This document shows positions 1 through 64,000 of a stretch of 64,000 bases of DNA, piece by piece. Numbering within the stretch: position 1 is the stretch's first letter; every line of letters starts with the position of its first letter. The notes beneath the pieces are model-generated. The model did no database searches and was not told where the DNA came from. It saw nothing but the letters and a program-made list of their open reading frames with translations. This stretch comes from Methylophilus sp. (GTDB lineage: Bacteria > Pseudomonadota > Gammaproteobacteria > Burkholderiales > Methylophilaceae). Location of the stretch: NCBI GenBank assembly GCA_030696695.1, contig JAUYRP010000034.1, positions 558,001 through 622,000 of the forward strand, written 5' to 3'. A program made the translations under genes and the position numbers.

Positions 1-873
1 GCCACGCTCAAAGAAATAGCGGCGATTAAACACGTTGCTAAGGTAATCCACATTCGATAAATGCTTCGCAAATTCCACCGCATCTAACATGTCTAAGTTC
101 TGGTTGATGCGGCATAACAAAATTTCATAATTGAATGGCTTGGCGATGAAATCGTTTGCGCCAGCTTTAAGAAATTTAACGGCTAATCGTGGGTCCGAAG
201 ATGTCGAGATGCCAATAATTAATAGTTGGTCCTTAGGATAAATGGAGCGTACTTTTTGCACAAAAGTAATGCCGTTGATCATCGACATTTGATGGTCCAC
301 CAGTACTAGCTTTACGTCGCCCTGTTGCTCAAGAATATTTAAGGCTTCTAAACCATTAAAAGCTTTAAACACACTGAATTTTTGTAACGACAACTCCCGC
401 CCAATGACAAACTGGGATACCTTTGAGTCATCCACCACCAGCACTTTAATGGACGTGTTTTTATGCACTCTTTGGATGAGTTCGCATATATAGGTAATGC
501 CATCTGATTGACCTTTGACCACATAATCAATGACATGGCGCTTGATCAATTGGTCACGCATTTCGTCCTCGTACTCTGAGACGATTGCGATAACCGGAAT
601 GTTAAATTCTCCTAATAAATCCACCTTTTCAAAGGCGTCAGAATTGAGGTCAATGACACTTGTGATGCTTAAAAAGAAGTGATTGGGTTGCTCTGATAAT
701 AATAATTTTGCGGCTGCTACTGTGTGGACTGTCACCACATTCACACGCAGTTGACTCTCAATTTCTTGCTTGAGCGTGCGTGCATAGAGCTGGTCTTGCT
801 CTAGCACTAAGATATGAAATTGCACAGGCGTTGAAGGGTCGCGCAAAGTTTGGCGAATATGTTTATTCGGCAT
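1..873 (-). CDS. Two-receiver diguanylate cyclase (REC-REC-GGDEF), 3' end outside window
   Basis: Reading from the ATG at 873 toward position 1 gives 291 open codons with no stop, so the gene is cut by the window edge. Residues 12-125 look like a degenerate receiver domain: the phosphoacceptor strand reads FFLSITS, without an aspartate. Residues 140-255 are a normal receiver with the acidic pair in VVDDSK, the phosphoacceptor in LVDHQM and a lysine in IAKPFN. The visible end, DYLSNVFNRRYFFERG, matches the start of a GGDEF domain. The layout resembles PleD-type regulators that make cyclic di-GMP after phosphorylation. The GGDEF motif itself lies outside the window, so catalytic activity cannot be judged. 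It is co-directional with, and 36 bp upstream of, cysG. Confidence 0.85.
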   Translation of the reverse strand, partial: MPNKHIRQTLRDPSTPVQFHILVLEQDQLYARTLKQEIESQLRVNVVTVHTVAAAKLLLSEQPNHFFLSITSVIDLNSDAFEKVDLLGEFNIPVIAIVSEYEDEMRDQLIKRHVIDYVVKGQSDGITYICELIQRVHKNTSIKVLVVDDSKVSQFVIGRELSLQKFSVFKAFNGLEALNILEQQGDVKLVLVDHQMSMINGITFVQKVRSIYPKDQLLIIGISTSSDPRLAVKFLKAGANDFIAKPFNYEILLCRINQNLDMLDAVEFAKHLSNVDYLSNVFNRRYFFERG

Positions 874-909
874 GATGATGACCGTGCTGAAATAGCCGAA
901 TCGTGATGA

Positions 910-2295
910 TTATTCTGGTTGAAACCAATTCAATTTATCTCGTAACAGTACAACTTCGCCAATGATCGTTAAACAGGGCGGTTTCATTTCTGCCAAAGAT
1001 ACTTTTTCAGCGAGGTCTGCCAGCGTTGCTGCTACCACGCGTTGTCGCTGTGTTGTGCCTTGTTGTATAACAGCCGCAGGCATGTTCGTGGATACGCCGC
1101 GTTGGATCAATTGTTGGCAAATGTCTGCTAAACCCACTAATCCCATATAAATCACTACTGTTTGACGTGGGCGAGTCATGGCATCCCAATCCAAATCAAT
1201 GGTGCCGTCTTTTAAATGACCTGTAATAAATAAGCATGCTTGCGCATAATCACGATGGGTAAGCGGAATACCAGCGTAGCTCGATACGCCATTGGCAGCT
1301 GTGATCCCCGGCACCACTTGGAAAGGTACGCCATGTTGCATCAGCGTTTCAATCTCTTCACCGCCACGACCGAATATAAACGGGTCGCCGCCTTTTAAGC
1401 GCAGCACACGTTTACCCTCTAACGCTAATTTAGCAAGTAGCTCGTTAATCTGTTCTTGTGGCATGGTATGTTGATCGCGTGCTTTGCCCACATAGACCAG
1501 TTCTGCATCGCGTCGTACTAACTCCATCACTTCCGGGCTCACTAATTTATCGTACACACACACATCACATTGCTGCATCAAACGCAGCGCGCGGAATGTC
1601 AGTAGATCTGGATCACCTGGCCCACCCCCTACCAAAAACACTTCGCCTTTAGAGGCGGTGCTCGGCGTGTCACTCAGTACATCGCGCAATACTGCACGGG
1701 CGGCCTCTTCTTGACCAGACAATACACGTTCCACCATGGGGCCTTGCAGTACATCTTCCCAAAAGCGCCGCCGCAATTGTGTGGTAGCAAATTTGGCCTT
1801 CACTTGATCGCGAAACTCACCCGCAATCGCCGCAATACGGCCATAGCCAGCAGGTAGCATGGTTTCAATTTTGGTGCGAATGTAGCGTGCAAGTACTGGG
1901 GCATTACCTTCAGATGACACAGCAATCACAACAGGGCTACGGTCAATCACAGAGCCCATGGTAAAGGTGCACAAGTCTGGCGCATCTACCACATTGACAG
2001 GAATATTCAGTGCTTTCGCAGCAATAGACACTGCCACGTTCACAGCCTCGTCATCAGTTGCGGCAATCGCCAAGCACGCGCCAGTCAGTTGCTCTGGGGA
2101 AAATTCTGCGGCTAGATGGCGAATCTTCTGCGCATCGACCATGTCTTGTAGTTCATGACACAATTCGGGGGATACCAACGTAATGTCGGCACTGGCTTTT
2201 AGTAGCATGGTGACTTTGCGTGTAGCGACATCGCCACCACCTATCACCACACAAAGGCGTTGTTGAATATTGAAAAATATAGGTAATGCTTGCAT
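910..2295 (-). CDS. cysG: Siroheme synthase (multifunctional CysG)
   Basis: CysG makes siroheme, the prosthetic group of sulfite and nitrite reductases, from uroporphyrinogen III. The 461-aa protein has the usual full length of the fused enzyme. The N-terminal half (about 1-210) carries the NAD-binding motif [12 protein letters not shown] of the precorrin-2 dehydrogenase/ferrochelatase. The C-terminal half (about 215-455) is the SAM-dependent uroporphyrinogen III methyltransferase, with [12 protein letters not shown] near its start and [15 protein letters not shown] in the middle. It is transcribed away from miaB, with about 87 bp between the two likely starts. No sulfate or nitrite assimilation genes lie next to it here. 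Confidence 0.96.
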
Positions 2296-2382
2296 GGGTG
2301 TTATTTAATATTTGAATGTGCCCATTTTACCTTGCAGTTGGCAAATAAGCTAAAATACTGTTTTAACGGCAGATATTTCCCA

Positions 2383-3705
2383 GTGAGCAAAAGAGTCTTT
2401 ATTAAAACCTTTGGTTGTCAGATGAATGAGTATGACTCATCACGCATGGCCGATATGTTGGCAGCCAGCGAAGGCATGGTAGAAACACAAACGGTAGAAG
2501 ATGCGGATGTGATTTTGCTCAACACTTGCTCGGTGCGCGAAAAAGCAGAAGACAAAGTGTTTAGCCACCTTGGCCGATTTATTCCACTCAAAGAAAAAAA
2601 TCCTAATTTGATCATTGGCGTAGGCGGTTGTGTGGCGTCGCAAGAAGGCGACAATATCATCAAGCGTGCGCCGTATGTCGATGTGGTGTTTGGCCCGCAA
2701 ACCTTGCACCGTCTGCCAGAAATGATTAAACAAAGTCAGGATTCAGGACAGTCTCAAGTCGATATCACGTTTCCAGAAATTGAAAAGTTTGATCATTTGC
2801 CACCACCGCGTGTGGAAGGTGCGACGGCTTTTTTAAGCATTATGGAAGGTTGCAGCAAGTATTGCAGTTTCTGCGTAGTGCCTTATACCCGTGGTGAAGA
2901 GGTCTCTCGTCCATTCGCGGATATTTTGACAGAGGCTGTGCAGTTAGCTGAACAGGGAGTAAGGGAAATTACCTTGCTGGGTCAAAACGTTAACGCGTAT
3001 CGCGCTGAATATGAAGGTGTAGATGCTGATTTAGCGATGCTGATTGAAACGCTGGCAGAAATTCCCCAGATCGGACGTATTCGTTTTACTACCAGTCACC
3101 CCAATGAAATGAATGAGCGTTTGATCGCTTGTTTTGCCAATGTCCCTAAATTGGCAGTGCAATTGCATTTGCCATTGCAGGCCGGTAGCGACCGTGTGTT
3201 GATGGCAATGAAGCGTAACTACACTGCACTACAATATAAAAGCACTATTCGTAAACTAAAAGCCGCAAGCCCCAATCTCACTTTTACCTCTGATTTTATT
3301 GTGGGATTCCCGGGGGAGACAGAGGCTGATTTCAATGCAACAATGAAGCTGATGCAGGACGTTGGTTTTGATTACAGCTTTAGTTTTTTATACAGCCCAA
3401 GGCCTGGCACGCCTGCTTCGTTTATTAAAGACGATACACCGCACGATATTAAGTTAGCGCGTTTAACTAAGTTGCAAACTATCAATGAAGCACAAGGCGA
3501 TGCCATTAGCCGTGCTATGTTAGGTACAGTACAGCGCGTACTTATTGATGGCGTATCATGGAAAGACAGCACTATGCTGGCAGGTAAAACAGATAACAAT
3601 CGTGTGGTCGATATACAGGGAGATGTCTCGTTGATTCATCAATTTGTGCAAGTGAATATCACGGATGTGACCAACCCAAAACGCTTACAAGGCGAGATAG
3701 TATAG
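2383..3705 (+). CDS. miaB: tRNA-2-methylthio-N6-dimethylallyladenosine synthase MiaB
   Basis: Radical-SAM enzyme that methylthiolates i6A37 in tRNAs reading UNN codons. The N-terminal MTTase domain begins [19 protein letters not shown] and holds the auxiliary cluster cysteines. The radical-SAM cysteines are in CSKYCSFC, followed by PYTRG and a C-terminal TRAM domain. I chose the GTG at 2383 (440 aa), because the conserved N-terminus starts there. The longer frame from 2290 adds 31 residues with no family similarity and reaches back over the cysG start codon. No strong ribosome binding site is visible before the GTG. Four bases separate the stop from ybeZ, so the two are co-transcribed. Confidence 0.95.
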
Positions 3706-3709
3706 GACC

Positions 3710-4663
3710 ATGGAAATACAACTGACCCCAGAAGACAATACCCGCCTTGCCAATTTGTGTGGTGCTCTAGATGAGAATATCAAACAAATCGAAACAGCAC
3801 TTGAGGTCAATATCAATCGTCGAGGCAATACGTTCAACCTATCTGGCAAACAAGATAACGTGCGTATTGCTGCACAAATGTTAGAAAATTTTTATGTCCG
3901 CGCCAAAAAACCGATTGGGCTGGAAGATATCCAACTTGGTTTGGTGGAAGTGGACAAGCTCAAGCCAGAAGATGTGACCACTAGCCAAGTCATGCCAGTT
4001 TTGATGACGCGTCGTGGTGACTTACATGGACGCACCCCCAGACAAGTGGCTTATTTGCAGCAAATTCAAGACCACGACATTACCTTTGGCATAGGCCCCG
4101 CGGGTACTGGTAAAACTTATTTGGCAGTGGCCAGCGCAGTGGATGCAATGTCGCGTGACCGCGTGAAAAGAATAGTATTGGTGCGACCAGCAGTGGAAGC
4201 TGGAGAACGCTTGGGTTTTTTACCTGGCGATTTAAACCAAAAAGTAGACCCATACCTACGCCCGTTATATGACGCATTGTATGATTTGGCCGGATATGAC
4301 ACTGTGAATAAAATGTTTGAACGTGGCGCAATTGAAGTCGCGCCATTGGCGTATATGCGTGGCCGTACACTCAATCAAAGCTTTATTATTTTGGATGAAG
4401 CGCAAAATACGACGCCTGAACAAATGAAAATGTTTTTGACGCGTATCGGTTTTGGTACCAAAGCTGTAATTACAGGTGACGTGACGCAAATTGACTTACA
4501 GCGTCATCAAAAAAGTGGCCTAGTGGAAGCGCAAAAAATACTGAAAGATGTGAAAGGCATAGCCATGACACATTTCTTATCGCAAGACGTAGTGCGCCAT
4601 CCACTGGTGCAAAAAATCATCAATGCCTATGAAAACTATGAGCAGAAAACCGCATCAGAATAA
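3710..4663 (+). CDS. ybeZ: PhoH-like ATPase YbeZ
   Basis: A 317-aa PhoH family protein. It has an N-terminal KH-like segment (about 1-90) and a P-loop NTPase domain with Walker A GPAGTGKT at about residue 127 and Walker B-like FIILDEAQNTT near 226. YbeZ acts with the endoribonuclease YbeY in rRNA maturation and RNA quality control; this role is known for the family and inferred here. It follows miaB by four bases. In most proteobacteria ybeY is directly downstream, but here aldolase and fructose bisphosphatase genes lie between them. Confidence 0.93.
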   Translation: MEIQLTPEDNTRLANLCGALDENIKQIETALEVNINRRGNTFNLSGKQDNVRIAAQMLENFYVRAKKPIGLEDIQLGLVEVDKLKPEDVTTSQVMPVLMTRRGDLHGRTPRQVAYLQQIQDHDITFGIGPAGTGKTYLAVASAVDAMSRDRVKRIVLVRPAVEAGERLGFLPGDLNQKVDPYLRPLYDALYDLAGYDTVNKMFERGAIEVAPLAYMRGRTLNQSFIILDEAQNTTPEQMKMFLTRIGFGTKAVITGDVTQIDLQRHQKSGLVEAQKILKDVKGIAMTHFLSQDVVRHPLVQKIINAYENYEQKTASE

Positions 4664-4798
4664 ATAGGGCATGCAGCACGCTATTCAGGCAAAAGGTTTA
4701 ACTGCATGGGTTAAACCCAGCTAATCATCGATATGCCGTTTGTGTATTCACTTTAAGATGATGGTATTACGATGATTGCTTACTAAGAAGAGAACAAT
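4664..4798. other. Intergenic region with an 8-bp inverted repeat
   Basis: Between ybeZ and fba an inverted repeat GGTTTAAC (4695-4702) and GTTAAACC (4710-4717) is separated by 7 bases. No T-run follows on either strand, so it is not a classic terminator. It could be a 3'-end structure or an operator for fba. A purine-rich ribosome binding site (AAGAAGAGAAC) precedes the fba ATG. Confidence 0.4.
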
Positions 4799-5863
4799 AT
4801 GGCACTAGTATCGTTGCGACAATTGTTGGATCACGCTGCCGAGCATCAATATGGACTGGCTGCTTTTAATGTGAATAACATGGAGCAGGTGCACGCTATC
4901 ATGCAGGCGGCCGATGCGGTGAATAGCCCTGTGATTTTGCAAGCCTCCGCAGGGGCAAGAAAATATGCGGGTGAAGCATTTTTAAGGCATTTGGTTTTAG
5001 CGGCCATTGAGTCCTACCCCCATATTCCAGTTGTTATGCATCAAGACCATGGCCATACCCCAGCGGTGTGTATTCAAGCCATGCGCTCTGGCTTTTCCAG
5101 TGTAATGATGGATGGCTCCTTAATGGAAGACGCCAAAACCCCATCGACTTACCAATACAATGTGGATATCACCAAACAAATTGTTGATTTAGCCCATGCT
5201 ATAGGCGTATCTGTCGAAGGTGAGCTTGGTGTGCTTGGCTCACTAGAAACTGGGTTAGCGGGTGAAGAGGATGGCTCAGGGGCTGAGGGTGTGTTGAGTC
5301 ATCAACAATTACTGACAGACCCAGAAGAGGCTGCAGATTTCGTCAAGAAAACAGGTGTAGACGCGCTGGCAATTGCAATCGGCACTTCGCACGGGGCCTA
5401 TAAATTCAAACATCCACCTACTGGACAAACTTTAGCGATTGGCCGGATTAAAGAAATACATGCGCGTATTCCGAACACGCATTTAGTCATGCACGGTTCA
5501 TCGTCTGTGCCGCAAGAATGGTTAAAAATCATCAATGATCACGGTGGTGATATTGGTGAGACTTACGGTGTGCCTGTGGAAGAGATTGTTGAGGGCATCA
5601 AGCATGGTGTGCGTAAGGTGAATATAGATACCGATTTACGCATTGCTTGCACGGGTGCATTACGCCGCTTTTTTGATGAAAACAAAAAAGAGTTTGACCC
5701 AAGAAAATTTTTGCAAGTGAGCACCGCAGCCATGCGTGATTTATGTCAATCACGCTATGAGGCATTTGGCTCTGCTGGAAAAGCTTCACGCATACAACCC
5801 ATTTCATGCGACGCCATGGCTGAGCGCTATAAATCTGGGCAACTCAGTGCAGTTGTCAAGTGA
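4799..5863 (+). CDS. fba: Class II fructose-1,6-bisphosphate aldolase (Calvin-cycle type)
   Basis: Zinc-dependent aldolase that interconverts fructose-1,6-bisphosphate with glyceraldehyde-3-phosphate and dihydroxyacetone phosphate. The 354-aa length fits the subtype called FBA_II_Calvin. Metal-site motifs are visible: HQDHGHT at about 81-87, [12 protein letters not shown] in the middle, the histidine in GTSHGAYK and [10 protein letters not shown]. It has its own 135-bp upstream region and is followed after 16 bp by fbp on the opposite strand. Aldolase next to fructose bisphosphatase suggests a role in gluconeogenesis or in regenerating sugar phosphates for C1 assimilation. The second role is inference based on the presumed methylotrophic family. 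Confidence 0.95.
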
Positions 5864-5879
5864 TGACTAGTACCATTGG

Positions 5880-6884
5880 TTAGCGCTTGGTTTTACTGTG
5901 ATACATTGCAATACGTTCAATCTCATGCTTGCTACCCATCATCACAGGTACACGCTGATGCAACGCACTTGGTACAACCTCTAAAATACGCATACTGCCA
6001 GTCGTAGATAATCCCCCAGCTTGTTCCATGATAAAACTCATGGGGTTGGCTTCATACAGTAAACGCAATTTACCACCTTGTTTTTTGATTTTGCTATCCA
6101 TCGGGTACATAAAGACGCCACCACGTACCAAAATGCGATGGATCTCAGCCACCATCGAAGCCACCCAGCGCATGTTAAAATCTTTTTCACGGTCGCCTTC
6201 TTCACCTTGTAAGCACTCATCAATATAACGTTGTACAGGTGCTTGCCAGAACCTGTAGTTAGACATATTAATCGCAAACTCTTGTGTATCTTCTGCTACC
6301 TTCATGTGTGGGTGAGTCAGATAAAACTCACCTAATTCGCTATCTAGCGTAAACCCATGCACACCCTCGCCCACTGTAAATACAAACATGGTAGAAGTAC
6401 CGTACAAGGCATAACCAGCACAAATTTGTTGTGTGCCAGGTTGTAAAAAGTCGTTGAGAGTGGGACGCGCGGTAGGGCTTTTCAGGATGGAGAAAATCGT
6501 ACCCACAGAAATGTTCACATTGACATTGGATGAGCCATCTAGCGGGTCAAAGAGTAAAAGATATTGTCCATTGGGTGCCAACTCCTCATCAATCTTGATG
6601 GGGTCAGCCATTTCTTCAGATGCCATGCCAGCCACAAAGCCACTGGTTTGGGTGGACTCGCTAAAAATTTCATGGGTGATGACATCTAACGCCTTTTGCA
6701 CTTCTCCCTGCACGTTTTCTGTGCTTAGGCTGTGCATGTTGCCCTCAAGCGCACCGCTATCTATGGCAATAGCAATCTTTTTACAGGCCGCTGTGATGTC
6801 ATTAAGCATGCCGATGATGGCTGTGCGATGTTCACCATGCATGTGTGCGGATAAATAGTCTGCGAATTTGATTTTTTCAGTCAT
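5880..6884 (-). CDS. fbp: Fructose-1,6-bisphosphatase class I
   Basis: Hydrolyses fructose-1,6-bisphosphate to fructose-6-phosphate, the irreversible step of gluconeogenesis. The 334-aa protein has the metal and substrate motif LFDPLDGSSNV at about residues 111-121 and GGVFMYPMDSK near 258, both diagnostic of class I enzymes. A good ribosome binding site (AAGGAAC) precedes the ATG at 6884. It converges on fba with 16 bp between the stops. Being on the minus strand, it breaks the usual ybeZ-ybeY operon. Confidence 0.96.
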   Translation of the reverse strand: MTEKIKFADYLSAHMHGEHRTAIIGMLNDITAACKKIAIAIDSGALEGNMHSLSTENVQGEVQKALDVITHEIFSESTQTSGFVAGMASEEMADPIKIDEELAPNGQYLLLFDPLDGSSNVNVNISVGTIFSILKSPTARPTLNDFLQPGTQQICAGYALYGTSTMFVFTVGEGVHGFTLDSELGEFYLTHPHMKVAEDTQEFAINMSNYRFWQAPVQRYIDECLQGEEGDREKDFNMRWVASMVAEIHRILVRGGVFMYPMDSKIKKQGGKLRLLYEANPMSFIMEQAGGLSTTGSMRILEVVPSALHQRVPVMMGSKHEIERIAMYHSKTKR

Positions 6885-7058
6885 AACTGTTCCTTAAGCT
6901 TGGCGGGCAACTTGTCTCACTGACGCATTATGCCCCTACAACAAAAGAACATGAAATTTTTGTGTCGCTCGAGGTTGAACTGCTCAGTCAAATACCTGAT
7001 GTATCTCGCTAGTAAACCCATTTATAATATAGCCATTCTACTGGTCTCACATTTTTCT

Positions 7059-7505
7059 ATGACTCACGTTTCACTCTCAGTGCAATATGCCACGCATGCA
7101 GATTACTTGCCTACCAAACAGCAATTTTTGCGGTGGGCGCGCGCCGCTGTGCGGGTAGAAACCGAAGTGACCATCCGCGTGGTCGATGCGGATGAAGGAC
7201 GGGATTTGAATAGCGCTTATCGCGGCAAAGATTACGCGACTAACGTACTGACTTTTCCGTTGACAGAAGAACCTCACTTAATGGGCGATATTATTATCTG
7301 TGCGCCAGTACTTGAATCAGAAGCGCATGCACAAAATAAGTCGTTAGAAGCGCATTATGCGCATTTAACGGTGCATGGGGTGTTGCATTTGCACGGATAT
7401 GACCACGAAACGGAGCCGCAGGCGGAGTTAATGGAGTCGCTTGAGGTAACAATTTTACAAAAATTAGGGTATCCTAATCCCTATCTCTTTACACAGGATG
7501 CCTAA
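7059..7505 (+). CDS. ybeY: Endoribonuclease / rRNA maturation factor YbeY
   Basis: Zinc-dependent endoribonuclease needed for 16S rRNA 3'-end maturation. The signature histidine triad is present as HGVLHLHGYDH near the C-terminus. I chose the ATG at 7059 (148 aa), because the product then begins THVSLSVQYAT and has the usual family length. The upstream in-frame ATG at 6930 would add 43 residues of unrelated sequence. A TATAAT-like -10 box at 7023-7028 lies just before this start, which fits an independent promoter now that the gene is separated from ybeZ. The gene is followed after 12 bp by corC. Confidence 0.93.
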   Translation: MTHVSLSVQYATHADYLPTKQQFLRWARAAVRVETEVTIRVVDADEGRDLNSAYRGKDYATNVLTFPLTEEPHLMGDIIICAPVLESEAHAQNKSLEAHYAHLTVHGVLHLHGYDHETEPQAELMESLEVTILQKLGYPNPYLFTQDA

Positions 7506-7517
7506 CCGGCATTTAGC

Positions 7518-8378
7518 ATGGCCAGTGAGTCGGAAAAACCTCAATACAAACCCAGCTTATTAGAACGTTTAAGCCACTTTTTACTACGCGAACCAGAAGA
7601 CCGTGAGCAGTTAGTAGAGCTGTTACACAGCGCCTACGAGAACCATCTGATGGATGGCGATTCCCTAGCGATGATTGAAGGCGTGTTGCAAGTGAGTGAA
7701 ATGCAAGTGCGCGACATCATGATACCGCGCTCGCAAATGGACGTCATTGATATTACCCATCCCCCAGAAACATTTATCCCGCATGTGATAGAAACCGCAC
7801 ACTCGCGTTTCCCTGTCATCGAAGATAATAAAAATGATGTGATTGGCATACTACTTGCTAAAGATTTATTAAGGTATTACGCGGGTGAAGACTTTGATGT
7901 GCGCGATATGTTGCGTCCAGCAGTGTTCATACCTGAATCCAAGCGCTTGAATATCTTGTTGAAAGAGTTTCGTAGTAATCGTAATCACATTGCCATTGTG
8001 GTCGACGAATACGGTGGTGTGGCAGGAATGGTCACCATTGAGGACGTGCTGGAACAAATCGTGGGTGATATTGAAGACGAGTACGATTACGACGAAGATG
8101 AAGACAACATTATTCATCATGCCGATGGACAGTATCGGGTAAAAGCACTCACAGAAATTGCAGACTTTAACGAAGCAATTGGCACGCAACTAAGCGATGA
8201 AGAGTTTTCTACCATTGGTGGTTTAGTGGTCAATAGGTTTGGGCACCTACCAAAGCGTGGTGATGCAGTGAATATTGATAATATCAGGGTGACTGTAGTA
8301 AGGGCGGATAGTAGGCGCTTACATTCTATTCTGGTTGAAATGCTTCCAGAGGAGCCGTATCCAATAGAAGCAACTTAA
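7518..8378 (+). CDS. corC: CBS-domain / CorC-HlyC transporter-associated protein YbeX
   Basis: A 286-aa protein with two CBS domains (about 65-185, including the conserved [10 protein letters not shown]) and a C-terminal CorC/HlyC domain (about 200-280). It lacks the membrane DUF21 domain found in longer relatives. Members have been linked to magnesium and cobalt efflux and, through genetics, to ribosome function together with YbeY and YbeZ. It follows ybeY after 12 bp and is surely co-transcribed. In relatives lnt would follow directly; here a small exported protein and mscL come first. Confidence 0.93.
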
Positions 8379-8465
8379 GACCTCACTGAAATCACCTTGA
8401 TCGCAGTACTGCAGTTGAACTAATTTTAAATTAGATTCTCATAATTTCATCAACAGGAGAACATG

Positions 8466-8867
8466 ATGAAGATTTGGCAAACAGTGGGTGTATTAAGCAT
8501 TGCGTTGAGTGCATTAAATGTGACTGCGGGTGAGATTAAAACTGAACCCATGGTGAGCGAATTGCCAACAGATGAAAAAGCATTTGTGGATGCGGTGGGA
8601 AAGCTCAACAAAGCGAAAATTGTCGAGTTGCTGGGTGAGCCTGCGAAAGCAGAAGATGTGAAGCTGAAAGATTCAGGTAGAGTTGTCGCTTCTATTTGGC
8701 ATTATCATTACATCAATACCGCTGAAAATGGTGAATATTATCAAACAACAGAGTTGGATTTTATTGAAGACAAAGTGAATGTGGTGGTATTTCTAAATAA
8801 TGACGGTAGCGAACAGACGCCAGCTGGTCAGACCTATGAAGTACCGGATGTAAAACCTGAGATGTAG
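8466..8867 (+). CDS. Small exported protein of unknown function
   Basis: About 133 aa with a clear signal peptide (positive start MKIWQ, hydrophobic core, cleavage likely after NVTA). Of two adjacent ATG codons I prefer 8466, because the AGGAG at 8455-8459 is then at normal spacing. The mature part has a GEPAKAEDVK-like loop followed by short beta-type strands (IWHYHYI, TTELDFIEDKVNVVVF). This is loosely reminiscent of small envelope proteins with a SmpA/BLIP-like fold, but I cannot assign a family. An intrinsic terminator follows, so it ends the ybeY-corC transcript. Confidence 0.75.
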   Translation: MKIWQTVGVLSIALSALNVTAGEIKTEPMVSELPTDEKAFVDAVGKLNKAKIVELLGEPAKAEDVKLKDSGRVVASIWHYHYINTAENGEYYQTTELDFIEDKVNVVVFLNNDGSEQTPAGQTYEVPDVKPEM

Positions 8868-8883
8868 TGTTCATTTGCATGCA

Positions 8884-8912
8884 TAAAAAAGGCGCCTTGA
8901 GCGCCTTTTTTA
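8884..8912. terminator. Bidirectional intrinsic terminator
   Basis: A-run, then stem GGCGC / GCGCC with loop CTTGA, then T-run. Symmetric A and T tracts let it end both the exported-protein gene (plus) and mscL (minus). Confidence 0.85.
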
Positions 8913-8935
8913 TTGTGTAGATTTTTATAGCTTGC

Positions 8936-9349
8936 TTATTTTTTAAGCGAGTCACGAATCTCACGCAACAACATAACATCCTCAGGCGTTGCAGCAGGTG
9001 CGGCAGCCGGTTCCGCCTTTTTCAATTTGTTCATGATGCGTACCATTTGGAAAATAATAAATGCCAAGATAATGAAGTTAAGTGCAATGGTAATAAAATT
9101 ACCGTAGGCGAGCACTGCGCCGGCTTTTTTAGCTTCTATCAAAGCTAAGCCTGCTTCTTGACCATTCAATGGAATATACATATTGCTGAAATCTAGTCCA
9201 CCGACTACTGTACTGACAATCGGCATAATCACATCACCCACCAGAGAATCTACAATTTTGCCAAATGCAGCGCCAATAATCACGCCGACTGCCAAATCCA
9301 TCACATTCCCTTTTAACGCAAACTCTTTAAATTCGGACATCATGCTCAC
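8936..9349 (-). CDS. mscL: Large-conductance mechanosensitive channel MscL
   Basis: Forms a homopentameric inner-membrane channel that opens under membrane tension and releases solutes during osmotic downshock. The 137-aa protein has the N-terminal helix [13 protein letters not shown], the first transmembrane helix with [12 protein letters not shown], a periplasmic loop, a second transmembrane helix (about 78-102) and a charged C-terminal helix. A strong GGAGGAG site stands 9 bases before a GTG at 9349. That favours the GTG start over the ATG two codons later. Confidence 0.96.
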
Positions 9350-9528
9350 AATGTAGCTCCTCCATTAGTATTAGTAGTTAATCAATCCCGTGCAAATGCA
9401 TGGTTAATATAGTCTTGAGTGAATTGCTGTGTCAATCTGATGATCAAAACAATCACAATTTAATTTGTTTGGAATAGCCTGCCAGACGTTACAATCAGAA
9501 CGTTTTTAATCTTAATACATACCTAAGC

Positions 9529-11010
9529 ATGACAAATATCGCACTATTCAAACCACCGATTTGGGCATTTATCGCAGGATTGTTCACGGTGTTGGGATTC
9601 GCCCCCTATGAAATCTTTATTGCACCGATTGTTGGTCTGGCTATCTTATTTTTTCTGTGGCAACGCTCAACCAGTTTAAAGCATATTTTTCTGCTGGGAT
9701 TTAGTTTTGGCTTGGGTTTATATGGGTTTGGCATTTATTGGATCTATATCAGCTTGCATGAGTTTGGTGGTATGCCATGGTGGTTTGCTGGTTTTAGCAC
9801 TTTTTGTTTATGCGCTTTTATGGCTTTGTTCCCTGCGCTGGTGGGCTATCTCAGTAAGCGAATTGGCAATGTCTTGTGGGCTGCGCCTTTACTTTGGGGT
9901 GTTTCAGATTGGATACGCGGTTGGATTTTCACGGGGTTCCCTTGGTTAACCCTAGGTTATAGCCAAGTGCCAAATAGCCCTTTGGTTGGCTTTATGCCCA
10001 TCATTGGCGCATACGGTGTTTCAACTATCGTTGCACTGCTCTCCGCTCTTCTTGTATTGCTTTTATCCCAACAGTCGGAGAAGGTGTTGCGGCTTAAAGT
10101 CGCTGCTGCTGTGGGTATCATTACTGTTGCTGGGCAATTGCTCACCTATGTGGAATGGACCAGCCCTTTTGGCCAGCCGCTCAAAGTGGCTTTGCTGCAA
10201 GGCAATGTCAGCCAATCGATTAAATGGTCACCAGAAGTCGCCAACAGCACCATTGCACAATATCTGCAGATGGTAGAGCAGAGCGATGCCAAGCTCATTG
10301 TATTGCCAGAAACTGCGTTGCCTGTCATTGCGCAACAGCTGGACAAACAAGTGATTCAGCGTATTACCCAGCATGCACAACAACAGCAAGGCGACGTCTT
10401 GGTAGGGTTGGTGCAATACGATGCAGAGAATCAATCTTATTTTAATAGTGCGATTAGCTTTGGCAGCGCACCTGTACAGGCTTACTCCAAAAGCCACTTG
10501 GTGCCATTTGGTGAATTTATTCCGCTTAAAGCTGTATTTGGCTGGATTTACCGTGACTGGCTAAATATTCCACTCAGCGATCTGTCCAGAGGTGAAAATC
10601 ATACGCCGATGCAGTTGGCGGGTCAGCAAGTGGCGGTGAATATATGCTACGAAGATGTATTCGGTGAGGAAATTATTCGGCCATTACCAGCCGCCACTTT
10701 GTTGGTGAATATGAGTAACGATGCGTGGTATGGCAAATCGTTTGCTGCAGTGCAACACATGCAATTTAGTCAAGCACGCGCGATTGAAACGGGTCGCATG
10801 ATGTTACGCGCCACCAATACAGGCGCCACCGCCATTATTGATCAGCATGGCAAAGTGCGGGCACATGCGCCGCATGACACCCAAATAACATTGAGTGGAG
10901 AGGTGCAGGGTTATCAAGGCAGTACGCCTTATATTTGGTGGGGAAACTGGCTGTTTATCGTATTGAGTTTTAGCGCAATAGCTTTTGTTTTATGGCGTAA
11001 AACCAAGTAA
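9529..11010 (+). CDS. lnt: Apolipoprotein N-acyltransferase
   Basis: Inner-membrane enzyme that adds the third acyl chain to lipoproteins. The 493-aa protein has about six N-terminal transmembrane segments (1-195), a nitrilase-like catalytic domain (about 210-465) and a last C-terminal membrane helix. The Glu-Lys-Cys triad is visible in VLPETALP, YSKSHLVPFGE and NICYEDVFGEE. It belongs to the miaB-ybeZYX-lnt neighbourhood but has its own 180-bp upstream region shared with the divergent mscL. Confidence 0.96.
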   Translation: MTNIALFKPPIWAFIAGLFTVLGFAPYEIFIAPIVGLAILFFLWQRSTSLKHIFLLGFSFGLGLYGFGIYWIYISLHEFGGMPWWFAGFSTFCLCAFMALFPALVGYLSKRIGNVLWAAPLLWGVSDWIRGWIFTGFPWLTLGYSQVPNSPLVGFMPIIGAYGVSTIVALLSALLVLLLSQQSEKVLRLKVAAAVGIITVAGQLLTYVEWTSPFGQPLKVALLQGNVSQSIKWSPEVANSTIAQYLQMVEQSDAKLIVLPETALPVIAQQLDKQVIQRITQHAQQQQGDVLVGLVQYDAENQSYFNSAISFGSAPVQAYSKSHLVPFGEFIPLKAVFGWIYRDWLNIPLSDLSRGENHTPMQLAGQQVAVNICYEDVFGEEIIRPLPAATLLVNMSNDAWYGKSFAAVQHMQFSQARAIETGRMMLRATNTGATAIIDQHGKVRAHAPHDTQITLSGEVQGYQGSTPYIWWGNWLFIVLSFSAIAFVLWRKTK

Positions 11011-11064
11011 AATCGGGGTTTTAGTAATCATCATCTTCACGCCTACTCTAGACTTTGTTTTTAA

Positions 11065-11140
11065 ACAAAAAAGACAAGGAGGCAAGGCAAAGGCAGTACG
11101 GTTAAAGTACGACAAGCCGACGCCGACGACGTATATTTTG
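11065..11140. repeat. Possible intergenic repeat element with small stem
   Basis: Before glyQ, purine-rich direct words (CAAGGAGGCAAGGCAAAGGC) are followed by GTAC-ggttaaa-GTAC and then by CCGACGCCGACGACG. The style resembles dispersed intergenic repeats of betaproteobacterial genomes. I see only one copy in this window, so repeat status is a guess. Confidence 0.25.
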
Positions 11141-11152
11141 GAATAACAACAA

Positions 11153-12082
11153 ATGTCACTGACTTTTCAGCAAATTATATTAAAGCTACAAGATTATTGG
11201 GATAAACAAGGTTGTACATTATTACAGCCTTACGACATGGAAGTGGGCGCAGGCACCTCGCACACCGCCACATTTTTACGTGCACTTGGCCCAGAGCCAT
11301 GGAAAGCTGCTTATGTACAACCAAGCCGTCGCCCAAAAGATGGTCGCTATGGCGAAAACCCAAATCGTTTACAACACTATTACCAATTTCAGGTTGTACT
11401 TAAGCCAGCCCCTGCCAATATTTTAGAGCTATATCTAGGTTCATTAGAGGCGCTGGGTTTTGATTTGAAACAGAACGATGTGCGTTTTGTGGAGGACGAC
11501 TGGGAAAACCCAACCTTGGGTGCTTGGGGTTTGGGCTGGGAAGTTTGGTTGAATGGGATGGAAGTCACGCAATTCACTTACTTTCAGCAAGTGGGCGGCA
11601 TCAATTGCAAACCGATTACAGGTGAAATCACTTACGGTCTAGAGCGCTTGGCGATGTATCTGCAAGGCGTAGAAAACGTGTATGACCTCACTTATTCACC
11701 CGGGGTGAAATATGGCGACGTATTCTTGCAAAATGAGAAAGAGCAATCGGCCTATAACTTTGAACATAGCGATGTAGAATTTTTACTCACAGCATTTAAT
11801 GCGCACGAAAAGCAAGCCAAGCATTTGATGGAAGAGAAGTTAGCATTGCCAGCGTATGAGCAAGTACTCAAAGCAGCGCATACCTTTAACCTACTAGATG
11901 CACGTGGCGCGATTTCTGTCACCGAGCGTGCTGCCTATATTGGGCGCATCCGCAATTTGGCACGCAGTGTGGCAGCTAGTTATTTGGATAGTCGCGCACG
12001 TTTAGGTTTCCCCATGGCGCCCAAAGCCTGGGCAGATGAAGTATTGGCACAGATAGAACAAAATAAGAAAGCAGCGGCATGA
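11153..12082 (+). CDS. glyQ: Glycyl-tRNA synthetase alpha subunit
   Basis: Alpha chain of the heterotetrameric bacterial GlyRS, which carries the class II catalytic core. The 309-aa length is typical. Class II motif elements are visible: the N-terminal [17 protein letters not shown], the [14 protein letters not shown] stretch and [15 protein letters not shown]. Its stop overlaps the glyS start by four bases (ATGA), the normal arrangement for translational coupling of the two subunits. Confidence 0.97.
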
Positions 12083-14172
12083 GTAGCAATTTATTAGTGG
12101 AATTGTTTGTGGAAGAGTTGCCTCCAAAGGCGCTCAAAAAACTGGGTGAGTCTTTCGCCAACGTATTGTTTGATACGCTCAATGCACAAGGCTTGACCAG
12201 TGATGCGAGTGTTGTGACTCACTTTGCTACGCCACGCCGTTTGGCTGCACATGTCACAGCCGTTTCAGCAAAAGCAGCAGATAAGCAAGTAGCACAAAAA
12301 CTGATGCCAGCGACTGTAGGCCTAGATGCGAGTGGCAGTGCAACACCAGCGTTGATGAAGAAGTTACAAGCCTTAGGTTTGGACGGTTCTGCAGTGAGCC
12401 AATTACGAAAAGAGCATGATGGTAAGGCCGATATTCTATTCTTGGATGCGACACAAGCTGGGGCAACGTTGGCCGAGGGCGTGCAAAAAGCGATAGATGA
12501 AGCGCTAGCAAAGTTACCCATCCCAAAAGTGATGACGTACCAAATCAATGATGGTTGGGAAAGTGTGAATTTTGTGCGTCCAGCCCATGGCTTGGTAGCA
12601 ATGCACGGTAGCGACATCGTGCCTATCGCTGTGTTGGGTTTGCAGGCGCAAAGCAGTACGCAAGGCCATCGCTTTGAGGCAAAAACTCCACTCATCAACA
12701 TCACCTCTGCAGATACTTATGCAAAACAGCTCAGAGAAGAAGGCGCTGTGATTGCTAGTTTTGCTGAACGTCGTGCAGAAATTGTTAAACAGTTGAACGC
12801 AGCGGCCGCCAAAGAAAATTTAACACCGATTGAAGATGATGCATTGTTAGATGAAGTGACTGCGCTGGTGGAATTGCCAAATGTATTGCTAGGGCAATTT
12901 GAAAACGAGTTTTTGGAAGTGCCGCAAGAATGTTTGATTCTGACCATGAAGGCCAATCAAAAGTACTTTCCGTTATTAGATGCGCAGGGCAAACTCACCA
13001 ACAAATTTTTAATCGTCTCCAATATCCACCCAGCGGATCCATCCAAAGTAATCGGTGGTAATGAGCGTGTGGTGCGTCCACGTCTGGCGGATGCGAAATT
13101 CTTCTTTGATCAAGACCGTAAGAAAACGCTTGAAAGTCGCTTAGATGGTTTAGCCAAAGTGGTATATCACAACAAACTTGGTAGCCAAGGCGAGCGTAAT
13201 GCGCGTGTAGTGACGATTGCCAAAGCGATTGCAGAACAGATTAACCCCACCTTAACTGCCAAAGTAGAACAGGCGGCACGCCTATCTAAAGTGGATTTAC
13301 TCACTGATATGGTCGGTGAGTTCCCAGAGTTACAAGGTATTATGGGGCGCTACTATGCGCAACATGAAGGCTTGGATGATGATGTAGCGTTTGCAATAGA
13401 AGATCATTACAAACCCAGATTTGCGGGCGATGAGTTGCCGCGTGAAACAGTAGGTATCATCGTTGCGTTGGCGGACAAGCTTGAAACTTTAGTTGGTTTA
13501 TTCAGTATTGGTGAGAAACCGACAGGCGATAAAGACCCGTTTGCCATACGTCGTCAAGCATTAGGTATTATTCGTATGTTAATAGATATGAAATTGCCAC
13601 TGTCGTTGAATGCAGTATTAGAAGTTGCATTCTCAAAGTTTGTGACAGACCCAAGTGCGAGAAACGCTGTTAAAGAGTTTTGCTATGATCGTTTAAGTGT
13701 CAACCTTCGCGATCAAGGTGCAAGCCCTCAAGAAGTAGATGCTGTGTTGTCATTGACGCCGGAGTTTCTGAGTGAAGTGCCAGCTCTGTTACAGGCTGTG
13801 CGTAGCTTTGCAGGTCTTGCGGAAGCCCCTGCACTTGCAGCTGCCAATAAACGTGTAGGTAATATTCTGAAAAAGGCCGAAGGTGCAGTTTCATCAGAAG
13901 TAAACGCTAACTTACTGCAAGAGTCTGCTGAGAAAGCCTTAGCAGAAGCATTAAATCAAGTGAAGCCAAAAGCAGATCAGTTATTTGAAGCTGGTGATTA
14001 CACAGCATCGCTCCAAGCCCTTGCCATATTAAAAGCGCCTGTCGATGCATTTTTTGACAACGTGATGGTCAATGCGGAAGAGGTGGCGTTAAAAAACAAT
14101 CGCTTGGCATTGTTGAATCAATTGCACCAAGCCATGAACCGTGTCGCCGATTTGTCTAAATTAGCCAGTTAA
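12079..14172 (+). CDS. glyS: Glycyl-tRNA synthetase beta subunit
   Basis: Beta chain of the alpha2-beta2 glycyl-tRNA synthetase; it contacts tRNA and is required for aminoacylation. The 697-aa protein begins [20 protein letters not shown], the conserved start. It has an HD-like region in the middle and a C-terminal anticodon-binding domain (about 580-690). It overlaps glyQ by four bases. Confidence 0.97.
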
Positions 14173-14191
14173 TCAGTCTGTGAGCTAACAT

Positions 14192-14746
14192 TTGAAATTA
14201 GTCATATTAGATAGAGATGGCGTGATCAATCAAGATAGCGCCACTTTCATTAAAAGCCCTGCAGAGTGGATTCCGATTGCTGGCAGTTTGGAAGCGATTG
14301 CTATGCTCAACCAATCGGGCTATCGCGTGGCGGTGGCCACTAATCAATCGGGCATTGCGCGTGGTTTGTTTGATATGGCAGCTCTCAATGCGATACATGA
14401 CAAAATGCACCGTGCTTTATCGCAGTTGGGCGGGCGTATCGATGCGCTGTTTTACTGTCCGCATGCAGCGGATGACCATTGTGATTGTAGAAAACCTAAG
14501 ACTGGCATGATTGAAGATATCAGTCGCCGTTTCTCCATAGAGTTGAATCAAGTGTACGCGGTGGGTGATGCCTTGCGCGATTTGCAAGCGTTTGCGCATG
14601 CTGGTTGTAAACCGATTTTAGTGCGCACCGGTAAAGGTGAAGAGACACTGACGCAAGGAAATTTACCACCGAACACTTTGGTGATGGCTGATTTAGCCGA
14701 AGCTGCACAACATATTATTTCTGAACAAACCATACTCGCTAAATGA
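14192..14746 (+). CDS. gmhB: D-glycero-beta-D-manno-heptose-1,7-bisphosphate 7-phosphatase
   Basis: HAD-superfamily phosphatase in ADP-heptose synthesis for the lipopolysaccharide inner core. The 184-aa protein starts at TTG 14192 and begins KLVILDRDGVINQDS, holding the HAD nucleophile aspartates. The zinc-loop cysteines are in CPHAADDHCDCRKPK. It lies 19 bp after glyS, and its stop overlaps the plsC start (ATGATG), so it belongs to the same transcript. Confidence 0.94.
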   Translation: MKLVILDRDGVINQDSATFIKSPAEWIPIAGSLEAIAMLNQSGYRVAVATNQSGIARGLFDMAALNAIHDKMHRALSQLGGRIDALFYCPHAADDHCDCRKPKTGMIEDISRRFSIELNQVYAVGDALRDLQAFAHAGCKPILVRTGKGEETLTQGNLPPNTLVMADLAEAAQHIISEQTILAK

Positions 14747-15447
14747 TGCTTTGGATTCGGTCGCTGGTTTTTTATTTGGGTGTGCTCGTCATCACACCTA
14801 TATTTTCTATTCTCGCTATTCTGTTATTCTCACTCAACAACGTCACGCGTTCACGCATTGCAAGCGGCTGGGCTTATTGCACACTCTATTGGTTAAAATT
14901 GACCTGTAATTTAGGTGTGTCGGTGAAAGGGTTGGAAAATATCCCTCAACATCCTTCTATCATTCTCAGCAAGCATCAGTCGGCTTGGGAAACCATTGCG
15001 CTACAAACCATATTCCCACCTCAAATTTGGGTGATGAAGCGCGAACTATTGATGATTCCATTTTTAGGTTGGGCTTTTATGGCCTTAGCAGCGATTCCGA
15101 TTGACCGAAGTTCTGGACGAGAAGCTCTTAAAAAATTGGTGGTACATGGCAAAGATAGACTGGCCAGAGGTCTGTGGGTGGTGATATTCCCTGAAGGTAC
15201 TCGTACTGCACCGGGTCAGCGGGGAAAGTATCATATTGGCGGTGCGTGGTTAGCATCGCATACCCAAAGCACAGTAGTGCCAGTCGCACACAACGCAGGA
15301 CGCTATTGGCGCAAAAATTCATTTAAAAAGTACCCTGGTACGATACAAGTGGTGATTGGCTCGCCGATTGAAACAGCAGGATTAAAACCAGATGAAGTCA
15401 ACAAGCGTGTTGAAAGTTGGATCGAAGCGGAGATGTTATCGCTGTGA
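14743..15447 (+). CDS. plsC: 1-acyl-sn-glycerol-3-phosphate acyltransferase
   Basis: Makes phosphatidic acid from lysophosphatidic acid at the inner membrane. The 234-aa protein has an N-terminal transmembrane segment (about 5-30). The acyltransferase motif HQSAWET stands in place of the usual HxxxxD block, as in betaproteobacterial members, and FPEGTRTAPG is motif III. It overlaps gmhB by 4 bp and ygjP by 1 bp (TGATG), indicating translational coupling. Confidence 0.93.
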   Translation: MMLWIRSLVFYLGVLVITPIFSILAILLFSLNNVTRSRIASGWAYCTLYWLKLTCNLGVSVKGLENIPQHPSIILSKHQSAWETIALQTIFPPQIWVMKRELLMIPFLGWAFMALAAIPIDRSSGREALKKLVVHGKDRLARGLWVVIFPEGTRTAPGQRGKYHIGGAWLASHTQSTVVPVAHNAGRYWRKNSFKKYPGTIQVVIGSPIETAGLKPDEVNKRVESWIEAEMLSL

Positions 15448-16154
15448 TGCAGCAAACACTTACACTTGCTAATGGGCAGCAAATACCTTATCAACTGGAG
15501 CTACGCCCACGCAGAACGGTGGGGTTGAAGATTACCCAGCAAGGATTGGTCGTGCATGCCCCCAAGCGCATTGTGCTGCATCAACTCAATCAGATTCTGC
15601 AAGAAAAATCCACTTGGATCATCAATAAGCTAGCACTCCGTGAGGCCAATACACTTGCGCCAGTGCAATGGCAAGATGGTGAGCATTTGCTGTTTCTAGG
15701 GCAAGATATAGTATTGCAAGTGATTGAAACAAAAGCAAAAAAAAATATTCAGTTGTCAGGCACAGAGCTAATCACCCATGTGAAAGATGCTAATAATCAT
15801 CTGTTGGTCGGCAAGAAAGTTGTGCAATGGTATCAGCAGCAAGCGTATGAAGATTTTGTGCGGCGCGTTGAGATTTGCGCCACAAAGTTAGGTGTGAAGC
15901 CGCCGCCTGTTAAATTGTCGAATGCGCAGTCGCGCTGGGGTAGTTGTAATAGTCTAGGGCAAGTGCGCTTAAATTGGCGCTTGATTCAAGCACCGCCCCA
16001 AATCATCCATTATGTGGTTTGCCATGAACTGGCACATCTAAAAGAGATGAATCATTCGGCGAGGTTTTACGCAGTGCTAGCGCAATTATTTCCGCATTAC
16101 AACGAAGCAGAGAAATTGCTCAAACAATTATCACCGCAATTGCACCGCTTATGA
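15447..16154 (+). CDS. YgjP-like metal-dependent hydrolase (DUF45/M48-like)
   Basis: A 235-aa protein of the YgjP family with the zinc motif HELAHLKEMNHS near the C-terminus and the preceding WGSCN loop typical of the family. I start it at ATG 15447, which overlaps the plsC stop. A frame from 15417 is possible but would run inside plsC. The family is a predicted metallopeptidase of unknown substrate. The context (plsC upstream) is conserved in betaproteobacteria and does not reveal the role. Confidence 0.88.
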   Translation: MQQTLTLANGQQIPYQLELRPRRTVGLKITQQGLVVHAPKRIVLHQLNQILQEKSTWIINKLALREANTLAPVQWQDGEHLLFLGQDIVLQVIETKAKKNIQLSGTELITHVKDANNHLLVGKKVVQWYQQQAYEDFVRRVEICATKLGVKPPPVKLSNAQSRWGSCNSLGQVRLNWRLIQAPPQIIHYVVCHELAHLKEMNHSARFYAVLAQLFPHYNEAEKLLKQLSPQLHRL

Positions 16155-16158
16155 ACGC

Positions 16159-16740
16159 CTAAAATAATTGCTTCACATCGTGCGCAATATCGGCAGGTTT
16201 CTGTCCGTAACTCATGTAAATGCGCGCAGTACCTGCTTTATCAAATACATATAATCCAGCGCTATGATCTACAGTGTAGTTGCTGGAGCTATCAGCACTA
16301 CTCGTGACTTTAGACGCAAAAATCTTGTAGCTGCCCATATTTTCTGCAACTTCTTGTAAAGACCCACGCAAGCCAATAAAACGCTTATCAAACGAAGGTA
16401 CAAATTGTGCCAACACCTCTTGCGTATCACGGCCAGGGTCTACGGTAATGAATAGCACCTGCACTTGATCAGCGTCTTTTCCCAAAAGCTTCATCGTTTG
16501 TCTAAGGTCGCTCATGGTGGTGGGGCAAACATCAGGGCAGTGCGTATAACCAAAAAACATAATCACCACTTTGCCTTTGAAGTCGGTAATGCTGCGTAAC
16601 TTGCCAGTATGGTCGGTCAGCGTAAGCGGTTTGCCAAATTCTGCACCTGTGATATCTGTACCAATAAAATGAGTGGCTTTAGGCGCCGCATTACATGCAG
16701 CGAGAATGAAAAATAAGCTTAAAAATAACCACTTACGCAT
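16159..16740 (-). CDS. SCO1/SenC family copper-binding lipoprotein
   Basis: A 193-aa lipoprotein with signal sequence and lipobox LAAC (Cys16), followed by a thioredoxin-like domain. Copper ligands are the two cysteines in THCPDVCP and the histidine in VDHSAG. Family members deliver copper to the CuA site of cytochrome c oxidase or act as thiol reductases in the periplasm. No oxidase genes are adjacent. It converges with ygjP with only 4 bp between the stops. Confidence 0.93.
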   Translation of the reverse strand: MRKWLFLSLFFILAACNAAPKATHFIGTDITGAEFGKPLTLTDHTGKLRSITDFKGKVVIMFFGYTHCPDVCPTTMSDLRQTMKLLGKDADQVQVLFITVDPGRDTQEVLAQFVPSFDKRFIGLRGSLQEVAENMGSYKIFASKVTSSADSSSNYTVDHSAGLYVFDKAGTARIYMSYGQKPADIAHDVKQLF

Positions 16741-16884
16741 GAAAAATATCCTTTTCAGAAAAAAGCTTTAACTTATCGCTAAGTTTTGCGCTAATTGTAT
16801 TGTTTTGATTCTAACATAAGCAATAAATTCGCTCCTTTGGTTTACAATAATGCTTTGTAAAATTTACTAGATAAGGCAAGCGAA

Positions 16885-17817
16885 ATGGCAATACCAACCT
16901 CAATGGCAGACCGTGATGGCGTAATTTGGTACGATGGCAAAATGGTCAATTGGCGCGATGCAACTACGCACGTGCTCACACACACTTTGCACTATGGTAT
17001 GGGTGTATTTGAGGGCGTACGTGCCTACAAAACGGATAATGGCACGGCCATTTTTCGCTTAAAAGAGCATACCGATCGTTTGTTTCGCAGTGCGCATATC
17101 TTGGGTATGAAAATGCCGTTTGATAAAGCCACGATGATGGAAGCGCAAAAAGCAGCAGTGCGTGAAAATAAACTAGAATCTGCATACATGCGCCCAATGG
17201 CGTTTTATGGCGCTGAAGCCATGGGTATCTCTGCAAAAACGTTGTCTACCCACGTGATCGTGGCGGCATGGAGTTGGGGCGCTTATATGGGCGAAGAGGC
17301 GATTACCAAAGGTATTCGTGTCAAAACCTCTTCATTCGCGCGTCATCATGTCAACATCACCATGTGTAAAGCCAAAGCAAACGGTAACTACATGAACAGT
17401 ATTTTGGCACACCAAGAAGCGGCGCAAGATGGCTACCAAGAAGCGTTACTGCTGGATGTGGATGGTTTTGTGGCAGAAGGCTCAGGTGAGAATGTTTTTA
17501 TCGTACGTAATGGCAAATTGATTACACCTGATCTAACCAGTGCGTTAGAAGGTATTACTCGCGATACTATTGTGCAATTAGCTAAAGAAATTGGTTTGGA
17601 AGTGATCGAAAAACGTATTACACGCGACGAAGTATATAGTGCAGACGAAGCGTTCTTTACTGGCACAGCTGCAGAAGTGACACCTATCCGTGAATTAGAT
17701 AACCGCGCAATCGGTGAAGGTACACGTGGACCCATTACTGAAAAGTTACAAAGCATGTACTTTGATATCGTTAAAGGCAAATCGCCAAAACATATGGATT
17801 GGTTGACAACTGTTTAG
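16885..17817 (+). CDS. ilvE: Branched-chain amino acid aminotransferase
   Basis: PLP-dependent class IV aminotransferase for the last step of leucine, isoleucine and valine synthesis. The 310-aa protein has the PLP-lysine region CKAKANGNYMNS and GYQEALLLDVDGFVAEGSGEN. The start gives MAIPTSMADRDGVIWYDGK, which matches the family N-terminus. It is monocistronic here: its neighbours are a divergent SCO gene and a downstream glycosyltransferase gene beginning 42 bp later. Confidence 0.96.
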   Translation: MAIPTSMADRDGVIWYDGKMVNWRDATTHVLTHTLHYGMGVFEGVRAYKTDNGTAIFRLKEHTDRLFRSAHILGMKMPFDKATMMEAQKAAVRENKLESAYMRPMAFYGAEAMGISAKTLSTHVIVAAWSWGAYMGEEAITKGIRVKTSSFARHHVNITMCKAKANGNYMNSILAHQEAAQDGYQEALLLDVDGFVAEGSGENVFIVRNGKLITPDLTSALEGITRDTIVQLAKEIGLEVIEKRITRDEVYSADEAFFTGTAAEVTPIRELDNRAIGEGTRGPITEKLQSMYFDIVKGKSPKHMDWLTTV

Positions 17818-17859
17818 ATGGTTTAATGTGAGACAGCTTAATAGTAACTGGGGATATAT

Positions 17860-19323
17860 ATGAGTTTAAAGGTGCTGATGTTGCTGACGTTGCTGTTAAG
17901 CATCATTGTATTATGCTTAGTTACTTCTTACGCCACACGACTACCACTTAGTTCTGCGTTTAAATTAATATTTAATGCCAACAGCAGTGACCAAAGCTCC
18001 GCAAGTTTGTGGGGTAAGTCCATCGTTATATTATTAATTTTTGTCACCAGTGCCATAGTCATAGACATCAGTCTGCGTTTAGTATTTAACTACAACAAAG
18101 AGTTAACGACTTATTACTCGTCCTTCTTTTTCTTACACAAAGCTGGCACTGATTCATGGTACGTGATGGTAAAAGCGCTAGAACACTTCGACAGCATGTC
18201 TACAGAGTCTGTCTATGAGGCTCTGATTTTAAAGGACTATACCAAGTTTCAGTATCCACCAAGCGCTCTGTTAGTCTTTGATATTCCAAAACGCTTATTT
18301 GGATTCTCGTATGAGCAATTGATTGATATGATGAATAAAATCTGTTGGCTATGTGTCCCGCTGATGGCCATCAACTTTTTTTTCCTACAGAAAAATACTG
18401 CTAACGCATTATTCCCTAACCACCACACACAATCAGATTTAAGTAACCCATATAACAGGTTTTTAGTGCCTGTATTGGCTTTGTTAGCCAGTGCAATCGC
18501 AGTGGAAATGTTCTATCCAGTGGTTAGGTCTTACAGAATCGGCCAAATTCAGACAGTGATGACGCTATTGGTTGGATTGGCGCTACTAGCATGGCAAACA
18601 AAACGGTTCGGGCTTGCGGGTGTGTTACTGAGTATTTGTTGTAGTTTTAAACCGCAATGGGTTGTGTTGATTCCATGGGCATTTATCAGAAAGCAATGGA
18701 GCTTTTTAATCTCATTTTCAATCACATCGACGGCTATATTTTTAATTACAACAGCTTTGTACGGTGTTAAGAATTGGTTTGATTATGTCAATGTGCTGTC
18801 TTTTTTAGGGAAAGTGGGCGAAAGTTATTACCCTAATCAATCCGTTAATGGACTGTTACATCGCATATTCATGAATGGTAATAACTTAAATTGGGTAGGG
18901 AATGCTTTTCCTCCATTTCACCCAGTTGTCTATGTCGCAACTCTGCTTACTTCGCTACTGATCTTAGGTTTGGCTATTGTTTGGAGACGTAAGTATCAAC
19001 CAACTGTAGTTGACCTCTCAATAGTGATGCTAAGTTTAACTTTAGCTTCACCAATCGCCTGGGAGCATCACTATGGCGTGACATTTTTACTCTTTGCAAT
19101 TGCAATACCACTAACCATAGTCTATAAGCCAATAGGTAGATGGTCATTTGTTTATTTATGGGTGACATATCTACTGGTCAGCCAGAATTACGGTTACATT
19201 GCTTCCGGCCTTGCGGATACGCGCTGGAACTTCCTGCAATCCACACTGTTTTTTGGAATTCTATTATTGCTATTTTATTTTTATAAAATCTCTGCGAGTG
19301 AAACAATCAAAAATAAGACCTAA
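17860..19323 (+). CDS. GT87-type (DUF2029) membrane glycosyltransferase, copy 1
   Basis: A 487-aa integral membrane protein with about ten predicted transmembrane segments. The first loop has DSWYVMVKALEHFD, and SPIAWEHHY near the C-terminus is a mark of the DUF2029/GT87 polyprenol-phosphate-dependent mannosyltransferase-like group. The central CCSFKPQWVVLIPWAFIRK stretch is also characteristic. Sugar donor and acceptor are unknown; a cell-envelope glycan role is inferred. The next gene is a close paralogue, so this is a tandem duplication. Confidence 0.75.
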   Translation: MSLKVLMLLTLLLSIIVLCLVTSYATRLPLSSAFKLIFNANSSDQSSASLWGKSIVILLIFVTSAIVIDISLRLVFNYNKELTTYYSSFFFLHKAGTDSWYVMVKALEHFDSMSTESVYEALILKDYTKFQYPPSALLVFDIPKRLFGFSYEQLIDMMNKICWLCVPLMAINFFFLQKNTANALFPNHHTQSDLSNPYNRFLVPVLALLASAIAVEMFYPVVRSYRIGQIQTVMTLLVGLALLAWQTKRFGLAGVLLSICCSFKPQWVVLIPWAFIRKQWSFLISFSITSTAIFLITTALYGVKNWFDYVNVLSFLGKVGESYYPNQSVNGLLHRIFMNGNNLNWVGNAFPPFHPVVYVATLLTSLLILGLAIVWRRKYQPTVVDLSIVMLSLTLASPIAWEHHYGVTFLLFAIAIPLTIVYKPIGRWSFVYLWVTYLLVSQNYGYIASGLADTRWNFLQSTLFFGILLLLFYFYKISASETIKNKT

Positions 19324-19394
19324 TTTGCTTTTTGTCTAGTTGTATTCTGCAAGCATTAAGCGACTTTTTTATATCTGTTAGAGTAAGGTTGGTT

Positions 19395-20837
19395 TTGAAG
19401 ACATTATTAATATATTCAGCTTTGGTAGGGGTTATTCTTTTTTTGTTAATCGTACTGCGTTTAACTAAGATTCCGCTTAAATCACTGCTCAATACTATCA
19501 TCAATGCCAATAATGATTATCAAATTGGGCATGTTTCGCTATGGGTAAGGTCGCTTGTCATCATTAGTTTTTTTGTCACGTGCGCAGTCATTATAGAAGT
19601 CGCATTGCGGTTGGTATTTAATTACAACAACCTTCTGACTACCTACTATAGCGTTTATTTCTTTTTACATACGCCTTACACTGACTCTTGGTATGTCATG
19701 GTTAAAGCTTTAGAGCATTTTGACGGATTGCCTGGTGAGTCTGTTTATGAGGCGCTGATTTTAAAAGACACCACCAAGTTTCAATATCCACCTAGCTCCC
19801 TGCTGATTTTTGATGTCCCTAAACGTTTCTTAAGCTTGTCTTATGGTCAGTTGGTAGATTTGTTCAATAAGATAAGCTGGGTGTGTATCCCGCTACTCGC
19901 TATCATTTTTTATTCCCTACTCAAGAAAAATGCACACTATCCATCCGATCATCATGAAATTAAGCCTGAGATCAAAAAAAGTAGGGTGGTATGGATAGCG
20001 CTGTTTGTCAGTGCAATTTCAGTTGGGACGTTTTATCCAATTCTGTGGTCTTATCAGATCGGTCAAATTCAGACCATCATGACTATGCTGACAGGGTTAA
20101 GTTTATTGGCTTGGCAAACCAAAAAGTATGGTATTGCTGGTGTTTTATTGAGTATTTGTTGTAGTTTTAAACCGCAGTGGGTAGTGTTGGTGCCATGGGC
20201 GATCATTCGTAAGCAGTGGAGCTTTTTGATCTCATTTTCTATCACTTCCACTGCAATATTTCTTATCACGGGTGCATTTTACGGCTTTAAAAACTGGCTG
20301 GATTATTTAAAAGTGCTTTCATTGATAGGAAGAGTTGGCGAGAGCTATGTTGCTAACCAGTCAGTCAATGGTCTTTTACATCGTCTAATCATGAATGGTA
20401 ACAATTTAGAAGTCACCACAAACGCTTTTCCACCCTATCACCCTACGGTATACATTGTTACATTGATAACATCAATCTTGATTTTAGGGTTGGCTATGCT
20501 TTGGAAGCGAAACAAAACTCCCAGTTTAGTAGAGTTCGCTATTGTGATACTAAGTTTAACAATGGCATCTCCTGTGGCTTGGGTGCATCATTATGCTGTT
20601 GTGTATTTATTCTTTGCGCTGGTGATTCCTTTGACGTTTATATATAAGCCGCTCGGTAAATGGTCTTTTGTCTATTTACTAATCACTTACTTATTAGTCA
20701 GTCAAAATTACGGTTATATTTTTGCAGGACTTGCTAAAACGCATTTCAACTTTTTACAATCGACCATTTTTTTTGGCATTATCATGATGCTATTTTATCT
20801 GTACAAATTGTCGCAAAAACAATACGAAAAGTTGTAA
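19395..20837 (+). CDS. GT87-type (DUF2029) membrane glycosyltransferase, copy 2
   Basis: About 480 aa and clearly homologous over its full length to the preceding gene; the TDSWYVMVKALEHFD loop and CCSFKPQWVV are shared. The HHY block reads SPVAWVHHY where copy 1 has SPIAWEHHY, so the glutamate is replaced by valine. I chose the TTG at 19395 because GTAAGG precedes it at good spacing and the N-terminus then aligns with copy 1. An in-frame TTG at 19332 would add 21 residues. The substrate is unknown. Confidence 0.72.
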   Translation: MKTLLIYSALVGVILFLLIVLRLTKIPLKSLLNTIINANNDYQIGHVSLWVRSLVIISFFVTCAVIIEVALRLVFNYNNLLTTYYSVYFFLHTPYTDSWYVMVKALEHFDGLPGESVYEALILKDTTKFQYPPSSLLIFDVPKRFLSLSYGQLVDLFNKISWVCIPLLAIIFYSLLKKNAHYPSDHHEIKPEIKKSRVVWIALFVSAISVGTFYPILWSYQIGQIQTIMTMLTGLSLLAWQTKKYGIAGVLLSICCSFKPQWVVLVPWAIIRKQWSFLISFSITSTAIFLITGAFYGFKNWLDYLKVLSLIGRVGESYVANQSVNGLLHRLIMNGNNLEVTTNAFPPYHPTVYIVTLITSILILGLAMLWKRNKTPSLVEFAIVILSLTMASPVAWVHHYAVVYLFFALVIPLTFIYKPLGKWSFVYLLITYLLVSQNYGYIFAGLAKTHFNFLQSTIFFGIIMMLFYLYKLSQKQYEKL

Positions 20838-20897
20838 ATCAGTTGGTCAATAATCAAGAAATACTCATCTGTTTAAAGAAGTAAAAGGATAGCAAAT

Positions 20898-21086
20898 ATG
20901 TCCGATGTAAAAGAATTTGAAGTAAGTGCCAAGGACTTGCCTTTGCATTGCCCTACAAAAGAAGTAGCGCTTTGGGCGTCGCACCCTCGTGTATTTTTGG
21001 ATATCGCAAAAACTGGGCACGTTGCTTGCCCATACTGTGGCACTAAATTTAAACTGAAAGAGGGCGAAGTCGTTTCGCATCATTAG
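20898..21086 (+). CDS. Zinc-finger domain protein (zf-CHCC type)
   Basis: A 62-aa protein with a zf-CHCC layout: a cysteine in LHCPTKE, a histidine in SHPRVF, and the pair in CPYCGTKFKL. This resembles the bacterial counterpart of the NDUFS6 subunit of complex I. Such proteins are common and short in proteobacteria, and their function is not settled. It is well spaced from the glycosyltransferase and lies 17 bp before the LRR kinase gene, possibly in one transcript. Confidence 0.85.
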   Translation: MSDVKEFEVSAKDLPLHCPTKEVALWASHPRVFLDIAKTGHVACPYCGTKFKLKEGEVVSHH

Positions 21087-21103
21087 TGTTGGCTAAATAG
21101 CCC

Positions 21104-22378
21104 ATGCAGTTTAATCCAATGGCATCTGCCGATACGCTCGCGTTACTTGACGCTGGCAAACTGGTTGGTGCCAAACATATCAAAATCAGCGCTGGGCTCA
21201 ATCACTTTCCAGCGGCGCTCTATACCCTTGTTGATACACTAGAGATTCTGGATCTCACAGGTAACGCATTATCTTCATTACCAGATGATTTTCACCGATT
21301 CAACAAACTGCGCATTCTGTTTTGTTCGTCTAATCAATTCACGGAGTTGCCTGCTGTTCTAGGCAAATGTAAATCCTTAAGCATGATTGGATTTAAAGCC
21401 AATCAACTTTCTCACATTGCAGAACATGCGATACCTACGCAAAACTTGCGCTGGTTTATTGTCACCGATAACGCGTTAACACAGTTACCAGATTCCCTTG
21501 GTGCATGTGTAAAGCTCCAAAAGCTGATGCTGGCGGGCAATCAACTGTCTGCGTTACCAGAGACGTTAGCCAACTGCCACGCATTAGAATTATTAAGGAT
21601 ATCCGCTAATCAATTAGATACCTTGCCAAACTGGCTGCTGGATTTGCCCAAGCTGGCATGGCTAGCCTACGCGGGCAATCCGTTTTCAAATGCTATTGAA
21701 ATTAAGCAGATGCGCCAGCATCAACCACTTGCAATCGACTGGTCACAACTCATTATTGGTAGGGTGTTAGGTGAAGGTGCATCAGGTGTGACTTATCAAG
21801 CAGATTGGTTACACGATGGCATGCGCGAAGCGGTGGCGGTGAAGTTGTTTAAGAGTGGTTTAACCAGTGATGGTTTACCAAGCAGTGAAATAGATGCAAA
21901 TATTATCGCTGGTGAACATACCAATTTGGTGGGAGTAAAAGGCATGGTGACCCGGCATCCGCAACATGTCCAGGGCTTAGTGATGCCCTTGCTAAACGCT
22001 GAATTAACGATACTCGCACAGCCGCCAAGCTTTGAGAGTTGCACGCGCGATGTCTACATTGATGAGCCAAAGCTGACGGTTGAACAGGCAACACATATTG
22101 CAACAGCCGTCTTTTGTGCAATGCAACATTTGCATGCAAAGGGCTTGATGCATGGAGACCTCTATGCACACAATACGCTGTGGAACGATGAACAAGTCAT
22201 TCTAAGTGATTTAGGTGGCGCTTCATTCTTGCCTTTGGACGATGTGTTGGTCACCGCCAAATTGAAAGCGATAGAATTACGCGCTTTTAATATTTTGCTC
22301 GACGAGCTGGCTAGGCAGTGTGGCGCAACAGCAGAAACACTAAGTCAATCTTTGAATCTTGGCAGGTCTACCCCATAA
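21104..22378 (+). CDS. Leucine-rich repeat protein kinase
   Basis: A 424-aa protein. Residues about 45-195 are six or so leucine-rich repeats (for example LEILDLTGNALSSLP and LQKLMLAGNQLSALP). Residues about 215-400 form a protein-kinase-like domain with glycine loop GEGASGV, ATP lysine in VAVKLF (K247), catalytic loop HGDLYAHN (D352) and metal aspartate in SDLGGAS (D369, DLG instead of DFG). There is no signal peptide or membrane segment, so it is probably cytosolic. The kinase C-lobe is short. Substrates are unknown. Its 3' end overlaps the convergent murI by 39 bp. Confidence 0.85.
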   Translation: MQFNPMASADTLALLDAGKLVGAKHIKISAGLNHFPAALYTLVDTLEILDLTGNALSSLPDDFHRFNKLRILFCSSNQFTELPAVLGKCKSLSMIGFKANQLSHIAEHAIPTQNLRWFIVTDNALTQLPDSLGACVKLQKLMLAGNQLSALPETLANCHALELLRISANQLDTLPNWLLDLPKLAWLAYAGNPFSNAIEIKQMRQHQPLAIDWSQLIIGRVLGEGASGVTYQADWLHDGMREAVAVKLFKSGLTSDGLPSSEIDANIIAGEHTNLVGVKGMVTRHPQHVQGLVMPLLNAELTILAQPPSFESCTRDVYIDEPKLTVEQATHIATAVFCAMQHLHAKGLMHGDLYAHNTLWNDEQVILSDLGGASFLPLDDVLVTAKLKAIELRAFNILLDELARQCGATAETLSQSLNLGRSTP

Positions 22379-23161
22379 GGATTCAATCACTTTATTTGCC
22401 TGAATATGCGGGCTATTGGTAACAAACTGAATAGTGGCAGGTTCAGTAGATGGGTTGAGGGAAGACTGTTCGCTTAATTTGTGTTGTAACTGTTTAGCAA
22501 CTGCCGCACCCGTATCAATAATCGTGACTGATTTACCCACAATTTGCTCAATCAATTCACGTACAAATGGATAGTGTGTACAACCTAACACGATTGTATC
22601 TGCACCCTCTGCCAACAAAGGGGCGCAGTATTGCTGCAGTAGCTGCTTGGTGTGTTCGGTGTCTAGTTCACCACGCTCTATACATTCCACCAAACCAATG
22701 CAACCTTGGGTGACGACTTCTACATTACGCCCATAACTTTCTAACAGCGCAGCAAATTGTGCGCTTTGCAACGTGCCCACTGTCGCCAACACGCCAATAA
22801 TGCCATTTTTGCTGGCTGTAGCCGCGGGTTTAACGGCAGGTTCCATGCCAATAATCGGTAAATCATACCTTGCGCGCATGTCTGCAATGGCTGCGGCTGT
22901 GGCGGTATTGCAAGCTACCACCAGCGCTTTAACCTGTTGTGCGATTAAAAAATCGGCTACTGCAAAACAGCGTTGTTTGATTTCTTCTTGAGATTTGTTG
23001 CCATAAGGCGCATGTGCACTATCGGCAACATAAATCAAAGGTTCATTTGGAAGCAACGCATGAATATGCTTGAGAACGGAAATGCCACCAACGCCAGAAT
23101 CCATGACGCCAATTGGATTTTTAGTCATTGTGTTATTTTTAGGCATTAAGACTGGTTTCAT
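22340..23161 (-). CDS. murI: Glutamate racemase
   Basis: Supplies D-glutamate for peptidoglycan. The 273-aa protein has the N-terminal IGVMDSGVGG, the first catalytic cysteine in VVACNTATAA and the second in VLGCTHYPF. The start is uncertain: the ATG at 23161 has AAAGG directly against it, whereas the in-frame ATG at 23128 gives the more usual TKNPIGVMDSG start. The 3' end overlaps the LRR kinase gene by 39 bp, convergently. Confidence 0.94.
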   Translation of the reverse strand: MKPVLMPKNNTMTKNPIGVMDSGVGGISVLKHIHALLPNEPLIYVADSAHAPYGNKSQEEIKQRCFAVADFLIAQQVKALVVACNTATAAAIADMRARYDLPIIGMEPAVKPAATASKNGIIGVLATVGTLQSAQFAALLESYGRNVEVVTQGCIGLVECIERGELDTEHTKQLLQQYCAPLLAEGADTIVLGCTHYPFVRELIEQIVGKSVTIIDTGAAVAKQLQHKLSEQSSLNPSTEPATIQFVTNSPHIQANKVIESLWGRPAKIQRLT

Positions 23162-23274
23162 CCTTTATAATAACGTCATTATAGATGAATTAAAGGGCGC
23201 GCATAAATGCGGCAACTGTACACATTTCTTAGCGTCAGCGCTGATGAATAAGGTACGTTGCGTAGGATGTAGTC

Positions 23275-23829
23275 ATGGCAAATCGGTTAAGTAAAATTTA
23301 TACGCGTACGGGTGACAAGGGAACGACAGGCTTAGGCGATGGGACGCGTGTGGCTAAAGACCATCTGCGTGTGCAGGCAATGGGCGATGTCGATGAACTC
23401 AATTCGGTCATTGGTATCCTGCTGACAGAGTCAGTATCAGCGTTGGTCAAAGCAGAGCTAACCGCTATTCAACATGATTTATTTAATTTGGGTGGTGAGC
23501 TTTGTATGCCGGGTTACACCATGGTTAAAGCAGATCGTGTGGCGGTATTAGAGCAAACGTTAGATGGCTGGAATGCGTCACTCACACCTTTAAAAGAGTT
23601 TATTTTGCCAGGAGGTAGCCGAGCCGCCGCTTATTGCCACTTGGCCAGAACTGTTTGTCGTCGCGCAGAGCGCACGATGCACACCCTGAATGCGCAAGAG
23701 CAGCTCACGGAAGTGTCACTGCAATACATCAATCGCTTGTCTGATTTGTTGTTTGTGTTGTGTCGTATTTTAAATCAAGAGGCCGGCGTGCCTGATGTGT
23801 TGTGGAATAATCAAACCAATCGTACATGA
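23275..23829 (+). CDS. ATP:cob(I)alamin adenosyltransferase (PduO type)
   Basis: Transfers the adenosyl group of ATP to cob(I)alamin. The 184-aa length matches the single-domain PduO/MMAB family. Motifs are the N-terminal TRTGDKGTTGLGDG and the later GGSRAAAYCHLARTVCRRAER. Its stop overlaps the pcnB start by four bases (ATGA), so the pair is coupled. No B12-dependent enzyme is encoded in the window. Confidence 0.93.
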   Translation: MANRLSKIYTRTGDKGTTGLGDGTRVAKDHLRVQAMGDVDELNSVIGILLTESVSALVKAELTAIQHDLFNLGGELCMPGYTMVKADRVAVLEQTLDGWNASLTPLKEFILPGGSRAAAYCHLARTVCRRAERTMHTLNAQEQLTEVSLQYINRLSDLLFVLCRILNQEAGVPDVLWNNQTNRT

Positions 23830-25205
23830 TTAAAAAATTCTTACAAAAAGTATTCTCCAAGCGAGAAAAAGCCGCAATAGTCATTAACCAAGCAGAGATG
23901 GGTGCCACGTCTGCCAGTGTGATTTCGGCCAAGACGCATAAAATTGACCGCACGCTCATTAGCCCAGCGGCATTAAAAACGTGTGAAGGCTTACAAAAGG
24001 CAGGTTTTCAGGCTTATATCGTGGGTGGAGCAGTGCGTGATTTGCTTATGCAGTACAAACCCAAAGACTTTGATGTGGCGACCAATGCCACGCCTGAAGA
24101 GGTCTACAAGATATTTAGACGTTCACGCATCATCGGTAAGCGTTTTCGTTTAGTGCATGTGATGTGGGGTAATGAAACCATCGAGGTTTCCACTTTTAGA
24201 GGGCACCATCAGAATGTGGGGGATGCCAAAACGTCTGATTCAGGGCGTATTATTCGCGATAATATTTTTGGCACGATAGAGGAAGATGCAGTGCGTCGTG
24301 ACTTTACGGCAAATGCGTTGTACTACGATGCTGCAACAGAGAAAGTACTTGATTTTCACAATGGCGTGGCCGATTTAAAGGCAAAGCTGTTGCGTATGAT
24401 TGGCGACCCCATCACCCGCTATCAAGAGGACCCTGTACGCATGTTGCGTGCGGTACGTTTATCCGCCAAGTTGGGTCTGAAAATAGAAGCCAAAACAGAG
24501 GCACCTATCCGTAAAATGGCTGACTTATTGCAAGACGTGCCGCCCAGTCGTTTGTTTGATGAAATGCTGAAACTGTTTTTGTCTGGTCATGCGGTAGAAA
24601 GCATCAATGCATTGCGTGCACAGCATCTACATCATGGCTTATTGCCTTTGTTAGATGTCGTGCTAGAACAGCCCATGGGTGAGCGTTTTGTGATGCTGGC
24701 GCTCAAAAATACGGACGACCGTATTCTGAATGGTAAATCCTCCAATCCTAGCTTTTTATTTGCGACATTGCTCTGGCATGAAGTGTTAGCGGCATGGCAA
24801 ACATACCAACAGCAAGGTAATCCACCCATACCAGCGCTGCATATGGCAATGAATGAAGTCATTGATATTCAAGCCGAAAAAATGGCGATTCATAATCGCT
24901 TTACCGCTACCATGAAAGAAATTTGGGCGATGCAACCGCGCTTTGAACAACGCGCAGGTAAACGACCCTATGCATTGCTGACGCATCCACGCTACCGCGC
25001 GGGCTATGACTTTTTACTGTTGCGTTGTGCATCTGGTGAATTGTCAGAAGACATTGGCGAATGGTGGACCGTGTTTGCAGATGCGAGTACCGAAATGCGC
25101 ACAGCCATGCTATTGCCAGACACTGGCCCTAAAAAGCGCCGTAAACGCCCACGCAAAAAATCCAACGGCGGCCAAGCCACAACGGTTACCACCACACCCG
25201 AGTAA
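23826..25205 (+). CDS. pcnB: Poly(A) polymerase I
   Basis: Adds poly(A) tails to RNA and so promotes decay. The 459-aa protein has the nucleotidyltransferase motif VGGAVRDLLM with DFDVAT (class II, related to CCA enzymes), RRDFTANALYYD and an arginine/lysine-rich C-terminus (KKRRKRPRKK) typical of PcnB rather than of CCA-adding enzyme. It overlaps the cobalamin adenosyltransferase by 4 bp and is followed after 2 bp by folK. The pcnB-folK pair is common in proteobacteria. Confidence 0.93.
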   Translation: MIKKFLQKVFSKREKAAIVINQAEMGATSASVISAKTHKIDRTLISPAALKTCEGLQKAGFQAYIVGGAVRDLLMQYKPKDFDVATNATPEEVYKIFRRSRIIGKRFRLVHVMWGNETIEVSTFRGHHQNVGDAKTSDSGRIIRDNIFGTIEEDAVRRDFTANALYYDAATEKVLDFHNGVADLKAKLLRMIGDPITRYQEDPVRMLRAVRLSAKLGLKIEAKTEAPIRKMADLLQDVPPSRLFDEMLKLFLSGHAVESINALRAQHLHHGLLPLLDVVLEQPMGERFVMLALKNTDDRILNGKSSNPSFLFATLLWHEVLAAWQTYQQQGNPPIPALHMAMNEVIDIQAEKMAIHNRFTATMKEIWAMQPRFEQRAGKRPYALLTHPRYRAGYDFLLLRCASGELSEDIGEWWTVFADASTEMRTAMLLPDTGPKKRRKRPRKKSNGGQATTVTTTPE

Positions 25206-25207
25206 TA

Positions 25208-25681
25208 ATGGCCATTGCTTTTATTGCACTGGGTAGCAATCTACAAGACCCGATACAACAAATCAAACGCGCCTTCGACGCTATTGCACAACTGCCAGAA
25301 ACGACCTTGCTCAAGCAATCTAGCTTGTATAAAACAGCGCCAGTCGGATATGACAATCAGCCAGACTTTATCAATGCGGTAGTGCAAGTAGAAACAGCAT
25401 TAAGACCCGAAGCGATGATGCGTCATTTATTGGCCATTGAAACGCAATTTGGACGAGAGCGGCCATTCCCCAATGCGCCACGTATTCTCGATTTAGATTT
25501 GCTTTTGTATGACGCGCTTTGCATGCAGTCAGATCTACTGACATTGCCGCATCCACGTATGCAAAGCCGCGGTTTTGTTATATTGCCATTGGCGGAAATT
25601 GCGGCGGATTTAGTCTTACCTAGTGGTGAGAGTGTTGTAGAATTGGCAAAAAACTTCCCGCAACAAGATATTCAAATATGA
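25208..25681 (+). CDS. folK: 2-amino-4-hydroxy-6-hydroxymethyldihydropteridine pyrophosphokinase
   Basis: Pyrophosphorylates the pterin precursor in folate synthesis. The 157-aa protein begins AIAFIALGSNLQDP, has YKTAPVGYDNQPDFINAV and ends its catalytic core with PRILDLDLLLYD and LPHPRMQSRGFVILPL, all hallmarks of HPPK. It follows pcnB by 2 bp and precedes a deoxynucleoside kinase by 19 bp. Confidence 0.96.
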   Translation: MAIAFIALGSNLQDPIQQIKRAFDAIAQLPETTLLKQSSLYKTAPVGYDNQPDFINAVVQVETALRPEAMMRHLLAIETQFGRERPFPNAPRILDLDLLLYDALCMQSDLLTLPHPRMQSRGFVILPLAEIAADLVLPSGESVVELAKNFPQQDIQI

Positions 25682-25700
25682 TCAGGGCACACCGCTTAGT

Positions 25701-26348
25701 ATGAGTATATTCAATCAATTTCCTTACATCGTGGTGGAAGGGCCTATAGGCAGTGGTAAAACCACGCTTGCTAAAATGCTTTCTGAGAAATTTTCAGCAG
25801 AATTGCTCACGGAAAAAGCAGAAGTGAACCCGTTTTTGCCACGCTTTTATCAAGATGCTCAGCGCTACGCATTACCAACACAATTGTTTTTCTTGTTTCA
25901 GCGTTCGCGTCAAATTGCCGATATGACGCAACGTGATATGTTTGCAAAACCCACTGTGGCTGATTTCTTTTTAGAAAAAGACCCATTATTTGCACGCCTG
26001 AATTTGGATGATGAAGAGTATGCGCTTTACCATCAAATTTATTCACATTTGCAGTTGAAATCACCTAAACCTGATTTGGTGATTTATTTACAAACGCCAG
26101 TAGATGAGCTTGCAGACCGCATTCAAGAGCGTAATATCAGTTATGAACAAGAAATACCACGTGAGTATATAGAGCGGCTAGCGGATGCTTATAGTGAGTT
26201 TTTTCATAGTTACGATGCTTCGCGCTTGTTGATCGTGAACAATGAAAAATTGAATATCATCAAAGATGAATCTGCACTAGATTTATTGGTGCAGCGGATT
26301 AGCCAGATTAAAAGTAGCCGCGAATACTTTAATCCAAATTTCGAATAG
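25701..26348 (+). CDS. Deoxynucleoside kinase (deoxyadenosine/deoxyguanosine kinase type)
   Basis: A 215-aa P-loop kinase with Walker A EGPIGSGKTT at the N-terminus, ADFFLEKDPLFA in the middle and the lid-like region QERNISYEQEIPREYIE. The family salvages deoxynucleosides by phosphorylating them to monophosphates; the exact base preference cannot be read from sequence. It sits between folK and panB, an order conserved in betaproteobacteria. Confidence 0.88.
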   Translation: MSIFNQFPYIVVEGPIGSGKTTLAKMLSEKFSAELLTEKAEVNPFLPRFYQDAQRYALPTQLFFLFQRSRQIADMTQRDMFAKPTVADFFLEKDPLFARLNLDDEEYALYHQIYSHLQLKSPKPDLVIYLQTPVDELADRIQERNISYEQEIPREYIERLADAYSEFFHSYDASRLLIVNNEKLNIIKDESALDLLVQRISQIKSSREYFNPNFE

Positions 26349-26452
26349 CCATACAGCTTGGCTAGGATATGAGAGTGCTCAAATAGGCATTCAAGATGAA
26401 TCGCTTAGCTTGTTTATAGTACTGCCATACGCAATCAAGAGATCAATAGTGC

Positions 26453-27265
26453 ATGCATTTAACTGACCTAGCAAAAAAAGTACAAAGTGGTGAAAAGTTA
26501 GCTATGCTGACCTGTTATGACGCTACTTATGCCAAATTGATGGAAGCAGAAGGCGTCGATATTTTGCTGGTAGGCGATTCACTTGGCATGGTCATACAAG
26601 GTGACAGCAACACCCTCAGTGTGACGATGCAAGATATGCTGTATCACACGCGTATCGTGGCTGCGGGCGCAAAGCGCACCATCATCATGGCCGATATGCC
26701 CTATGGTAGCTATGAACATGACTTACAAGTAGCGTTAACCAACGCACAGGCTTTGCTGGAAAGTGGCGCGCACATAGTCAAGATAGAAGGTGGCGGGCAC
26801 ATGGTGGAAACCGCACGCTACTTAGTCACCCATGGCGTGCCAGTATGCGCACACTTAGGGTTTACACCGCAATCCGTTGAGCAATTAGGTGGCTATAAAA
26901 TCCAAGGTAAAACAGTAGATGCTGCGCACACGATTATGCTAGATGCGCATGCCATGAGTGATGCAGGCGTTAGTTTCGTCTTAATGGAAATGGTCCCCGC
27001 TACGTTGGCTGCCGATATTACAAGCCAGATTGCAGTGCCAACCATAGGCATTGGCGCTGGCGTTGAGTGCAGTGGGCAGGTGCTAGTGCTGCAAGATTTA
27101 ATGGGGATTTATTCTGGCCCAGCAGATAAAGACCCGCAAGCGTTCAAAGCACCAAGATTTGTACGCAACTTTTTAACGGAAACGGGAAGTGTGCAAGGTG
27201 CAGTGCGCGCCTATGTGCATGAGGTTAAAAATAAAACCTTCCCAGCAAAACAGCACAGCTACTAA
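26453..27265 (+). CDS. panB: 3-methyl-2-oxobutanoate hydroxymethyltransferase
   Basis: First committed step to pantothenate: transfers a one-carbon unit from methylene-tetrahydrofolate to ketoisovalerate. The 270-aa protein has the metal-site motif VGDSLGMVIQG, DMPYGSYE, KIEGGGHM and a catalytic glutamate region VLMEMVPA. The start codon is confidently the ATG at 26453, giving HLTDLAKKVQSGEKLAMLTCYD. It is followed after 11 bp by panC. No strong promoter is evident in the 100-bp gap upstream. Confidence 0.97.
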   Translation: MHLTDLAKKVQSGEKLAMLTCYDATYAKLMEAEGVDILLVGDSLGMVIQGDSNTLSVTMQDMLYHTRIVAAGAKRTIIMADMPYGSYEHDLQVALTNAQALLESGAHIVKIEGGGHMVETARYLVTHGVPVCAHLGFTPQSVEQLGGYKIQGKTVDAAHTIMLDAHAMSDAGVSFVLMEMVPATLAADITSQIAVPTIGIGAGVECSGQVLVLQDLMGIYSGPADKDPQAFKAPRFVRNFLTETGSVQGAVRAYVHEVKNKTFPAKQHSY

Positions 27266-27276
27266 TCACAAGTAAT

Positions 27277-28137
27277 ATGCAAATTATTCATACAGAACAA
27301 GCGCTCAGAGATGCGCTAAAAGCACACAATCAAATTGCGTTTGTGCCTACGATGGGTAATTTGCATGCGGGCCACTTACATCTAGTGAAGATAGCCCAAA
27401 CGCATGCCGCATGTGTAGTCGTGAGCATATTCGTTAATCCACTACAGTTTGGTGCCAATGAAGATCTGGCCAATTATCCACGCACTTTAGAAGCAGACTG
27501 CGACAAACTAGCGCAATTGGGTGTAGATATTGTGTTTGTTCCTACCGTGCATGTCATCTACCCTGATTTTGATGGTGTCGATTTGCATCAATCCATCACA
27601 GTGCAACCGCCCCCTATTGCCAATATACTCTGTGGTGCAAGTCGGCCTGGTCATTTCGCTGGCGTGGCTACCGTGGTATTAAAGCTATTCAATATGGTGC
27701 AGCCAACCGTAGCAGTGTTTGGTCAAAAAGATTTTCAGCAGTTGTTTATTATTCAATCTATGGTGCGCCAGTTTAATTTGCCTATCACCATCATTGCAGG
27801 TGAGACCATGCGTGAACCCAACGGGCTTGCCATGAGCTCTCGCAATGGCTATTTAAATTTTGCAGAAAAAGCACAAGCAGTGCAGTTGGTGCGTAGCTTA
27901 AAAGCGCTAGTAGCTTCTGTGCAACTTGGACATCATGAGTATGAAAAGTTGGCACTTCATGCCACACAGCAATTGATGGAACAGGGGTGGCAGGTAGACT
28001 ATGTGACTGTGCGTTCTGCATTTACATTGTTACCGCCAACAAGTTCAGAGACGGAGCTAGTGGTGCTGGCTGCAGCAAAGTTAGGTAAAACGCGGCTGAT
28101 TGATAACATTCAATTTTGCGCTAAACCCTTGAAATGA
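27277..28137 (+). CDS. panC: Pantothenate synthetase
   Basis: ATP-dependent condensation of pantoate with beta-alanine. The 286-aa protein has the nucleotidyl-transfer motifs PTMGNLHAGHLHLV (HIGH-like) and MSSRNGYL (KMSKS-like), along with FGQKDFQQL. It forms panBC, with panD 38 bp downstream, so the window contains the pathway from ketoisovalerate and aspartate to pantothenate except for ketopantoate reductase. Confidence 0.97.
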   Translation: MQIIHTEQALRDALKAHNQIAFVPTMGNLHAGHLHLVKIAQTHAACVVVSIFVNPLQFGANEDLANYPRTLEADCDKLAQLGVDIVFVPTVHVIYPDFDGVDLHQSITVQPPPIANILCGASRPGHFAGVATVVLKLFNMVQPTVAVFGQKDFQQLFIIQSMVRQFNLPITIIAGETMREPNGLAMSSRNGYLNFAEKAQAVQLVRSLKALVASVQLGHHEYEKLALHATQQLMEQGWQVDYVTVRSAFTLLPPTSSETELVVLAAAKLGKTRLIDNIQFCAKPLK

Positions 28138-28138
28138 T

Positions 28139-28144
28139 TATAAT
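28139..28144 (+). promoter_or_regulatory. Possible -10 box for panD
   Basis: TATAAT directly after the panC stop, with a weak TTGCGC -35 candidate 17 bases upstream. It would let panD be expressed separately from panBC. This is prediction from sequence only. Confidence 0.35.
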
Positions 28145-28175
28145 AGCTACCCTTTTACCGTATTAGGTCAACGCA

Positions 28176-28556
28176 ATGCAAAGAACCATGCTTAAATCTA
28201 AACTGCACCGAGTGCATGTCACGCATAGTGAGTTGCATTATGAAGGCAGTTGCGCGATTGATGAGGCGTTATTAGAAGCTGCGAACATTTGTGAATATGA
28301 GCAGATTAATATTTACAACGTGACCAATGGCGAACGTTTTAGCACTTATGCTATCCGTGCTGATCGCCATTCTGGCATCATTTCAGTGAACGGTGCCGCT
28401 GCGCATAAAGCACACCCCAAAGACATTATTATCATTGCTAGCTACGCGCATTACACTGAGCTTGAGTTGGAAAAGTACAAGCCACAATTGGTGTATGTAG
28501 ACGCAGAAAATCGCGTCGTGGCACAAAAGCAATCTATTCCCGTGCAAGCGGCCTAA
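28176..28556 (+). CDS. panD: Aspartate 1-decarboxylase
   Basis: Pyruvoyl enzyme that makes beta-alanine from aspartate. The 126-aa proenzyme has the self-cleavage site HYEGS, with Gly24-Ser25 in the standard position, so Ser25 becomes the pyruvoyl group. The start at 28176 gives [16 protein letters not shown], like the enterobacterial protein. Confidence 0.97.
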
Positions 28557-28581
28557 TCCCTATTTATTAAAGAGAATTTAT

Positions 28582-28962
28582 TTGTTAGAACTTTCCGCAA
28601 TGAAAGACGCTGTAGTCGATGCGTTAGAAGATATCAAAGGCTTTGATATTTCAGTATTAGACGTGAGAAAAATGACCTCACTCACCAGTTACATGATTAT
28701 CTGCAGCGCCAACTCTAGTCGCCAAGCTAAGTCACTGGCCGATAATGTACGTGAAAAGCTCAAAGAAAAAGGCGTGGATATTCGCGGGGTTGAAGGCGAA
28801 AAAGAAGGTGAATGGGTATTGGTTGATTTAGACGATATTATCGTACACATCATGGTGCCAGCTACGCGCGCTTATTATAATTTAGAGCAGTTATGGAGCG
28901 AGGCAGAAAACCGTAGAAGCGGCCATGTCACGCAAGATAACTTAAAATCTCCCACAGCTTAA
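28582..28962 (+). CDS. rsfS: Ribosomal silencing factor RsfS
   Basis: Binds ribosomal protein uL14 and blocks subunit joining in stationary phase or starvation. The 126-aa protein carries the Iojap-family signatures FDISVLDVRKMTSLTSYMII and EGEKEGEWVLVDLDDIIVHIM. It starts at TTG 28582, preceded by AAAGAGAA; an in-frame ATG lies six codons later. It is followed by rlmH, the normal partner, but nadD, often upstream, is missing here. Confidence 0.94.
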   Translation: MLELSAMKDAVVDALEDIKGFDISVLDVRKMTSLTSYMIICSANSSRQAKSLADNVREKLKEKGVDIRGVEGEKEGEWVLVDLDDIIVHIMVPATRAYYNLEQLWSEAENRRSGHVTQDNLKSPTA

Positions 28963-28995
28963 TTCCTGATTTAACTCATCTAATTTAACTTACCG

Positions 28996-29463
28996 ATGAA
29001 ACTGAAAATCCTCTCAGTTGGCCATAAGATGCCAAATTGGGTGGAGTTGGCATGTGCTGAATATATCAAGCGCATGCCAAGAGAATTTGCGACCGAAATT
29101 ATTGAAATCAAACCAGACAAGCGCGCCTCAGGTAAAAACAGTGAAGTAGTCCAAGAAGCTGAAGCCAAGCGTATTTTAGATGTGGCCGACAAAGATTATC
29201 TTGTGGTGTTGGATGAGCGTGGACAAGAAGTCACCTCGCTGCAGCTCGCCACAAAAATGGAACACTGGCAAACATTAGGTAAAGACGTGTCATTGGTCAT
29301 TGGTGGCGCAGATGGATTGCATCCCGGCCTAAAACAAAAAGCAGATTGGTTGTGGAGTTTATCTAGACTCACAATGCCGCACGGATTAGTGCGTGTCATG
29401 TTGAGTGAGCAACTGTACCGTGGCTACAGCGTCATCCAACATCACCCATACCACAAAGAATAA
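28996..29463 (+). CDS. rlmH: 23S rRNA (pseudouridine1915-N3)-methyltransferase RlmH
   Basis: SPOUT-class methyltransferase acting on pseudouridine 1915 in helix 69 of 23S rRNA. The 155-aa protein has the trefoil-knot motifs VIGGADGLHP and LSRLTMPHGLVRVMLSEQLY and ends HHPYHKE. It follows rsfS by 33 bp, as in most bacteria. Confidence 0.97.
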   Translation: MKLKILSVGHKMPNWVELACAEYIKRMPREFATEIIEIKPDKRASGKNSEVVQEAEAKRILDVADKDYLVVLDERGQEVTSLQLATKMEHWQTLGKDVSLVIGGADGLHPGLKQKADWLWSLSRLTMPHGLVRVMLSEQLYRGYSVIQHHPYHKE

Positions 29464-29559
29464 TGCCTTAGCACGTTTCTTGCTTTTATCACATCGATTC
29501 TAGCCTCCACGCTAATGTGGTCGTTACGCTAGCTTAAATTCTGTTGGGGATTCAGCATC

Positions 29560-29832
29560 ATGGATAATGAGTTGTTGGTATTGTTGTCGAAGTTTTCAGT
29601 TGCCGCTAGAAAGGTCATCGGCCCCGTGAATCCAGCAAAAATCGTGAAAGATCAAGTATATGCCAAGCAGATATTTGAGCAAGCTGATGCAGTAGGGGAG
29701 GAAGATTTATTGTTGGTTTCCTTAGAGCTGCAAAACAAACTGGGGTATTTCGACGAAAAAGTTGCCCCCATCTCGTCTCCAAAAAAAGAGGAAGCACCTA
29801 CAGTTAAGTATCTTTTTGGTGCACGCGGCTAA
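29560..29832 (+). CDS. Small protein of unknown function
   Basis: A 90-aa protein I do not recognise. It is acidic and mostly helical in the first 70 residues (LLVLLSKFSVAARKVIGP, LLLVSLELQNKLGYF), with a proline- and lysine-containing tail (SSPKKEEAPTVKYLFGARG). There is no signal peptide or membrane segment. GGGGAT stands 12 bases before the ATG. It sits between rlmH and photolyase on the same strand. Confidence 0.65.
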   Translation: MDNELLVLLSKFSVAARKVIGPVNPAKIVKDQVYAKQIFEQADAVGEEDLLLVSLELQNKLGYFDEKVAPISSPKKEEAPTVKYLFGARG

Positions 29833-29861
29833 CGACTGCACATCGTTGAACAAAATTACTT

Positions 29862-29890
29862 ACAATGGGTCTGTTGTTAAAGCCCATTGT
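29862..29890. promoter_or_regulatory. Inverted repeat just upstream of photolyase start
   Basis: ACAATGGG (29862-29869) and CCCATTGT (29883-29890) form a perfect 8-bp inverted repeat with a 13-bp spacer, ending two bases before the phrB ATG. It could be an operator or a hairpin that hides the start site. No regulator gene is adjacent. Confidence 0.4.
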
Positions 29891-29892
29891 AT

Positions 29893-31335
29893 ATGCCCCA
29901 ATCCTATCAAAAATCCTTAGTCTGGTTTCGTCGTGATTTGCGTGACTTTGATCATGCAGCGCTTTATCACGCACTAAAATCCTCACAAGCAGTCTATTGC
30001 GTATTTGTATTTGACCGCCAAATTCTAGACCAGCTCACTGAACCACAAGACAGACGGGTAGAGTTTATATGGGAAAGTGTGCATGAACTGAAATCTGTGT
30101 TGCAGCGCCAAGGTGGGGATTTACTAATTCTGCATGCTGTGGCTGCACAGGCGATTCCTCAACTTGCGCAACTGCTGAACGTCAATGCTGTGTTCAGTAA
30201 TCGTGATTATGAACCTTCTGCCGTTGCACGTGATTTGGCTGTTGCTCATGCGCTCAAAGCTGCTGGTATCGCTTTTCATCAATATAAAGATCAAGTGATC
30301 TTTGAGCAGGATGAGGTACTGACACAAGCGGGTAAACCTTATGGCGTATTTTCACCTTATCGCAATACACATTTGAAGCAACTCAATGATTTTTATTTAA
30401 AACCGTATCCAACAGATCAGTACAGTCATGCGTATGCAAAAGTGCCTGAGGATTTGCAATCAACATATGACTTAAAAAGCTTAGAGGAAATGGGTTTTGC
30501 ACGGACCAATCTACAAGCCATGAAATTGCCGACAGGCATGTCGGGCGGTAAGGCATTGTTTGAGGACTTTGTGATGCGCATGCAGCAATATAATGAAGCG
30601 CGCAATTTTCCTGCAGTCAAAGGACCTTCCTATTTGTCTGTGCATTTACGTTTTGGTACGGTATCTATTCGCCACTTGGCTAGGACAGCTTGGCAAACAG
30701 AAGGCGGAGGTGCATACACTTGGCTCAATGAACTGGTTTGGCGCGACTTTTATTTTCAAATTCTGCACCATCGGCCAGATTTGGCTGAGGGTAAGTCCTA
30801 CAAAGCGGAATATGATGCTTTGGTGTACCCTAATCATCTTGAAAGTTTCAAGGCCTGGTGCGAAGGTAGAACTGGCTATCCGCTAGTCGATGCGGCAATG
30901 CGACAATTGAATCAAACAGGCTATATGCATAACCGCTTACGCATGGTGACTGCTAGTTTTTTGGTCAAAGACTTATTAATTGATTGGCGCTGGGGGGAGC
31001 GTTATTTTGCAGAAAAGCTGATCGATTTTGATTTCGCGGCCAATAATGGTGGCTGGCAATGGGCAGCCTCTACAGGCTGCGATGCACAGCCTTATTTTAG
31101 GATATTTAATCCTACATCACAGTCAGAAAAATTTGATCCGCAAGGTAAGTTTATACGTAAATATGTGCCAGAGCTGGCTAAGTGTAGTGACAAAGAAATA
31201 CATGCGCCATGGACAATTTCGTCATTAAAGCAACAACTAATAGATCTGACGATAGGTAAGGATTACCCATTTCCAATCGTGGATCATGCCTTGCAACGCG
31301 CACTGGCGCTTGAGTTGTACAAATCTGTGAAGTGA
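29893..31335 (+). CDS. phrB: Deoxyribodipyrimidine photolyase (class I)
   Basis: Light-driven repair of cyclobutane pyrimidine dimers using FAD. The 480-aa protein begins PQSYQKSLVWFRRDLRDFDH, the antenna-domain start. The FAD domain shows NELVWRDFYFQI, the conserved WRWGERYFAEKLIDFD region and NNGGWQWAASTGCD. I start at ATG 29893; a TTG two codons earlier is also in frame. An 8-bp inverted repeat abuts the start. Confidence 0.95.
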   Translation: MPQSYQKSLVWFRRDLRDFDHAALYHALKSSQAVYCVFVFDRQILDQLTEPQDRRVEFIWESVHELKSVLQRQGGDLLILHAVAAQAIPQLAQLLNVNAVFSNRDYEPSAVARDLAVAHALKAAGIAFHQYKDQVIFEQDEVLTQAGKPYGVFSPYRNTHLKQLNDFYLKPYPTDQYSHAYAKVPEDLQSTYDLKSLEEMGFARTNLQAMKLPTGMSGGKALFEDFVMRMQQYNEARNFPAVKGPSYLSVHLRFGTVSIRHLARTAWQTEGGGAYTWLNELVWRDFYFQILHHRPDLAEGKSYKAEYDALVYPNHLESFKAWCEGRTGYPLVDAAMRQLNQTGYMHNRLRMVTASFLVKDLLIDWRWGERYFAEKLIDFDFAANNGGWQWAASTGCDAQPYFRIFNPTSQSEKFDPQGKFIRKYVPELAKCSDKEIHAPWTISSLKQQLIDLTIGKDYPFPIVDHALQRALALELYKSVK

Positions 31336-31541
31336 TAATTGAAAATTGGTGTGGGATTTGCTTTAAGTCTCAATGATTGTCATCTGCAAGCGATTAATTT
31401 ATGCTTGTCATACTTTAAAAAGGGGATAGGTATTGGCAGGGCGCTATAGACAATCACACCAGCGTAAGTGATAATTGTTAAAGTAGTGTTACAACATTTG
31501 GTGCTATGCTGTTGCCAATACTAAGAAAAGCGATAATTCAA

Positions 31542-32300
31542 ATGATTAAACAAATAAAACAACTATTTATTGTGGTTACTCTTGCTGGTTTGATAGCTGG
31601 CTGTGCAACTACCAACAACGATCCGTTAGAAGGCATTAACAGAGGCATATACAAGTTTAATGACGTGACTGATCGTGCTTTAATTAAGCCAGTGGCAACT
31701 GCTTATAAAACAGTTACCCCATCACCTATTCGTAGAGGTATCAGCAATTTCTTTAGCAACATCGGTACACTCACCACAGTCATCAACGATATTTTACAAC
31801 TCAAATTTGCGCATGCATTTACCGACGCAGGTCGCTTTGTGATTAACTCAACTTTTGGCTTGGCTGGATTTATTGATGTGGCTAGCATGGATAATATTGA
31901 AAAGCGTAATGAAGACTTTGGTCAAACCCTTGGTCATTGGGGCGTTGGCACTGGTGCTTACTTAGTCTTGCCATTTGTCGGGCCAAGTACAGTCAGAGAT
32001 GCTACAGGCTTAGTGTTTGATACCGTGACTTCAGATCCCATTACCTATACACACAACATTGGTGAAATTCGTTTACACAACCAATTGCGTACTGCACAGT
32101 TGATTGATAAACGTGCGCAACTGTTGGATGCATCCGATATCGTAGACAATGCATCTATTGATCCATACGCATTTTTACGTGACGCTTATTTACAACGTCG
32201 CGCTAGTCTTGTGCAAGACGGCTTAGTGCCACAGGAACTCATTAAACATGATGATGGTGATTTTGAGTTGGCTGATGAAGATGTCGTGCAAGCGAATTAA
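31542..32300 (+). CDS. mlaA: MlaA (VacJ) family lipoprotein
   Basis: Outer-membrane lipoprotein of the Mla pathway, which removes misplaced phospholipids from the outer leaflet and passes them to MlaC. The protein (252 aa from ATG 31542) has a lipobox LIAGC with Cys21, then DPLEGINRGIYKFNDVTDRAL, the conserved VacJ start. An upstream ATG at 31506 would precede the signal peptide with 12 extra residues and is less likely. No mlaBCDEF genes are adjacent. An intrinsic terminator follows. Confidence 0.93.
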   Translation: MIKQIKQLFIVVTLAGLIAGCATTNNDPLEGINRGIYKFNDVTDRALIKPVATAYKTVTPSPIRRGISNFFSNIGTLTTVINDILQLKFAHAFTDAGRFVINSTFGLAGFIDVASMDNIEKRNEDFGQTLGHWGVGTGAYLVLPFVGPSTVRDATGLVFDTVTSDPITYTHNIGEIRLHNQLRTAQLIDKRAQLLDASDIVDNASIDPYAFLRDAYLQRRASLVQDGLVPQELIKHDDGDFELADEDVVQAN

Positions 32301-32328
32301 ACCAAGATTATCTCAAGCGCAGTGATTT

Positions 32329-32354
32329 AAAAAGCCCCAATTTGTGGCTTTTTT
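32329..32354 (+). terminator. Intrinsic terminator after mlaA
   Basis: AAAAAGCC, a 9-base loop, then GGC followed by a run of six T. Stops the mlaA transcript. Confidence 0.75.
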
Positions 32355-32420
32355 GTTTCGTCGCTACAAGCGGCTTATCTTTACTATGTTATACGGCGTT
32401 TAATCTTACGCAGGCTTATA

Positions 32421-33749
32421 TCACGCATCACTCGCGGCAACAGTCATGCGTTGAATCAGAATAGAACCTGTCTGTTTGGAGCTGTTTGGAATGACATCGG
32501 TACCAATACCAATAATATGTTGTAGCATGTCTTTCATATTGCCAGCAATCGTGATTTCTTCAACTGGATGCAAGATGACACCATTTTCCACCCAAAAGCC
32601 AGCAGCGCCACGCGAATAATCGCCTGTCACCATATTCAAGCCATGACCAAGTACCTCTGTTACTAGCAAGCCAGTACCCATTAATCGTAATAAATCATCA
32701 AAATTATGTTGCGTATCGCGAATGACTAAATTATGGGATCCGCCAGCATTGCCTGTCGATTGCATGCCTAATTTGCGCGCAGAATAACTGGACAATACAT
32801 AGCCTTGGAGGATGCCATCCTGGACTAGCTGGCGAGCGTGTGTTGAAACCCCCTCGCTATCAAATGGACTACTGGCTGACCCTTTGATGACATGAGGTAG
32901 TTCTTGAATGTTGAGTAATGATGCACCCACCGGCTTGCCTAAGCTATCGAGTAAAAATGAAGATTTTCGGTATAGACTGCCACCAGATATCGCGCTAATA
33001 AGAGACGAAATTAAACTACCAGCGAGTGGCGCTTCAAATAACACTGGGTATTGCCCAGTTTTAATAGGCTTGCAACCAAGGCGACGTATGGTGCGCTCAC
33101 CAGCGAGTTTACCCACCGTTGCTGGGTGTTCTAAATCTTCTGCTGCACGTGCATTGGTATACCAATAGTCACGTTGCATCGCGTCCCCTTCTTCTGCAAT
33201 CACGGAACAGCTAATGCTGTGACGTGTGCTTGGGTAACCATTGTTAAAACCATGGGAATTTGCATAAGCAAATACGCCTGTGTTGCTGTAGACATTGGCG
33301 CCTTCAGAATTCGTAATGCGCTTGGTGTCTACGTCTCTCGCTGCTTGCTCACATACTTTTGCTATTTTAATCGCATCGTCTACAGTCACAGCCCAAGGGT
33401 GCGAGAGTGATAAGTCTGGCACGTCGGTTGCCATGAGGTGCGCGTCAGCCAGACCGCAAAATGGATCTTTTGCAGTAAATTTAGCAATGTTGCAGGCTGC
33501 CTCTACCGTATCTTTTAGCGCTTGTGGGCTTAAGTCTGAGCTACTGGCATGACCTTTTTGATGTTGAAAGTAAACGGTGACAGAAACACCTTTGTCTCGG
33601 TTGTATTCAATGTTTTCCACTTCACCTAAACGCACAGAGACATTTTGTCCTGTGCCGTAGCTGACTTCTGTTTCGGCACTGGTCGCCCCTGCGTTTTTTG
33701 CTAGTTTAAGCACATCTTCGGCGATTTGCTTTAAGGTATCTAATTCCAT
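32421..33749 (-). CDS. pmbA: TldD/PmbA family metalloprotease subunit PmbA (TldE)
   Basis: Partner subunit of TldD in a heterodimeric protease that trims peptides, including microcin precursors and the CcdA antitoxin in Escherichia coli. The 442-aa protein has the family signatures TDVPDLSLSHPWAVTV, PFDSEGVSTHARQLVQDG and TGNAGGSHNLVI. As expected for PmbA it has no HExxH. tldD is not in this window. It is divergent from yjgA (darP), a conserved neighbour pair in proteobacteria. Confidence 0.94.
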   Translation of the reverse strand: MELDTLKQIAEDVLKLAKNAGATSAETEVSYGTGQNVSVRLGEVENIEYNRDKGVSVTVYFQHQKGHASSSDLSPQALKDTVEAACNIAKFTAKDPFCGLADAHLMATDVPDLSLSHPWAVTVDDAIKIAKVCEQAARDVDTKRITNSEGANVYSNTGVFAYANSHGFNNGYPSTRHSISCSVIAEEGDAMQRDYWYTNARAAEDLEHPATVGKLAGERTIRRLGCKPIKTGQYPVLFEAPLAGSLISSLISAISGGSLYRKSSFLLDSLGKPVGASLLNIQELPHVIKGSASSPFDSEGVSTHARQLVQDGILQGYVLSSYSARKLGMQSTGNAGGSHNLVIRDTQHNFDDLLRLMGTGLLVTEVLGHGLNMVTGDYSRGAAGFWVENGVILHPVEEITIAGNMKDMLQHIIGIGTDVIPNSSKQTGSILIQRMTVAASDA

Positions 33750-33835
33750 GAACAGTCTTTAAGGGTTAAATGAATGTGGTAAAACTGTTATCATACCGTG
33801 ATTGGCATGCATCATGCCGCACTTGATTAAAATTC

Positions 33836-34387
33836 ATGCAAGATAAACAAGAGTCAGCGCCCATTATCAGTAAAACCAAGCTCAAAGCAGAGGCAGATGC
33901 TGCACAGGCTATTGGTAAAAAATTGGTGGATTTACCCAAGGATAAATTGTTAAAGCTGAACCTTCCTGAAGCGCTGTTTGAAGCAGTTATAGAAGCTAAA
34001 CGTATTACTGCAAATGGGGCGATTCGTCGACAAATGCAGTACTTGGGTCGCTTAATGCGAGATATTGATGCTGCGCCGATTTTGGATCAGTTGCATCGTT
34101 GGGAAGGTAAGCACAACGAAGAAAACGCGCGTTTCCATGGGATGGAGCGTTGGCGTACGCGCCTGCTGTCAGACTCGCAAGCGATATCAGATTTTTTGGT
34201 GGCCTATCCTCAAGCCGATAGCCAGCAATTGCGAACACTTATCCGTAATGTGCAGCGCGAAGAAGCCGCTAATAAACCACCAAAAAGTAGTCGTGAATTG
34301 TTTAAGCTAATACGCGAAACAATTGAATCAAAAGAGATAGATGTTGAAGGGGTAACCGATGGAAATGACTTATCAAGCACAACTTAA
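33836..34387 (+). CDS. darP: Ribosome-associated protein YjgA/DarP (DUF615)
   Basis: A 183-aa DUF615 protein that binds late 50S precursors and promotes assembly. Characteristic stretches are KRITANGAIRRQMQYLGRLMR and the final helical part with TLIRNVQREEAANKPPKS. Divergent from pmbA. Its 3' end overlaps the TusA-like gene by 29 bp, suggesting coupling. Confidence 0.92.
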   Translation: MQDKQESAPIISKTKLKAEADAAQAIGKKLVDLPKDKLLKLNLPEALFEAVIEAKRITANGAIRRQMQYLGRLMRDIDAAPILDQLHRWEGKHNEENARFHGMERWRTRLLSDSQAISDFLVAYPQADSQQLRTLIRNVQREEAANKPPKSSRELFKLIRETIESKEIDVEGVTDGNDLSSTT

Positions 34388-34592
34388 TCTTGGCGAGGCA
34401 GACAGTCCATTGCCAATGATCCGCACCAAAGAGACACTCGATTTATTGAGTGTAAACGATGTACTTAAAGTCACTGTTGTACGTGAGTCAGCCGTGCAAA
34501 ATATTAAAACACTGATATCGAATAATCCGTTTGAGCTGTTGAGCCTTTCGAAGGAAAACAATCAATTCGTGCTAGTGATTAAAAAGCTGTAA
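34359..34592 (+). CDS. TusA-like small protein lacking the active-site cysteine
   Basis: A 77-aa protein with the TusA/SirA pattern: a beta strand, then DSPLPMIRTKETLDLLSVND, then DVLKVTVVRESAVQNIKTL and a final strand FVLVIKKL. In TusA the motif is C-P-x-P, and that cysteine carries persulfide sulfur. Here it is S-P-L-P (codon AGT, one change from TGT). A sulfur-relay role by the usual chemistry is therefore unlikely; the fold assignment is by eye. It starts inside the end of yjgA. Confidence 0.65.
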   Translation: MEMTYQAQLNLGEADSPLPMIRTKETLDLLSVNDVLKVTVVRESAVQNIKTLISNNPFELLSLSKENNQFVLVIKKL

Positions 34593-34619
34593 AACTAGCC
34601 AGTCCAATACGTCCAACAA

Positions 34620-36617
34620 TTATTGTTTGGGCGGCAAGAAAAACTCATCAGGGTGCTGATTTAAGCGAGAAAGTAACGTTTTGGTGAATATCCGCCATTG
34701 TTCAAATCTGACCTTTCTGGATTTCATCGCGACATACAATGCTAAAAAGAAACTGGTGAGTAAGTTTGCGGTAGCTACAAGCACGATACCTAAAATACCA
34801 ACTACAAACATATAATTTGTGATTTGGTAATCTAAAGCGGTGATAGAAAAGCCAAAGAATGCTGATACAAAAGTAACGTGACGAATATCGAGTGGCAAGC
34901 CAAGCATAATGCCTAAGCCAGAGGTGATTCCCAAGAGGCATCCAAAATAGAAGTTACCAGCTAACGCACCTAAGTTATCTTTGATGTAGTCTGCGACCGA
35001 TTGTAAACGGCGTTCCCCTAAACACTTTTTCAGCCAACGCAGTGCGCCAATGCGCTCAGGAATTTTGTTAAAGGCAGACAAATTGTCATGAAAGCCAGCA
35101 ATCAAGCCTGCTAGAAATAAACAAACCCCAGCAACCGCACCGTAAAATACAGCGCCACTCTGTAGAGGATCGTTTGATTTGAGCAAAGCGTTTGCTTTCT
35201 CAGGTGTAATGAAATGATGACCAGTCGTGTATTGCACGGCCATATCCACCAAAATGGCGCATGGGATAATCACTATCACATTGCCAAGTACAGCGCTGGT
35301 TTGGCTACTAGTCGTTTGCGAGACGATTTTGACTAGCTTGTCTAGGCTTTTGATTTTACTGCCGTTTTCCCCGATAGAGGATGCGATGGTAGCTGCCGTC
35401 ATAGCAGGCTGTTTGGTTGCTACAGTAAAGTGCAAAATATGAATAATGACGAAGCCTAAACCATAATTAAGGCTGATCAATATAGTTTCTGTCAGTGTGG
35501 GCAGATGGGCGGCCATGATGAATATTTTGAAGATGGCCATACACGTAATGATGAGGCCGGCGCCCATCGCCGATTTTAATAATGCATAATATTGCGCTCG
35601 GTTTTCTGCAATGTAGTGTTCCCCAGTACGGCCAGCATTTTCTGTGACTCGTATCGCCATTAGCTCCATGTTTTGGCGCCAGTGACCAGATATGCTATTT
35701 TTTTCGCATTCTGCTTCTACCAATGATTTAAACAGAGGTACAATTTTGGCAGAAGCACTGCTGACGAGCACTGGTTCATTGGGGTCAGTGGATTGTATAG
35801 GTGCCACATCCGTTAAAATATTAAATAATAATCGTAGACGCGAAATTTGTTGATGTATGCGCTGCGTAAGCGAGGTGAGTTGAATGCTGGTGCCTGTGTA
35901 TTCACAACTTTTGCGCACTTTTTCAGTCACTGCTTGGCATTGATCTAACATCACATGGATATGGCTAATATCCGTTTGTGTGATAATTTCATCAGCTAAA
36001 CATTTAATCAGATCAGCATTTTGTGTAATAAATGGTGAAGCGTAGTTCTCTAAGCTTTCATGATTTTTGATTAAATCTGGGTCTAGGCCAGAAGCAGACA
36101 AACGGTAGGACAATACTTGAATCGCGTCTACCAGTTGTCGTTTTGCTTTTGTTTTGAGTGCAGCGTCGGCTTGGGTGAATTGCAATGTTTCAAATAAATC
36201 TGCCCACACCTGATCTTCAACTTCACAAACCCATTCAACGTCGGTGTTTTGATTGAATACAAGACCAAAAGCATCTTTTAAGTATTGTGGATCCACCACA
36301 TCTGGAAGTATGCGATGCGAGATACGTCTAAACAATTCGGCAAAAAACCCGTGGTTGGTTTGTATCCCAGAATCAGCAAATAGAGAGACGGATTTTTTCT
36401 CCTGAATCATGCTGAGAATGGCGTTTCTTAATAGCGTTGCATACTCTTCACATTGACTTAACGTAAAACATAATGCTTGAATCGCATGGGTTGCTTCTTC
36501 AATATCACTTGGATCTTTCGGGCGGATAGCATCAATGAGTGCAGCTAAAAATGCAACCGTGTCTTCTTGTGTAAGTGTTTGTTTAGTCTGATAAGTTTTA
36601 AGTATTGGTAGAAACAT
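34620..36617 (-). CDS. Gcr-type 'site-specific recombinase' membrane protein
   Basis: A 665-aa protein of the family annotated as site-specific recombinase Gcr, widespread in betaproteobacteria. The N-terminal half (1-340) is helical and soluble. The C-terminal half has about six transmembrane segments (for example AGLIITCMAIFKIFIMAAHL and FGCLLGITSGLGIMLGLPL). No recombinase catalytic motif (serine or tyrosine type) is visible, so the family name looks historical and the true role is unknown. It lies downstream of the PDZ gene on the same strand, separated by a terminator. Confidence 0.75.
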   Translation of the reverse strand: MFLPILKTYQTKQTLTQEDTVAFLAALIDAIRPKDPSDIEEATHAIQALCFTLSQCEEYATLLRNAILSMIQEKKSVSLFADSGIQTNHGFFAELFRRISHRILPDVVDPQYLKDAFGLVFNQNTDVEWVCEVEDQVWADLFETLQFTQADAALKTKAKRQLVDAIQVLSYRLSASGLDPDLIKNHESLENYASPFITQNADLIKCLADEIITQTDISHIHVMLDQCQAVTEKVRKSCEYTGTSIQLTSLTQRIHQQISRLRLLFNILTDVAPIQSTDPNEPVLVSSASAKIVPLFKSLVEAECEKNSISGHWRQNMELMAIRVTENAGRTGEHYIAENRAQYYALLKSAMGAGLIITCMAIFKIFIMAAHLPTLTETILISLNYGLGFVIIHILHFTVATKQPAMTAATIASSIGENGSKIKSLDKLVKIVSQTTSSQTSAVLGNVIVIIPCAILVDMAVQYTTGHHFITPEKANALLKSNDPLQSGAVFYGAVAGVCLFLAGLIAGFHDNLSAFNKIPERIGALRWLKKCLGERRLQSVADYIKDNLGALAGNFYFGCLLGITSGLGIMLGLPLDIRHVTFVSAFFGFSITALDYQITNYMFVVGILGIVLVATANLLTSFFLALYVAMKSRKVRFEQWRIFTKTLLSRLNQHPDEFFLPPKQ

Positions 36618-36670
36618 GTTGAATTGAATAATGCTGGAATTGACTACAGCTTAACACAAGTTCCCATGAA

Positions 36671-36697
36671 AAAAGCCACGCTTGATGCGTGGCTTTT
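36671..36697 (-). terminator. Intrinsic terminator after PDZ gene
   Basis: Perfect stem AAAAGCCACGC / GCGTGGCTTTT with loop TTGAT. Read on the minus strand it is followed by a T-run, directly downstream of the PDZ gene stop. Confidence 0.85.
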
Positions 36698-36711
36698 AGA
36701 TTTCAAAGTGC

Positions 36712-37551
36712 TTAATTAAGTTGTGCTTGGGTGGTCATTTCGGTGTCGGCTCGTAGATACCGAATGTCAATCTTTTGCCCTTTAAGTTGACGTATGTTGG
36801 TAGTTAAGTCTTCAGGATTATCAACTGCGATATTGTTGATTTTGAGTAAACGATCGCCGCGTACTAGGCCTGCTTTTGCGGCTGGTGAGTCTTTAATCAC
36901 AGCCAATAATTGCAGACCAGATATTTCAGCTTTTTCATTGAAAGCATCTGCTTTGGGCACCAGCTTAATGACGTGCACGCCTAAGGTGGGTGTGGGTAGC
37001 TTAGCCCAGTAGCTGGCGTAATATTTGTAAACAGTCGGTTCTTCCGCCATATCCTTTTCAGTGAGTGCTTTGCCAGTTTTGGCTGCTTCACGGATCATGG
37101 CCATTTTTGAACTGGCAGATTTAGCTGATCCATATTTGCTATACACCAGTACGACATCCGCTTTAATGGCTTTGCCGTGCTGAAGCGCTAAATCTGCAGC
37201 TACATCACCACCTTCAAAACCACTGCTACCCATCATGTCATAGCCTGTTTCCAGCATGCTGATGTTGTCATCTTCTTTGTGGTTACTCACATACATTTTG
37301 GTGTCTGGGTTCGCTTGCGATGAGGTTAAACCGTAAGCATTTTGTGCTTTATAGTTTTTTGCATACAAATTCTCTTCTGCTGATACAAAGGTGCTGACGA
37401 TGAGTGCCAATACAGTAAATGACATGGGCAGTACCCATTTCATTTTTTTTGTCTCGTGCGCGGGTAAGGTAAGCGCTTTTGATTGTGGATGTAATCTATT
37501 TTGAGAGGCAGTGGTGATATTCACCATTTTAATGCCAGATTGGTCGCGCAT
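36712..37551 (-). CDS. Membrane-anchored PDZ-domain protein
   Basis: A 279-aa protein. The start at 37551 is supported by AAAGGAA upstream. After a 37-residue cytosolic stretch comes a hydrophobic segment (about 38-58, MKWVLPMSFTVLALIVSTFV) ending in a signal-peptidase-like VSA. The C-terminal 80 residues are a PDZ domain (DSPAAKAGLVRGDRLLKIN). No protease domain precedes the PDZ. The middle region is uncharacterised. It may be a periplasmic scaffold; this is inference. Confidence 0.75.
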   Translation of the reverse strand: MRDQSGIKMVNITTASQNRLHPQSKALTLPAHETKKMKWVLPMSFTVLALIVSTFVSAEENLYAKNYKAQNAYGLTSSQANPDTKMYVSNHKEDDNISMLETGYDMMGSSGFEGGDVAADLALQHGKAIKADVVLVYSKYGSAKSASSKMAMIREAAKTGKALTEKDMAEEPTVYKYYASYWAKLPTPTLGVHVIKLVPKADAFNEKAEISGLQLLAVIKDSPAAKAGLVRGDRLLKINNIAVDNPEDLTTNIRQLKGQKIDIRYLRADTEMTTQAQLN

Positions 37552-37612
37552 AAAATTCCTTTAAGGTCGAAAATGATATGATTTCATTTCTTGAGATTAT
37601 TGTGACAGTGTA

Positions 37613-38215
37613 ATGGTAAAACAATTCATAAAGATTGGCTTAGTATCAATCAGTGACCGTGCCTCGCAGGGAGTATACGAAGACAAAGGCATTCCCAGTT
37701 TGCAACACTGGTTAAGACAAGCACTGATTACACCTTTTGAATGTGTGGCAAGATTAATAGCTGATGAACAGGCAGACATTGAATCCACATTAATGGATCT
37801 GGTAGATGTTGAAGGCTGTCATTTAATTCTAACAACTGGCGGCACAGGACCAGCTTTGCGCGATGTAACACCAGAAGCCACGCTAGCAGTTGCCGACAAA
37901 GAGATGCCTGGGTTTGGTGAGCAAATGCGGCAAATCAGTTTACATTTTGTGCCAACCGCGATTTTATCCAGACAAGTTGCAGTGATTCGTAAGCAATGCT
38001 TGATAATTAATTTGCCCGGACAACCCAAAGCCATTCAAGAAACGCTAGAGGGGCTAAAAGATGCTGAAGGTAAAGTGCTGGTGCATGGTATTTTTGCTGC
38101 AGTGCCTTATTGTCTAGACCTGCTGGCCACTGAAGATTTTCCAATGCCGTATTTAGAAACTAACGAGCAAGTAGTGAAAACATTCAGACCAAAATCTGCA
38201 TTAAAACCAACTTAA
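37613..38215 (+). CDS. mog: Molybdopterin adenylyltransferase (MogA/MoaB family)
   Basis: Adenylates molybdopterin before metal insertion. The 200-aa protein has IGLVSISDRASQGVYEDKG at the start, the LTTGGTGPALRDVTPEA substrate loop and LIINLPGQPKAIQE, all typical of MogA. No other molybdenum cofactor gene is nearby. It is divergent from the PDZ gene. Confidence 0.93.
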   Translation: MVKQFIKIGLVSISDRASQGVYEDKGIPSLQHWLRQALITPFECVARLIADEQADIESTLMDLVDVEGCHLILTTGGTGPALRDVTPEATLAVADKEMPGFGEQMRQISLHFVPTAILSRQVAVIRKQCLIINLPGQPKAIQETLEGLKDAEGKVLVHGIFAAVPYCLDLLATEDFPMPYLETNEQVVKTFRPKSALKPT

Positions 38216-38234
38216 AGTAACAGTGATACCACAC

Positions 38235-38618
38235 ATGACAACATTCGCATTTTTAAAGCACAAAATATCAGCTTGTTTGCCCTATATATTTTGGCTTTTG
38301 TTAGTCGCCGTGACCTACGGCATGTTAATTGAGTTGCCACCTAAACCCAATGGGTGGGCCCACTGGGACAAAGTGCAGCACATAGTGGTGTTTATGGTAC
38401 TCACCTTTCTTGCTTGTTGGGCGTTCCCGCGTCGACGTTGGTTATTGGCAACGGTGCTCATCATCTATGGTGCAGCTGTAGAATGGATGCAGTCAGCATT
38501 GACAGTGACTCGCATGCCTAGCCTAGGCGATTGGTTGGCTGATGTAGTAGGCGTGTTGCTGGTGTTGCTAGGTTTTTGGATGATCGACGCTATGAGACGA
38601 AACAAAGTGCGCGCGTAA
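38235..38618 (+). CDS. VanZ-family membrane protein
   Basis: About 127 aa with four hydrophobic segments and the VanZ-like pattern WDKVQHIVVFMVL and MPSLGDWLADVVGVLLV. The ATG at 38235 is chosen; a GTG at 38223 is also in frame. Function unknown; VanZ homologues are not evidence of glycopeptide resistance here. It overlaps thiL by one base (TAATG). Confidence 0.8.
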   Translation: MTTFAFLKHKISACLPYIFWLLLVAVTYGMLIELPPKPNGWAHWDKVQHIVVFMVLTFLACWAFPRRRWLLATVLIIYGAAVEWMQSALTVTRMPSLGDWLADVVGVLLVLLGFWMIDAMRRNKVRA

Positions 38619-39571
38619 TGCCAAATGAGTTTGATTTAATCGCGAAATACTTCACGCGGCCTACGCCCAATACGGATTTAGGCATAGGGGATGACGCGGC
38701 ATTACTTAGTATCTCCACTAACAATCAGTTAGTTATATCTGTGGATGCGTCGGTAGTAGGTACTCACTTTTATCCAGATTGCCCGGCTGAATTTGTGGGT
38801 TGGAAATCACTGGCTGTCAATGTGTCTGACATGGCTGCGATGGGTGCGACACCTAAATGGATCACGCTGGCAATTGCTTTGCCTGAGCAGGATGCGGATT
38901 GGCTGACTGGGTTTGCACGAGGTTTTTTTGCCTGTGCTGAGCAATTTAATCTAGATTTAATCGGTGGCGACACCACACGTGGGTCTTTGAACATCACAGT
39001 ACAAATCATGGGTGAAGTACTAAAAGGCAAAGCCTTGTTGCGAAGTGGTGCGCAAGCAGGGGATGATGTATGGGTGAGTGGTTTGTTAGGTAGTGCAGCA
39101 TTGGGTTTGGCCCATCTGCAAAACAAAATAACGCTACCCGACGATGTATTGGAAGTGTGTTCAAATGCGCTAAATCAGCCACAACCTCGCATTGCATTAG
39201 GCTTGGGTTTGTTAGGGGTTGCAAATAGTTGTATTGATATTTCAGATGGTTTGGTGGGGGATCTCGCACATATTCTCCAAGCGTCTGGCGTAGGTGCAGA
39301 ACTTGATTTAGATGCTATACCATGCTTGCCGTTAATGAAAACCGCCATGGAGTTGCCCGTATACCAGCAAGCAGTTTTGGCGGGCGGTGATGATTATGAG
39401 TTATGTTTTACAGCCCCTGCTGACCAGCGTTCACGTATTAAAGCACTGGGCGAATCACTCGCATTGCCACTTACCCGTGTTGGTCAAATAACAGCTAAAG
39501 CTGGTTTAAAAGTGATGCATCATGGGCATGTGTTGCCTTTGCAAATAAGAGGATTTGATCACTTTGCCTAA
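38618..39571 (+). CDS. thiL: Thiamine-monophosphate kinase
   Basis: Phosphorylates thiamine monophosphate to the active diphosphate. I start it at ATG 38618 (317 aa), which gives PNEFDLIAKYFTRP, then the metal motif GIGDDAAL, VNVSDMAAMGATP and DLIGGDTTRGS. A frame from 38576 would run inside vanZ. It overlaps pgpA by 17 bp. The thiL-pgpA-cinA order is conserved in betaproteobacteria. Confidence 0.95.
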   Translation: MPNEFDLIAKYFTRPTPNTDLGIGDDAALLSISTNNQLVISVDASVVGTHFYPDCPAEFVGWKSLAVNVSDMAAMGATPKWITLAIALPEQDADWLTGFARGFFACAEQFNLDLIGGDTTRGSLNITVQIMGEVLKGKALLRSGAQAGDDVWVSGLLGSAALGLAHLQNKITLPDDVLEVCSNALNQPQPRIALGLGLLGVANSCIDISDGLVGDLAHILQASGVGAELDLDAIPCLPLMKTAMELPVYQQAVLAGGDDYELCFTAPADQRSRIKALGESLALPLTRVGQITAKAGLKVMHHGHVLPLQIRGFDHFA

Positions 39572-40046
39572 TCCACCAACATTAAAATTATTGTTATCTC
39601 ATCCCGCTCATTTCTTGAGTCTTGGTTTGGGTGCGGGACTCGCACCTAAAGCCCCTGGTACCTTTGGCACTTTAGTGGCGTTACCGCTATATTTTTTCGT
39701 AATGATGCCATTACCTCCGTTGCAGCAACTCATCATAATCGCTACGTTATTTGTGCTAGGTGTGTATCTATGTCATGTCACGGGGCTGGCTATTGGGGTC
39801 AGTGATCATGGGGCCATAGTATGGGACGAAATTGTGGCCATGTTGTTGGTGTTGGTGTTTACACCAGTGACTTGGCAATGGTGGTGCGCAGCCTTTTTAT
39901 TGTTTCGATTATTTGATATATGGAAACCATTCCCCATTCGCCAATGTGATGTCGCAGTCAAAGGTGGTTTGGGTGTGATGCTAGATGATATATTGGCTGC
40001 AGTGTATGCAATTGCTTGCTTAAAGGTGATGGTATGGATGAGTTAG
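39555..40046 (+). CDS. pgpA: Phosphatidylglycerophosphatase A
   Basis: Inner-membrane phosphatase making phosphatidylglycerol. The 163-aa protein has FLSLGLGAGLAPKAPGTFGTL, the catalytic IVWDEIVAML and several hydrophobic helices. It starts at TTG 39555, preceded by AAGAGGA, and overlaps both thiL (17 bp) and cinA (13 bp). Confidence 0.93.
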   Translation: MITLPNPPTLKLLLSHPAHFLSLGLGAGLAPKAPGTFGTLVALPLYFFVMMPLPPLQQLIIIATLFVLGVYLCHVTGLAIGVSDHGAIVWDEIVAMLLVLVFTPVTWQWWCAAFLLFRLFDIWKPFPIRQCDVAVKGGLGVMLDDILAAVYAIACLKVMVWMS

Positions 40047-40519
40047 TCATCATGGCTGCAGAGCTAGGGCGTCAGTTAAAACGAAAAGGTGAAGTGTTGG
40101 CGCTAGCTGAGTCTTGCACTGGCGGGATGGTGGCATGTGCAATTACGCATACCGCAGGTAGCTCGGCATGGTTTGATCGTGGATTTGTCACCTACAGCAA
40201 TTTATCTAAAGTAGAAATGCTGGGCGTGTCTTTGGAAACCTTAGACACCCTAGGTGCGGTCAGCGAACAAACAGCGCAAGAAATGGCGCTTGGGGCTTTG
40301 CAATTTAGTCAGGCAACCATTGCAGGCAGTATTACAGGCATAGCTGGACCTAGTGGGGGATCGCGGCAAAAACCAGTAGGCACGATCTGTTTTGCTTGGG
40401 CCCACAAAGATGGTCGAATCAAGCGATCAACTCAACTTTTTCGAGGCGATCGCGCACAAATTCGTCGTCAAGCCGCAGAGCATGCGCTACTGGGCTTTAT
40501 GACAGTGTTAAATCAATAG
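40034..40519 (+). CDS. pncC: Nicotinamide-nucleotide amidohydrolase (CinA C-terminal type)
   Basis: Deamidates nicotinamide mononucleotide in the pyridine nucleotide cycle. The 161-aa single-domain protein (from ATG 40034) has the motif LALAESCTGGMVACAIT and GSITGIAGPSGGS typical of PncC/CinA. It lacks the N-terminal MoCF domain found in long CinA proteins. It overlaps pgpA by 13 bp. Confidence 0.93.
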   Translation: MDELVIMAAELGRQLKRKGEVLALAESCTGGMVACAITHTAGSSAWFDRGFVTYSNLSKVEMLGVSLETLDTLGAVSEQTAQEMALGALQFSQATIAGSITGIAGPSGGSRQKPVGTICFAWAHKDGRIKRSTQLFRGDRAQIRRQAAEHALLGFMTVLNQ

Positions 40520-40529
40520 TGGTTGGGTA

Positions 40530-40871
40530 TTAATCGCGACCACGTCCGCGGTTGCCATGGCCGCGACCGCGATCCCAGCCACCACGTCCTCTATCGCCTC
40601 TATCCCAGCCACGATGTCCATGATGATGTCCGCCACGGTATTGGTGATATTGCACCACTGGTGCATAGCGAATCACACGTGGAGGGGAATAAAATGCTGG
40701 TGCTCCATAATAATAAGCGCTTGGTCCTGGATGGTAATACACAGTAGGTGGTGGCGCATAGCCAAACCCGCCTAAATTAATCCCAAGATGAAATGAGTCA
40801 TGCGCGCTGGCAGTGCTCATGGTGGCTACATAGATAGCAATCGATGCAAATAAAGCTTTTAGAATTTTCAT
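40530..40871 (-). CDS. Exported low-complexity protein, tyrosine/proline then Arg-Gly-His rich
   Basis: A 113-aa protein with a signal peptide (cut likely after ASA), then a tyrosine- and proline-rich part (PPTVYYHPGPSAYYYG) and a C-terminal third made of histidine and RG-type repeats (GWDRGDRGRGGWDRG). Similar small periplasmic proteins occur in proteobacteria without known function; metal or polyanion binding is only a guess. Ribosome binding site AGGAG lies before the ATG. Confidence 0.75.
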   Translation of the reverse strand: MKILKALFASIAIYVATMSTASAHDSFHLGINLGGFGYAPPPTVYYHPGPSAYYYGAPAFYSPPRVIRYAPVVQYHQYRGGHHHGHRGWDRGDRGRGGWDRGRGHGNRGRGRD

Positions 40872-41066
40872 ATCTCCTCCAGTAGGTTAAAGGATGCTCC
40901 CTACCTAGCAAAACGTGTTCATATGACAAAAGTCTACACGCTGAGATCATTTTGCAAATAGGCCGCAAATTAAAGCGCTCAACGTTGTGTTCTGCTTACG
41001 TTAAATAGCAATTTATGAAATAATTAGCAGTTAATTTAAGTACTTTAAAATAAAGGCAAAAACCAC

Positions 41067-42095
41067 ATGGATGACAACAAAAGCAAAGCACTTGCGGCAG
41101 CACTTTCTCAGATTGAAAAGCAGTTTGGCAAAGGCTCAATCATGCGCATGGGCGATTCCGATATCGGTGAAGATATTCAAGCCGTATCAACTGGATCATT
41201 AGGCTTAGACATTGCCCTTGGTATTGGTGGCTTGCCACGTGGCCGTATTGTAGAAATCTATGGTCCAGAATCATCAGGTAAAACCACGCTGACACTTTCT
41301 GTTATCGCACAAATGCAAAAAATTGGCGGTGTAGCAGCGTTTATTGATGCTGAGCATGCCTTAGATCCGCAGTATGCAGCCAAGTTAGGCGTGAACGTCC
41401 CTGATTTGCTCATCAGCCAGCCTGATACAGGTGAGCAAGCACTTGAAATTGCTGATATGTTGGTGCGTTCAGGTTCTGTGGATATTGTGGTGGTGGACTC
41501 CGTTGCTGCTTTAACACCACGCGCTGAGATTGAAGGTGAAATGGGCGATAGCCACATGGGCTTACAAGCACGTTTAATGAGCCAAGCGTTACGTAAGTTG
41601 ACAGGTAATATCAAACGTACCAACACCTTGGTGATTTTCATTAACCAAATCCGTATGAAAATTGGCGTGATGTTTGGTAATCCTGAGACCACGACTGGCG
41701 GTAATGCACTTAAATTTTATGCTTCAGTGCGTTTAGATATTCGTCGTACTGGTGCAATCAAAAAAGGTGATGAAGTCACAGGTTCTGAAACCCGCGTGAA
41801 AGTTATCAAGAACAAAGTAGCGCCGCCGTTTAAACAAGCTGAGTTTGACATCATGTACGGTGAGGGTATTTCTCGCTTTGGTGAAATTATTGAGTTAGGC
41901 GCCAATATCAAGCTAGTAGAAAAAGCAGGTGCTTGGTATAGCTACAATGGCGAAAAAATTGGCCAAGGCAAAGAGAACGCCAAAGAGTACTTGCGTGAGC
42001 ATCCAGAAATCGCTGCTGAGATTGAGGCAAAGATTCGTGCGAACGCTAAGCAGTTGGCGGAAATTATGCCTACTGCGCGTACCGAAGAAGACTAA
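41067..42095 (+). CDS. recA: Recombinase A
   Basis: Strand-exchange protein for homologous recombination and SOS signalling. The 342-aa protein has Walker [33 protein letters not shown] (loop 2) and the acidic C-terminus PTARTEED. The upstream 190 bp contains AACGT (40981-40985) and ACGTT (40998-41002) as an inverted repeat. No CTGT-N8-ACAG LexA box is visible. It is followed by recX. Confidence 0.98.
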
Positions 42096-42158
42096 GCAAT
42101 ATTATAGAGGGGTTATTCAATCGTTCAACTTCCTGCAAAATCGCTCAGGCAACGGGCT

Positions 42159-42578
42159 TTGGAGTATTTGACTAAACGTGAATACTCATATGCGGAGCTC
42201 GGTCAAAAGCTGAAAGCTTATGCCGAAGAAACAGATGATATTCCAGCGTTGTTGAATGATTTTAAAGCGCGTGGTTGGCTAAGCGATGCAAGATTTACAG
42301 AACAAATTGTACATGCGCGTAAAGCTAAATTCGGCAGTATGCGTGTGGCAAACGAGTTGCGTGAAAAAGGTGTGGACGATGCGCTGATTGCGGATGCGAT
42401 TGAGCGTGTCAAAGTGGATGAGTTAGACAATGCCAAAACAGTTTGGCGAAAGAAATTTAAAGCAGCGCCCAATAACCGTGATGAATGGGCAAAGCAAGCC
42501 AGATTTTTACAAAGCCGTGGTTTCGGTTTCGACATTATAAAGAACGTATTAAACAGTAAGTTTGAAGATGACAATTAA
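42159..42578 (+). CDS. recX: Regulatory protein RecX
   Basis: Inhibits RecA filament extension. From TTG 42159 it is 139 aa, but family-like sequence continues upstream in frame ([20 protein letters not shown], back to 42120). The true start is therefore probably farther 5', where only ATC (42120) or other rare codons are available after a good GAGGGG site at 42107-42112. The three-helix repeats are visible ([26 protein letters not shown]). The 3' end overlaps alaS by 11 bp. Confidence 0.9.
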
Positions 42579-45204
42579 ACTCAGTAATAAACCCAGCAGC
42601 AACGAAATCCGCCAAGCGTTTTTAGACTTTTTTGCTTCTAAAGGCCATCAAGTAGTCGCGTCTAGTTCACTCGTGCCGCACGGTGACCCTACTCTGCTAT
42701 TCACCAATGCCGGCATGAATCAATTTAAAGACGTGTTTTTAGGCTTTGATAAACGCCCTTATACCCGTGCAACCAGCAGCCAAAAGTGTGTGCGTGCAGG
42801 CGGTAAGCACAATGATTTAGAAAACGTGGGTTATACCGCGCGCCATCATACTTTCTTTGAAATGCTTGGTAACTTCAGCTTTGGTGATTACTTTAAGCGT
42901 GATGCGATTCAATACGCATGGGAGTTGCTAACGGAAGTTTATAAGCTACCTAAAGAAAAATTATTGGTCACGGTGTATGCAGAGGACGATGAGGCTTTTG
43001 ATATTTGGACCAAAGAAATTGGTGTGCCTGCTGATAAAGTCATTCGTATAGGCGATAACAAAGGCGCACGTTATGCCTCTGACAACTTCTGGATGATGGG
43101 TGACACGGGTCCGTGTGGTCCTTGTACTGAAATTTTTTACGACCACGGCGACAAACACTGGGGTGGGCCTCCAGGCAGTCCGGATGAAGATGGCGATCGT
43201 TTCATTGAGATTTGGAACAACGTCTTTATGCAATTCAACCGCGATGAAGCGGGTGTGATGCATCCGTTACCAAAGCCAAGTGTCGACACTGGCATGGGTT
43301 TAGAGCGCATCTCTGCAGTGTTGCAAGGCGTGCATGCCAACTACGAAATTGATTTATTTCAAACGCTGATTGCAGCCGCTGCGCGTGAAACCAAAACGGC
43401 TGATTTAACCAGTCCAAGCCTCAAAGTGTTAGCAGACCATATTCGTGCATGCTCATTCTTAATCGCCGATGGCGTGATTCCTGGCAATGAAGGCCGTGGT
43501 TATGTATTGCGTCGTATTATCCGTCGTGCCATTCGTCATGGTTACAAGTTAGGTGTACGCAGCGCGTTTTTCCATCACATGTTGCCAGACTTGGTCAAAG
43601 AAATGGGGGGCGCTTATCCTGAGTTAGTGAGTGAGCAAAAACGGATTGCTGATATTTTGAAGCTCGAAGAAGACCGCTTCTTTGAAACCATAGAAAATGG
43701 CATGGCAATTTTGGAAGCTGAATTGGCCAATACGCAAAGCGTATTTAATGGTGATCTGGCTTTTAAACTCCATGATACCTATGGCTTCCCATTAGATTTA
43801 ACTGCAGATATCTGCCGTGAGCGTAGTGTGACAGTAGATAGCGTAGCATTCGATGCAGCCATGGCGCGCCAAAAGGAACAAGCACGTGCTGCTGGTAAAT
43901 TCAAAATGGCGACTAATTTGGAATATGCAGGTCAGTCGACGACATTCCATGGCTACGAGCAACTAGAAACGCAAGCCAAGGTATTGGCACTGTATAAAGA
44001 TGGCACAGCCGTAAACACGTTGAACGAGGGCGAGATAGGTATTGTAGTGTTGGATGACACCCCATTCTATGCCGAGTCTGGTGGTCAGATAGGCGACAGT
44101 GGTGAGCTACGTGCAAGCAATGGTATTTTTGAAGTAGAAGATACGCAAAAAATTCAGGCGGCCGTATTTGGGCACCATGGTGTATTAAAAACAGGTTCAC
44201 TGAATGTGGGTGATACAGTATCAGCACGCGTGAATACGCAAGCACGTGCCAATACTATGCGTAACCATTCTGCCACCCATTTGATGCATAAAGCATTGCG
44301 CGAAGTCCTTGGTGAGCATGTGCAACAAAAAGGCAGTTTGGTCGACACAGAAAAAACCCGTTTTGATTTTGTGCATAATGCACCGATGACGGATGCGCAG
44401 ATCGCGCGAGTAGAAGCGATTGTGAATGCGGAAATTTTAGCGAATGCTGCAACACAAGCGCGAGTCATGGATATTGAATCCGCCCAACAAACAGGCGCTA
44501 TGATGTTGTTTGGCGAAAAATATGGCGATGAAGTGCGTGTGTTAGATATTGGCACTAGCCGAGAATTGTGTGGTGGCACCCATGTAAGCCGAACTGGTGA
44601 TATTGGTCTGTTCAAGATTACATCTGAGAGTGGTGTGGCTGCTGGTGTGCGTCGTGTGGAAGCGACGACTGGGGAAGGCGCATTAAAGCTCATCAATGCG
44701 CAACAAGCATTAATTGCGCAATTGGCTGTGGATTTGAAAGCGCCTACACATGAACTTGCGAACAAGGTGGCGCAGCTGAATGAGCATGCGAAATCGCTCG
44801 AGAAAGAACTGACACGCTTGAAATCCAAGTTGGCTTCATCGCAAGGCGATGATTTAGCTACACAAGCTATAGACATTAATGGCGTGAAAGTATTGGCTGC
44901 CACGCTAGAAGGTGCCGATGCCAACGCTCTACGCGAAACCATGGATAAATTAAAAGATAAGCTCAAGTCTGCAGCCATAGTATTAAGTGCTGTGAATGAG
45001 GGCAAAGTGAGTTTGGTTGCAGGTGTGACACAAGATTTGATTGCCAAAATCAAAGCAGGCGATTTGGTGAATCACGTAGCCAGTCAAGTGGGTGGTAAGG
45101 GGGGCGGTAAGCCAGATATGGCGATGGCGGGCGGCACGGACGCGAGTCAATTGCCAAACGCATTAGCAAGTGTGGAAAGTTGGGTAAAAGCTAAGCTGGG
45201 TTAA
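42568..45204 (+). CDS. alaS: Alanyl-tRNA synthetase
   Basis: Class II synthetase with separate editing activity. The 878-aa protein (from ATG 42568; TTG 42562 is an alternative) has the catalytic N-terminal domain ([18 protein letters not shown]), the editing domain with the zinc histidines in [14 protein letters not shown] and [13 protein letters not shown], and a C-terminal DHHA1-like C-Ala domain ([15 protein letters not shown]). The recA-recX-alaS order is conserved in many proteobacteria. Confidence 0.97.
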
Positions 45205-45294
45205 ATTAAGTTAGGCTAAACCTAATTGGATGAATGAATGGTGTTGTAAAGCAAATATAACAATTATTTTATTTGGGTGATTAAAGAGTTAAAC

Positions 45295-46530
45295 ATGGCA
45301 CTAATTGTACAAAAATATGGCGGTACTTCCGTTGCGAATCCAGAACGCATTCGTAACGTTGCAAGACGCGTTGCACGTTACAAGGCAATGGGGCATCAAG
45401 TGGTTGTAGTGGTGTCTGCAATGTCTGGTGAAACTAATCGACTGATTGGCTTGGCAAAAGAAATCATGCCAGATCCAGATCCGCGCGAATTAGATGTGAT
45501 GGTCTCCACTGGTGAGCAAGTGACGATTGGTATGACAGCACTGGCCCTGATGGAGCTTGGCATTAAAGCGAAAAGCTACACAGGCACGCAAGTGAAAATA
45601 TTGACAGACAATGCGTTTAATAAAGCGCGTATCTTGAATATCGATGAGCACAATCTAAAAAGTGACTTGGCCGATGGTTACGTGTGTGTGGTGGCTGGTT
45701 TTCAAGGCGTGGATGCAAACGGTAATATCACAACACTAGGCCGTGGTGGATCTGACACCACAGGTGTGGCGTTAGCTGCAGCGCTAGGTGCAGATGAGTG
45801 CCAAATTTATACCGATGTAGATGGTGTATACACCACAGATCCACGATTGGTGCCTGAGGCGAGACGCCTAGACAAGATTACATTTGAGGAGATGCTGGAA
45901 CTTGCATCTCAGGGTAGTAAAGTGCTGCAAATTCGCTCTGTGGAGTTTGCCGGTAAATATAAAGTTAAGTTGCGTGTGCTTTCCAGCTTTGATGAAGATG
46001 GCGATGGCACACTGATTACATTTGAAGAAGATAGCAAGGACGACAGCATGGAAGAACCCATTATCTCAGGCATTGCGTTTAATCGCGACGAAGCCAAAAT
46101 TACTATATTAGGCGTACCAGATAAACCTGGTATTGCGTATCAAATTCTTGGTCCTGTGGCCGATGCCAACATCGATGTGGACATGATTATCCAAAACGTG
46201 GGCGCGGATGGCACTACAGACTTTACGTTTACTGTGCACAAAAATGAAATGAATAAGGCTTTGGCGATTCTTCGTGACAAGGTACAAGGCCACATCCAAG
46301 CGCGTGAAATCAACGGTGATGATAAAATTGCTAAAGTGTCCGTAGTCGGTGTAGGTATGCGTTCACATGTGGGCATCGCCAGTCAAATGTTCCGCACTTT
46401 GGCAGAAGAAGGTATCAACATCCAAATGATTTCTACCAGCGAGATTAAAATTGCAGTGGTCATTGATGAAAAATACATGGAGCTTGCTGTGCGTGTATTG
46501 CACAAAGCATTTGAATTAGAGGCCAAGTAA
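45295..46530 (+). CDS. lysC: Aspartokinase
   Basis: First step of lysine, threonine and methionine synthesis. The 411-aa protein begins ALIVQKYGGTSVANPERI and has the kinase core GRGGSDTTGVALA and two C-terminal ACT domains (IAFNRDEAKITILGV; VVGVGMRSHVGIASQMF) that sense end products. I start at ATG 45295; a GTG six codons upstream is in frame. It is the last protein gene before the two tRNAs. Confidence 0.97.
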   Translation: MALIVQKYGGTSVANPERIRNVARRVARYKAMGHQVVVVVSAMSGETNRLIGLAKEIMPDPDPRELDVMVSTGEQVTIGMTALALMELGIKAKSYTGTQVKILTDNAFNKARILNIDEHNLKSDLADGYVCVVAGFQGVDANGNITTLGRGGSDTTGVALAAALGADECQIYTDVDGVYTTDPRLVPEARRLDKITFEEMLELASQGSKVLQIRSVEFAGKYKVKLRVLSSFDEDGDGTLITFEEDSKDDSMEEPIISGIAFNRDEAKITILGVPDKPGIAYQILGPVADANIDVDMIIQNVGADGTTDFTFTVHKNEMNKALAILRDKVQGHIQAREINGDDKIAKVSVVGVGMRSHVGIASQMFRTLAEEGINIQMISTSEIKIAVVIDEKYMELAVRVLHKAFELEAK

Positions 46531-46623
46531 TAAAGGCTTAGTCACAAAATATTAAATTGATTTTTAAGGGCGAATCAAGTAGTATCACGCCCTCAAATTG
46601 CGAAAGCAATTAGCGTAGTAAAC

Positions 46624-46717
46624 GGAGAGCTGGCCGAGTGGTCGAAGGCACTTCCCTGCTAAGGAAGCATACGGGCTTAAATCTGTATCGAGGGTTCGAA
46701 TCCCTCGCTCTCCGCCA
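46624..46717 (+). tRNA. tRNA-Ser (anticodon GCU)
   Basis: 94 nt including an encoded CCA. The acceptor stem GGAGAGC pairs with GCTCTCC, the long variable arm of class II tRNAs is present and the anticodon loop is CTGCTAA. Reads AGC and AGU codons. Confidence 0.97.
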
Positions 46718-46780
46718 AAACGGTATGTATTATATTTCACTGGGAAAAATTACCTGCTTGTCGTATAATGCACGCCTCAC

Positions 46781-46857
46781 GCGCCCGTAGCTCAGCTGGA
46801 TAGAGTACTTGGCTACGAACCAAGGGGTCAGGAGTTCGAATCTCTTCGGGCGCACCA
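46781..46857 (+). tRNA. tRNA-Arg (anticodon ACG)
   Basis: 77 nt including CCA. Acceptor GCGCCCG / CGGGCGC, anticodon stem CTTGG / CCAAG, loop CTACGAA. The 3' part from 46813 is inside the 89-bp direct repeat that bounds the island, so the functional gene has been rebuilt by the integrated element. The chromosomal remainder of the old 3' half is at 63139. Confidence 0.97.
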
Positions 46858-46901
46858 TATAAAACAAGGGGTTAGCTTAGGCTAGCCCTTTGTCATTTTA
46901 C
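46813..46901. repeat. Island-end direct repeat, tRNA side (attL)
   Basis: 89 bp identical to 63139-63227; a single mismatch at 46902, then 9 more matching bases. Starts at the first base of the anticodon loop and includes the tRNA 3' half, the following terminator hairpin and the last three codons of the integrase gene with its stop. Confidence 0.95.
46864..46892. terminator. Terminator hairpin after tRNA-Arg
   Basis: AAGGG-GTTAGC, loop TTAG, GCTAG-CCCTTTGTC. One G-T wobble and one bulge. Suits the end of the tRNA transcript and, from the other strand, of the integrase transcript. Duplicated in the right-hand repeat. Confidence 0.65.
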
Positions 46902-47930
46902 GGAATGTAGCCAGAATGTAGCTCTACTTCCTTCACCTGCTTGAATCGAAGAAAAACGATCCACATATTGCGTTAAATGGTCACTGGAAAGATGGGCATA
47001 TTTCCTTACCATCTCCACACTTTCCCAACCACCTAACTCCTGCAGCACATGCAATGGTGTGCCTGATTGTACATGCCAGCTTGCCCACGTATGGCGCAAG
47101 TCATGCCACCTAAAATCAGTGATCCCCACTTTCTTTAACGTTGCATGCCATGTCTTCGTATTCACTTGGGTAACCGAGTTACCTTTGTAACTAAACACAT
47201 GCTTTGGGTGTTTGCCGATCTGCTCACGAATGACTTCGATCGCTGCCACACTCAACGGTACTGCAATGGCCTTTCTTGCTTTGGCTTGATCAGGATGTAT
47301 CCAAGCAGTACGTCTTGTAAGATCTACCTGTGACCATTGCAACCCTGTCACATTCGCTTTTCTAAGGCCTGTTTCAAGCGAAAATCTTACCATTGCAGAC
47401 AAGTGACTAGGCAATGCTCTGATTAAGCGTCCTGCCTCGTCCTTGGTGATCCAGCGTATGCGCCTTTTTGGTTCAGGCAACATTCGGACTCTAGGGACAC
47501 GCTCTAACCATTCCCAATCAAATGCAGCTTTGCGTAATACTGCACGAACGATCTCCATGGTGCGATTGACTGTACTATTTGCAACCTTGTCAGCAATACG
47601 CTTCGCCATGACCTTCTCAATCACATCGCGGCTAATCTCATCCAACATCAATCCACTTAAGTATTTATCCAGCCACCGCAGATGTGTTTTATCTGAGATG
47701 GTAGATGCTTTACCTGATGTTTCTGCTAAATAGCGAATAACCGCTTCTTGCCAAGAATAACGCGGTTTGATGCCGAGTCGTTCCTGATCCCACAATGAAG
47801 CCTTGAGCTTGTCGTGATACTCTAGCGCTTTGGCTTCGTCGGTAGTTTTAGAACTTCGTTGTATTGTTCTACCGTTGTGAGTAATTTTGATCCACCAGTA
47901 TGGTGAATTGTTACGTTTGAAGAGTGACAT
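46893..47930 (-). CDS. int: Tyrosine-type site-specific integrase
   Basis: A 345-aa phage-type integrase. The N-terminal part (PYWWIKITHNGRTIQRSSKTT) is an arm-binding domain, followed by a core-binding SAM-like domain (about 60-160). The catalytic domain shows the first arginine in SLETGLRKANVTGLQW, HDLRHTWASWH with the H-x-x-R pair, and the tyrosine in RKYAHLSSDH. It catalyses integration at the tRNA-Arg anticodon loop. Its stop codon lies in the att repeat. Its 5' end overlaps the HTH gene by 109 bp, a compact module typical of islands. Confidence 0.96.
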   Translation of the reverse strand: MSLFKRNNSPYWWIKITHNGRTIQRSSKTTDEAKALEYHDKLKASLWDQERLGIKPRYSWQEAVIRYLAETSGKASTISDKTHLRWLDKYLSGLMLDEISRDVIEKVMAKRIADKVANSTVNRTMEIVRAVLRKAAFDWEWLERVPRVRMLPEPKRRIRWITKDEAGRLIRALPSHLSAMVRFSLETGLRKANVTGLQWSQVDLTRRTAWIHPDQAKARKAIAVPLSVAAIEVIREQIGKHPKHVFSYKGNSVTQVNTKTWHATLKKVGITDFRWHDLRHTWASWHVQSGTPLHVLQELGGWESVEMVRKYAHLSSDHLTQYVDRFSSIQAGEGSRATFWLHSVK

Positions 47931-48130
47931 TGTAATACCTCTACTTTCTCACCCTGCAAATCCCGCCGCTTGTATTGTGCTCTGATATAGTCGATCAGGT
48001 CAACATCCACAAATACCCAACACTTGCCAATTTTAGTGCCAGGAATTTCGCCAGTGCGTGCTTTATCGCCTAAGGTGACAGGGTGGATTTTGAGGAGGTG
48101 TGCGGCTTCTTTTAGATTGAGGGTGTGCAT
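47822..48130 (-). CDS. Excisionase-like helix-turn-helix DNA-binding protein
   Basis: A 102-aa protein. The first 50 residues (LNLKEAAHLLKIHPVTLGDKA, then KIGKCWVF) match the MerR-like HTH_17 fold used by excisionases and recombination directionality factors. The remaining half is an unknown tail. Overlap with int and the same orientation suggest joint control of integration and excision. Direct repeats GTGCATAT at 48125-48132 and 48136-48143 overlap its start codon and could be its own binding sites. Confidence 0.8.
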   Translation of the reverse strand: MHTLNLKEAAHLLKIHPVTLGDKARTGEIPGTKIGKCWVFVDVDLIDYIRAQYKRRDLQGEKVEVLQCHSSNVTIHHTGGSKLLTTVEQYNEVLKLPTKPKR

Positions 48131-48175
48131 ATACGGTGCATATCATTCATCTCGAATTAGAGACATGCCGTATAT
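48125..48175. promoter_or_regulatory. Direct and inverted repeats at the excisionase gene start
   Basis: GTGCATAT occurs twice with an 11-bp period (48125 and 48136). ATATACGG (48129-48136) and CCGTATAT (48168-48175) form an inverted repeat. An operator or Xis site is plausible. Confidence 0.45.
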
Positions 48176-48236
48176 TTATTGAAAGCAGATGCAGTGTCGT
48201 GGAAGTAAAAAACTGATATTGGGATTAACTTCCGAT

Positions 48237-48962
48237 TTAGACTTTTAGTTTGCGTACATCGTCTGCACTGATTGCAGAATCTGGGTAGTTAAAGGCGGTG
48301 TTGACGATGGTAGCAATCATGCTGGGTGATTCAGTATCAAAATGTTGTTTCAAATAGCGTTTGAGATCCATTGCCAATTGATTCTGTTTGGCATGAGGTG
48401 TATTTCTTTTTTTAGGTAACCTCGCATCGGGCGCAGTAGCCGAATATTCAGAAGCCTTAGACATTACTTCTAGAATGTCGGTTATGGAGTATTGGGCTTG
48501 GATGGTAGCAAGGTGGTGTTGCAGTTGTTTGATCTCTAGGAAGCTCCCAGATATGCCTTGTTTAAGGCTTTCGGTTTCAGCTCGACCTAAAGTAGATTCA
48601 AGTAAACGCCAGCCATCATTGGGATCACGTCGATCACTAAGGTCTTTAAACTCATCCCTTAATTGATCAATTTTTACAGCGATGTTTTGAAATACTTCAC
48701 GTTGAGAGGTATCACTGAGGATAGTGATGGGGTCGTTCGGATGGCCAGCTAGGGCAGGGTGCAATCTAATGTAGTCTAGAAGGTCGATTAATTTTTGTGG
48801 ATTATTAGTTTTGTCACAAAGCGTTTTCCAGACATCTTTCATATCAGAGTTCGAGGATAACTGTATCAAAAGTGACTTAGTACCACTCGATACTCCAGAG
48901 TAGGCTAAATTAGAAATCTGCTTGTACAACTTATCTATAATTGGATTTTCAGACATAGCCAT
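48237..48962 (-). CDS. Unknown 241-aa island protein
   Basis: No family recognised. Predicted mostly helical and soluble, with no signal peptide. A lysine-rich segment (LPKKRNTPHAKQNQ, about 180-193) separates an N-terminal domain (1-175) from a C-terminal helical part that ends DSAISADDVRKLKV. The start MAMSENPI could be either of two ATGs. It lies between the excisionase gene and the metallophosphoesterase-STAND gene on the same strand with 202 bp to the latter. It may be an accessory partner, but this is inference from position. Confidence 0.7.
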   Translation of the reverse strand: MAMSENPIIDKLYKQISNLAYSGVSSGTKSLLIQLSSNSDMKDVWKTLCDKTNNPQKLIDLLDYIRLHPALAGHPNDPITILSDTSQREVFQNIAVKIDQLRDEFKDLSDRRDPNDGWRLLESTLGRAETESLKQGISGSFLEIKQLQHHLATIQAQYSITDILEVMSKASEYSATAPDARLPKKRNTPHAKQNQLAMDLKRYLKQHFDTESPSMIATIVNTAFNYPDSAISADDVRKLKV

Positions 48963-49164
48963 TAAAATTCAGCTTAAGGTTCGTCATTTAACCAAGCTTA
49001 ATAAAAAGCAAGCACTAGCTTGGGATTTTCTTCAATTTGCTTGAGTTTTCTATGAATTGACTTCATACAAGCTTGAGTCTACTTATGATGTATAAAAACT
49101 CTATTTAAAATGAAAGCGATATCTAAATATATGACTTCATATAAGACTTTGATAAAGTAATTGA

Positions 49165-52100
49165 CTAATCATTGTTATGTTTCTCGGTTATAAGCTTCAC
49201 ATTTTTAGCTCGAACAAGGAAATAAGATGTATTCTTATCGGCTTTCAATATATCAGTGTTTAAGATATTTCTAGCACTTGCAGTTAGAGATTGAATGTAT
49301 ATCAGTTCGTTATCCTCGTCTCCGTTTAGGCGCCAGATAAAAGAACTATGCCTAAATAAAATCAGTAGATTTTTTACATCATTTCTTTTTTCAAAATAAT
49401 CCCAGAGAATGCGATGAGCCTGAGAAAATAATGTTTTGAATCTTTCGCCGTAAAAATATTGATAAGATTTGATTAGATTGTTTAGATCGATTGAGGGGAG
49501 GTTGCCAGTATCTTTAAGCAATAACTTACCTAATTTTACTGTTGCTCTACATGCATTATAGTTATCACCTACTTCCAAAGATGTGGAGTAAACAGTGCGA
49601 AGGCTATCATAATCACTACTACTATCGGAAACCCTATCTAATGCAAGGTTGTTAGCAACTGTGTTATAGCCAGAGGCACGGGCTTTTTTTTCTAATTTCA
49701 AAAGATCAGTTGATGAGTCTGCATCATGTTCCATTTCTATTAAAATTGCTTTAGCTTGCAATGCAGACGCACTTTTGGGTAGTAAAGCCATAACCTCTTT
49801 TGCAACCCCTATTGCCTTAGGGTCATTTAGACTTTGCAAACATAACGCGTAAGATAAAAGTATTTTAGCCCTGTCTTGATTCGATTGATGGGTATCAAGA
49901 AGTTTCTCTAGGAGCGGCAGCGCGGCAGAGTAATCACCAATCATTCTTAAACTTCTTGCTAATATAGTTTTAACTATATTTATGGTCTCAGTTTCAGTTT
50001 CAGGAATTGTGGATAAGATATCTCGGCACACGGTAACACAATTTCTATAATGTCTACCCGCGTACAAAGCATTACAGTAAATCTTACACAAGCTGAGTAT
50101 AGGCGTAATTGGAGGGAGATCGGCGTCAGCTAGAGTAGATTTTAATAACCGCATAACAATGTTATGAGGGTTTTCCATTAAGCTTCCATCCTCTGAAATT
50201 AATCTACTTTCAATTTTCTTAAGAGTTGCTTCGCCAGAACGCCATTTCTCGCCAAAGTAAAGGTTAATTGCCTTTTTAACTAGTGAATCAGTCTCACGAG
50301 TTGTCATAAGTGATAAAACATAATCTCTAACTTGCCTTGGTGCAAAAAGTATCTTAAGTCGAGTCTCATCTTTATCGCTTCCAATAAACGTGGTGGATGT
50401 TCTCACTTGAATTAAATCGTTATCTAATAGCTCCTCTGCGTGTTTTGGGAAGATAGGTATTTGATTATCAATCCGTTTTAAACGATCTAGGGATTCACCT
50501 TGAGGAAGAATTGATAGTGACTTAAGTAACAAATACGATCGTTTAGATGAGCTATCTTTTGAGGTTGATAATGTTGTTACAGCTTTAACGAGCGAGAATG
50601 GAACTGACTCTTTTAGTACAGAGTAATCTGCTGGATCTAGTAAATGAGCAGGTTCTAATTCAGATAACGGAATCACTCTTAACGTTTTTAACGTGCTATC
50701 AATTTTGCTAGGCAATCCATCGGTACATCTGTAAATCTGACTTACCGCATTTGAGGTCTTTGTTTCAGAAGTTGAGTGGGGGTGAGCTTCTAAATAGGTT
50801 TTCGTATCTGCCTCATCTAATGGCTCTAGAGTAACAGCATTATGAGTGTGATACTGAGGTTTTGTTCTAGCTAATAAAAGAATCGCAATTTCTGGGCAAA
50901 AATCTTTTATTGTTGATGCTAAATTTTCTATATCTCTCTCAACGGGTAGTCCTTTCGCTTCCCCGGTAGTGACGGGTACATCATCAAATAATAGAAATGC
51001 TGGTCCGGAAGCGGCTAATGCTTTACAGAATTCTGGGAATGAACATCCTACAGAAGTTGAGAATTGAGCTTGGAAATCATCTCGAGATTGATACTCACTT
51101 AGTGAAATTTGATAAACTGGTTGCGAGTCCCTCCCCACTTTTTTCAGTACCGACCAAATAAATCCGTCACGCCCAAGACCCCAATCTGAACAAACCCACG
51201 TGATTGCATCTTGATGAATGCTCTCGATACAGATTTGCTGTTCTAACGGGCGGATTGCCAAATGTTGTTCTTGTTCAGTCAATGGATGTGTGCATGCATC
51301 TAATGCTCTTTTCCATTGTGAGCTTGCCTCTTCAACTGTAAAAGATAAATCAACAGATAGCTTCGGGGCTACTATAAGAGATTTTGAAGAGTTTTTGGTT
51401 TGTAGTTTTTCTAATTGATACTCTTCTCCAGAGACAATTTCGAATGCCTCATGATCTGGGATAATTTTCCTATCGCCAGTTTTATGTGCCACGATGCCTT
51501 TTCTAGGCCATAGTTTCCAAGTTACCTCATTATCATCAAATGATATCTGCCCGACTGAATATCCGTGGCTTCGGAGTAATTTACCGTCAGTATGCTCTAA
51601 ACCAAACAAAGACGCACTTTGGAACGTTTTCCTAGCCTCACTACCTCCATAAGATTGATTGGTTAACTCAGCTTCATGCATATGGCCATATAAATGAGCC
51701 GTAAATCTACCTGATGGATATATTTCACTGTTGAATTCGCTTTGTGACTCTTTGTTAAGCCAAGCAGTTGGATGGTGGGTTACAAGAAAGTTAACTTCAT
51801 TTTTATTGCACCACGAGGGAGGGTCGTTATTAGTTACTGCATTTAACTGTCTGGCACTTAATGCCAGTTTTTTGAAGTAGTTGTTTCCACTAATCTGCAG
51901 AAACGAGCTGTTTAACCCCACCAATCCTACGGAGATGTTATTTATTTCTATATTTGATGAAATATCTCCAGGCAATATACCCTTAGTTATTGGGGCGAAA
52001 GGGATGCCAGTACTATTAATTTTATCTAGCCAATTTTCATAATGCAAAAAGGATTTTCTAACTAATTTAAGGTATTGATTATCCGGTTCATTCCAAAATT

Positions 52101-52455
52101 CGTTTATTACATCTTGATCATTCCCCCATAAACTAAGTATTTTGGCCGCGGCATCTTTTTGGTCTGGACGAAACAAATCATGATTACCCGGGACAGTAAA
52201 TAGCTTAGGCTTCATTTCGGCCTTGTCCCATAACTCCCATATTGCATTGAGCTCATTTGTTAAGGAACGATACTCATCAGCACTGCCTGTGTTGGTTAGG
52301 TCTCCAGAAAATATAACTAGGTCAATAGTTCCAATTTTATCTGAAAGTCTTTTTACGTCATTTAGAAAGATATGTTTGAAGTTTGGCCATAGCCATTGCG
52401 AGCTGTTGCCAATATGCAAGTCGCTAAGGTGCATCCATGTTAATTTTTTTTGCAT
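49165..52455 (-). CDS. Metallophosphoesterase-STAND-TPR protein (candidate defence protein)
   Basis: A 1096-aa, single-gene, three-part protein. Residues 1-310 are a calcineurin-like phosphoesterase with complete metal motifs: SDLHIG (D12, H14), SGDLTNTG (D52), PGNHDL (N91, H92), THHP (H227) and GHMH (H258, H260). Residues about 400-600 resemble a STAND NTPase: a P-loop-like SDWGLGRDG (423-431) in which the usual lysine-serine/threonine is Arg-Asp, a Walker B FLLFDD (487-492) and a sensor-like LLLARTKP. Residues about 760-950 are helical TPR-like repeats (YAGRHYRNCVTVCRDIL, MIGDYSAALPLLEKLL). There is no signal peptide. Effector-NTPase-sensor order is that of antiphage STAND proteins; function here is inferred. 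Confidence 0.8.
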   Translation of the reverse strand: MQKKLTWMHLSDLHIGNSSQWLWPNFKHIFLNDVKRLSDKIGTIDLVIFSGDLTNTGSADEYRSLTNELNAIWELWDKAEMKPKLFTVPGNHDLFRPDQKDAAAKILSLWGNDQDVINEFWNEPDNQYLKLVRKSFLHYENWLDKINSTGIPFAPITKGILPGDISSNIEINNISVGLVGLNSSFLQISGNNYFKKLALSARQLNAVTNNDPPSWCNKNEVNFLVTHHPTAWLNKESQSEFNSEIYPSGRFTAHLYGHMHEAELTNQSYGGSEARKTFQSASLFGLEHTDGKLLRSHGYSVGQISFDDNEVTWKLWPRKGIVAHKTGDRKIIPDHEAFEIVSGEEYQLEKLQTKNSSKSLIVAPKLSVDLSFTVEEASSQWKRALDACTHPLTEQEQHLAIRPLEQQICIESIHQDAITWVCSDWGLGRDGFIWSVLKKVGRDSQPVYQISLSEYQSRDDFQAQFSTSVGCSFPEFCKALAASGPAFLLFDDVPVTTGEAKGLPVERDIENLASTIKDFCPEIAILLLARTKPQYHTHNAVTLEPLDEADTKTYLEAHPHSTSETKTSNAVSQIYRCTDGLPSKIDSTLKTLRVIPLSELEPAHLLDPADYSVLKESVPFSLVKAVTTLSTSKDSSSKRSYLLLKSLSILPQGESLDRLKRIDNQIPIFPKHAEELLDNDLIQVRTSTTFIGSDKDETRLKILFAPRQVRDYVLSLMTTRETDSLVKKAINLYFGEKWRSGEATLKKIESRLISEDGSLMENPHNIVMRLLKSTLADADLPPITPILSLCKIYCNALYAGRHYRNCVTVCRDILSTIPETETETINIVKTILARSLRMIGDYSAALPLLEKLLDTHQSNQDRAKILLSYALCLQSLNDPKAIGVAKEVMALLPKSASALQAKAILIEMEHDADSSTDLLKLEKKARASGYNTVANNLALDRVSDSSSDYDSLRTVYSTSLEVGDNYNACRATVKLGKLLLKDTGNLPSIDLNNLIKSYQYFYGERFKTLFSQAHRILWDYFEKRNDVKNLLILFRHSSFIWRLNGDEDNELIYIQSLTASARNILNTDILKADKNTSYFLVRAKNVKLITEKHNND

Positions 52456-52785
52456 TCTTAACCCAAAAGATCGTTATCCCTTCAGAATAATGAATGTAAA
52501 CAATAAGTCAATTGTTTAGTATTGCTTGTTGTGATTCTGTGAGCAGTAATTTAGAAAATCCCAATAAGCATTTGGTTACCAACCAATCTTGAAATCGAAT
52601 TGATAAGCTGCTGAGCTTAATGCATGTGCATTTAAATGCCTTAAATGTAGCACTTTTGATTTAGACATGAGCATCTTTAGAGTAAGTTGTTCTTTTAGTT
52701 AATTCTCCTGCACTAAAGTGCAGGAGAGTAATTATTAATTAATAAATGCGTAGTGCAATAAATCGGCTAGATTTTAAGTTACAAA
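52456..52785. other. 330-bp intergenic region with perfect palindrome
   Basis: A/T-rich, without an ORF. CTCCTGCACT (52705-52714) and AGTGCAGGAG (52717-52726) form a perfect 10-bp stem with a 2-base centre, just downstream of the chemoreceptor gene stop. No T-run follows. It could be a 3'-end structure or a protein-binding palindrome. Confidence 0.5.
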
Positions 52786-55098
52786 CTAAAATTCTGCCCA
52801 CTCGCCATCTTCAGTACCTGTCTTGTTAATTTTCTTAATTGTAGATGTTTCAGTTATTGCTTTAGGCGCTGCTGCTTTTGTTGGCTTAGCCGTTCTGATT
52901 GATTTGGTACTCTCGTGGCGATTAGTATGCATTTTACCGCCACGATTTAATTTAAACACACTCACTACCTCTATTAAGTTTGCAGCCTGATCAACCAATG
53001 ATTCAGCTGCTGCTGCAGCTTGCTCAACTAAAGCGGCATTTTGCTGAGTAACTTCATCCATGCTGGTGACGGCCGTATTCACTTGGTCTATACCTACGCT
53101 TTGTTCGACAGATGCAGCAGTAATTTCACCCATAATATCTGTAACGCGTTGAACTGAAGCGACGATTTCTTGCATGGTTGTACCTGCTGACTCGACTTGT
53201 GATGTGCCTATCGCAGTCTTGCTAACTGAATCTGTAATTAGTTCTTTAATCTCTTTTGCAGCGCTGGCTGAACGTTGCGCTAAGTTACGTACTTCACCCG
53301 CCACTACCGCAAAACCACGGCCTTGCTCACCTGCACGTGCAGCCTCGACAGCAGCATTAAGGGCTAATATATTAGTTTGGAACGCAATACCATCAATCAC
53401 AGAAATAATATCTTCAATTTTTTTTGCACTGCTGTTAATGTCTTCCATTGTGGATACAACATCAGAAACAACTTTTCCGCCTTTCTCTGCAATGCCTGAG
53501 GCTGCAATTGCTAATTGATTGGCTTGTTTAGCATTTTCAGCATTATTTTTTACTGTTGATGCGAGCTCTTCCATGCTTGCAGCAGTTTCTTCTAGGCTAG
53601 AAGCTTGTTCTTCTGTGCGGCTAGATAAGTCACTATTCCCTGTTGATATCTCTCCAGCTGCTGTATTGATAGTTTCGCTCGTTTCACGAACCTGCTCTAT
53701 AACTTCGGTCATTTTGTCCATGATGGCATTTACACCATCACATAAGCTAGCAATAGCACCTGTTTTACCATCCAGAGGAACACGGCTGGTTAAATCACCT
53801 TTTTTAGCACCCTCAATGATTATTTGTGTTTCTTCTACGGCGTTGGCTAAAGTTAATGCTTCGTTGTACTGCTTGGTAATATCAGTGGCATATTTCACTA
53901 CCTTGAACGGCTTGCCGTTCATATCCATGATTGGGTTGTAACTGGCTTGCAACCAAATTTCTTTGCCGCCTTTGCCAATGCGTTTATATTGCCCTGCATC
54001 GGGTTCGCCATGCGCTAACTTATCCCAGAAGGCTTTATATTCTTGGCTGGATTTATAAGCGGGTTCAACGAACATGCTGTGATGATTACCCACGATTTCT
54101 TTTTCGTTATAGCCAGTTACGCTGGCAAAATTTTCATTCACTGCTGTAATCTTGCCTGTGAGATCAAATTCAATCACACCCTGAATTTTACTGATAGCTG
54201 CTAGTTGACCTGAGTTATCAGCAGCTGTAAGTTTTTGCTGGGTAATATCAGTAGCGTACTTCACTACCTTGAAAGGTTTGCCGTTCATGTCCATGATGGG
54301 GTTGTAACTAGCTTGTAGCCAAATTTCTTTGCCGCCTTTACCGATACGTTTGTACTGACCTGCATCGGCTTCACCACGTGCTAACTTTTCCCAGAAAGTT
54401 TTATATTCTTGGCTAGACTTATATGCGGGTTCAACGAACATGCTGTGGTGATTACCCACGATTTCTTTTTCGTTATAGCCAGTGACGCTCGCAAAGTTTG
54501 CGTTCACGGCTGTAATCTTACCTGTAAGATCAAATTCAATAACACCTTGTATTTTACCAATAGCGGCTAGCTGGCCAGCAGCATCTGCGTCCTCTAGTGA
54601 TTTACGTCGATCAGCAGTTACGTCGCGCCATTCCAGTACATTGCCACTGTAATTTCCATCTGAGGAATATGTGGCTGTAACATATAAAGCAATTGTTAAA
54701 CTGCCTACTTTAATATCAGTTTTAAATGGAAGCAGTGATGTATCTGCCAACATTTGACGCTGATGCTCGGGTTTCTTATGAAACACATCAATACAAGTAC
54801 CCATTATTTTTGTAGGATCGAAAGATGGAAATGCTGCCTTAAAATCTTCAGCCTTCTCGGTAAATAGATTAATACTCGCTTCGTTTACATAGGTAACGAT
54901 AAAATCTCGATTGATAATCATCACCGCAGCTGATGACCCATCCATCGCACTTTTTACAGCTATAAGTGCATTTTCTCTAGCTTTCAACTCAAGAATCAAT
55001 TGCTCATTTTCGGTGATTTCAATATCTTTTACTTCACTTTCATACTTTAATTTCGCAATTTCTTTTATTCTTTTACCGTTAAAAAAATCTTTAATCAT
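52786..55098 (-). CDS. Soluble PAS-PAS-PAS methyl-accepting chemotaxis protein
   Basis: A 770-aa chemoreceptor without transmembrane segments, so cytoplasmic. PAS1 about 45-165 is divergent. PAS2 (175-286) and PAS3 (297-408) are almost identical, both containing [15 protein letters not shown] and [25 protein letters not shown]-like linker (about 412-470) follows, then the signalling domain with tip [19 protein letters not shown] and [16 protein letters not shown]. The C-terminus EDGEWAEF resembles the CheR/CheB-docking pentapeptide. It likely senses an internal redox or ligand cue and talks to CheA/CheW encoded elsewhere. Island cargo. Confidence 0.93.
53875..54576 (-). repeat. Tandem intragenic duplication of a PAS domain
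   Basis: Two units, 54241-54576 and 53875-54210, offset by 366 bp, encode 112-residue PAS domains differing at about six positions. Recent in-frame duplication inside the chemoreceptor gene. Confidence 0.9.
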
Positions 55099-55378
55099 GT
55101 TGTTAATCCCTATTCTTAATTTAAATAGATACCAAACTTATCAATTATTGTAGTTAGCAGACTGGTCGTATTAGATTAGTAACCAGCAAATGAAGAGGCC
55201 CATGCCACGAGAGCCTTACTAACATCTTCTAAAATTCGTTCATAACATCTAAAAATCTTAAGTTTCCATTGATGAAACATGATTAACCCTTTCGATTTAT
55301 TACAGTTAATAGATAATTTTCATAAAGTTCTATGATGCTTCCTTAATGCATATTTATTTGAAATCAGTTTGTTAGTGG

Positions 55379-56056
55379 TTAGCTAATCGGCGAAATCGCT
55401 TTACTAGCTGCATTTACTTTCTGTGCTGCTGTGATAATCGAAGTGCTGGATTTTTTAAGTAAATTGATGATCGCTTTCATACAATCAATCATAGAATTTA
55501 CGTCATTGCACAAGTTGGTAATTTCCCCTGATTTTCCTTGTAGCTGAACTTGTTGAGTTAAATCATTATTTTTAACCGCAAGAACAACCGTATTAATCTC
55601 TCTTACTGTAGACGCTATTGTTTGTTTTAACTGAACATGTTCGGTAATGTCAGTAGCATGTTCTAAAACCTTTAATGGCTTTCCATCTATCCCTATAATT
55701 GGAAAATATATGGCTTGAATCCAAATAGTTTTGAATCCCTTGCCAATGCGTTTATACGTCCCTGAAACAGATTCCCCCATGTTTAGCCTCTCCCAAAAAT
55801 CAATGTTATCTGCACTGTGGCTATACCTCAGATCAAGTAACATCCCGATATCCTGATTTTCTAGTTCACTAGCCGTGTAACCAGTTAGCTTGATAAAGTT
55901 TTTATTCACTGAGATAATTTTTCCACTTAAAGTGTATTCAGCTACACAACGGGATGCAAAGACCGCCTCTGCATGAGCACGTAATTCAGAAAGTTCCTTT
56001 TTGGATATCGCTGTTATCAAGTTTTGATCTTCAGATTTCTGTAAATTTTCCAACAT
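55379..56056 (-). CDS. PAS-HAMP-like truncated chemoreceptor relative
   Basis: A 225-aa protein. Residues 30-145 are a PAS domain related to those of the adjacent chemoreceptor (KRIGKGFKTIWIQAIYFPIIG, then EHATDIT). A HAMP-like helical part (about 150-210) aligns with the same region of that receptor (NNDLTQQVQLQGKSGEI versus [17 protein letters not shown]). It stops where the methyl-accepting domain should begin. It may be a decayed receptor or a stand-alone PAS adaptor. Start codon and ribosome site (AAGGAG) look normal. Confidence 0.75.
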   Translation of the reverse strand: MLENLQKSEDQNLITAISKKELSELRAHAEAVFASRCVAEYTLSGKIISVNKNFIKLTGYTASELENQDIGMLLDLRYSHSADNIDFWERLNMGESVSGTYKRIGKGFKTIWIQAIYFPIIGIDGKPLKVLEHATDITEHVQLKQTIASTVREINTVVLAVKNNDLTQQVQLQGKSGEITNLCNDVNSMIDCMKAIINLLKKSSTSIITAAQKVNAASKAISPIS

Positions 56057-56149
56057 AAGAACTCCTTAAATTTGTGCCATGCATTTGCAAACGATTATTT
56101 ATGAGTTTAAAAACCTTTATTCCTAAGCATTTAGTACACTTTGAGCTGG

Positions 56150-58241
56150 TCATTTACCTGCCCCAGAGCTCGGATTAATCAGAGATTCAAAATCTTGCAC
56201 AGGTATTGGCATGCTGAATAAATAGCCTTGATAAGTTAGGCAACCTTGTTTTTCTAGGCAGGCACGCTGAGCTTCAGTCTCTACCCCTTCAGCAATGACG
56301 TGAAATCCAAGTGAGCTGGCCATTGCGATGATAGTTTGTGCGATGACAGCGTCATTTTGATCAGTATCTATATCTCGCACAAAACTCCTGACTAATTGGA
56401 AGTCTTTTCAGATAACTTAAAGAGGAGTAGCCAGTGCCAAAATCGTCGATAGAAAAACGAATGCCGAGAAGTTTTAATGCTTCCATTTTTTCAACGGTCG
56501 CAGTAATGTCTTGAATCACCAAACTCTCAGTTAGCTCAATTTTAAGCTGGGATGCTCTGGCACCAGTTTCTTCGAGCACTTTGCATACTTGACCAACAAA
56601 ATCAGACTGCCCAAATTGACGAGCGCTAACATTCACTGCCAATACTAAGTTCTCGGTGAGAGGATTTTTTTCCCAAAGTTTGAGTTGAATACAGGCGGCA
56701 TGTAATACCCAGAGACCGATAGGTATAATCAGACCAGATTGCTCTGCAAGTGGAATGAAATCATTCGGTGTGATTATTCCGCGTTGGGGATGCTCCCAAC
56801 GCAACAAAACCTCTGCGCCTAAGATGTTGCCAATGTGATCAACTTGTGCCTGATAATAGAGTTTTAGCTCATCGTTTGGAAGTGCCTGATATAGCTCTGA
56901 TAATATTGCTTGTCGATTTTCCAGAGATGCATGCAAATCAGGATCAAAAAAACGCATAGTGTTGCGCCCAGCATTTTTTGCTTGATACATCGCCACATCA
57001 GCGCGTTTAAGCATTTCCTCACTTGTTGAAATAGGCATAGTAAATAAACTGATGCCTATGCTGAGAGTGCAATGTAATGTTTCGCCCGCTATCAAAAACG
57101 GCTGCTCCATTGCTTTGATAACTTTCTTACTTACAGACTCTGCTTGTACGGCAGCAATGTTTTGATCCTTACTCAATATTTCTAGCAAGATAACAAACTC
57201 ATCACCTCCAAGCCTTGCAACAGTATCACCGTCACGCACTTGTGTTTTGAGACGATTCGCTACTTCAATTAGCAATAGGTCCCCAATTGCATGGCCTTTC
57301 GTATCATTAATATACTTAAAGTGATCAATATCGATCATGAAGACCGCTCCGAAATGACCGCTACGAGCACTGTTATTTAATGCTTGTTCCATGTGGTCGC
57401 TGAAGAGTCGCCGATTCGGCAAGTCGGTAAGCGGGTCGTAAAATGCTAAACGATAAATCGCATCTTTCGCTTCTTTGTGTTCACTAAGGTCGGTGAAAGT
57501 GCCAATGTAATTGTGTATATCACCATCTGGCCCAGTTACAGCAGTGATGGTTAACCATTTAAGATATATCTGGCCATTTTTACGTCGATCCCAAATTTCA
57601 CCTTGCCAAAATTTCTTTTCTTTTAATGATTTCCACATCGCATCATAAAAGCTTTTGTCATGGCGACCCGATTTAAGAATCGCTGTCGTTTCACCAATGA
57701 CCTCTTCTGGACTGTAACCGGTTAATCTTGTAAAGGAGTTGTTGACGCGAAGAATGCGGTTATTAGCATCAGAGATGACAATAGCTTCTTGAGACTCTAT
57801 AGCTGCGTCAGCAACACGTAGATTTCGCTCTGCCAATCTGATGTCGGTAATTTCGCGTCTGATGGTAATTAGCCATTTTCGAGAACCATATTCGTTGAAT
57901 ATGGGAGATCTTCTAACTTCGTATTCACGTATGTTGCCTTTTATATCAACGATATTCTCGTCAAATACAACTAATTTTCCAACGTTCCAAGCAACTTCGT
58001 CATCCGCTGAGCAAGTGTCATATATATCGCGCATCTCAGGACGTTTAATACCGAGAGCTTTGTAGGTTTCACCATGCCAGTCAGTATTATGTAATTTGAA
58101 TAGACTCTTTGCAGACTCGTTTGCAACTAAAAAGCGACCGTTGCCGTCTTTAATAAGAATTGCGTCTGGGTATTGCTCAATCAAATCATTTAATACTTCA
58201 TTTAGAGCATAGGTGGGGGAGTGCTTAATCTCCTCCATCAT
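56150..58241 (-). pseudogene. PAS-PAS-GGDEF-EAL cyclic-di-GMP protein broken in the EAL domain
   Basis: The first frame (58241-56361, 626 aa) has PAS1 (20-135), PAS2 (145-255), GGDEF with intact RLGGDEF (343-349) and EAL with AEVLLRWEHP (476-485) and DDFGTGYSS (599-607). After SYLKRLPISQ the frame shifts and ends EFCARYRY. A second frame (to 56150) resumes as SFVRDIDTDQND, then HVIAEGVETEAQRA and QGYLF. The missing piece corresponds to the usual LKIDR motif, about 14 bp at 56388. The phosphodiesterase is thus probably dead while the cyclase could still work if the truncated protein is stable. Confidence 0.85.
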
Positions 58242-58605
58242 AATGCACCCGTGTTTATGTGAGTAGCTATTGAATTATTTTTGGAGTCGCTTGCAGAAAA
58301 CCATATCCATGGTGAGCGCGTATCTGCTATGTCGATACTTGCAATGTGAGGTAAAGCAACTAATTTGGATGTTGAAAAAATTTCAAGCAAACCGAACATA
58401 TATATCCACCTTCCTTTTCAGGAAAACCATCGTTTCCATCCGTTGTTAAATAAAAAACTTTCGGAAAATAAAAACGAGGCATGTTCGGGGCCTCAGTGAC
58501 TTGGTGCCAGGTTCAAGGGCAATCCAAATGACGAATTACTTACAACATTAATAAAAGAATATTACAACATCCATAAAGCAAAATGTTTAGAGAGCAGAAC
58601 CAGTT
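58242..58605. other. 364-bp leader between ANTAR regulator and cyclic-di-GMP gene
   Basis: No ORF. On the minus strand it holds a hairpin TTGG-AT-TGCC / GGCA-CCAA (58501-58527) and then an intrinsic terminator (58476-58494 plus T-run). The terminator precedes the cyclic-di-GMP gene, so transcription through it may be regulated. I could not identify the paired hexaloop hairpins that ANTAR proteins normally bind. Confidence 0.5.
58463..58494 (-). terminator. Intrinsic terminator in leader
   Basis: Minus strand: GAGGC, 9-base loop, GCCTC, then GTTTTTATTTT. Located 110 bp after the ANTAR gene stop and 220 bp before the cyclic-di-GMP gene start. Confidence 0.7.
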
Positions 58606-59229
58606 TTATACGCTATTTCTTAGGTTAAGTGTTTCACGAGAGTTGATGATACTTGAGGCAAGCTCAATCAATTTAAGGTGCTCGCTACGGGCAGTTCTAC
58701 GAAGTAACTCTAATGCATCGTCATGATTAATTAAATGTTGATCCATGATGATTCCTGTTGCCACACTAATTGCGCGGTCAGCGTCGAGTGCAGTCTGAAG
58801 CTGTTGTTTCGCTTTACGTAAGTTCTTAATCTCTTGTGAACGATAAATGGCCGTCTCGATAGTTGGAATCAATTGCGAAATATCTACTGGCTTTACTAAA
58901 TAACCCATAGCACCTGACTCCTTAGCTTGTGTAATAATTTCTTGATCGCTATGTGCTGTAAGTAAAATAAATGGAATCTGGTTACTGTCATTTAGATACT
59001 CTATTAATTCCAAACCGTCTCTATCTGGCATACGAACATCTAATATCACTAAATCTGGCTGATCATTATTATTTAGCCACTTTTCTGCCTCATCGACTGA
59101 TTCTGCAGAAGTTACTCGGTAACCCGCTCTTGCAAGGCCGTTGCTTAGGGTTGCTATAATCAGACGGTCATCATCGACTAATAAAATTGATTTCATTTGG
59201 GTCACAATTTGAGTTTCTAAATTCTTCAT
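58606..59229 (-). CDS. ANTAR-domain response regulator (RNA-binding antiterminator)
   Basis: A 207-aa protein. Residues 13-125 are a receiver with acidic LVDDD (19-21), phosphoacceptor D64 in VILDVRMPD, T91 and K113. Residues 145-200 are an ANTAR domain (SVATGIIMDQHLINHDDALELL). ANTAR regulators dimerise on phosphorylation and bind leader RNA to prevent termination. An in-frame ATG at residue 12 is an alternative start. The gene is 10 bp downstream of its likely kinase and upstream of a leader with a terminator, an arrangement seen with ANTAR targets. Confidence 0.93.
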   Translation of the reverse strand: MKNLETQIVTQMKSILLVDDDRLIIATLSNGLARAGYRVTSAESVDEAEKWLNNNDQPDLVILDVRMPDRDGLELIEYLNDSNQIPFILLTAHSDQEIITQAKESGAMGYLVKPVDISQLIPTIETAIYRSQEIKNLRKAKQQLQTALDADRAISVATGIIMDQHLINHDDALELLRRTARSEHLKLIELASSIINSRETLNLRNSV

Positions 59230-59239
59230 AATCTGTAAA

Positions 59240-61018
59240 TCAATTCCCTTCTAGGTTAACAGTAGTAGGTCCTAAAGTTAATCTTGCAGAAACTATATTG
59301 TCAATACAATCAAAACACAGACTCGCTGCTTTTTTTGGTAACAGTGATAATACAAGTTGTAAGCCTGTTCCAATCGATGAGGAACTTATAAAGTCGAAGT
59401 CCTCAGGAAGTTGACCAGGGTTTGTGATAGTTACTTGAATTAGATTCGGTTGAGGCTCATGCCTTAGTGAGACAGTGACTCCTTTACCTATGCCACCATG
59501 CTTTATCGCATTTGAGATTAATTCGTTCAACACAATAGCAATCGGCACAGAATCGCTTTCATTAACTTGAGATGGAATCCAGTTCTGGGGGATATCCATC
59601 TTAATAGGTGTGTTCCATAAAGATTCGTTATTTGCAGCAATTTCTGTAGCTAGTTCGCATAAGCGCACTTTTGTGGTCGTTGCACGCCCTTGAAGACCGT
59701 GAATGACTGAAATGCTATGAACTTGACTAATTGCCTTAGATAATGGATTTGAGAGTTCTGGGTATTGGGCGGCAAAATTTCTCAAAACACCGATAACACC
59801 TTGTAAATTATTTTTTATACGGTGATGCACTTCGCGGACCAGCGCGTCACGATGAGCCGTTTCGTCAATTCCACGCTGTTGTTCTTGTTGTTTGGCATCT
59901 GAATTATCTTTGAGAGTGGCTACGTAATTCGTTACTAACCCCTCATTGTTAGATACTGCTGTAATTGTCAGCTGTTCAGGATAGGCTTTTCCGTCCTTAC
60001 GTCGATTCCAAATCTCACCATTCCAACCCCCAGTTTTTTTTATGCTTTCCCACATACCAAGATAAAAGTCAGAATCATGATGTCCTGATTTAAGTATACT
60101 TGGGGTTTTGCCTATAACTTCCCCTGCTGGATATCCTGTAATTCTCGTAAACGATTCATTTACCCTAATAATAATGTTTTGAGAATCCGTCACCATAATT
60201 CCCTCATTTGTCCTAAAGGCAATATCTGCAATTTGAAGTGCATTTTCTGCTAATTTACGCTTGGTGATATCTTCCACCAGTACCGCAAATCTCTCTTGCT
60301 GGGGTCGATATGCGTATATTTGATACCATCGCCTCAATTCACTGGAGTGACTCTCAAAGGATACTGATTCACCTGTGTCTACGACCTTCCCATAACGTTC
60401 AATCCAAGTGTGCTCAACCTTAGGTAGAACCTCTTTGACGCGTTTTCCGATCCAGCTCTCACGAGGTATTCCAGTTATATTTTCGAAAGAAGGATTAACC
60501 TCTAGAAATTTATAGTCAACTATACTGCCTTGTGAGTCGCGAATAACCTCGTGCAGGGCGAATCCACTCGACATGTTTGTAAATAACAAATTAAAACAGT
60601 TAAGAGTGTCTTTAAGCGTACTTTCTTTACGTTTACTTTCTGTAATGTCCTTAGAGATTCCATAAAGACCAATAACTTGACCGCTACTGTCTCGTAGTGG
60701 TCTTTTTATTACTTGGTAAAACCTATTTTCGCCCGTTGATTTAACTATAATGCTTTCTTCTAACTCTATAGTTTTACCTAGTTCGATTACTTGCCGATCA
60801 TTTAATCTTAGCTTGTTCGATATGTCTAAATTGAAAAAATGACTGTCGTCTTTGCCGATGATATTTTCATAAGGTTGTTCAAACAGATCTTGAACTTTTT
60901 GGTTGACATAGGTATAGCGGCCTGACAAATCCTTCATATAACAGTAGTCGTCAGTTTGATCTAAGATATTTAGTAGCCCAATCATCATATTTTGTGACGT
61001 GACTAGATTAATGTTCAT
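59240..61018 (-). CDS. PAS-containing sensor histidine kinase (HisKA_2 type)
   Basis: A 592-aa soluble kinase. PAS1 about 10-128, PAS2 about 135-255 (with SGFALHEV and GESVSFESH) and PAS3 about 260-375 (ITGYPAGEVIGKTPSILKSG). It has a HisKA_2 dimerisation domain with REVHHRIKNNLQ (histidine 399 the likely phosphosite) and an ATPase domain with NELISNAIKHGG (498-509). HisKA_2 kinases commonly pair with ANTAR regulators, and one follows by 10 bp. No transmembrane segment, so the signal is cytoplasmic. PAS3 resembles PAS2 of the neighbouring cyclic-di-GMP protein (VIGxTxxILKSGxHD). Confidence 0.92.
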   Translation of the reverse strand: MNINLVTSQNMMIGLLNILDQTDDYCYMKDLSGRYTYVNQKVQDLFEQPYENIIGKDDSHFFNLDISNKLRLNDRQVIELGKTIELEESIIVKSTGENRFYQVIKRPLRDSSGQVIGLYGISKDITESKRKESTLKDTLNCFNLLFTNMSSGFALHEVIRDSQGSIVDYKFLEVNPSFENITGIPRESWIGKRVKEVLPKVEHTWIERYGKVVDTGESVSFESHSSELRRWYQIYAYRPQQERFAVLVEDITKRKLAENALQIADIAFRTNEGIMVTDSQNIIIRVNESFTRITGYPAGEVIGKTPSILKSGHHDSDFYLGMWESIKKTGGWNGEIWNRRKDGKAYPEQLTITAVSNNEGLVTNYVATLKDNSDAKQQEQQRGIDETAHRDALVREVHHRIKNNLQGVIGVLRNFAAQYPELSNPLSKAISQVHSISVIHGLQGRATTTKVRLCELATEIAANNESLWNTPIKMDIPQNWIPSQVNESDSVPIAIVLNELISNAIKHGGIGKGVTVSLRHEPQPNLIQVTITNPGQLPEDFDFISSSSIGTGLQLVLSLLPKKAASLCFDCIDNIVSARLTLGPTTVNLEGN

Positions 61019-61320
61019 TGACTTCTTTCAGACTTAAAATTAATCAGTTTCAATCGATGCAACAACTTATTCTGTTGCTTCATGCATCTATGTAGATAAT
61101 AACCATTTTTTAAATATTGTTATATAAAATTCCGTCATTGATTTGCAATACTTTAGTAAATTATTTATTTCTTACTCTGATCGCTTCAGTTTTCCTAATG
61201 GAAACAAGCAAAGCTTAAATTCTTTTGGGCTATTTCACTTCTATACAATGTCATTTATATTCTCTATGAAACATAAACTATGATTCTTGTAACAGCCATA
61301 AAAATCACAAGGGAATACCA
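61019..61320. other. 302-bp divergent intergenic region
   Basis: Very A/T-rich region between the minus-strand kinase and the plus-strand protease; it must hold two divergent promoters. A small inverted repeat GCAACA (61059-61064) and TGTTGC (61073-61078) lies near the kinase start. No gene or further motif seen. Confidence 0.5.
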
Positions 61321-62625
61321 GTGAAAATTTATCGACTAGCTTTAGCTATTATCATAACTTGTCTAGCCTCAGGTTGTGCTACGAATACAATGACTGGGAG
61401 ATCGCAGCTTATAATCGTCTCTGAGGCGGCTGCAATCAATAAAAGCTCATCTTTATACAGCTCTATGATTGATGCATATGACAAAGATAGTAAGTTAAGT
61501 GGCAATACTGAGGTCAACGAACGCGTTCTAAACATCACCAATCGCTTAGTAGAAAAAGCAGTGCTATATAAACCTGACGCTCAGAAGTGGAAATGGCAGG
61601 TTAATGTAATTGAATCTGAAGAAATCAATGCTTTCTGCATGGCTGGCGGAAAAATGGCGGTTTATACAGGCTTGCTTGAAAAAATCAATCCTACAGATGA
61701 TGAGCTTGCCCAAGTAATGGGACATGAAATTGCACATGCTTTAGCAAATCATACCGCAGAAAAAATGTCAGTCGATATCCTTACACAAATAGCTGTGGCC
61801 ACGGCAACTGTTGCCGTAGCTGCGTCTGGTAGTGGGTCACAACAACAAAGAAGCAACAATACAAATGCTGCTCAAAACGTAGCCGTTTTAGCAGGTGCTG
61901 CATTTGTCACTCTTCCAAACAGCCGTGGAGCTGAGACAGAAGCAGATAAGCTAGGTATCGAAATTGCAGCGCAAGCTGGATATAACCCTGCAGCATCAGT
62001 TACCCTGTGGGAAAAAATGATGGAGGCTACCGGTGATAAGAGTAAAGGTGACTTTTTAAGTACTCATCCATCTTCACTAAACCGCATAGAGGCATTAAAA
62101 GTACTTCAAGAACCAATGGCAAAAATATATCAAGAAAGATTGCCACTATATGCTAATTATGTTCCAGCGTATCAGTACGTCAGATCTAGCAAGGATTCAG
62201 CAGGATTTTCATCTTCTAATGTAAGAGTCATTGAGGAAGGGAAGATCTCTTTAGTAGAGCCCCCAGTTATTGATTCAACGAAAGCGATTGCTTTTTATTC
62301 TGCAGATTATGACGCTTTTAAACAAGGCAACCTTGAGATGAAATGTGCTACATGTAGCCTCAAGTTTTACCTAAATCAGAAAGATTTAAAAGTAATGCAT
62401 GATAAACAAGATTGGCGTGGCTTAGTACAGAGCCTGATTAAAATTGGATATGAGTTTGATTTATCCTATTACTATTTGGCTGCAGCTGCAAATGGATTAG
62501 GTTATAAAGAGTCTGCTGAGAAATATCTGACCAGGGCAAAAGAGTTATCTTCTGTTGAAAAAACCTCATGCGAGCTAGCAAAGATGATTAAGTGTACTGA
62601 TGTAGTTGTATCTTTCAATGAGTAG
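61321..62625 (+). CDS. M48-family metalloprotease lipoprotein
   Basis: A 434-aa protein starting at GTG. It has a lipoprotein signal with lipobox LASGC (Cys19), then an M48 domain with zinc motif HEIAHALANH (135-144) and third ligand in ETEADKLG. Residues after 290 form an extra C-terminal part with cysteines in KCATCSLKFYL and CELAKMIKC and an alpha-helical pair resembling a short TPR. It resembles LoiP/YcaL-type envelope quality-control proteases. The extra C-terminal domain is not part of those. Island cargo. Confidence 0.88.
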   Translation: MKIYRLALAIIITCLASGCATNTMTGRSQLIIVSEAAAINKSSSLYSSMIDAYDKDSKLSGNTEVNERVLNITNRLVEKAVLYKPDAQKWKWQVNVIESEEINAFCMAGGKMAVYTGLLEKINPTDDELAQVMGHEIAHALANHTAEKMSVDILTQIAVATATVAVAASGSGSQQQRSNNTNAAQNVAVLAGAAFVTLPNSRGAETEADKLGIEIAAQAGYNPAASVTLWEKMMEATGDKSKGDFLSTHPSSLNRIEALKVLQEPMAKIYQERLPLYANYVPAYQYVRSSKDSAGFSSSNVRVIEEGKISLVEPPVIDSTKAIAFYSADYDAFKQGNLEMKCATCSLKFYLNQKDLKVMHDKQDWRGLVQSLIKIGYEFDLSYYYLAAAANGLGYKESAEKYLTRAKELSSVEKTSCELAKMIKCTDVVVSFNE

Positions 62626-62685
62626 CTAATCATTCATACCTGTTCTGTAACTGGAAAAAAATTTCAGAGCTAACAAGGAGGCGCG

Positions 62686-63012
62686 GTGATTCAAGTAATC
62701 TTATTTTGCATTATTTGCGCCATATTTACACCACTGTCTTTGTATGCAGGAGATTCTACAAATTACGAGGATGCAGAATTAATTAAGTTAAGAATAAGAG
62801 AGTTAGAATTAAAAAAGGAAATACTTGAGCTTGAGGCAAAGAAAAACGACAAAACTATTACTCAATCATCTTCTCCACAATCAAATGCCACTGTACCAAG
62901 TACAAATTACTCTACATCAAATTCAAATTATATTCGTGGGCCCAGGGGAGGTTGTTACACATTTAGCAAGTCAGGTAATAAAAGATATGTAGATAGGAGT
63001 TTGTGTAATTGA
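62686..63012 (+). CDS. Small exported protein with GPRGGCY-type C-terminal domain
   Basis: A 108-aa protein starting at GTG after a strong AAGGAGG. It has a signal peptide (cut near LYAG), a charged coiled-coil helix (ELIKLRIRELELKKEILELE), an S/T/N-rich linker and a C-terminal motif RGPRGGCYTFSKSGNKRYVDRSLC with two cysteines. That ending recurs in small phage, plasmid and virus proteins, often called a basic adaptor domain. Function unknown. It lies 60 bp after the M48 gene on the same strand, so they may work together. Confidence 0.75.
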   Translation: MIQVILFCIICAIFTPLSLYAGDSTNYEDAELIKLRIRELELKKEILELEAKKNDKTITQSSSPQSNATVPSTNYSTSNSNYIRGPRGGCYTFSKSGNKRYVDRSLCN

Positions 63013-63340
63013 TACTGTAGCAATTTACAGTTTGATTATGCTGCTTTAAATTTTATTTAGACTGTTCTGGGTTGCAAATCAGTTTGGCGAGATTCGCAAG
63101 CTGTTGATTATAAACATAAAATAATTGAAAAAGCCGTTCTACGAACCAAGGGGTCAGGAGTTCGAATCTCTTCGGGCGCACCATATAAAACAAGGGGTTA
63201 GCTTAGGCTAGCCCTTTGTCATTTTACCGAATGTAGCTTGAATGTAGTCCTTCAAATGCGTAATGTTCAGTTAATGTGAATTACAACACATCATGCTATT
63301 GATAACTGCAGTTGCCTCACCTTATGAAGGTGAGCAACTT
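63013..63340. other. 328-bp region containing the right island end
   Basis: Holds the attR repeat (63139-63227) and, at 63311-63338, a hairpin GTTGC-TCACCTT / AAGGTGA-GCAAC followed by a T-run on the plus strand, next to the stop of the EAL gene. No ORF is supported. Confidence 0.7.
63139..63227. repeat. Island-end direct repeat, distal side (attR)
   Basis: Identical 89-bp copy of 46813-46901. Contains the 3' 45 nt of tRNA-Arg, without its 5' half, then the terminator hairpin and a minus-strand LHSVK-stop reading like the integrase end. Not a functional tRNA. Confidence 0.95.
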
Positions 63341-63344
63341 TTAT
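63311..63344 (+). terminator. Intrinsic terminator outside island end
   Basis: 12-bp imperfect stem with loop TATG and a following TTTTA. Lies just downstream of the minus-strand EAL gene stop; may work in both directions. Confidence 0.6.
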
Positions 63345-64000
63345 CTATTCACTTTGGCGCGACGGTTTTTCACCAATAGCCATATCTCATCTGGTATTGT
63401 TGGTAGCATTTCAAAACCGGGTCTTGCAAAGAAATAGCCTTGAAATAATGTGACACCTTCATCGGCTAAAGTCAGGCATTCTTCTTTTGTTTCTATCCCT
63501 TCTGCAATCACTTTGATATTGAGTTGTTTGCAAATTGAAATAATCCCAAAAACCAACGCACGTCGTACATTGTCGCTATTCACATTGCGTGTGAGTGACA
63601 TATCTAGTTTGATAATGTCTGGTTGCCAATCAGCAAGTAAGTTCAGGCCCGCATAGCCTGCACCAAAGTCATCAATCGCCGTGGTGAATCGATGTTTTTT
63701 ATACTCTTTAAAAATATTACGTAAATGGTCGTTATCAATTACTTTTTCACCTTCAGTGACTTCAAACATAATGCGGTCGGTAGGGAAGTCCATTTCTGCA
63801 GCGGCCTCTAACGTAGCACGTATGCATGTCTCTGGTTTGTACACAGCATTTGGTAAGAAGTTAATGCTGAGCATGCCTTGTAAGTTTAGTTTCTTGGCAA
63901 GGTCTATGGCCTTGACACGTATAGCCTGATCAAAGCGATAACGATTGCTATCATTCACTTGTGACAGTATCGAAAATGCGCCTTCATTATTTGGCCCTCT
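63341..64000 (-). CDS. EAL-domain cyclic-di-GMP phosphodiesterase, 5' end outside window
   Basis: The open frame continues to the window edge with no upstream stop (GPNNEGAFSILSQVNDSNRYRF). The GTG at 63958 is only an internal codon. The visible C-terminal part carries EAL-domain motifs: FEVTEGEKV, DDFGAGYAG, IKLDMSL, VIAEGIETKEE and QGYFFARP. Residues preceding it, including the EAL motif itself, are off the window, so N-terminal sensing domains cannot be seen. The ending of GEGAFSVL type followed by VNDxNRYRFDQ is shared with BLUF-EAL and other single-EAL proteins. Confidence 0.88.
   Translation of the reverse strand, partial: RGPNNEGAFSILSQVNDSNRYRFDQAIRVKAIDLAKKLNLQGMLSINFLPNAVYKPETCIRATLEAAAEMDFPTDRIMFEVTEGEKVIDNDHLRNIFKEYKKHRFTTAIDDFGAGYAGLNLLADWQPDIIKLDMSLTRNVNSDNVRRALVFGIISICKQLNIKVIAEGIETKEECLTLADEGVTLFQGYFFARPGFEMLPTIPDEIWLLVKNRRAKVNR

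What the first reader, a model, noticed from the sequence alone, without database searches (positions are those of the whole stretch)
49165..52455. Metallophosphoesterase-STAND-TPR protein: candidate antiphage or conflict system
A large single-gene protein joins an intact calcineurin-like phosphoesterase (all five metal motifs), a STAND-like NTPase and TPR-like repeats. Effector-NTPase-sensor order matches STAND immune proteins (Avs and NACHT/NB-ARC families), and it is carried by an integrase island, a typical defence location. The phosphoesterase as effector, perhaps cutting nucleic acid or a nucleotide, is less described than nuclease or protease effectors.
Basis: partly seen in the sequence, partly recalled or inferred. 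Interest (0 to 1): 0.8.

Follow-up and report, generated by a model that had tools for sequence, protein, structure and literature searches.

The report
Mobile phosphoesterase immune-receptor-like protein
A gene on a mobile island encodes a protein built like a bacterial immune receptor, with a phosphate-cutting enzyme where related proteins carry an NAD-destroying type of enzyme and with a broken ATP-binding site, which suggests a phage-defence switch that does not run on ATP in the usual way.

Summary
One intact 1096-codon gene (49165-52455, minus strand) encodes an N-terminal calcineurin-like phosphoesterase with all metal motifs, a middle region of STAND ancestry, and TPR-like C-terminal helices. 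The middle region is not a normal NTPase. No Pfam STAND model hits any of 23 full-length family members, and the Walker-A lysine is absent in 23 of 23. Profile-profile comparison still places it near NB-ARC/NACHT domains, with clean controls, so it resembles the 'inactive STAND' class.

The same STAND-TPR module occurs behind SIR2 domains on plasmids, fused or as the next gene, so the effector has been swapped. The gene lies in a 16.3-kb integrative element in tRNA-Arg; one sister genome has an empty site, another the same element with different middle cargo. Three relatives lie in viral contigs.

Most likely it is an anti-phage receptor whose phosphoesterase is unleashed on infection. A phosphoesterase-NACHT protein, DS-8, is already validated (PMC13092281), so the concept is known. 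New here are the Walker-A-less receptor family and its phosphoesterase/SIR2 swap. Protection, substrate and fold are untested; association with other defence genes is only moderate.

The parts
49165..52455 (-). Phosphoesterase-iSTAND-TPR gene, 1096 aa
   Evidence: ORF list and translation; one match in the genome
51496..52434 (-). Calcineurin-like phosphoesterase domain, residues about 8-320
   Evidence: PF00149 E=3e-12 over 8-261; metal motifs 23 of 23
52414..52422 (-). Metal motif I, D12-x-H14
52300..52305 (-). Metal motif II, G51-D52
52177..52188 (-). Metal motif III, G90-N91-H92-D93
51775..51777 (-). Metal motif IV, H227
51676..51687 (-). Metal motif V, G257-H258-M259-H260
50656..51264 (-). 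STAND-derived core, residues about 398-600, Walker A lost (iSTAND-like)
   Evidence: hhalign with controls
51157..51192 (-). Eroded P-loop, residues 422-433; family motif WGxGxxxF
   Evidence: W425, G426, F432 in 23 of 23, G428 in 21 of 23; Lys at 429 in 0 of 23
50980..50997 (-). Walker-B-like strand FLLFDD, residues 487-492
   Evidence: Asp at 491 in 19 of 23; alignment
50251..50658 (-). Predicted winged-helix / linker part, residues about 600-735
   Evidence: part of profile A9; the winged-helix label is inference from STAND domain order
49246..50253 (-). TPR-like helical region, residues about 735-1070, putative sensor
   Evidence: family profile vs solved consensus TPRs, best E=3.6e-12
46781..46857 (+). 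tRNA-Arg(acg), integration target
   Evidence: ARAGORN
46813..46921 (+). Left att repeat (3' part of tRNA-Arg plus flank)
   Evidence: 109-nt direct repeat, 97%
63139..63247 (+). Right att repeat
   Evidence: empty site in a sister genome
46893..47930 (-). Tyrosine integrase of the island
   Evidence: PF00589 E=9.6e-34; 98% identical in sister element
47822..48130 (-). HTH_17 regulator of the island (excisionase-like only below cutoff)
   Evidence: PF12728 E=1.1e-8; TIGR01764 below cutoff; 97% identical in sister element
48237..48962 (-). 241-aa protein, island backbone gene (not a partner of the receptor)
   Evidence: kept (75%) in the sister element, in a genome without a receptor match
61321..62625 (+). 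M48 peptidase, island backbone gene at the other end
   Evidence: PF01435 E=2e-39; 85% in sister element
62686..63012 (+). 108-aa protein, island backbone gene
   Evidence: 66% in sister element

Best explanation
It is a single-gene intracellular immune receptor of the effector / STAND-derived scaffold / TPR-sensor kind, carried as cargo of an integrative element. At rest the TPR and scaffold parts hold the phosphoesterase inactive (inferred from Avs5-type proteins). A phage-derived ligand bound by the TPR part changes the scaffold's shape or assembly (inferred). This unleashes the two-metal phosphoesterase, which cuts an essential nucleotide or nucleic acid and stops infection, as the SIR2 enzyme presumably does in the swapped version (inferred). 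Because the Walker-A lysine is lost, the switch is probably driven by ligand-induced conformational change rather than ADP/ATP exchange (inferred). Shown here: domain order, intact metal-site motifs, STAND ancestry, loss of Walker A, effector swap with SIR2, mobility, horizontal spread. Not shown: phage protection, substrate, trigger, fold.
For: Metal motifs intact in 23 of 23. Of 13 plasmid records with a match, 11 match only from residue 374 onward (best 2e-37) and 4 of these are annotated SIR2. SIR2_2 domain in 2 of 2 such proteins scanned; SIR2-like sequence lies directly before the module in 7 of the 8 plasmid modules used, the eighth starting just after an IS transposase gene. Module tree: phosphoesterase (25 rows) and SIR2 side (8 rows) each on one side of a branch, 100/100. 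In 4 of 7 annotated SIR2-side loci a TrlF, HEPN or CBASS gene lies within about 3 genes. The phosphoesterase domain recurs with NACHT (9), AAA_35 (6), NB-ARC (3) and others among 38 further proteins. STAND ancestry with controls. Island delimited, empty site in one sister genome, same element with other cargo in another. Three relatives in viral contigs next to integrase, repressor or tail genes. Patchy: 1 of 150 family genomes, the own one; 3 of 398 in the phylum, own included. DS-8 precedent.
Against: Strong known or candidate defence neighbours were seen at only 3 of 20 loci (a lower bound; lists capped) among 103 scanned ORFs, and many neighbour families shown are housekeeping. In 3 of 7 annotated SIR2-side loci no TrlF, HEPN or CBASS gene is listed. 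The island's other middle cargo is PAS/MCP and, by my reading of the ORFs, GGDEF-EAL, response-regulator and histidine-kinase genes, not defence. Similarity to the DS-8 NACHT set is weak (21.8). No structure model could be made. The putative sensor part is about as conserved as the STAND part (0.35 vs 0.38, phosphoesterase 0.46), not hypervariable. I found no phage test of any member.
Confidence: 0.68

Rival explanations
1. Same immune role, but the STAND part still binds nucleotide in a non-canonical way (Walker B and neighbouring residues), so it is an ordinary ATP-regulated receptor with an odd P-loop.
For: The loop is not random: W425, G426 and F432 are invariant in 23 of 23, and the Walker-B-like Asp491 is kept in 19 of 23; four of seven SIR2-side modules that contain the loop keep a GK.
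Against: Lys at 429 in 0 of 23 fused rows (22 distinct sequences) and no GK in the two split forms. In Avs5 the Walker-A lysine is essential (PMC12931631); in DS-8 a residue likely critical for NACHT ATPase activity is essential (PMC13092281).
Confidence: 0.22
2. Counter-defence or signal-quenching protein: the phosphoesterase degrades a cyclic oligonucleotide so that the mobile element or prophage escapes CBASS-like immunity.
For: Profile matches include Rv0805 (a cyclic-nucleotide phosphodiesterase, recalled) as well as SbcD/Mre11 nucleases; three relatives are in viral contigs.
Against: Does not explain the swap to SIR2 nor a 700-residue regulatory module; 0 of 50,697 phage records hold a match.
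Confidence: 0.12
3. Non-immune regulator of the island or host (stress, chemotaxis or cyclic-nucleotide signalling), fitting its neighbours.
For: Neighbouring cargo genes are PAS/MCP and, by my reading, GGDEF-EAL and response-regulator genes; many neighbour families of relatives are housekeeping.
Against: No Pfam family occurs in more than 3 of 103 neighbour ORFs; patchy distribution and a Stenotrophomonas row inside an otherwise alphaproteobacterial clade (class labels recalled from names); effector swap with SIR2.
Confidence: 0.12
4. Abortive toxin that maintains the element (addiction) rather than acting against phage.
For: Carried on elements and plasmids.
Against: No recurring small partner gene showed up (no Pfam family in more than 3 of 103 neighbour ORFs; genes without a Pfam match were not compared); the adjacent 241-aa gene is backbone, kept in a genome with no receptor match.
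Confidence: 0.06

Closest known systems
DS-8 (DefensePredictor, NCBIfam NF053861)
   Same: Single protein, N-terminal metallophosphoesterase followed by a STAND-type domain; model aligns to residues 9-310 at 5.5e-21
   Different: 74 bits against a cutoff of 790; only model positions 1-273 of 994 align. A GK[S/T] P-loop pattern is present in 5 of 8 DS-8-model loci examined; the other 3 lack it, one being a partial match past that region and two matching the phosphoesterase part only. STAND regions barely alignable with ours (21.8)
iSTAND proteins of MoxR-vWA and BREX-type systems (PMC7159879, PMC8195603, PMC12839542; passages read)
   Same: STAND-derived domain with eroded Walker A, linked to effectors, proposed as sensor
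   Different: No MoxR, vWA or BREX gene seen beside it; carries its own enzyme effector and a C-terminal TPR region; no sequence comparison with these iSTANDs was made
Avs5 / SIR2-STAND and TIR-, SIR2- or nuclease-STAND-repeat proteins (PMC12931631, PMC9122126; passages read)
   Same: Effector-STAND-repeat order and effector exchange, including SIR2
   Different: Avs5 needs an intact Walker A; neither the window protein nor the two SIR2 relatives scanned hit a PADLOC Avs model
PADLOC candidate PDC-S60
   Same: N-terminal phosphoesterase, E=6.7e-24
   Different: Only positions 4-286 of 1027 align
SbcD/Mre11 and Rv0805 phosphoesterases
   Same: Same metal-binding family by profile
   Different: Those are a repair nuclease and a cyclic-nucleotide phosphodiesterase without a STAND-TPR module (recalled); substrate here unknown

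Membership tests
Calcineurin-like phosphoesterase (PF00149) | Profile score above cutoff and five metal motifs | tested here: met
   47.8 vs 21.5 bits; motifs 23 of 23
STAND NTPase (NACHT / NB-ARC / Avs) | Walker A GxxxxGK[S/T] | tested here: not met
   Lys absent in 23 of 23 fused members
STAND NTPase (NACHT / NB-ARC / Avs) | Hit to a curated STAND model | tested here: not met
   Pfam 0 of 23 at E<=0.01; none for the window protein in PADLOC/NCBIfam at E<=1
STAND NTPase (NACHT / NB-ARC / Avs) | STAND-type sequence profile with Walker B, sensor strand, LxPLxxxE and GxP motif | tested here: met
   hhalign 94.9/92.4/81.2 vs controls 1.7 or less; motifs align; but 21.8 vs the DS-8 NACHT set
iSTAND | STAND-derived domain with eroded Walker motifs | tested here: met
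   Walker A lost in 23 of 23; Walker-B-like Asp kept in 19 of 23
iSTAND | STAND/AAA+ fold in three dimensions | not testable with these tools
   structure prediction switched off
iSTAND ternary / BREX systems | Neighbouring MoxR-vWA or BREX genes | tested here: not met
   none among the 8 island proteins scanned with Pfam nor, by reading, in the other island ORFs; for relatives only 25 of 122 Pfam and 25 of 102 PADLOC neighbour families were shown, none of them such
DS-8 | Full-length model match over cutoff | tested here: not met
   74 of 790 bits
DS-8 | Protects against phage, dependent on phosphoesterase residues | not testable with these tools
   bench experiment
TPR repeat protein | TPR profile above cutoff | tested here: inconclusive
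   single sequence below Pfam cutoffs; family profile matches solved TPRs at best 3.6e-12
Avs5 | PADLOC Avs model match | tested here: not met
   no hit at E<=1 for the window protein or for two SIR2 relatives

The most novel reading that the evidence does not exclude
A family of NLR-like bacterial immune receptors that switches without Walker-A-dependent ATP binding: a lysine-less STAND scaffold plus TPR sensor directly gates a phosphoesterase (or, in a sister clade, a SIR2 enzyme), so trigger recognition alone drives effector release, and the phosphoesterase destroys a nucleotide or nucleic acid not yet known as an immune target.
Probability: 0.4. Interest if true: 0.75.

Novelty: new variant of a known kind. 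Interest (0 to 1): 0.58.

Why it matters
Current models of NLR-like immunity in bacteria, plants and animals rest on an ATP/ADP switch (recalled). A mobile, conserved family that keeps the scaffold and an intact effector but has uniformly lost the Walker-A lysine would test whether that switch is needed at all. The phosphoesterase/SIR2 exchange on one module gives a natural comparison for finding the phosphoesterase's substrate, which is also open for DS-8 and DS-9 (PMC13092281, passages). In the Pfam, NCBIfam and PADLOC scans made here no model covered the STAND part of the module, so annotation tends to name only the effector and miss the shared receptor.

Tried and rejected
Whole-module pattern scans failed because the 11-row alignment was too divergent; a 3-row alignment worked. 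A PDB sequence search with the STAND region gave nothing meaningful (best E=0.25). Phage records: 0 matches of 50,697 with the window protein and with one SIR2-side module. That SIR2 gene in E. coli genomes by DNA: none. One SIR2 form and one split form in viral contigs: none confirmed. The 241-aa neighbour as partner or antitoxin was rejected, because the sister element keeps it although the protein search found no receptor in that genome. Membership in DS-8, Avs and NACHT was rejected as above. The Vibrio SIR2 paper PMC11559045 concerns Nezha (SIR2-HerA), not this module (passages).

Limits: neighbour ORFs came from a longest-ORF heuristic, not a gene caller; 103 of the 144 ORFs listed were scanned (41 dropped by me before the scan, mostly short or overlapping frames). 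The Pfam list for neighbours shows 25 of 122 families and the PADLOC list 25 of 102; 10 neighbours from 5 loci were then scanned singly. Rarer neighbours may be unseen, so 3 of 20 loci is a lower bound. Of its 79 loci, 17 were full length, 1 broken (L065), 38 were scanned for architecture (25 of 39 families shown), and 23 (L072-L094) were not examined for architecture. L031 and L032 end early in their frame and were used only up to their stop; L011 was read from stop to stop. The 20-row phosphoesterase-STAND reference set was cut by a P-loop pattern and includes a dynamin-like protein and one likely wrong cut. The GK count for DS-8-model loci rests on the same pattern. hhalign E-values are for single comparisons, not a database search. 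The label SIR2 on one of the 8 SIR2-side tree rows (L009) rests on tree position only; no SIR2 sequence was found before it.
Full report
OBSERVATION. The ORF at 49165-52455 on the minus strand encodes 1096 aa from an ATG and gives one match in its genome. Residues 8-261 match the calcineurin-like phosphoesterase model PF00149 (E=3e-12). The metal ligands are invariant in 23 of 23 aligned full-length rows. The C-terminal part is TPR-like: weak alone, clearer as a family profile; single TPR models hit at most 5 of 23 members.

THE MIDDLE REGION. No curated STAND model hits this protein, and no Pfam STAND model hits any of 23 members. I therefore compared profiles directly. The region 385-735 of 22 members gave hhalign probabilities of 94.9 against an NB-ARC-like set (6 rows), 92.4 against phosphoesterase-STAND proteins (20 rows), 81.2 against NACHT domains (9 rows) and 99.9 against the SIR2-side module (8 rows). 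RecA, the phosphoesterase part, the TPR part and five column-shuffled versions gave 1.7 or less. Against five P-loop regions from DS-8-model loci it gave only 21.8, while the SIR2-side module gave 81.5. The alignment places a Walker-B-like strand, a sensor-like strand, the LxPLDEAD stretch and the TDGxP motif opposite their STAND counterparts. The P-loop is different. Instead of GxxxxGK[S/T] the family has WGxGxxxF, with W425, G426 and F432 in 23 of 23, G428 in 21 of 23, and lysine at 429 in 0 of 23 rows (22 distinct sequences). The Walker-B-like Asp491 is kept in 19 of 23. The two split forms also lack a GK. On the SIR2 side 4 of 7 rows that contain the loop keep GK. By contrast a canonical P-loop pattern occurs at residues 340-700 in 20 of 38 proteins that share only the phosphoesterase, and in 5 of 8 DS-8-model loci examined. 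I conclude STAND ancestry with an eroded Walker A, that is, iSTAND-like. The term is from PMC7159879, PMC8195603 and PMC12839542, of which I read passages.

EFFECTOR SWAP. A tblastn search of 72,556 plasmid records found 13 records: one full-length fusion (Rhizobium, 33.5% identity), one with the phosphoesterase and the module as adjacent overlapping genes (Pseudomonas), and 11 matching only from residue 374 or later, of which 4 are annotated SIR2, 6 hypothetical and 1 unannotated. SIR2_2 was confirmed in the two SIR2 proteins scanned. Of the 8 such modules I aligned, 4 are fused to an annotated SIR2 part (L004, L005, L007, L010), 3 have SIR2-like sequence as the directly preceding frame (L008, L011, L012), and 1 (L009) starts just after an IS transposase gene with no SIR2 found. 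A tree of 33 module sequences puts the 25 phosphoesterase-linked and these 8 rows on opposite sides of one branch (100/100; the program warns of long branches), so one swap suffices. Among the 7 annotated SIR2-side loci, 4 have TrlF, HEPN or CBASS genes within about three genes; 3 do not. Conversely, 38 proteins related only through the phosphoesterase carry NACHT (9), FGE-sulfatase (8), AAA_35 (6), AAA_16 (4), NB-ARC (3), and singly caspase, TIR or CHAT. The DS-8 NACHT part also occurs behind N-termini that read like TIR domains in three loci (my reading, no model scan). Both halves are thus exchangeable parts.

MOBILITY. A 109-nt direct repeat, 97% identical, lies at 46813-46921 (3' part of tRNA-Arg and beyond) and 63139-63247, 16,326 bp apart start to start. 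In one same-genus genome (G130) the chromosome continues directly from the tRNA-Arg side to the sequence right of the second repeat (74% over about 1 kb), an empty site. In another (G048) the same element is present, with integrase 98%, HTH 97%, 241-aa protein 75%, M48 peptidase 85%, small protein 66% and both repeats, but its middle cargo is different: a protein-kinase-like gene, a TPR-like gene and others (names from my reading of the translations). The receptor search found no match in either genome at 1e-10. The receptor therefore sits in a cargo slot and the 241-aa gene is backbone. Three full-length relatives are in viral contigs: L095 and L097 beside an integrase, L096 beside tail genes. 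Distribution is patchy: 1 of 150 family genomes, the own one; 2 of 369 class genomes, the own one and a weak phosphoesterase-only match; 3 of 398 phylum genomes with the module profile, own included.

EVIDENCE AGAINST A DEFENCE ISLAND IN THE STRICT SENSE. Of 20 loci, at least three (L019, L025, L031) have a strong PADLOC hit among the 103 neighbour ORFs scanned. Many neighbour families shown are housekeeping, such as RNA polymerase or elongation factor G, and integrase (PF00589) appears twice. The window island's other middle cargo is PAS/MCP and, by my reading, GGDEF-EAL, response-regulator and histidine-kinase genes. The TPR part (mean conservation 0.35) is less conserved than the phosphoesterase (0.46) but about like the STAND core (0.38), so it is not a hypervariable sensor.

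MECHANISM. I commit to an immune receptor in which TPR-based recognition relieves inhibition of the phosphoesterase. Shown: architecture, intact active-site motifs, ancestry, lost Walker A, swap, mobility. Inferred: phage trigger, autoinhibition, substrate, ATP independence. The precedent is DS-8, where phosphoesterase residues and a NACHT residue are required for defence and the substrate is unknown (PMC13092281, passages). In Avs5 the Walker-A lysine is required (PMC12931631, passages). Exchange of TIR, SIR2 and nuclease effectors on STAND proteins with C-terminal repeats is described in PMC9122126 (passages). The nearest solved phosphoesterases by profile are Lmo2642, SbcD/Mre11 nucleases and Rv0805, which leaves the substrate class open.

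NOVELTY. The general kind is known. I found no paper describing a Walker-A-less STAND-TPR module shared by phosphoesterase and SIR2 effectors in the searches (listings, and passages of seven papers). That library holds only openly licensed papers, so this is a weak negative.

Noticed in passing
L137 (G048:C1:2245500-2262500), about 3400-13000: The sister element carries different middle cargo, including a 397-aa kinase-like gene followed by a 609-aa TPR-like gene (my reading): a candidate system in the same cargo slot.
   Followed up: partly
window 52786-61018: Same island carries PAS/MCP genes and, by reading, GGDEF-EAL, response-regulator and histidine-kinase genes, with internally repeated PAS units (300-nt repeat family).
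   Followed up: no
window 56361-58241 and 63341-63958: By reading, the GGDEF-EAL ORF ends early in its EAL part; a separate EAL-like ORF lies just right of the right att repeat.
   Followed up: no
L065, 8001-9891: Achromobacter copy of the receptor is interrupted (several short frames), a decaying relative; described only.
   Followed up: no
   Followed up: partly
L033, 7995-10160: Phosphoesterase fused to a caspase-like peptidase domain (Bryobacterales MAG), one of several unusual partners of this phosphoesterase.
   Followed up: no
L139, L140, L142: DS-8-type NACHT part behind a TIR-like N-terminus (my reading) instead of a phosphoesterase, a second effector exchange.
   Followed up: partly
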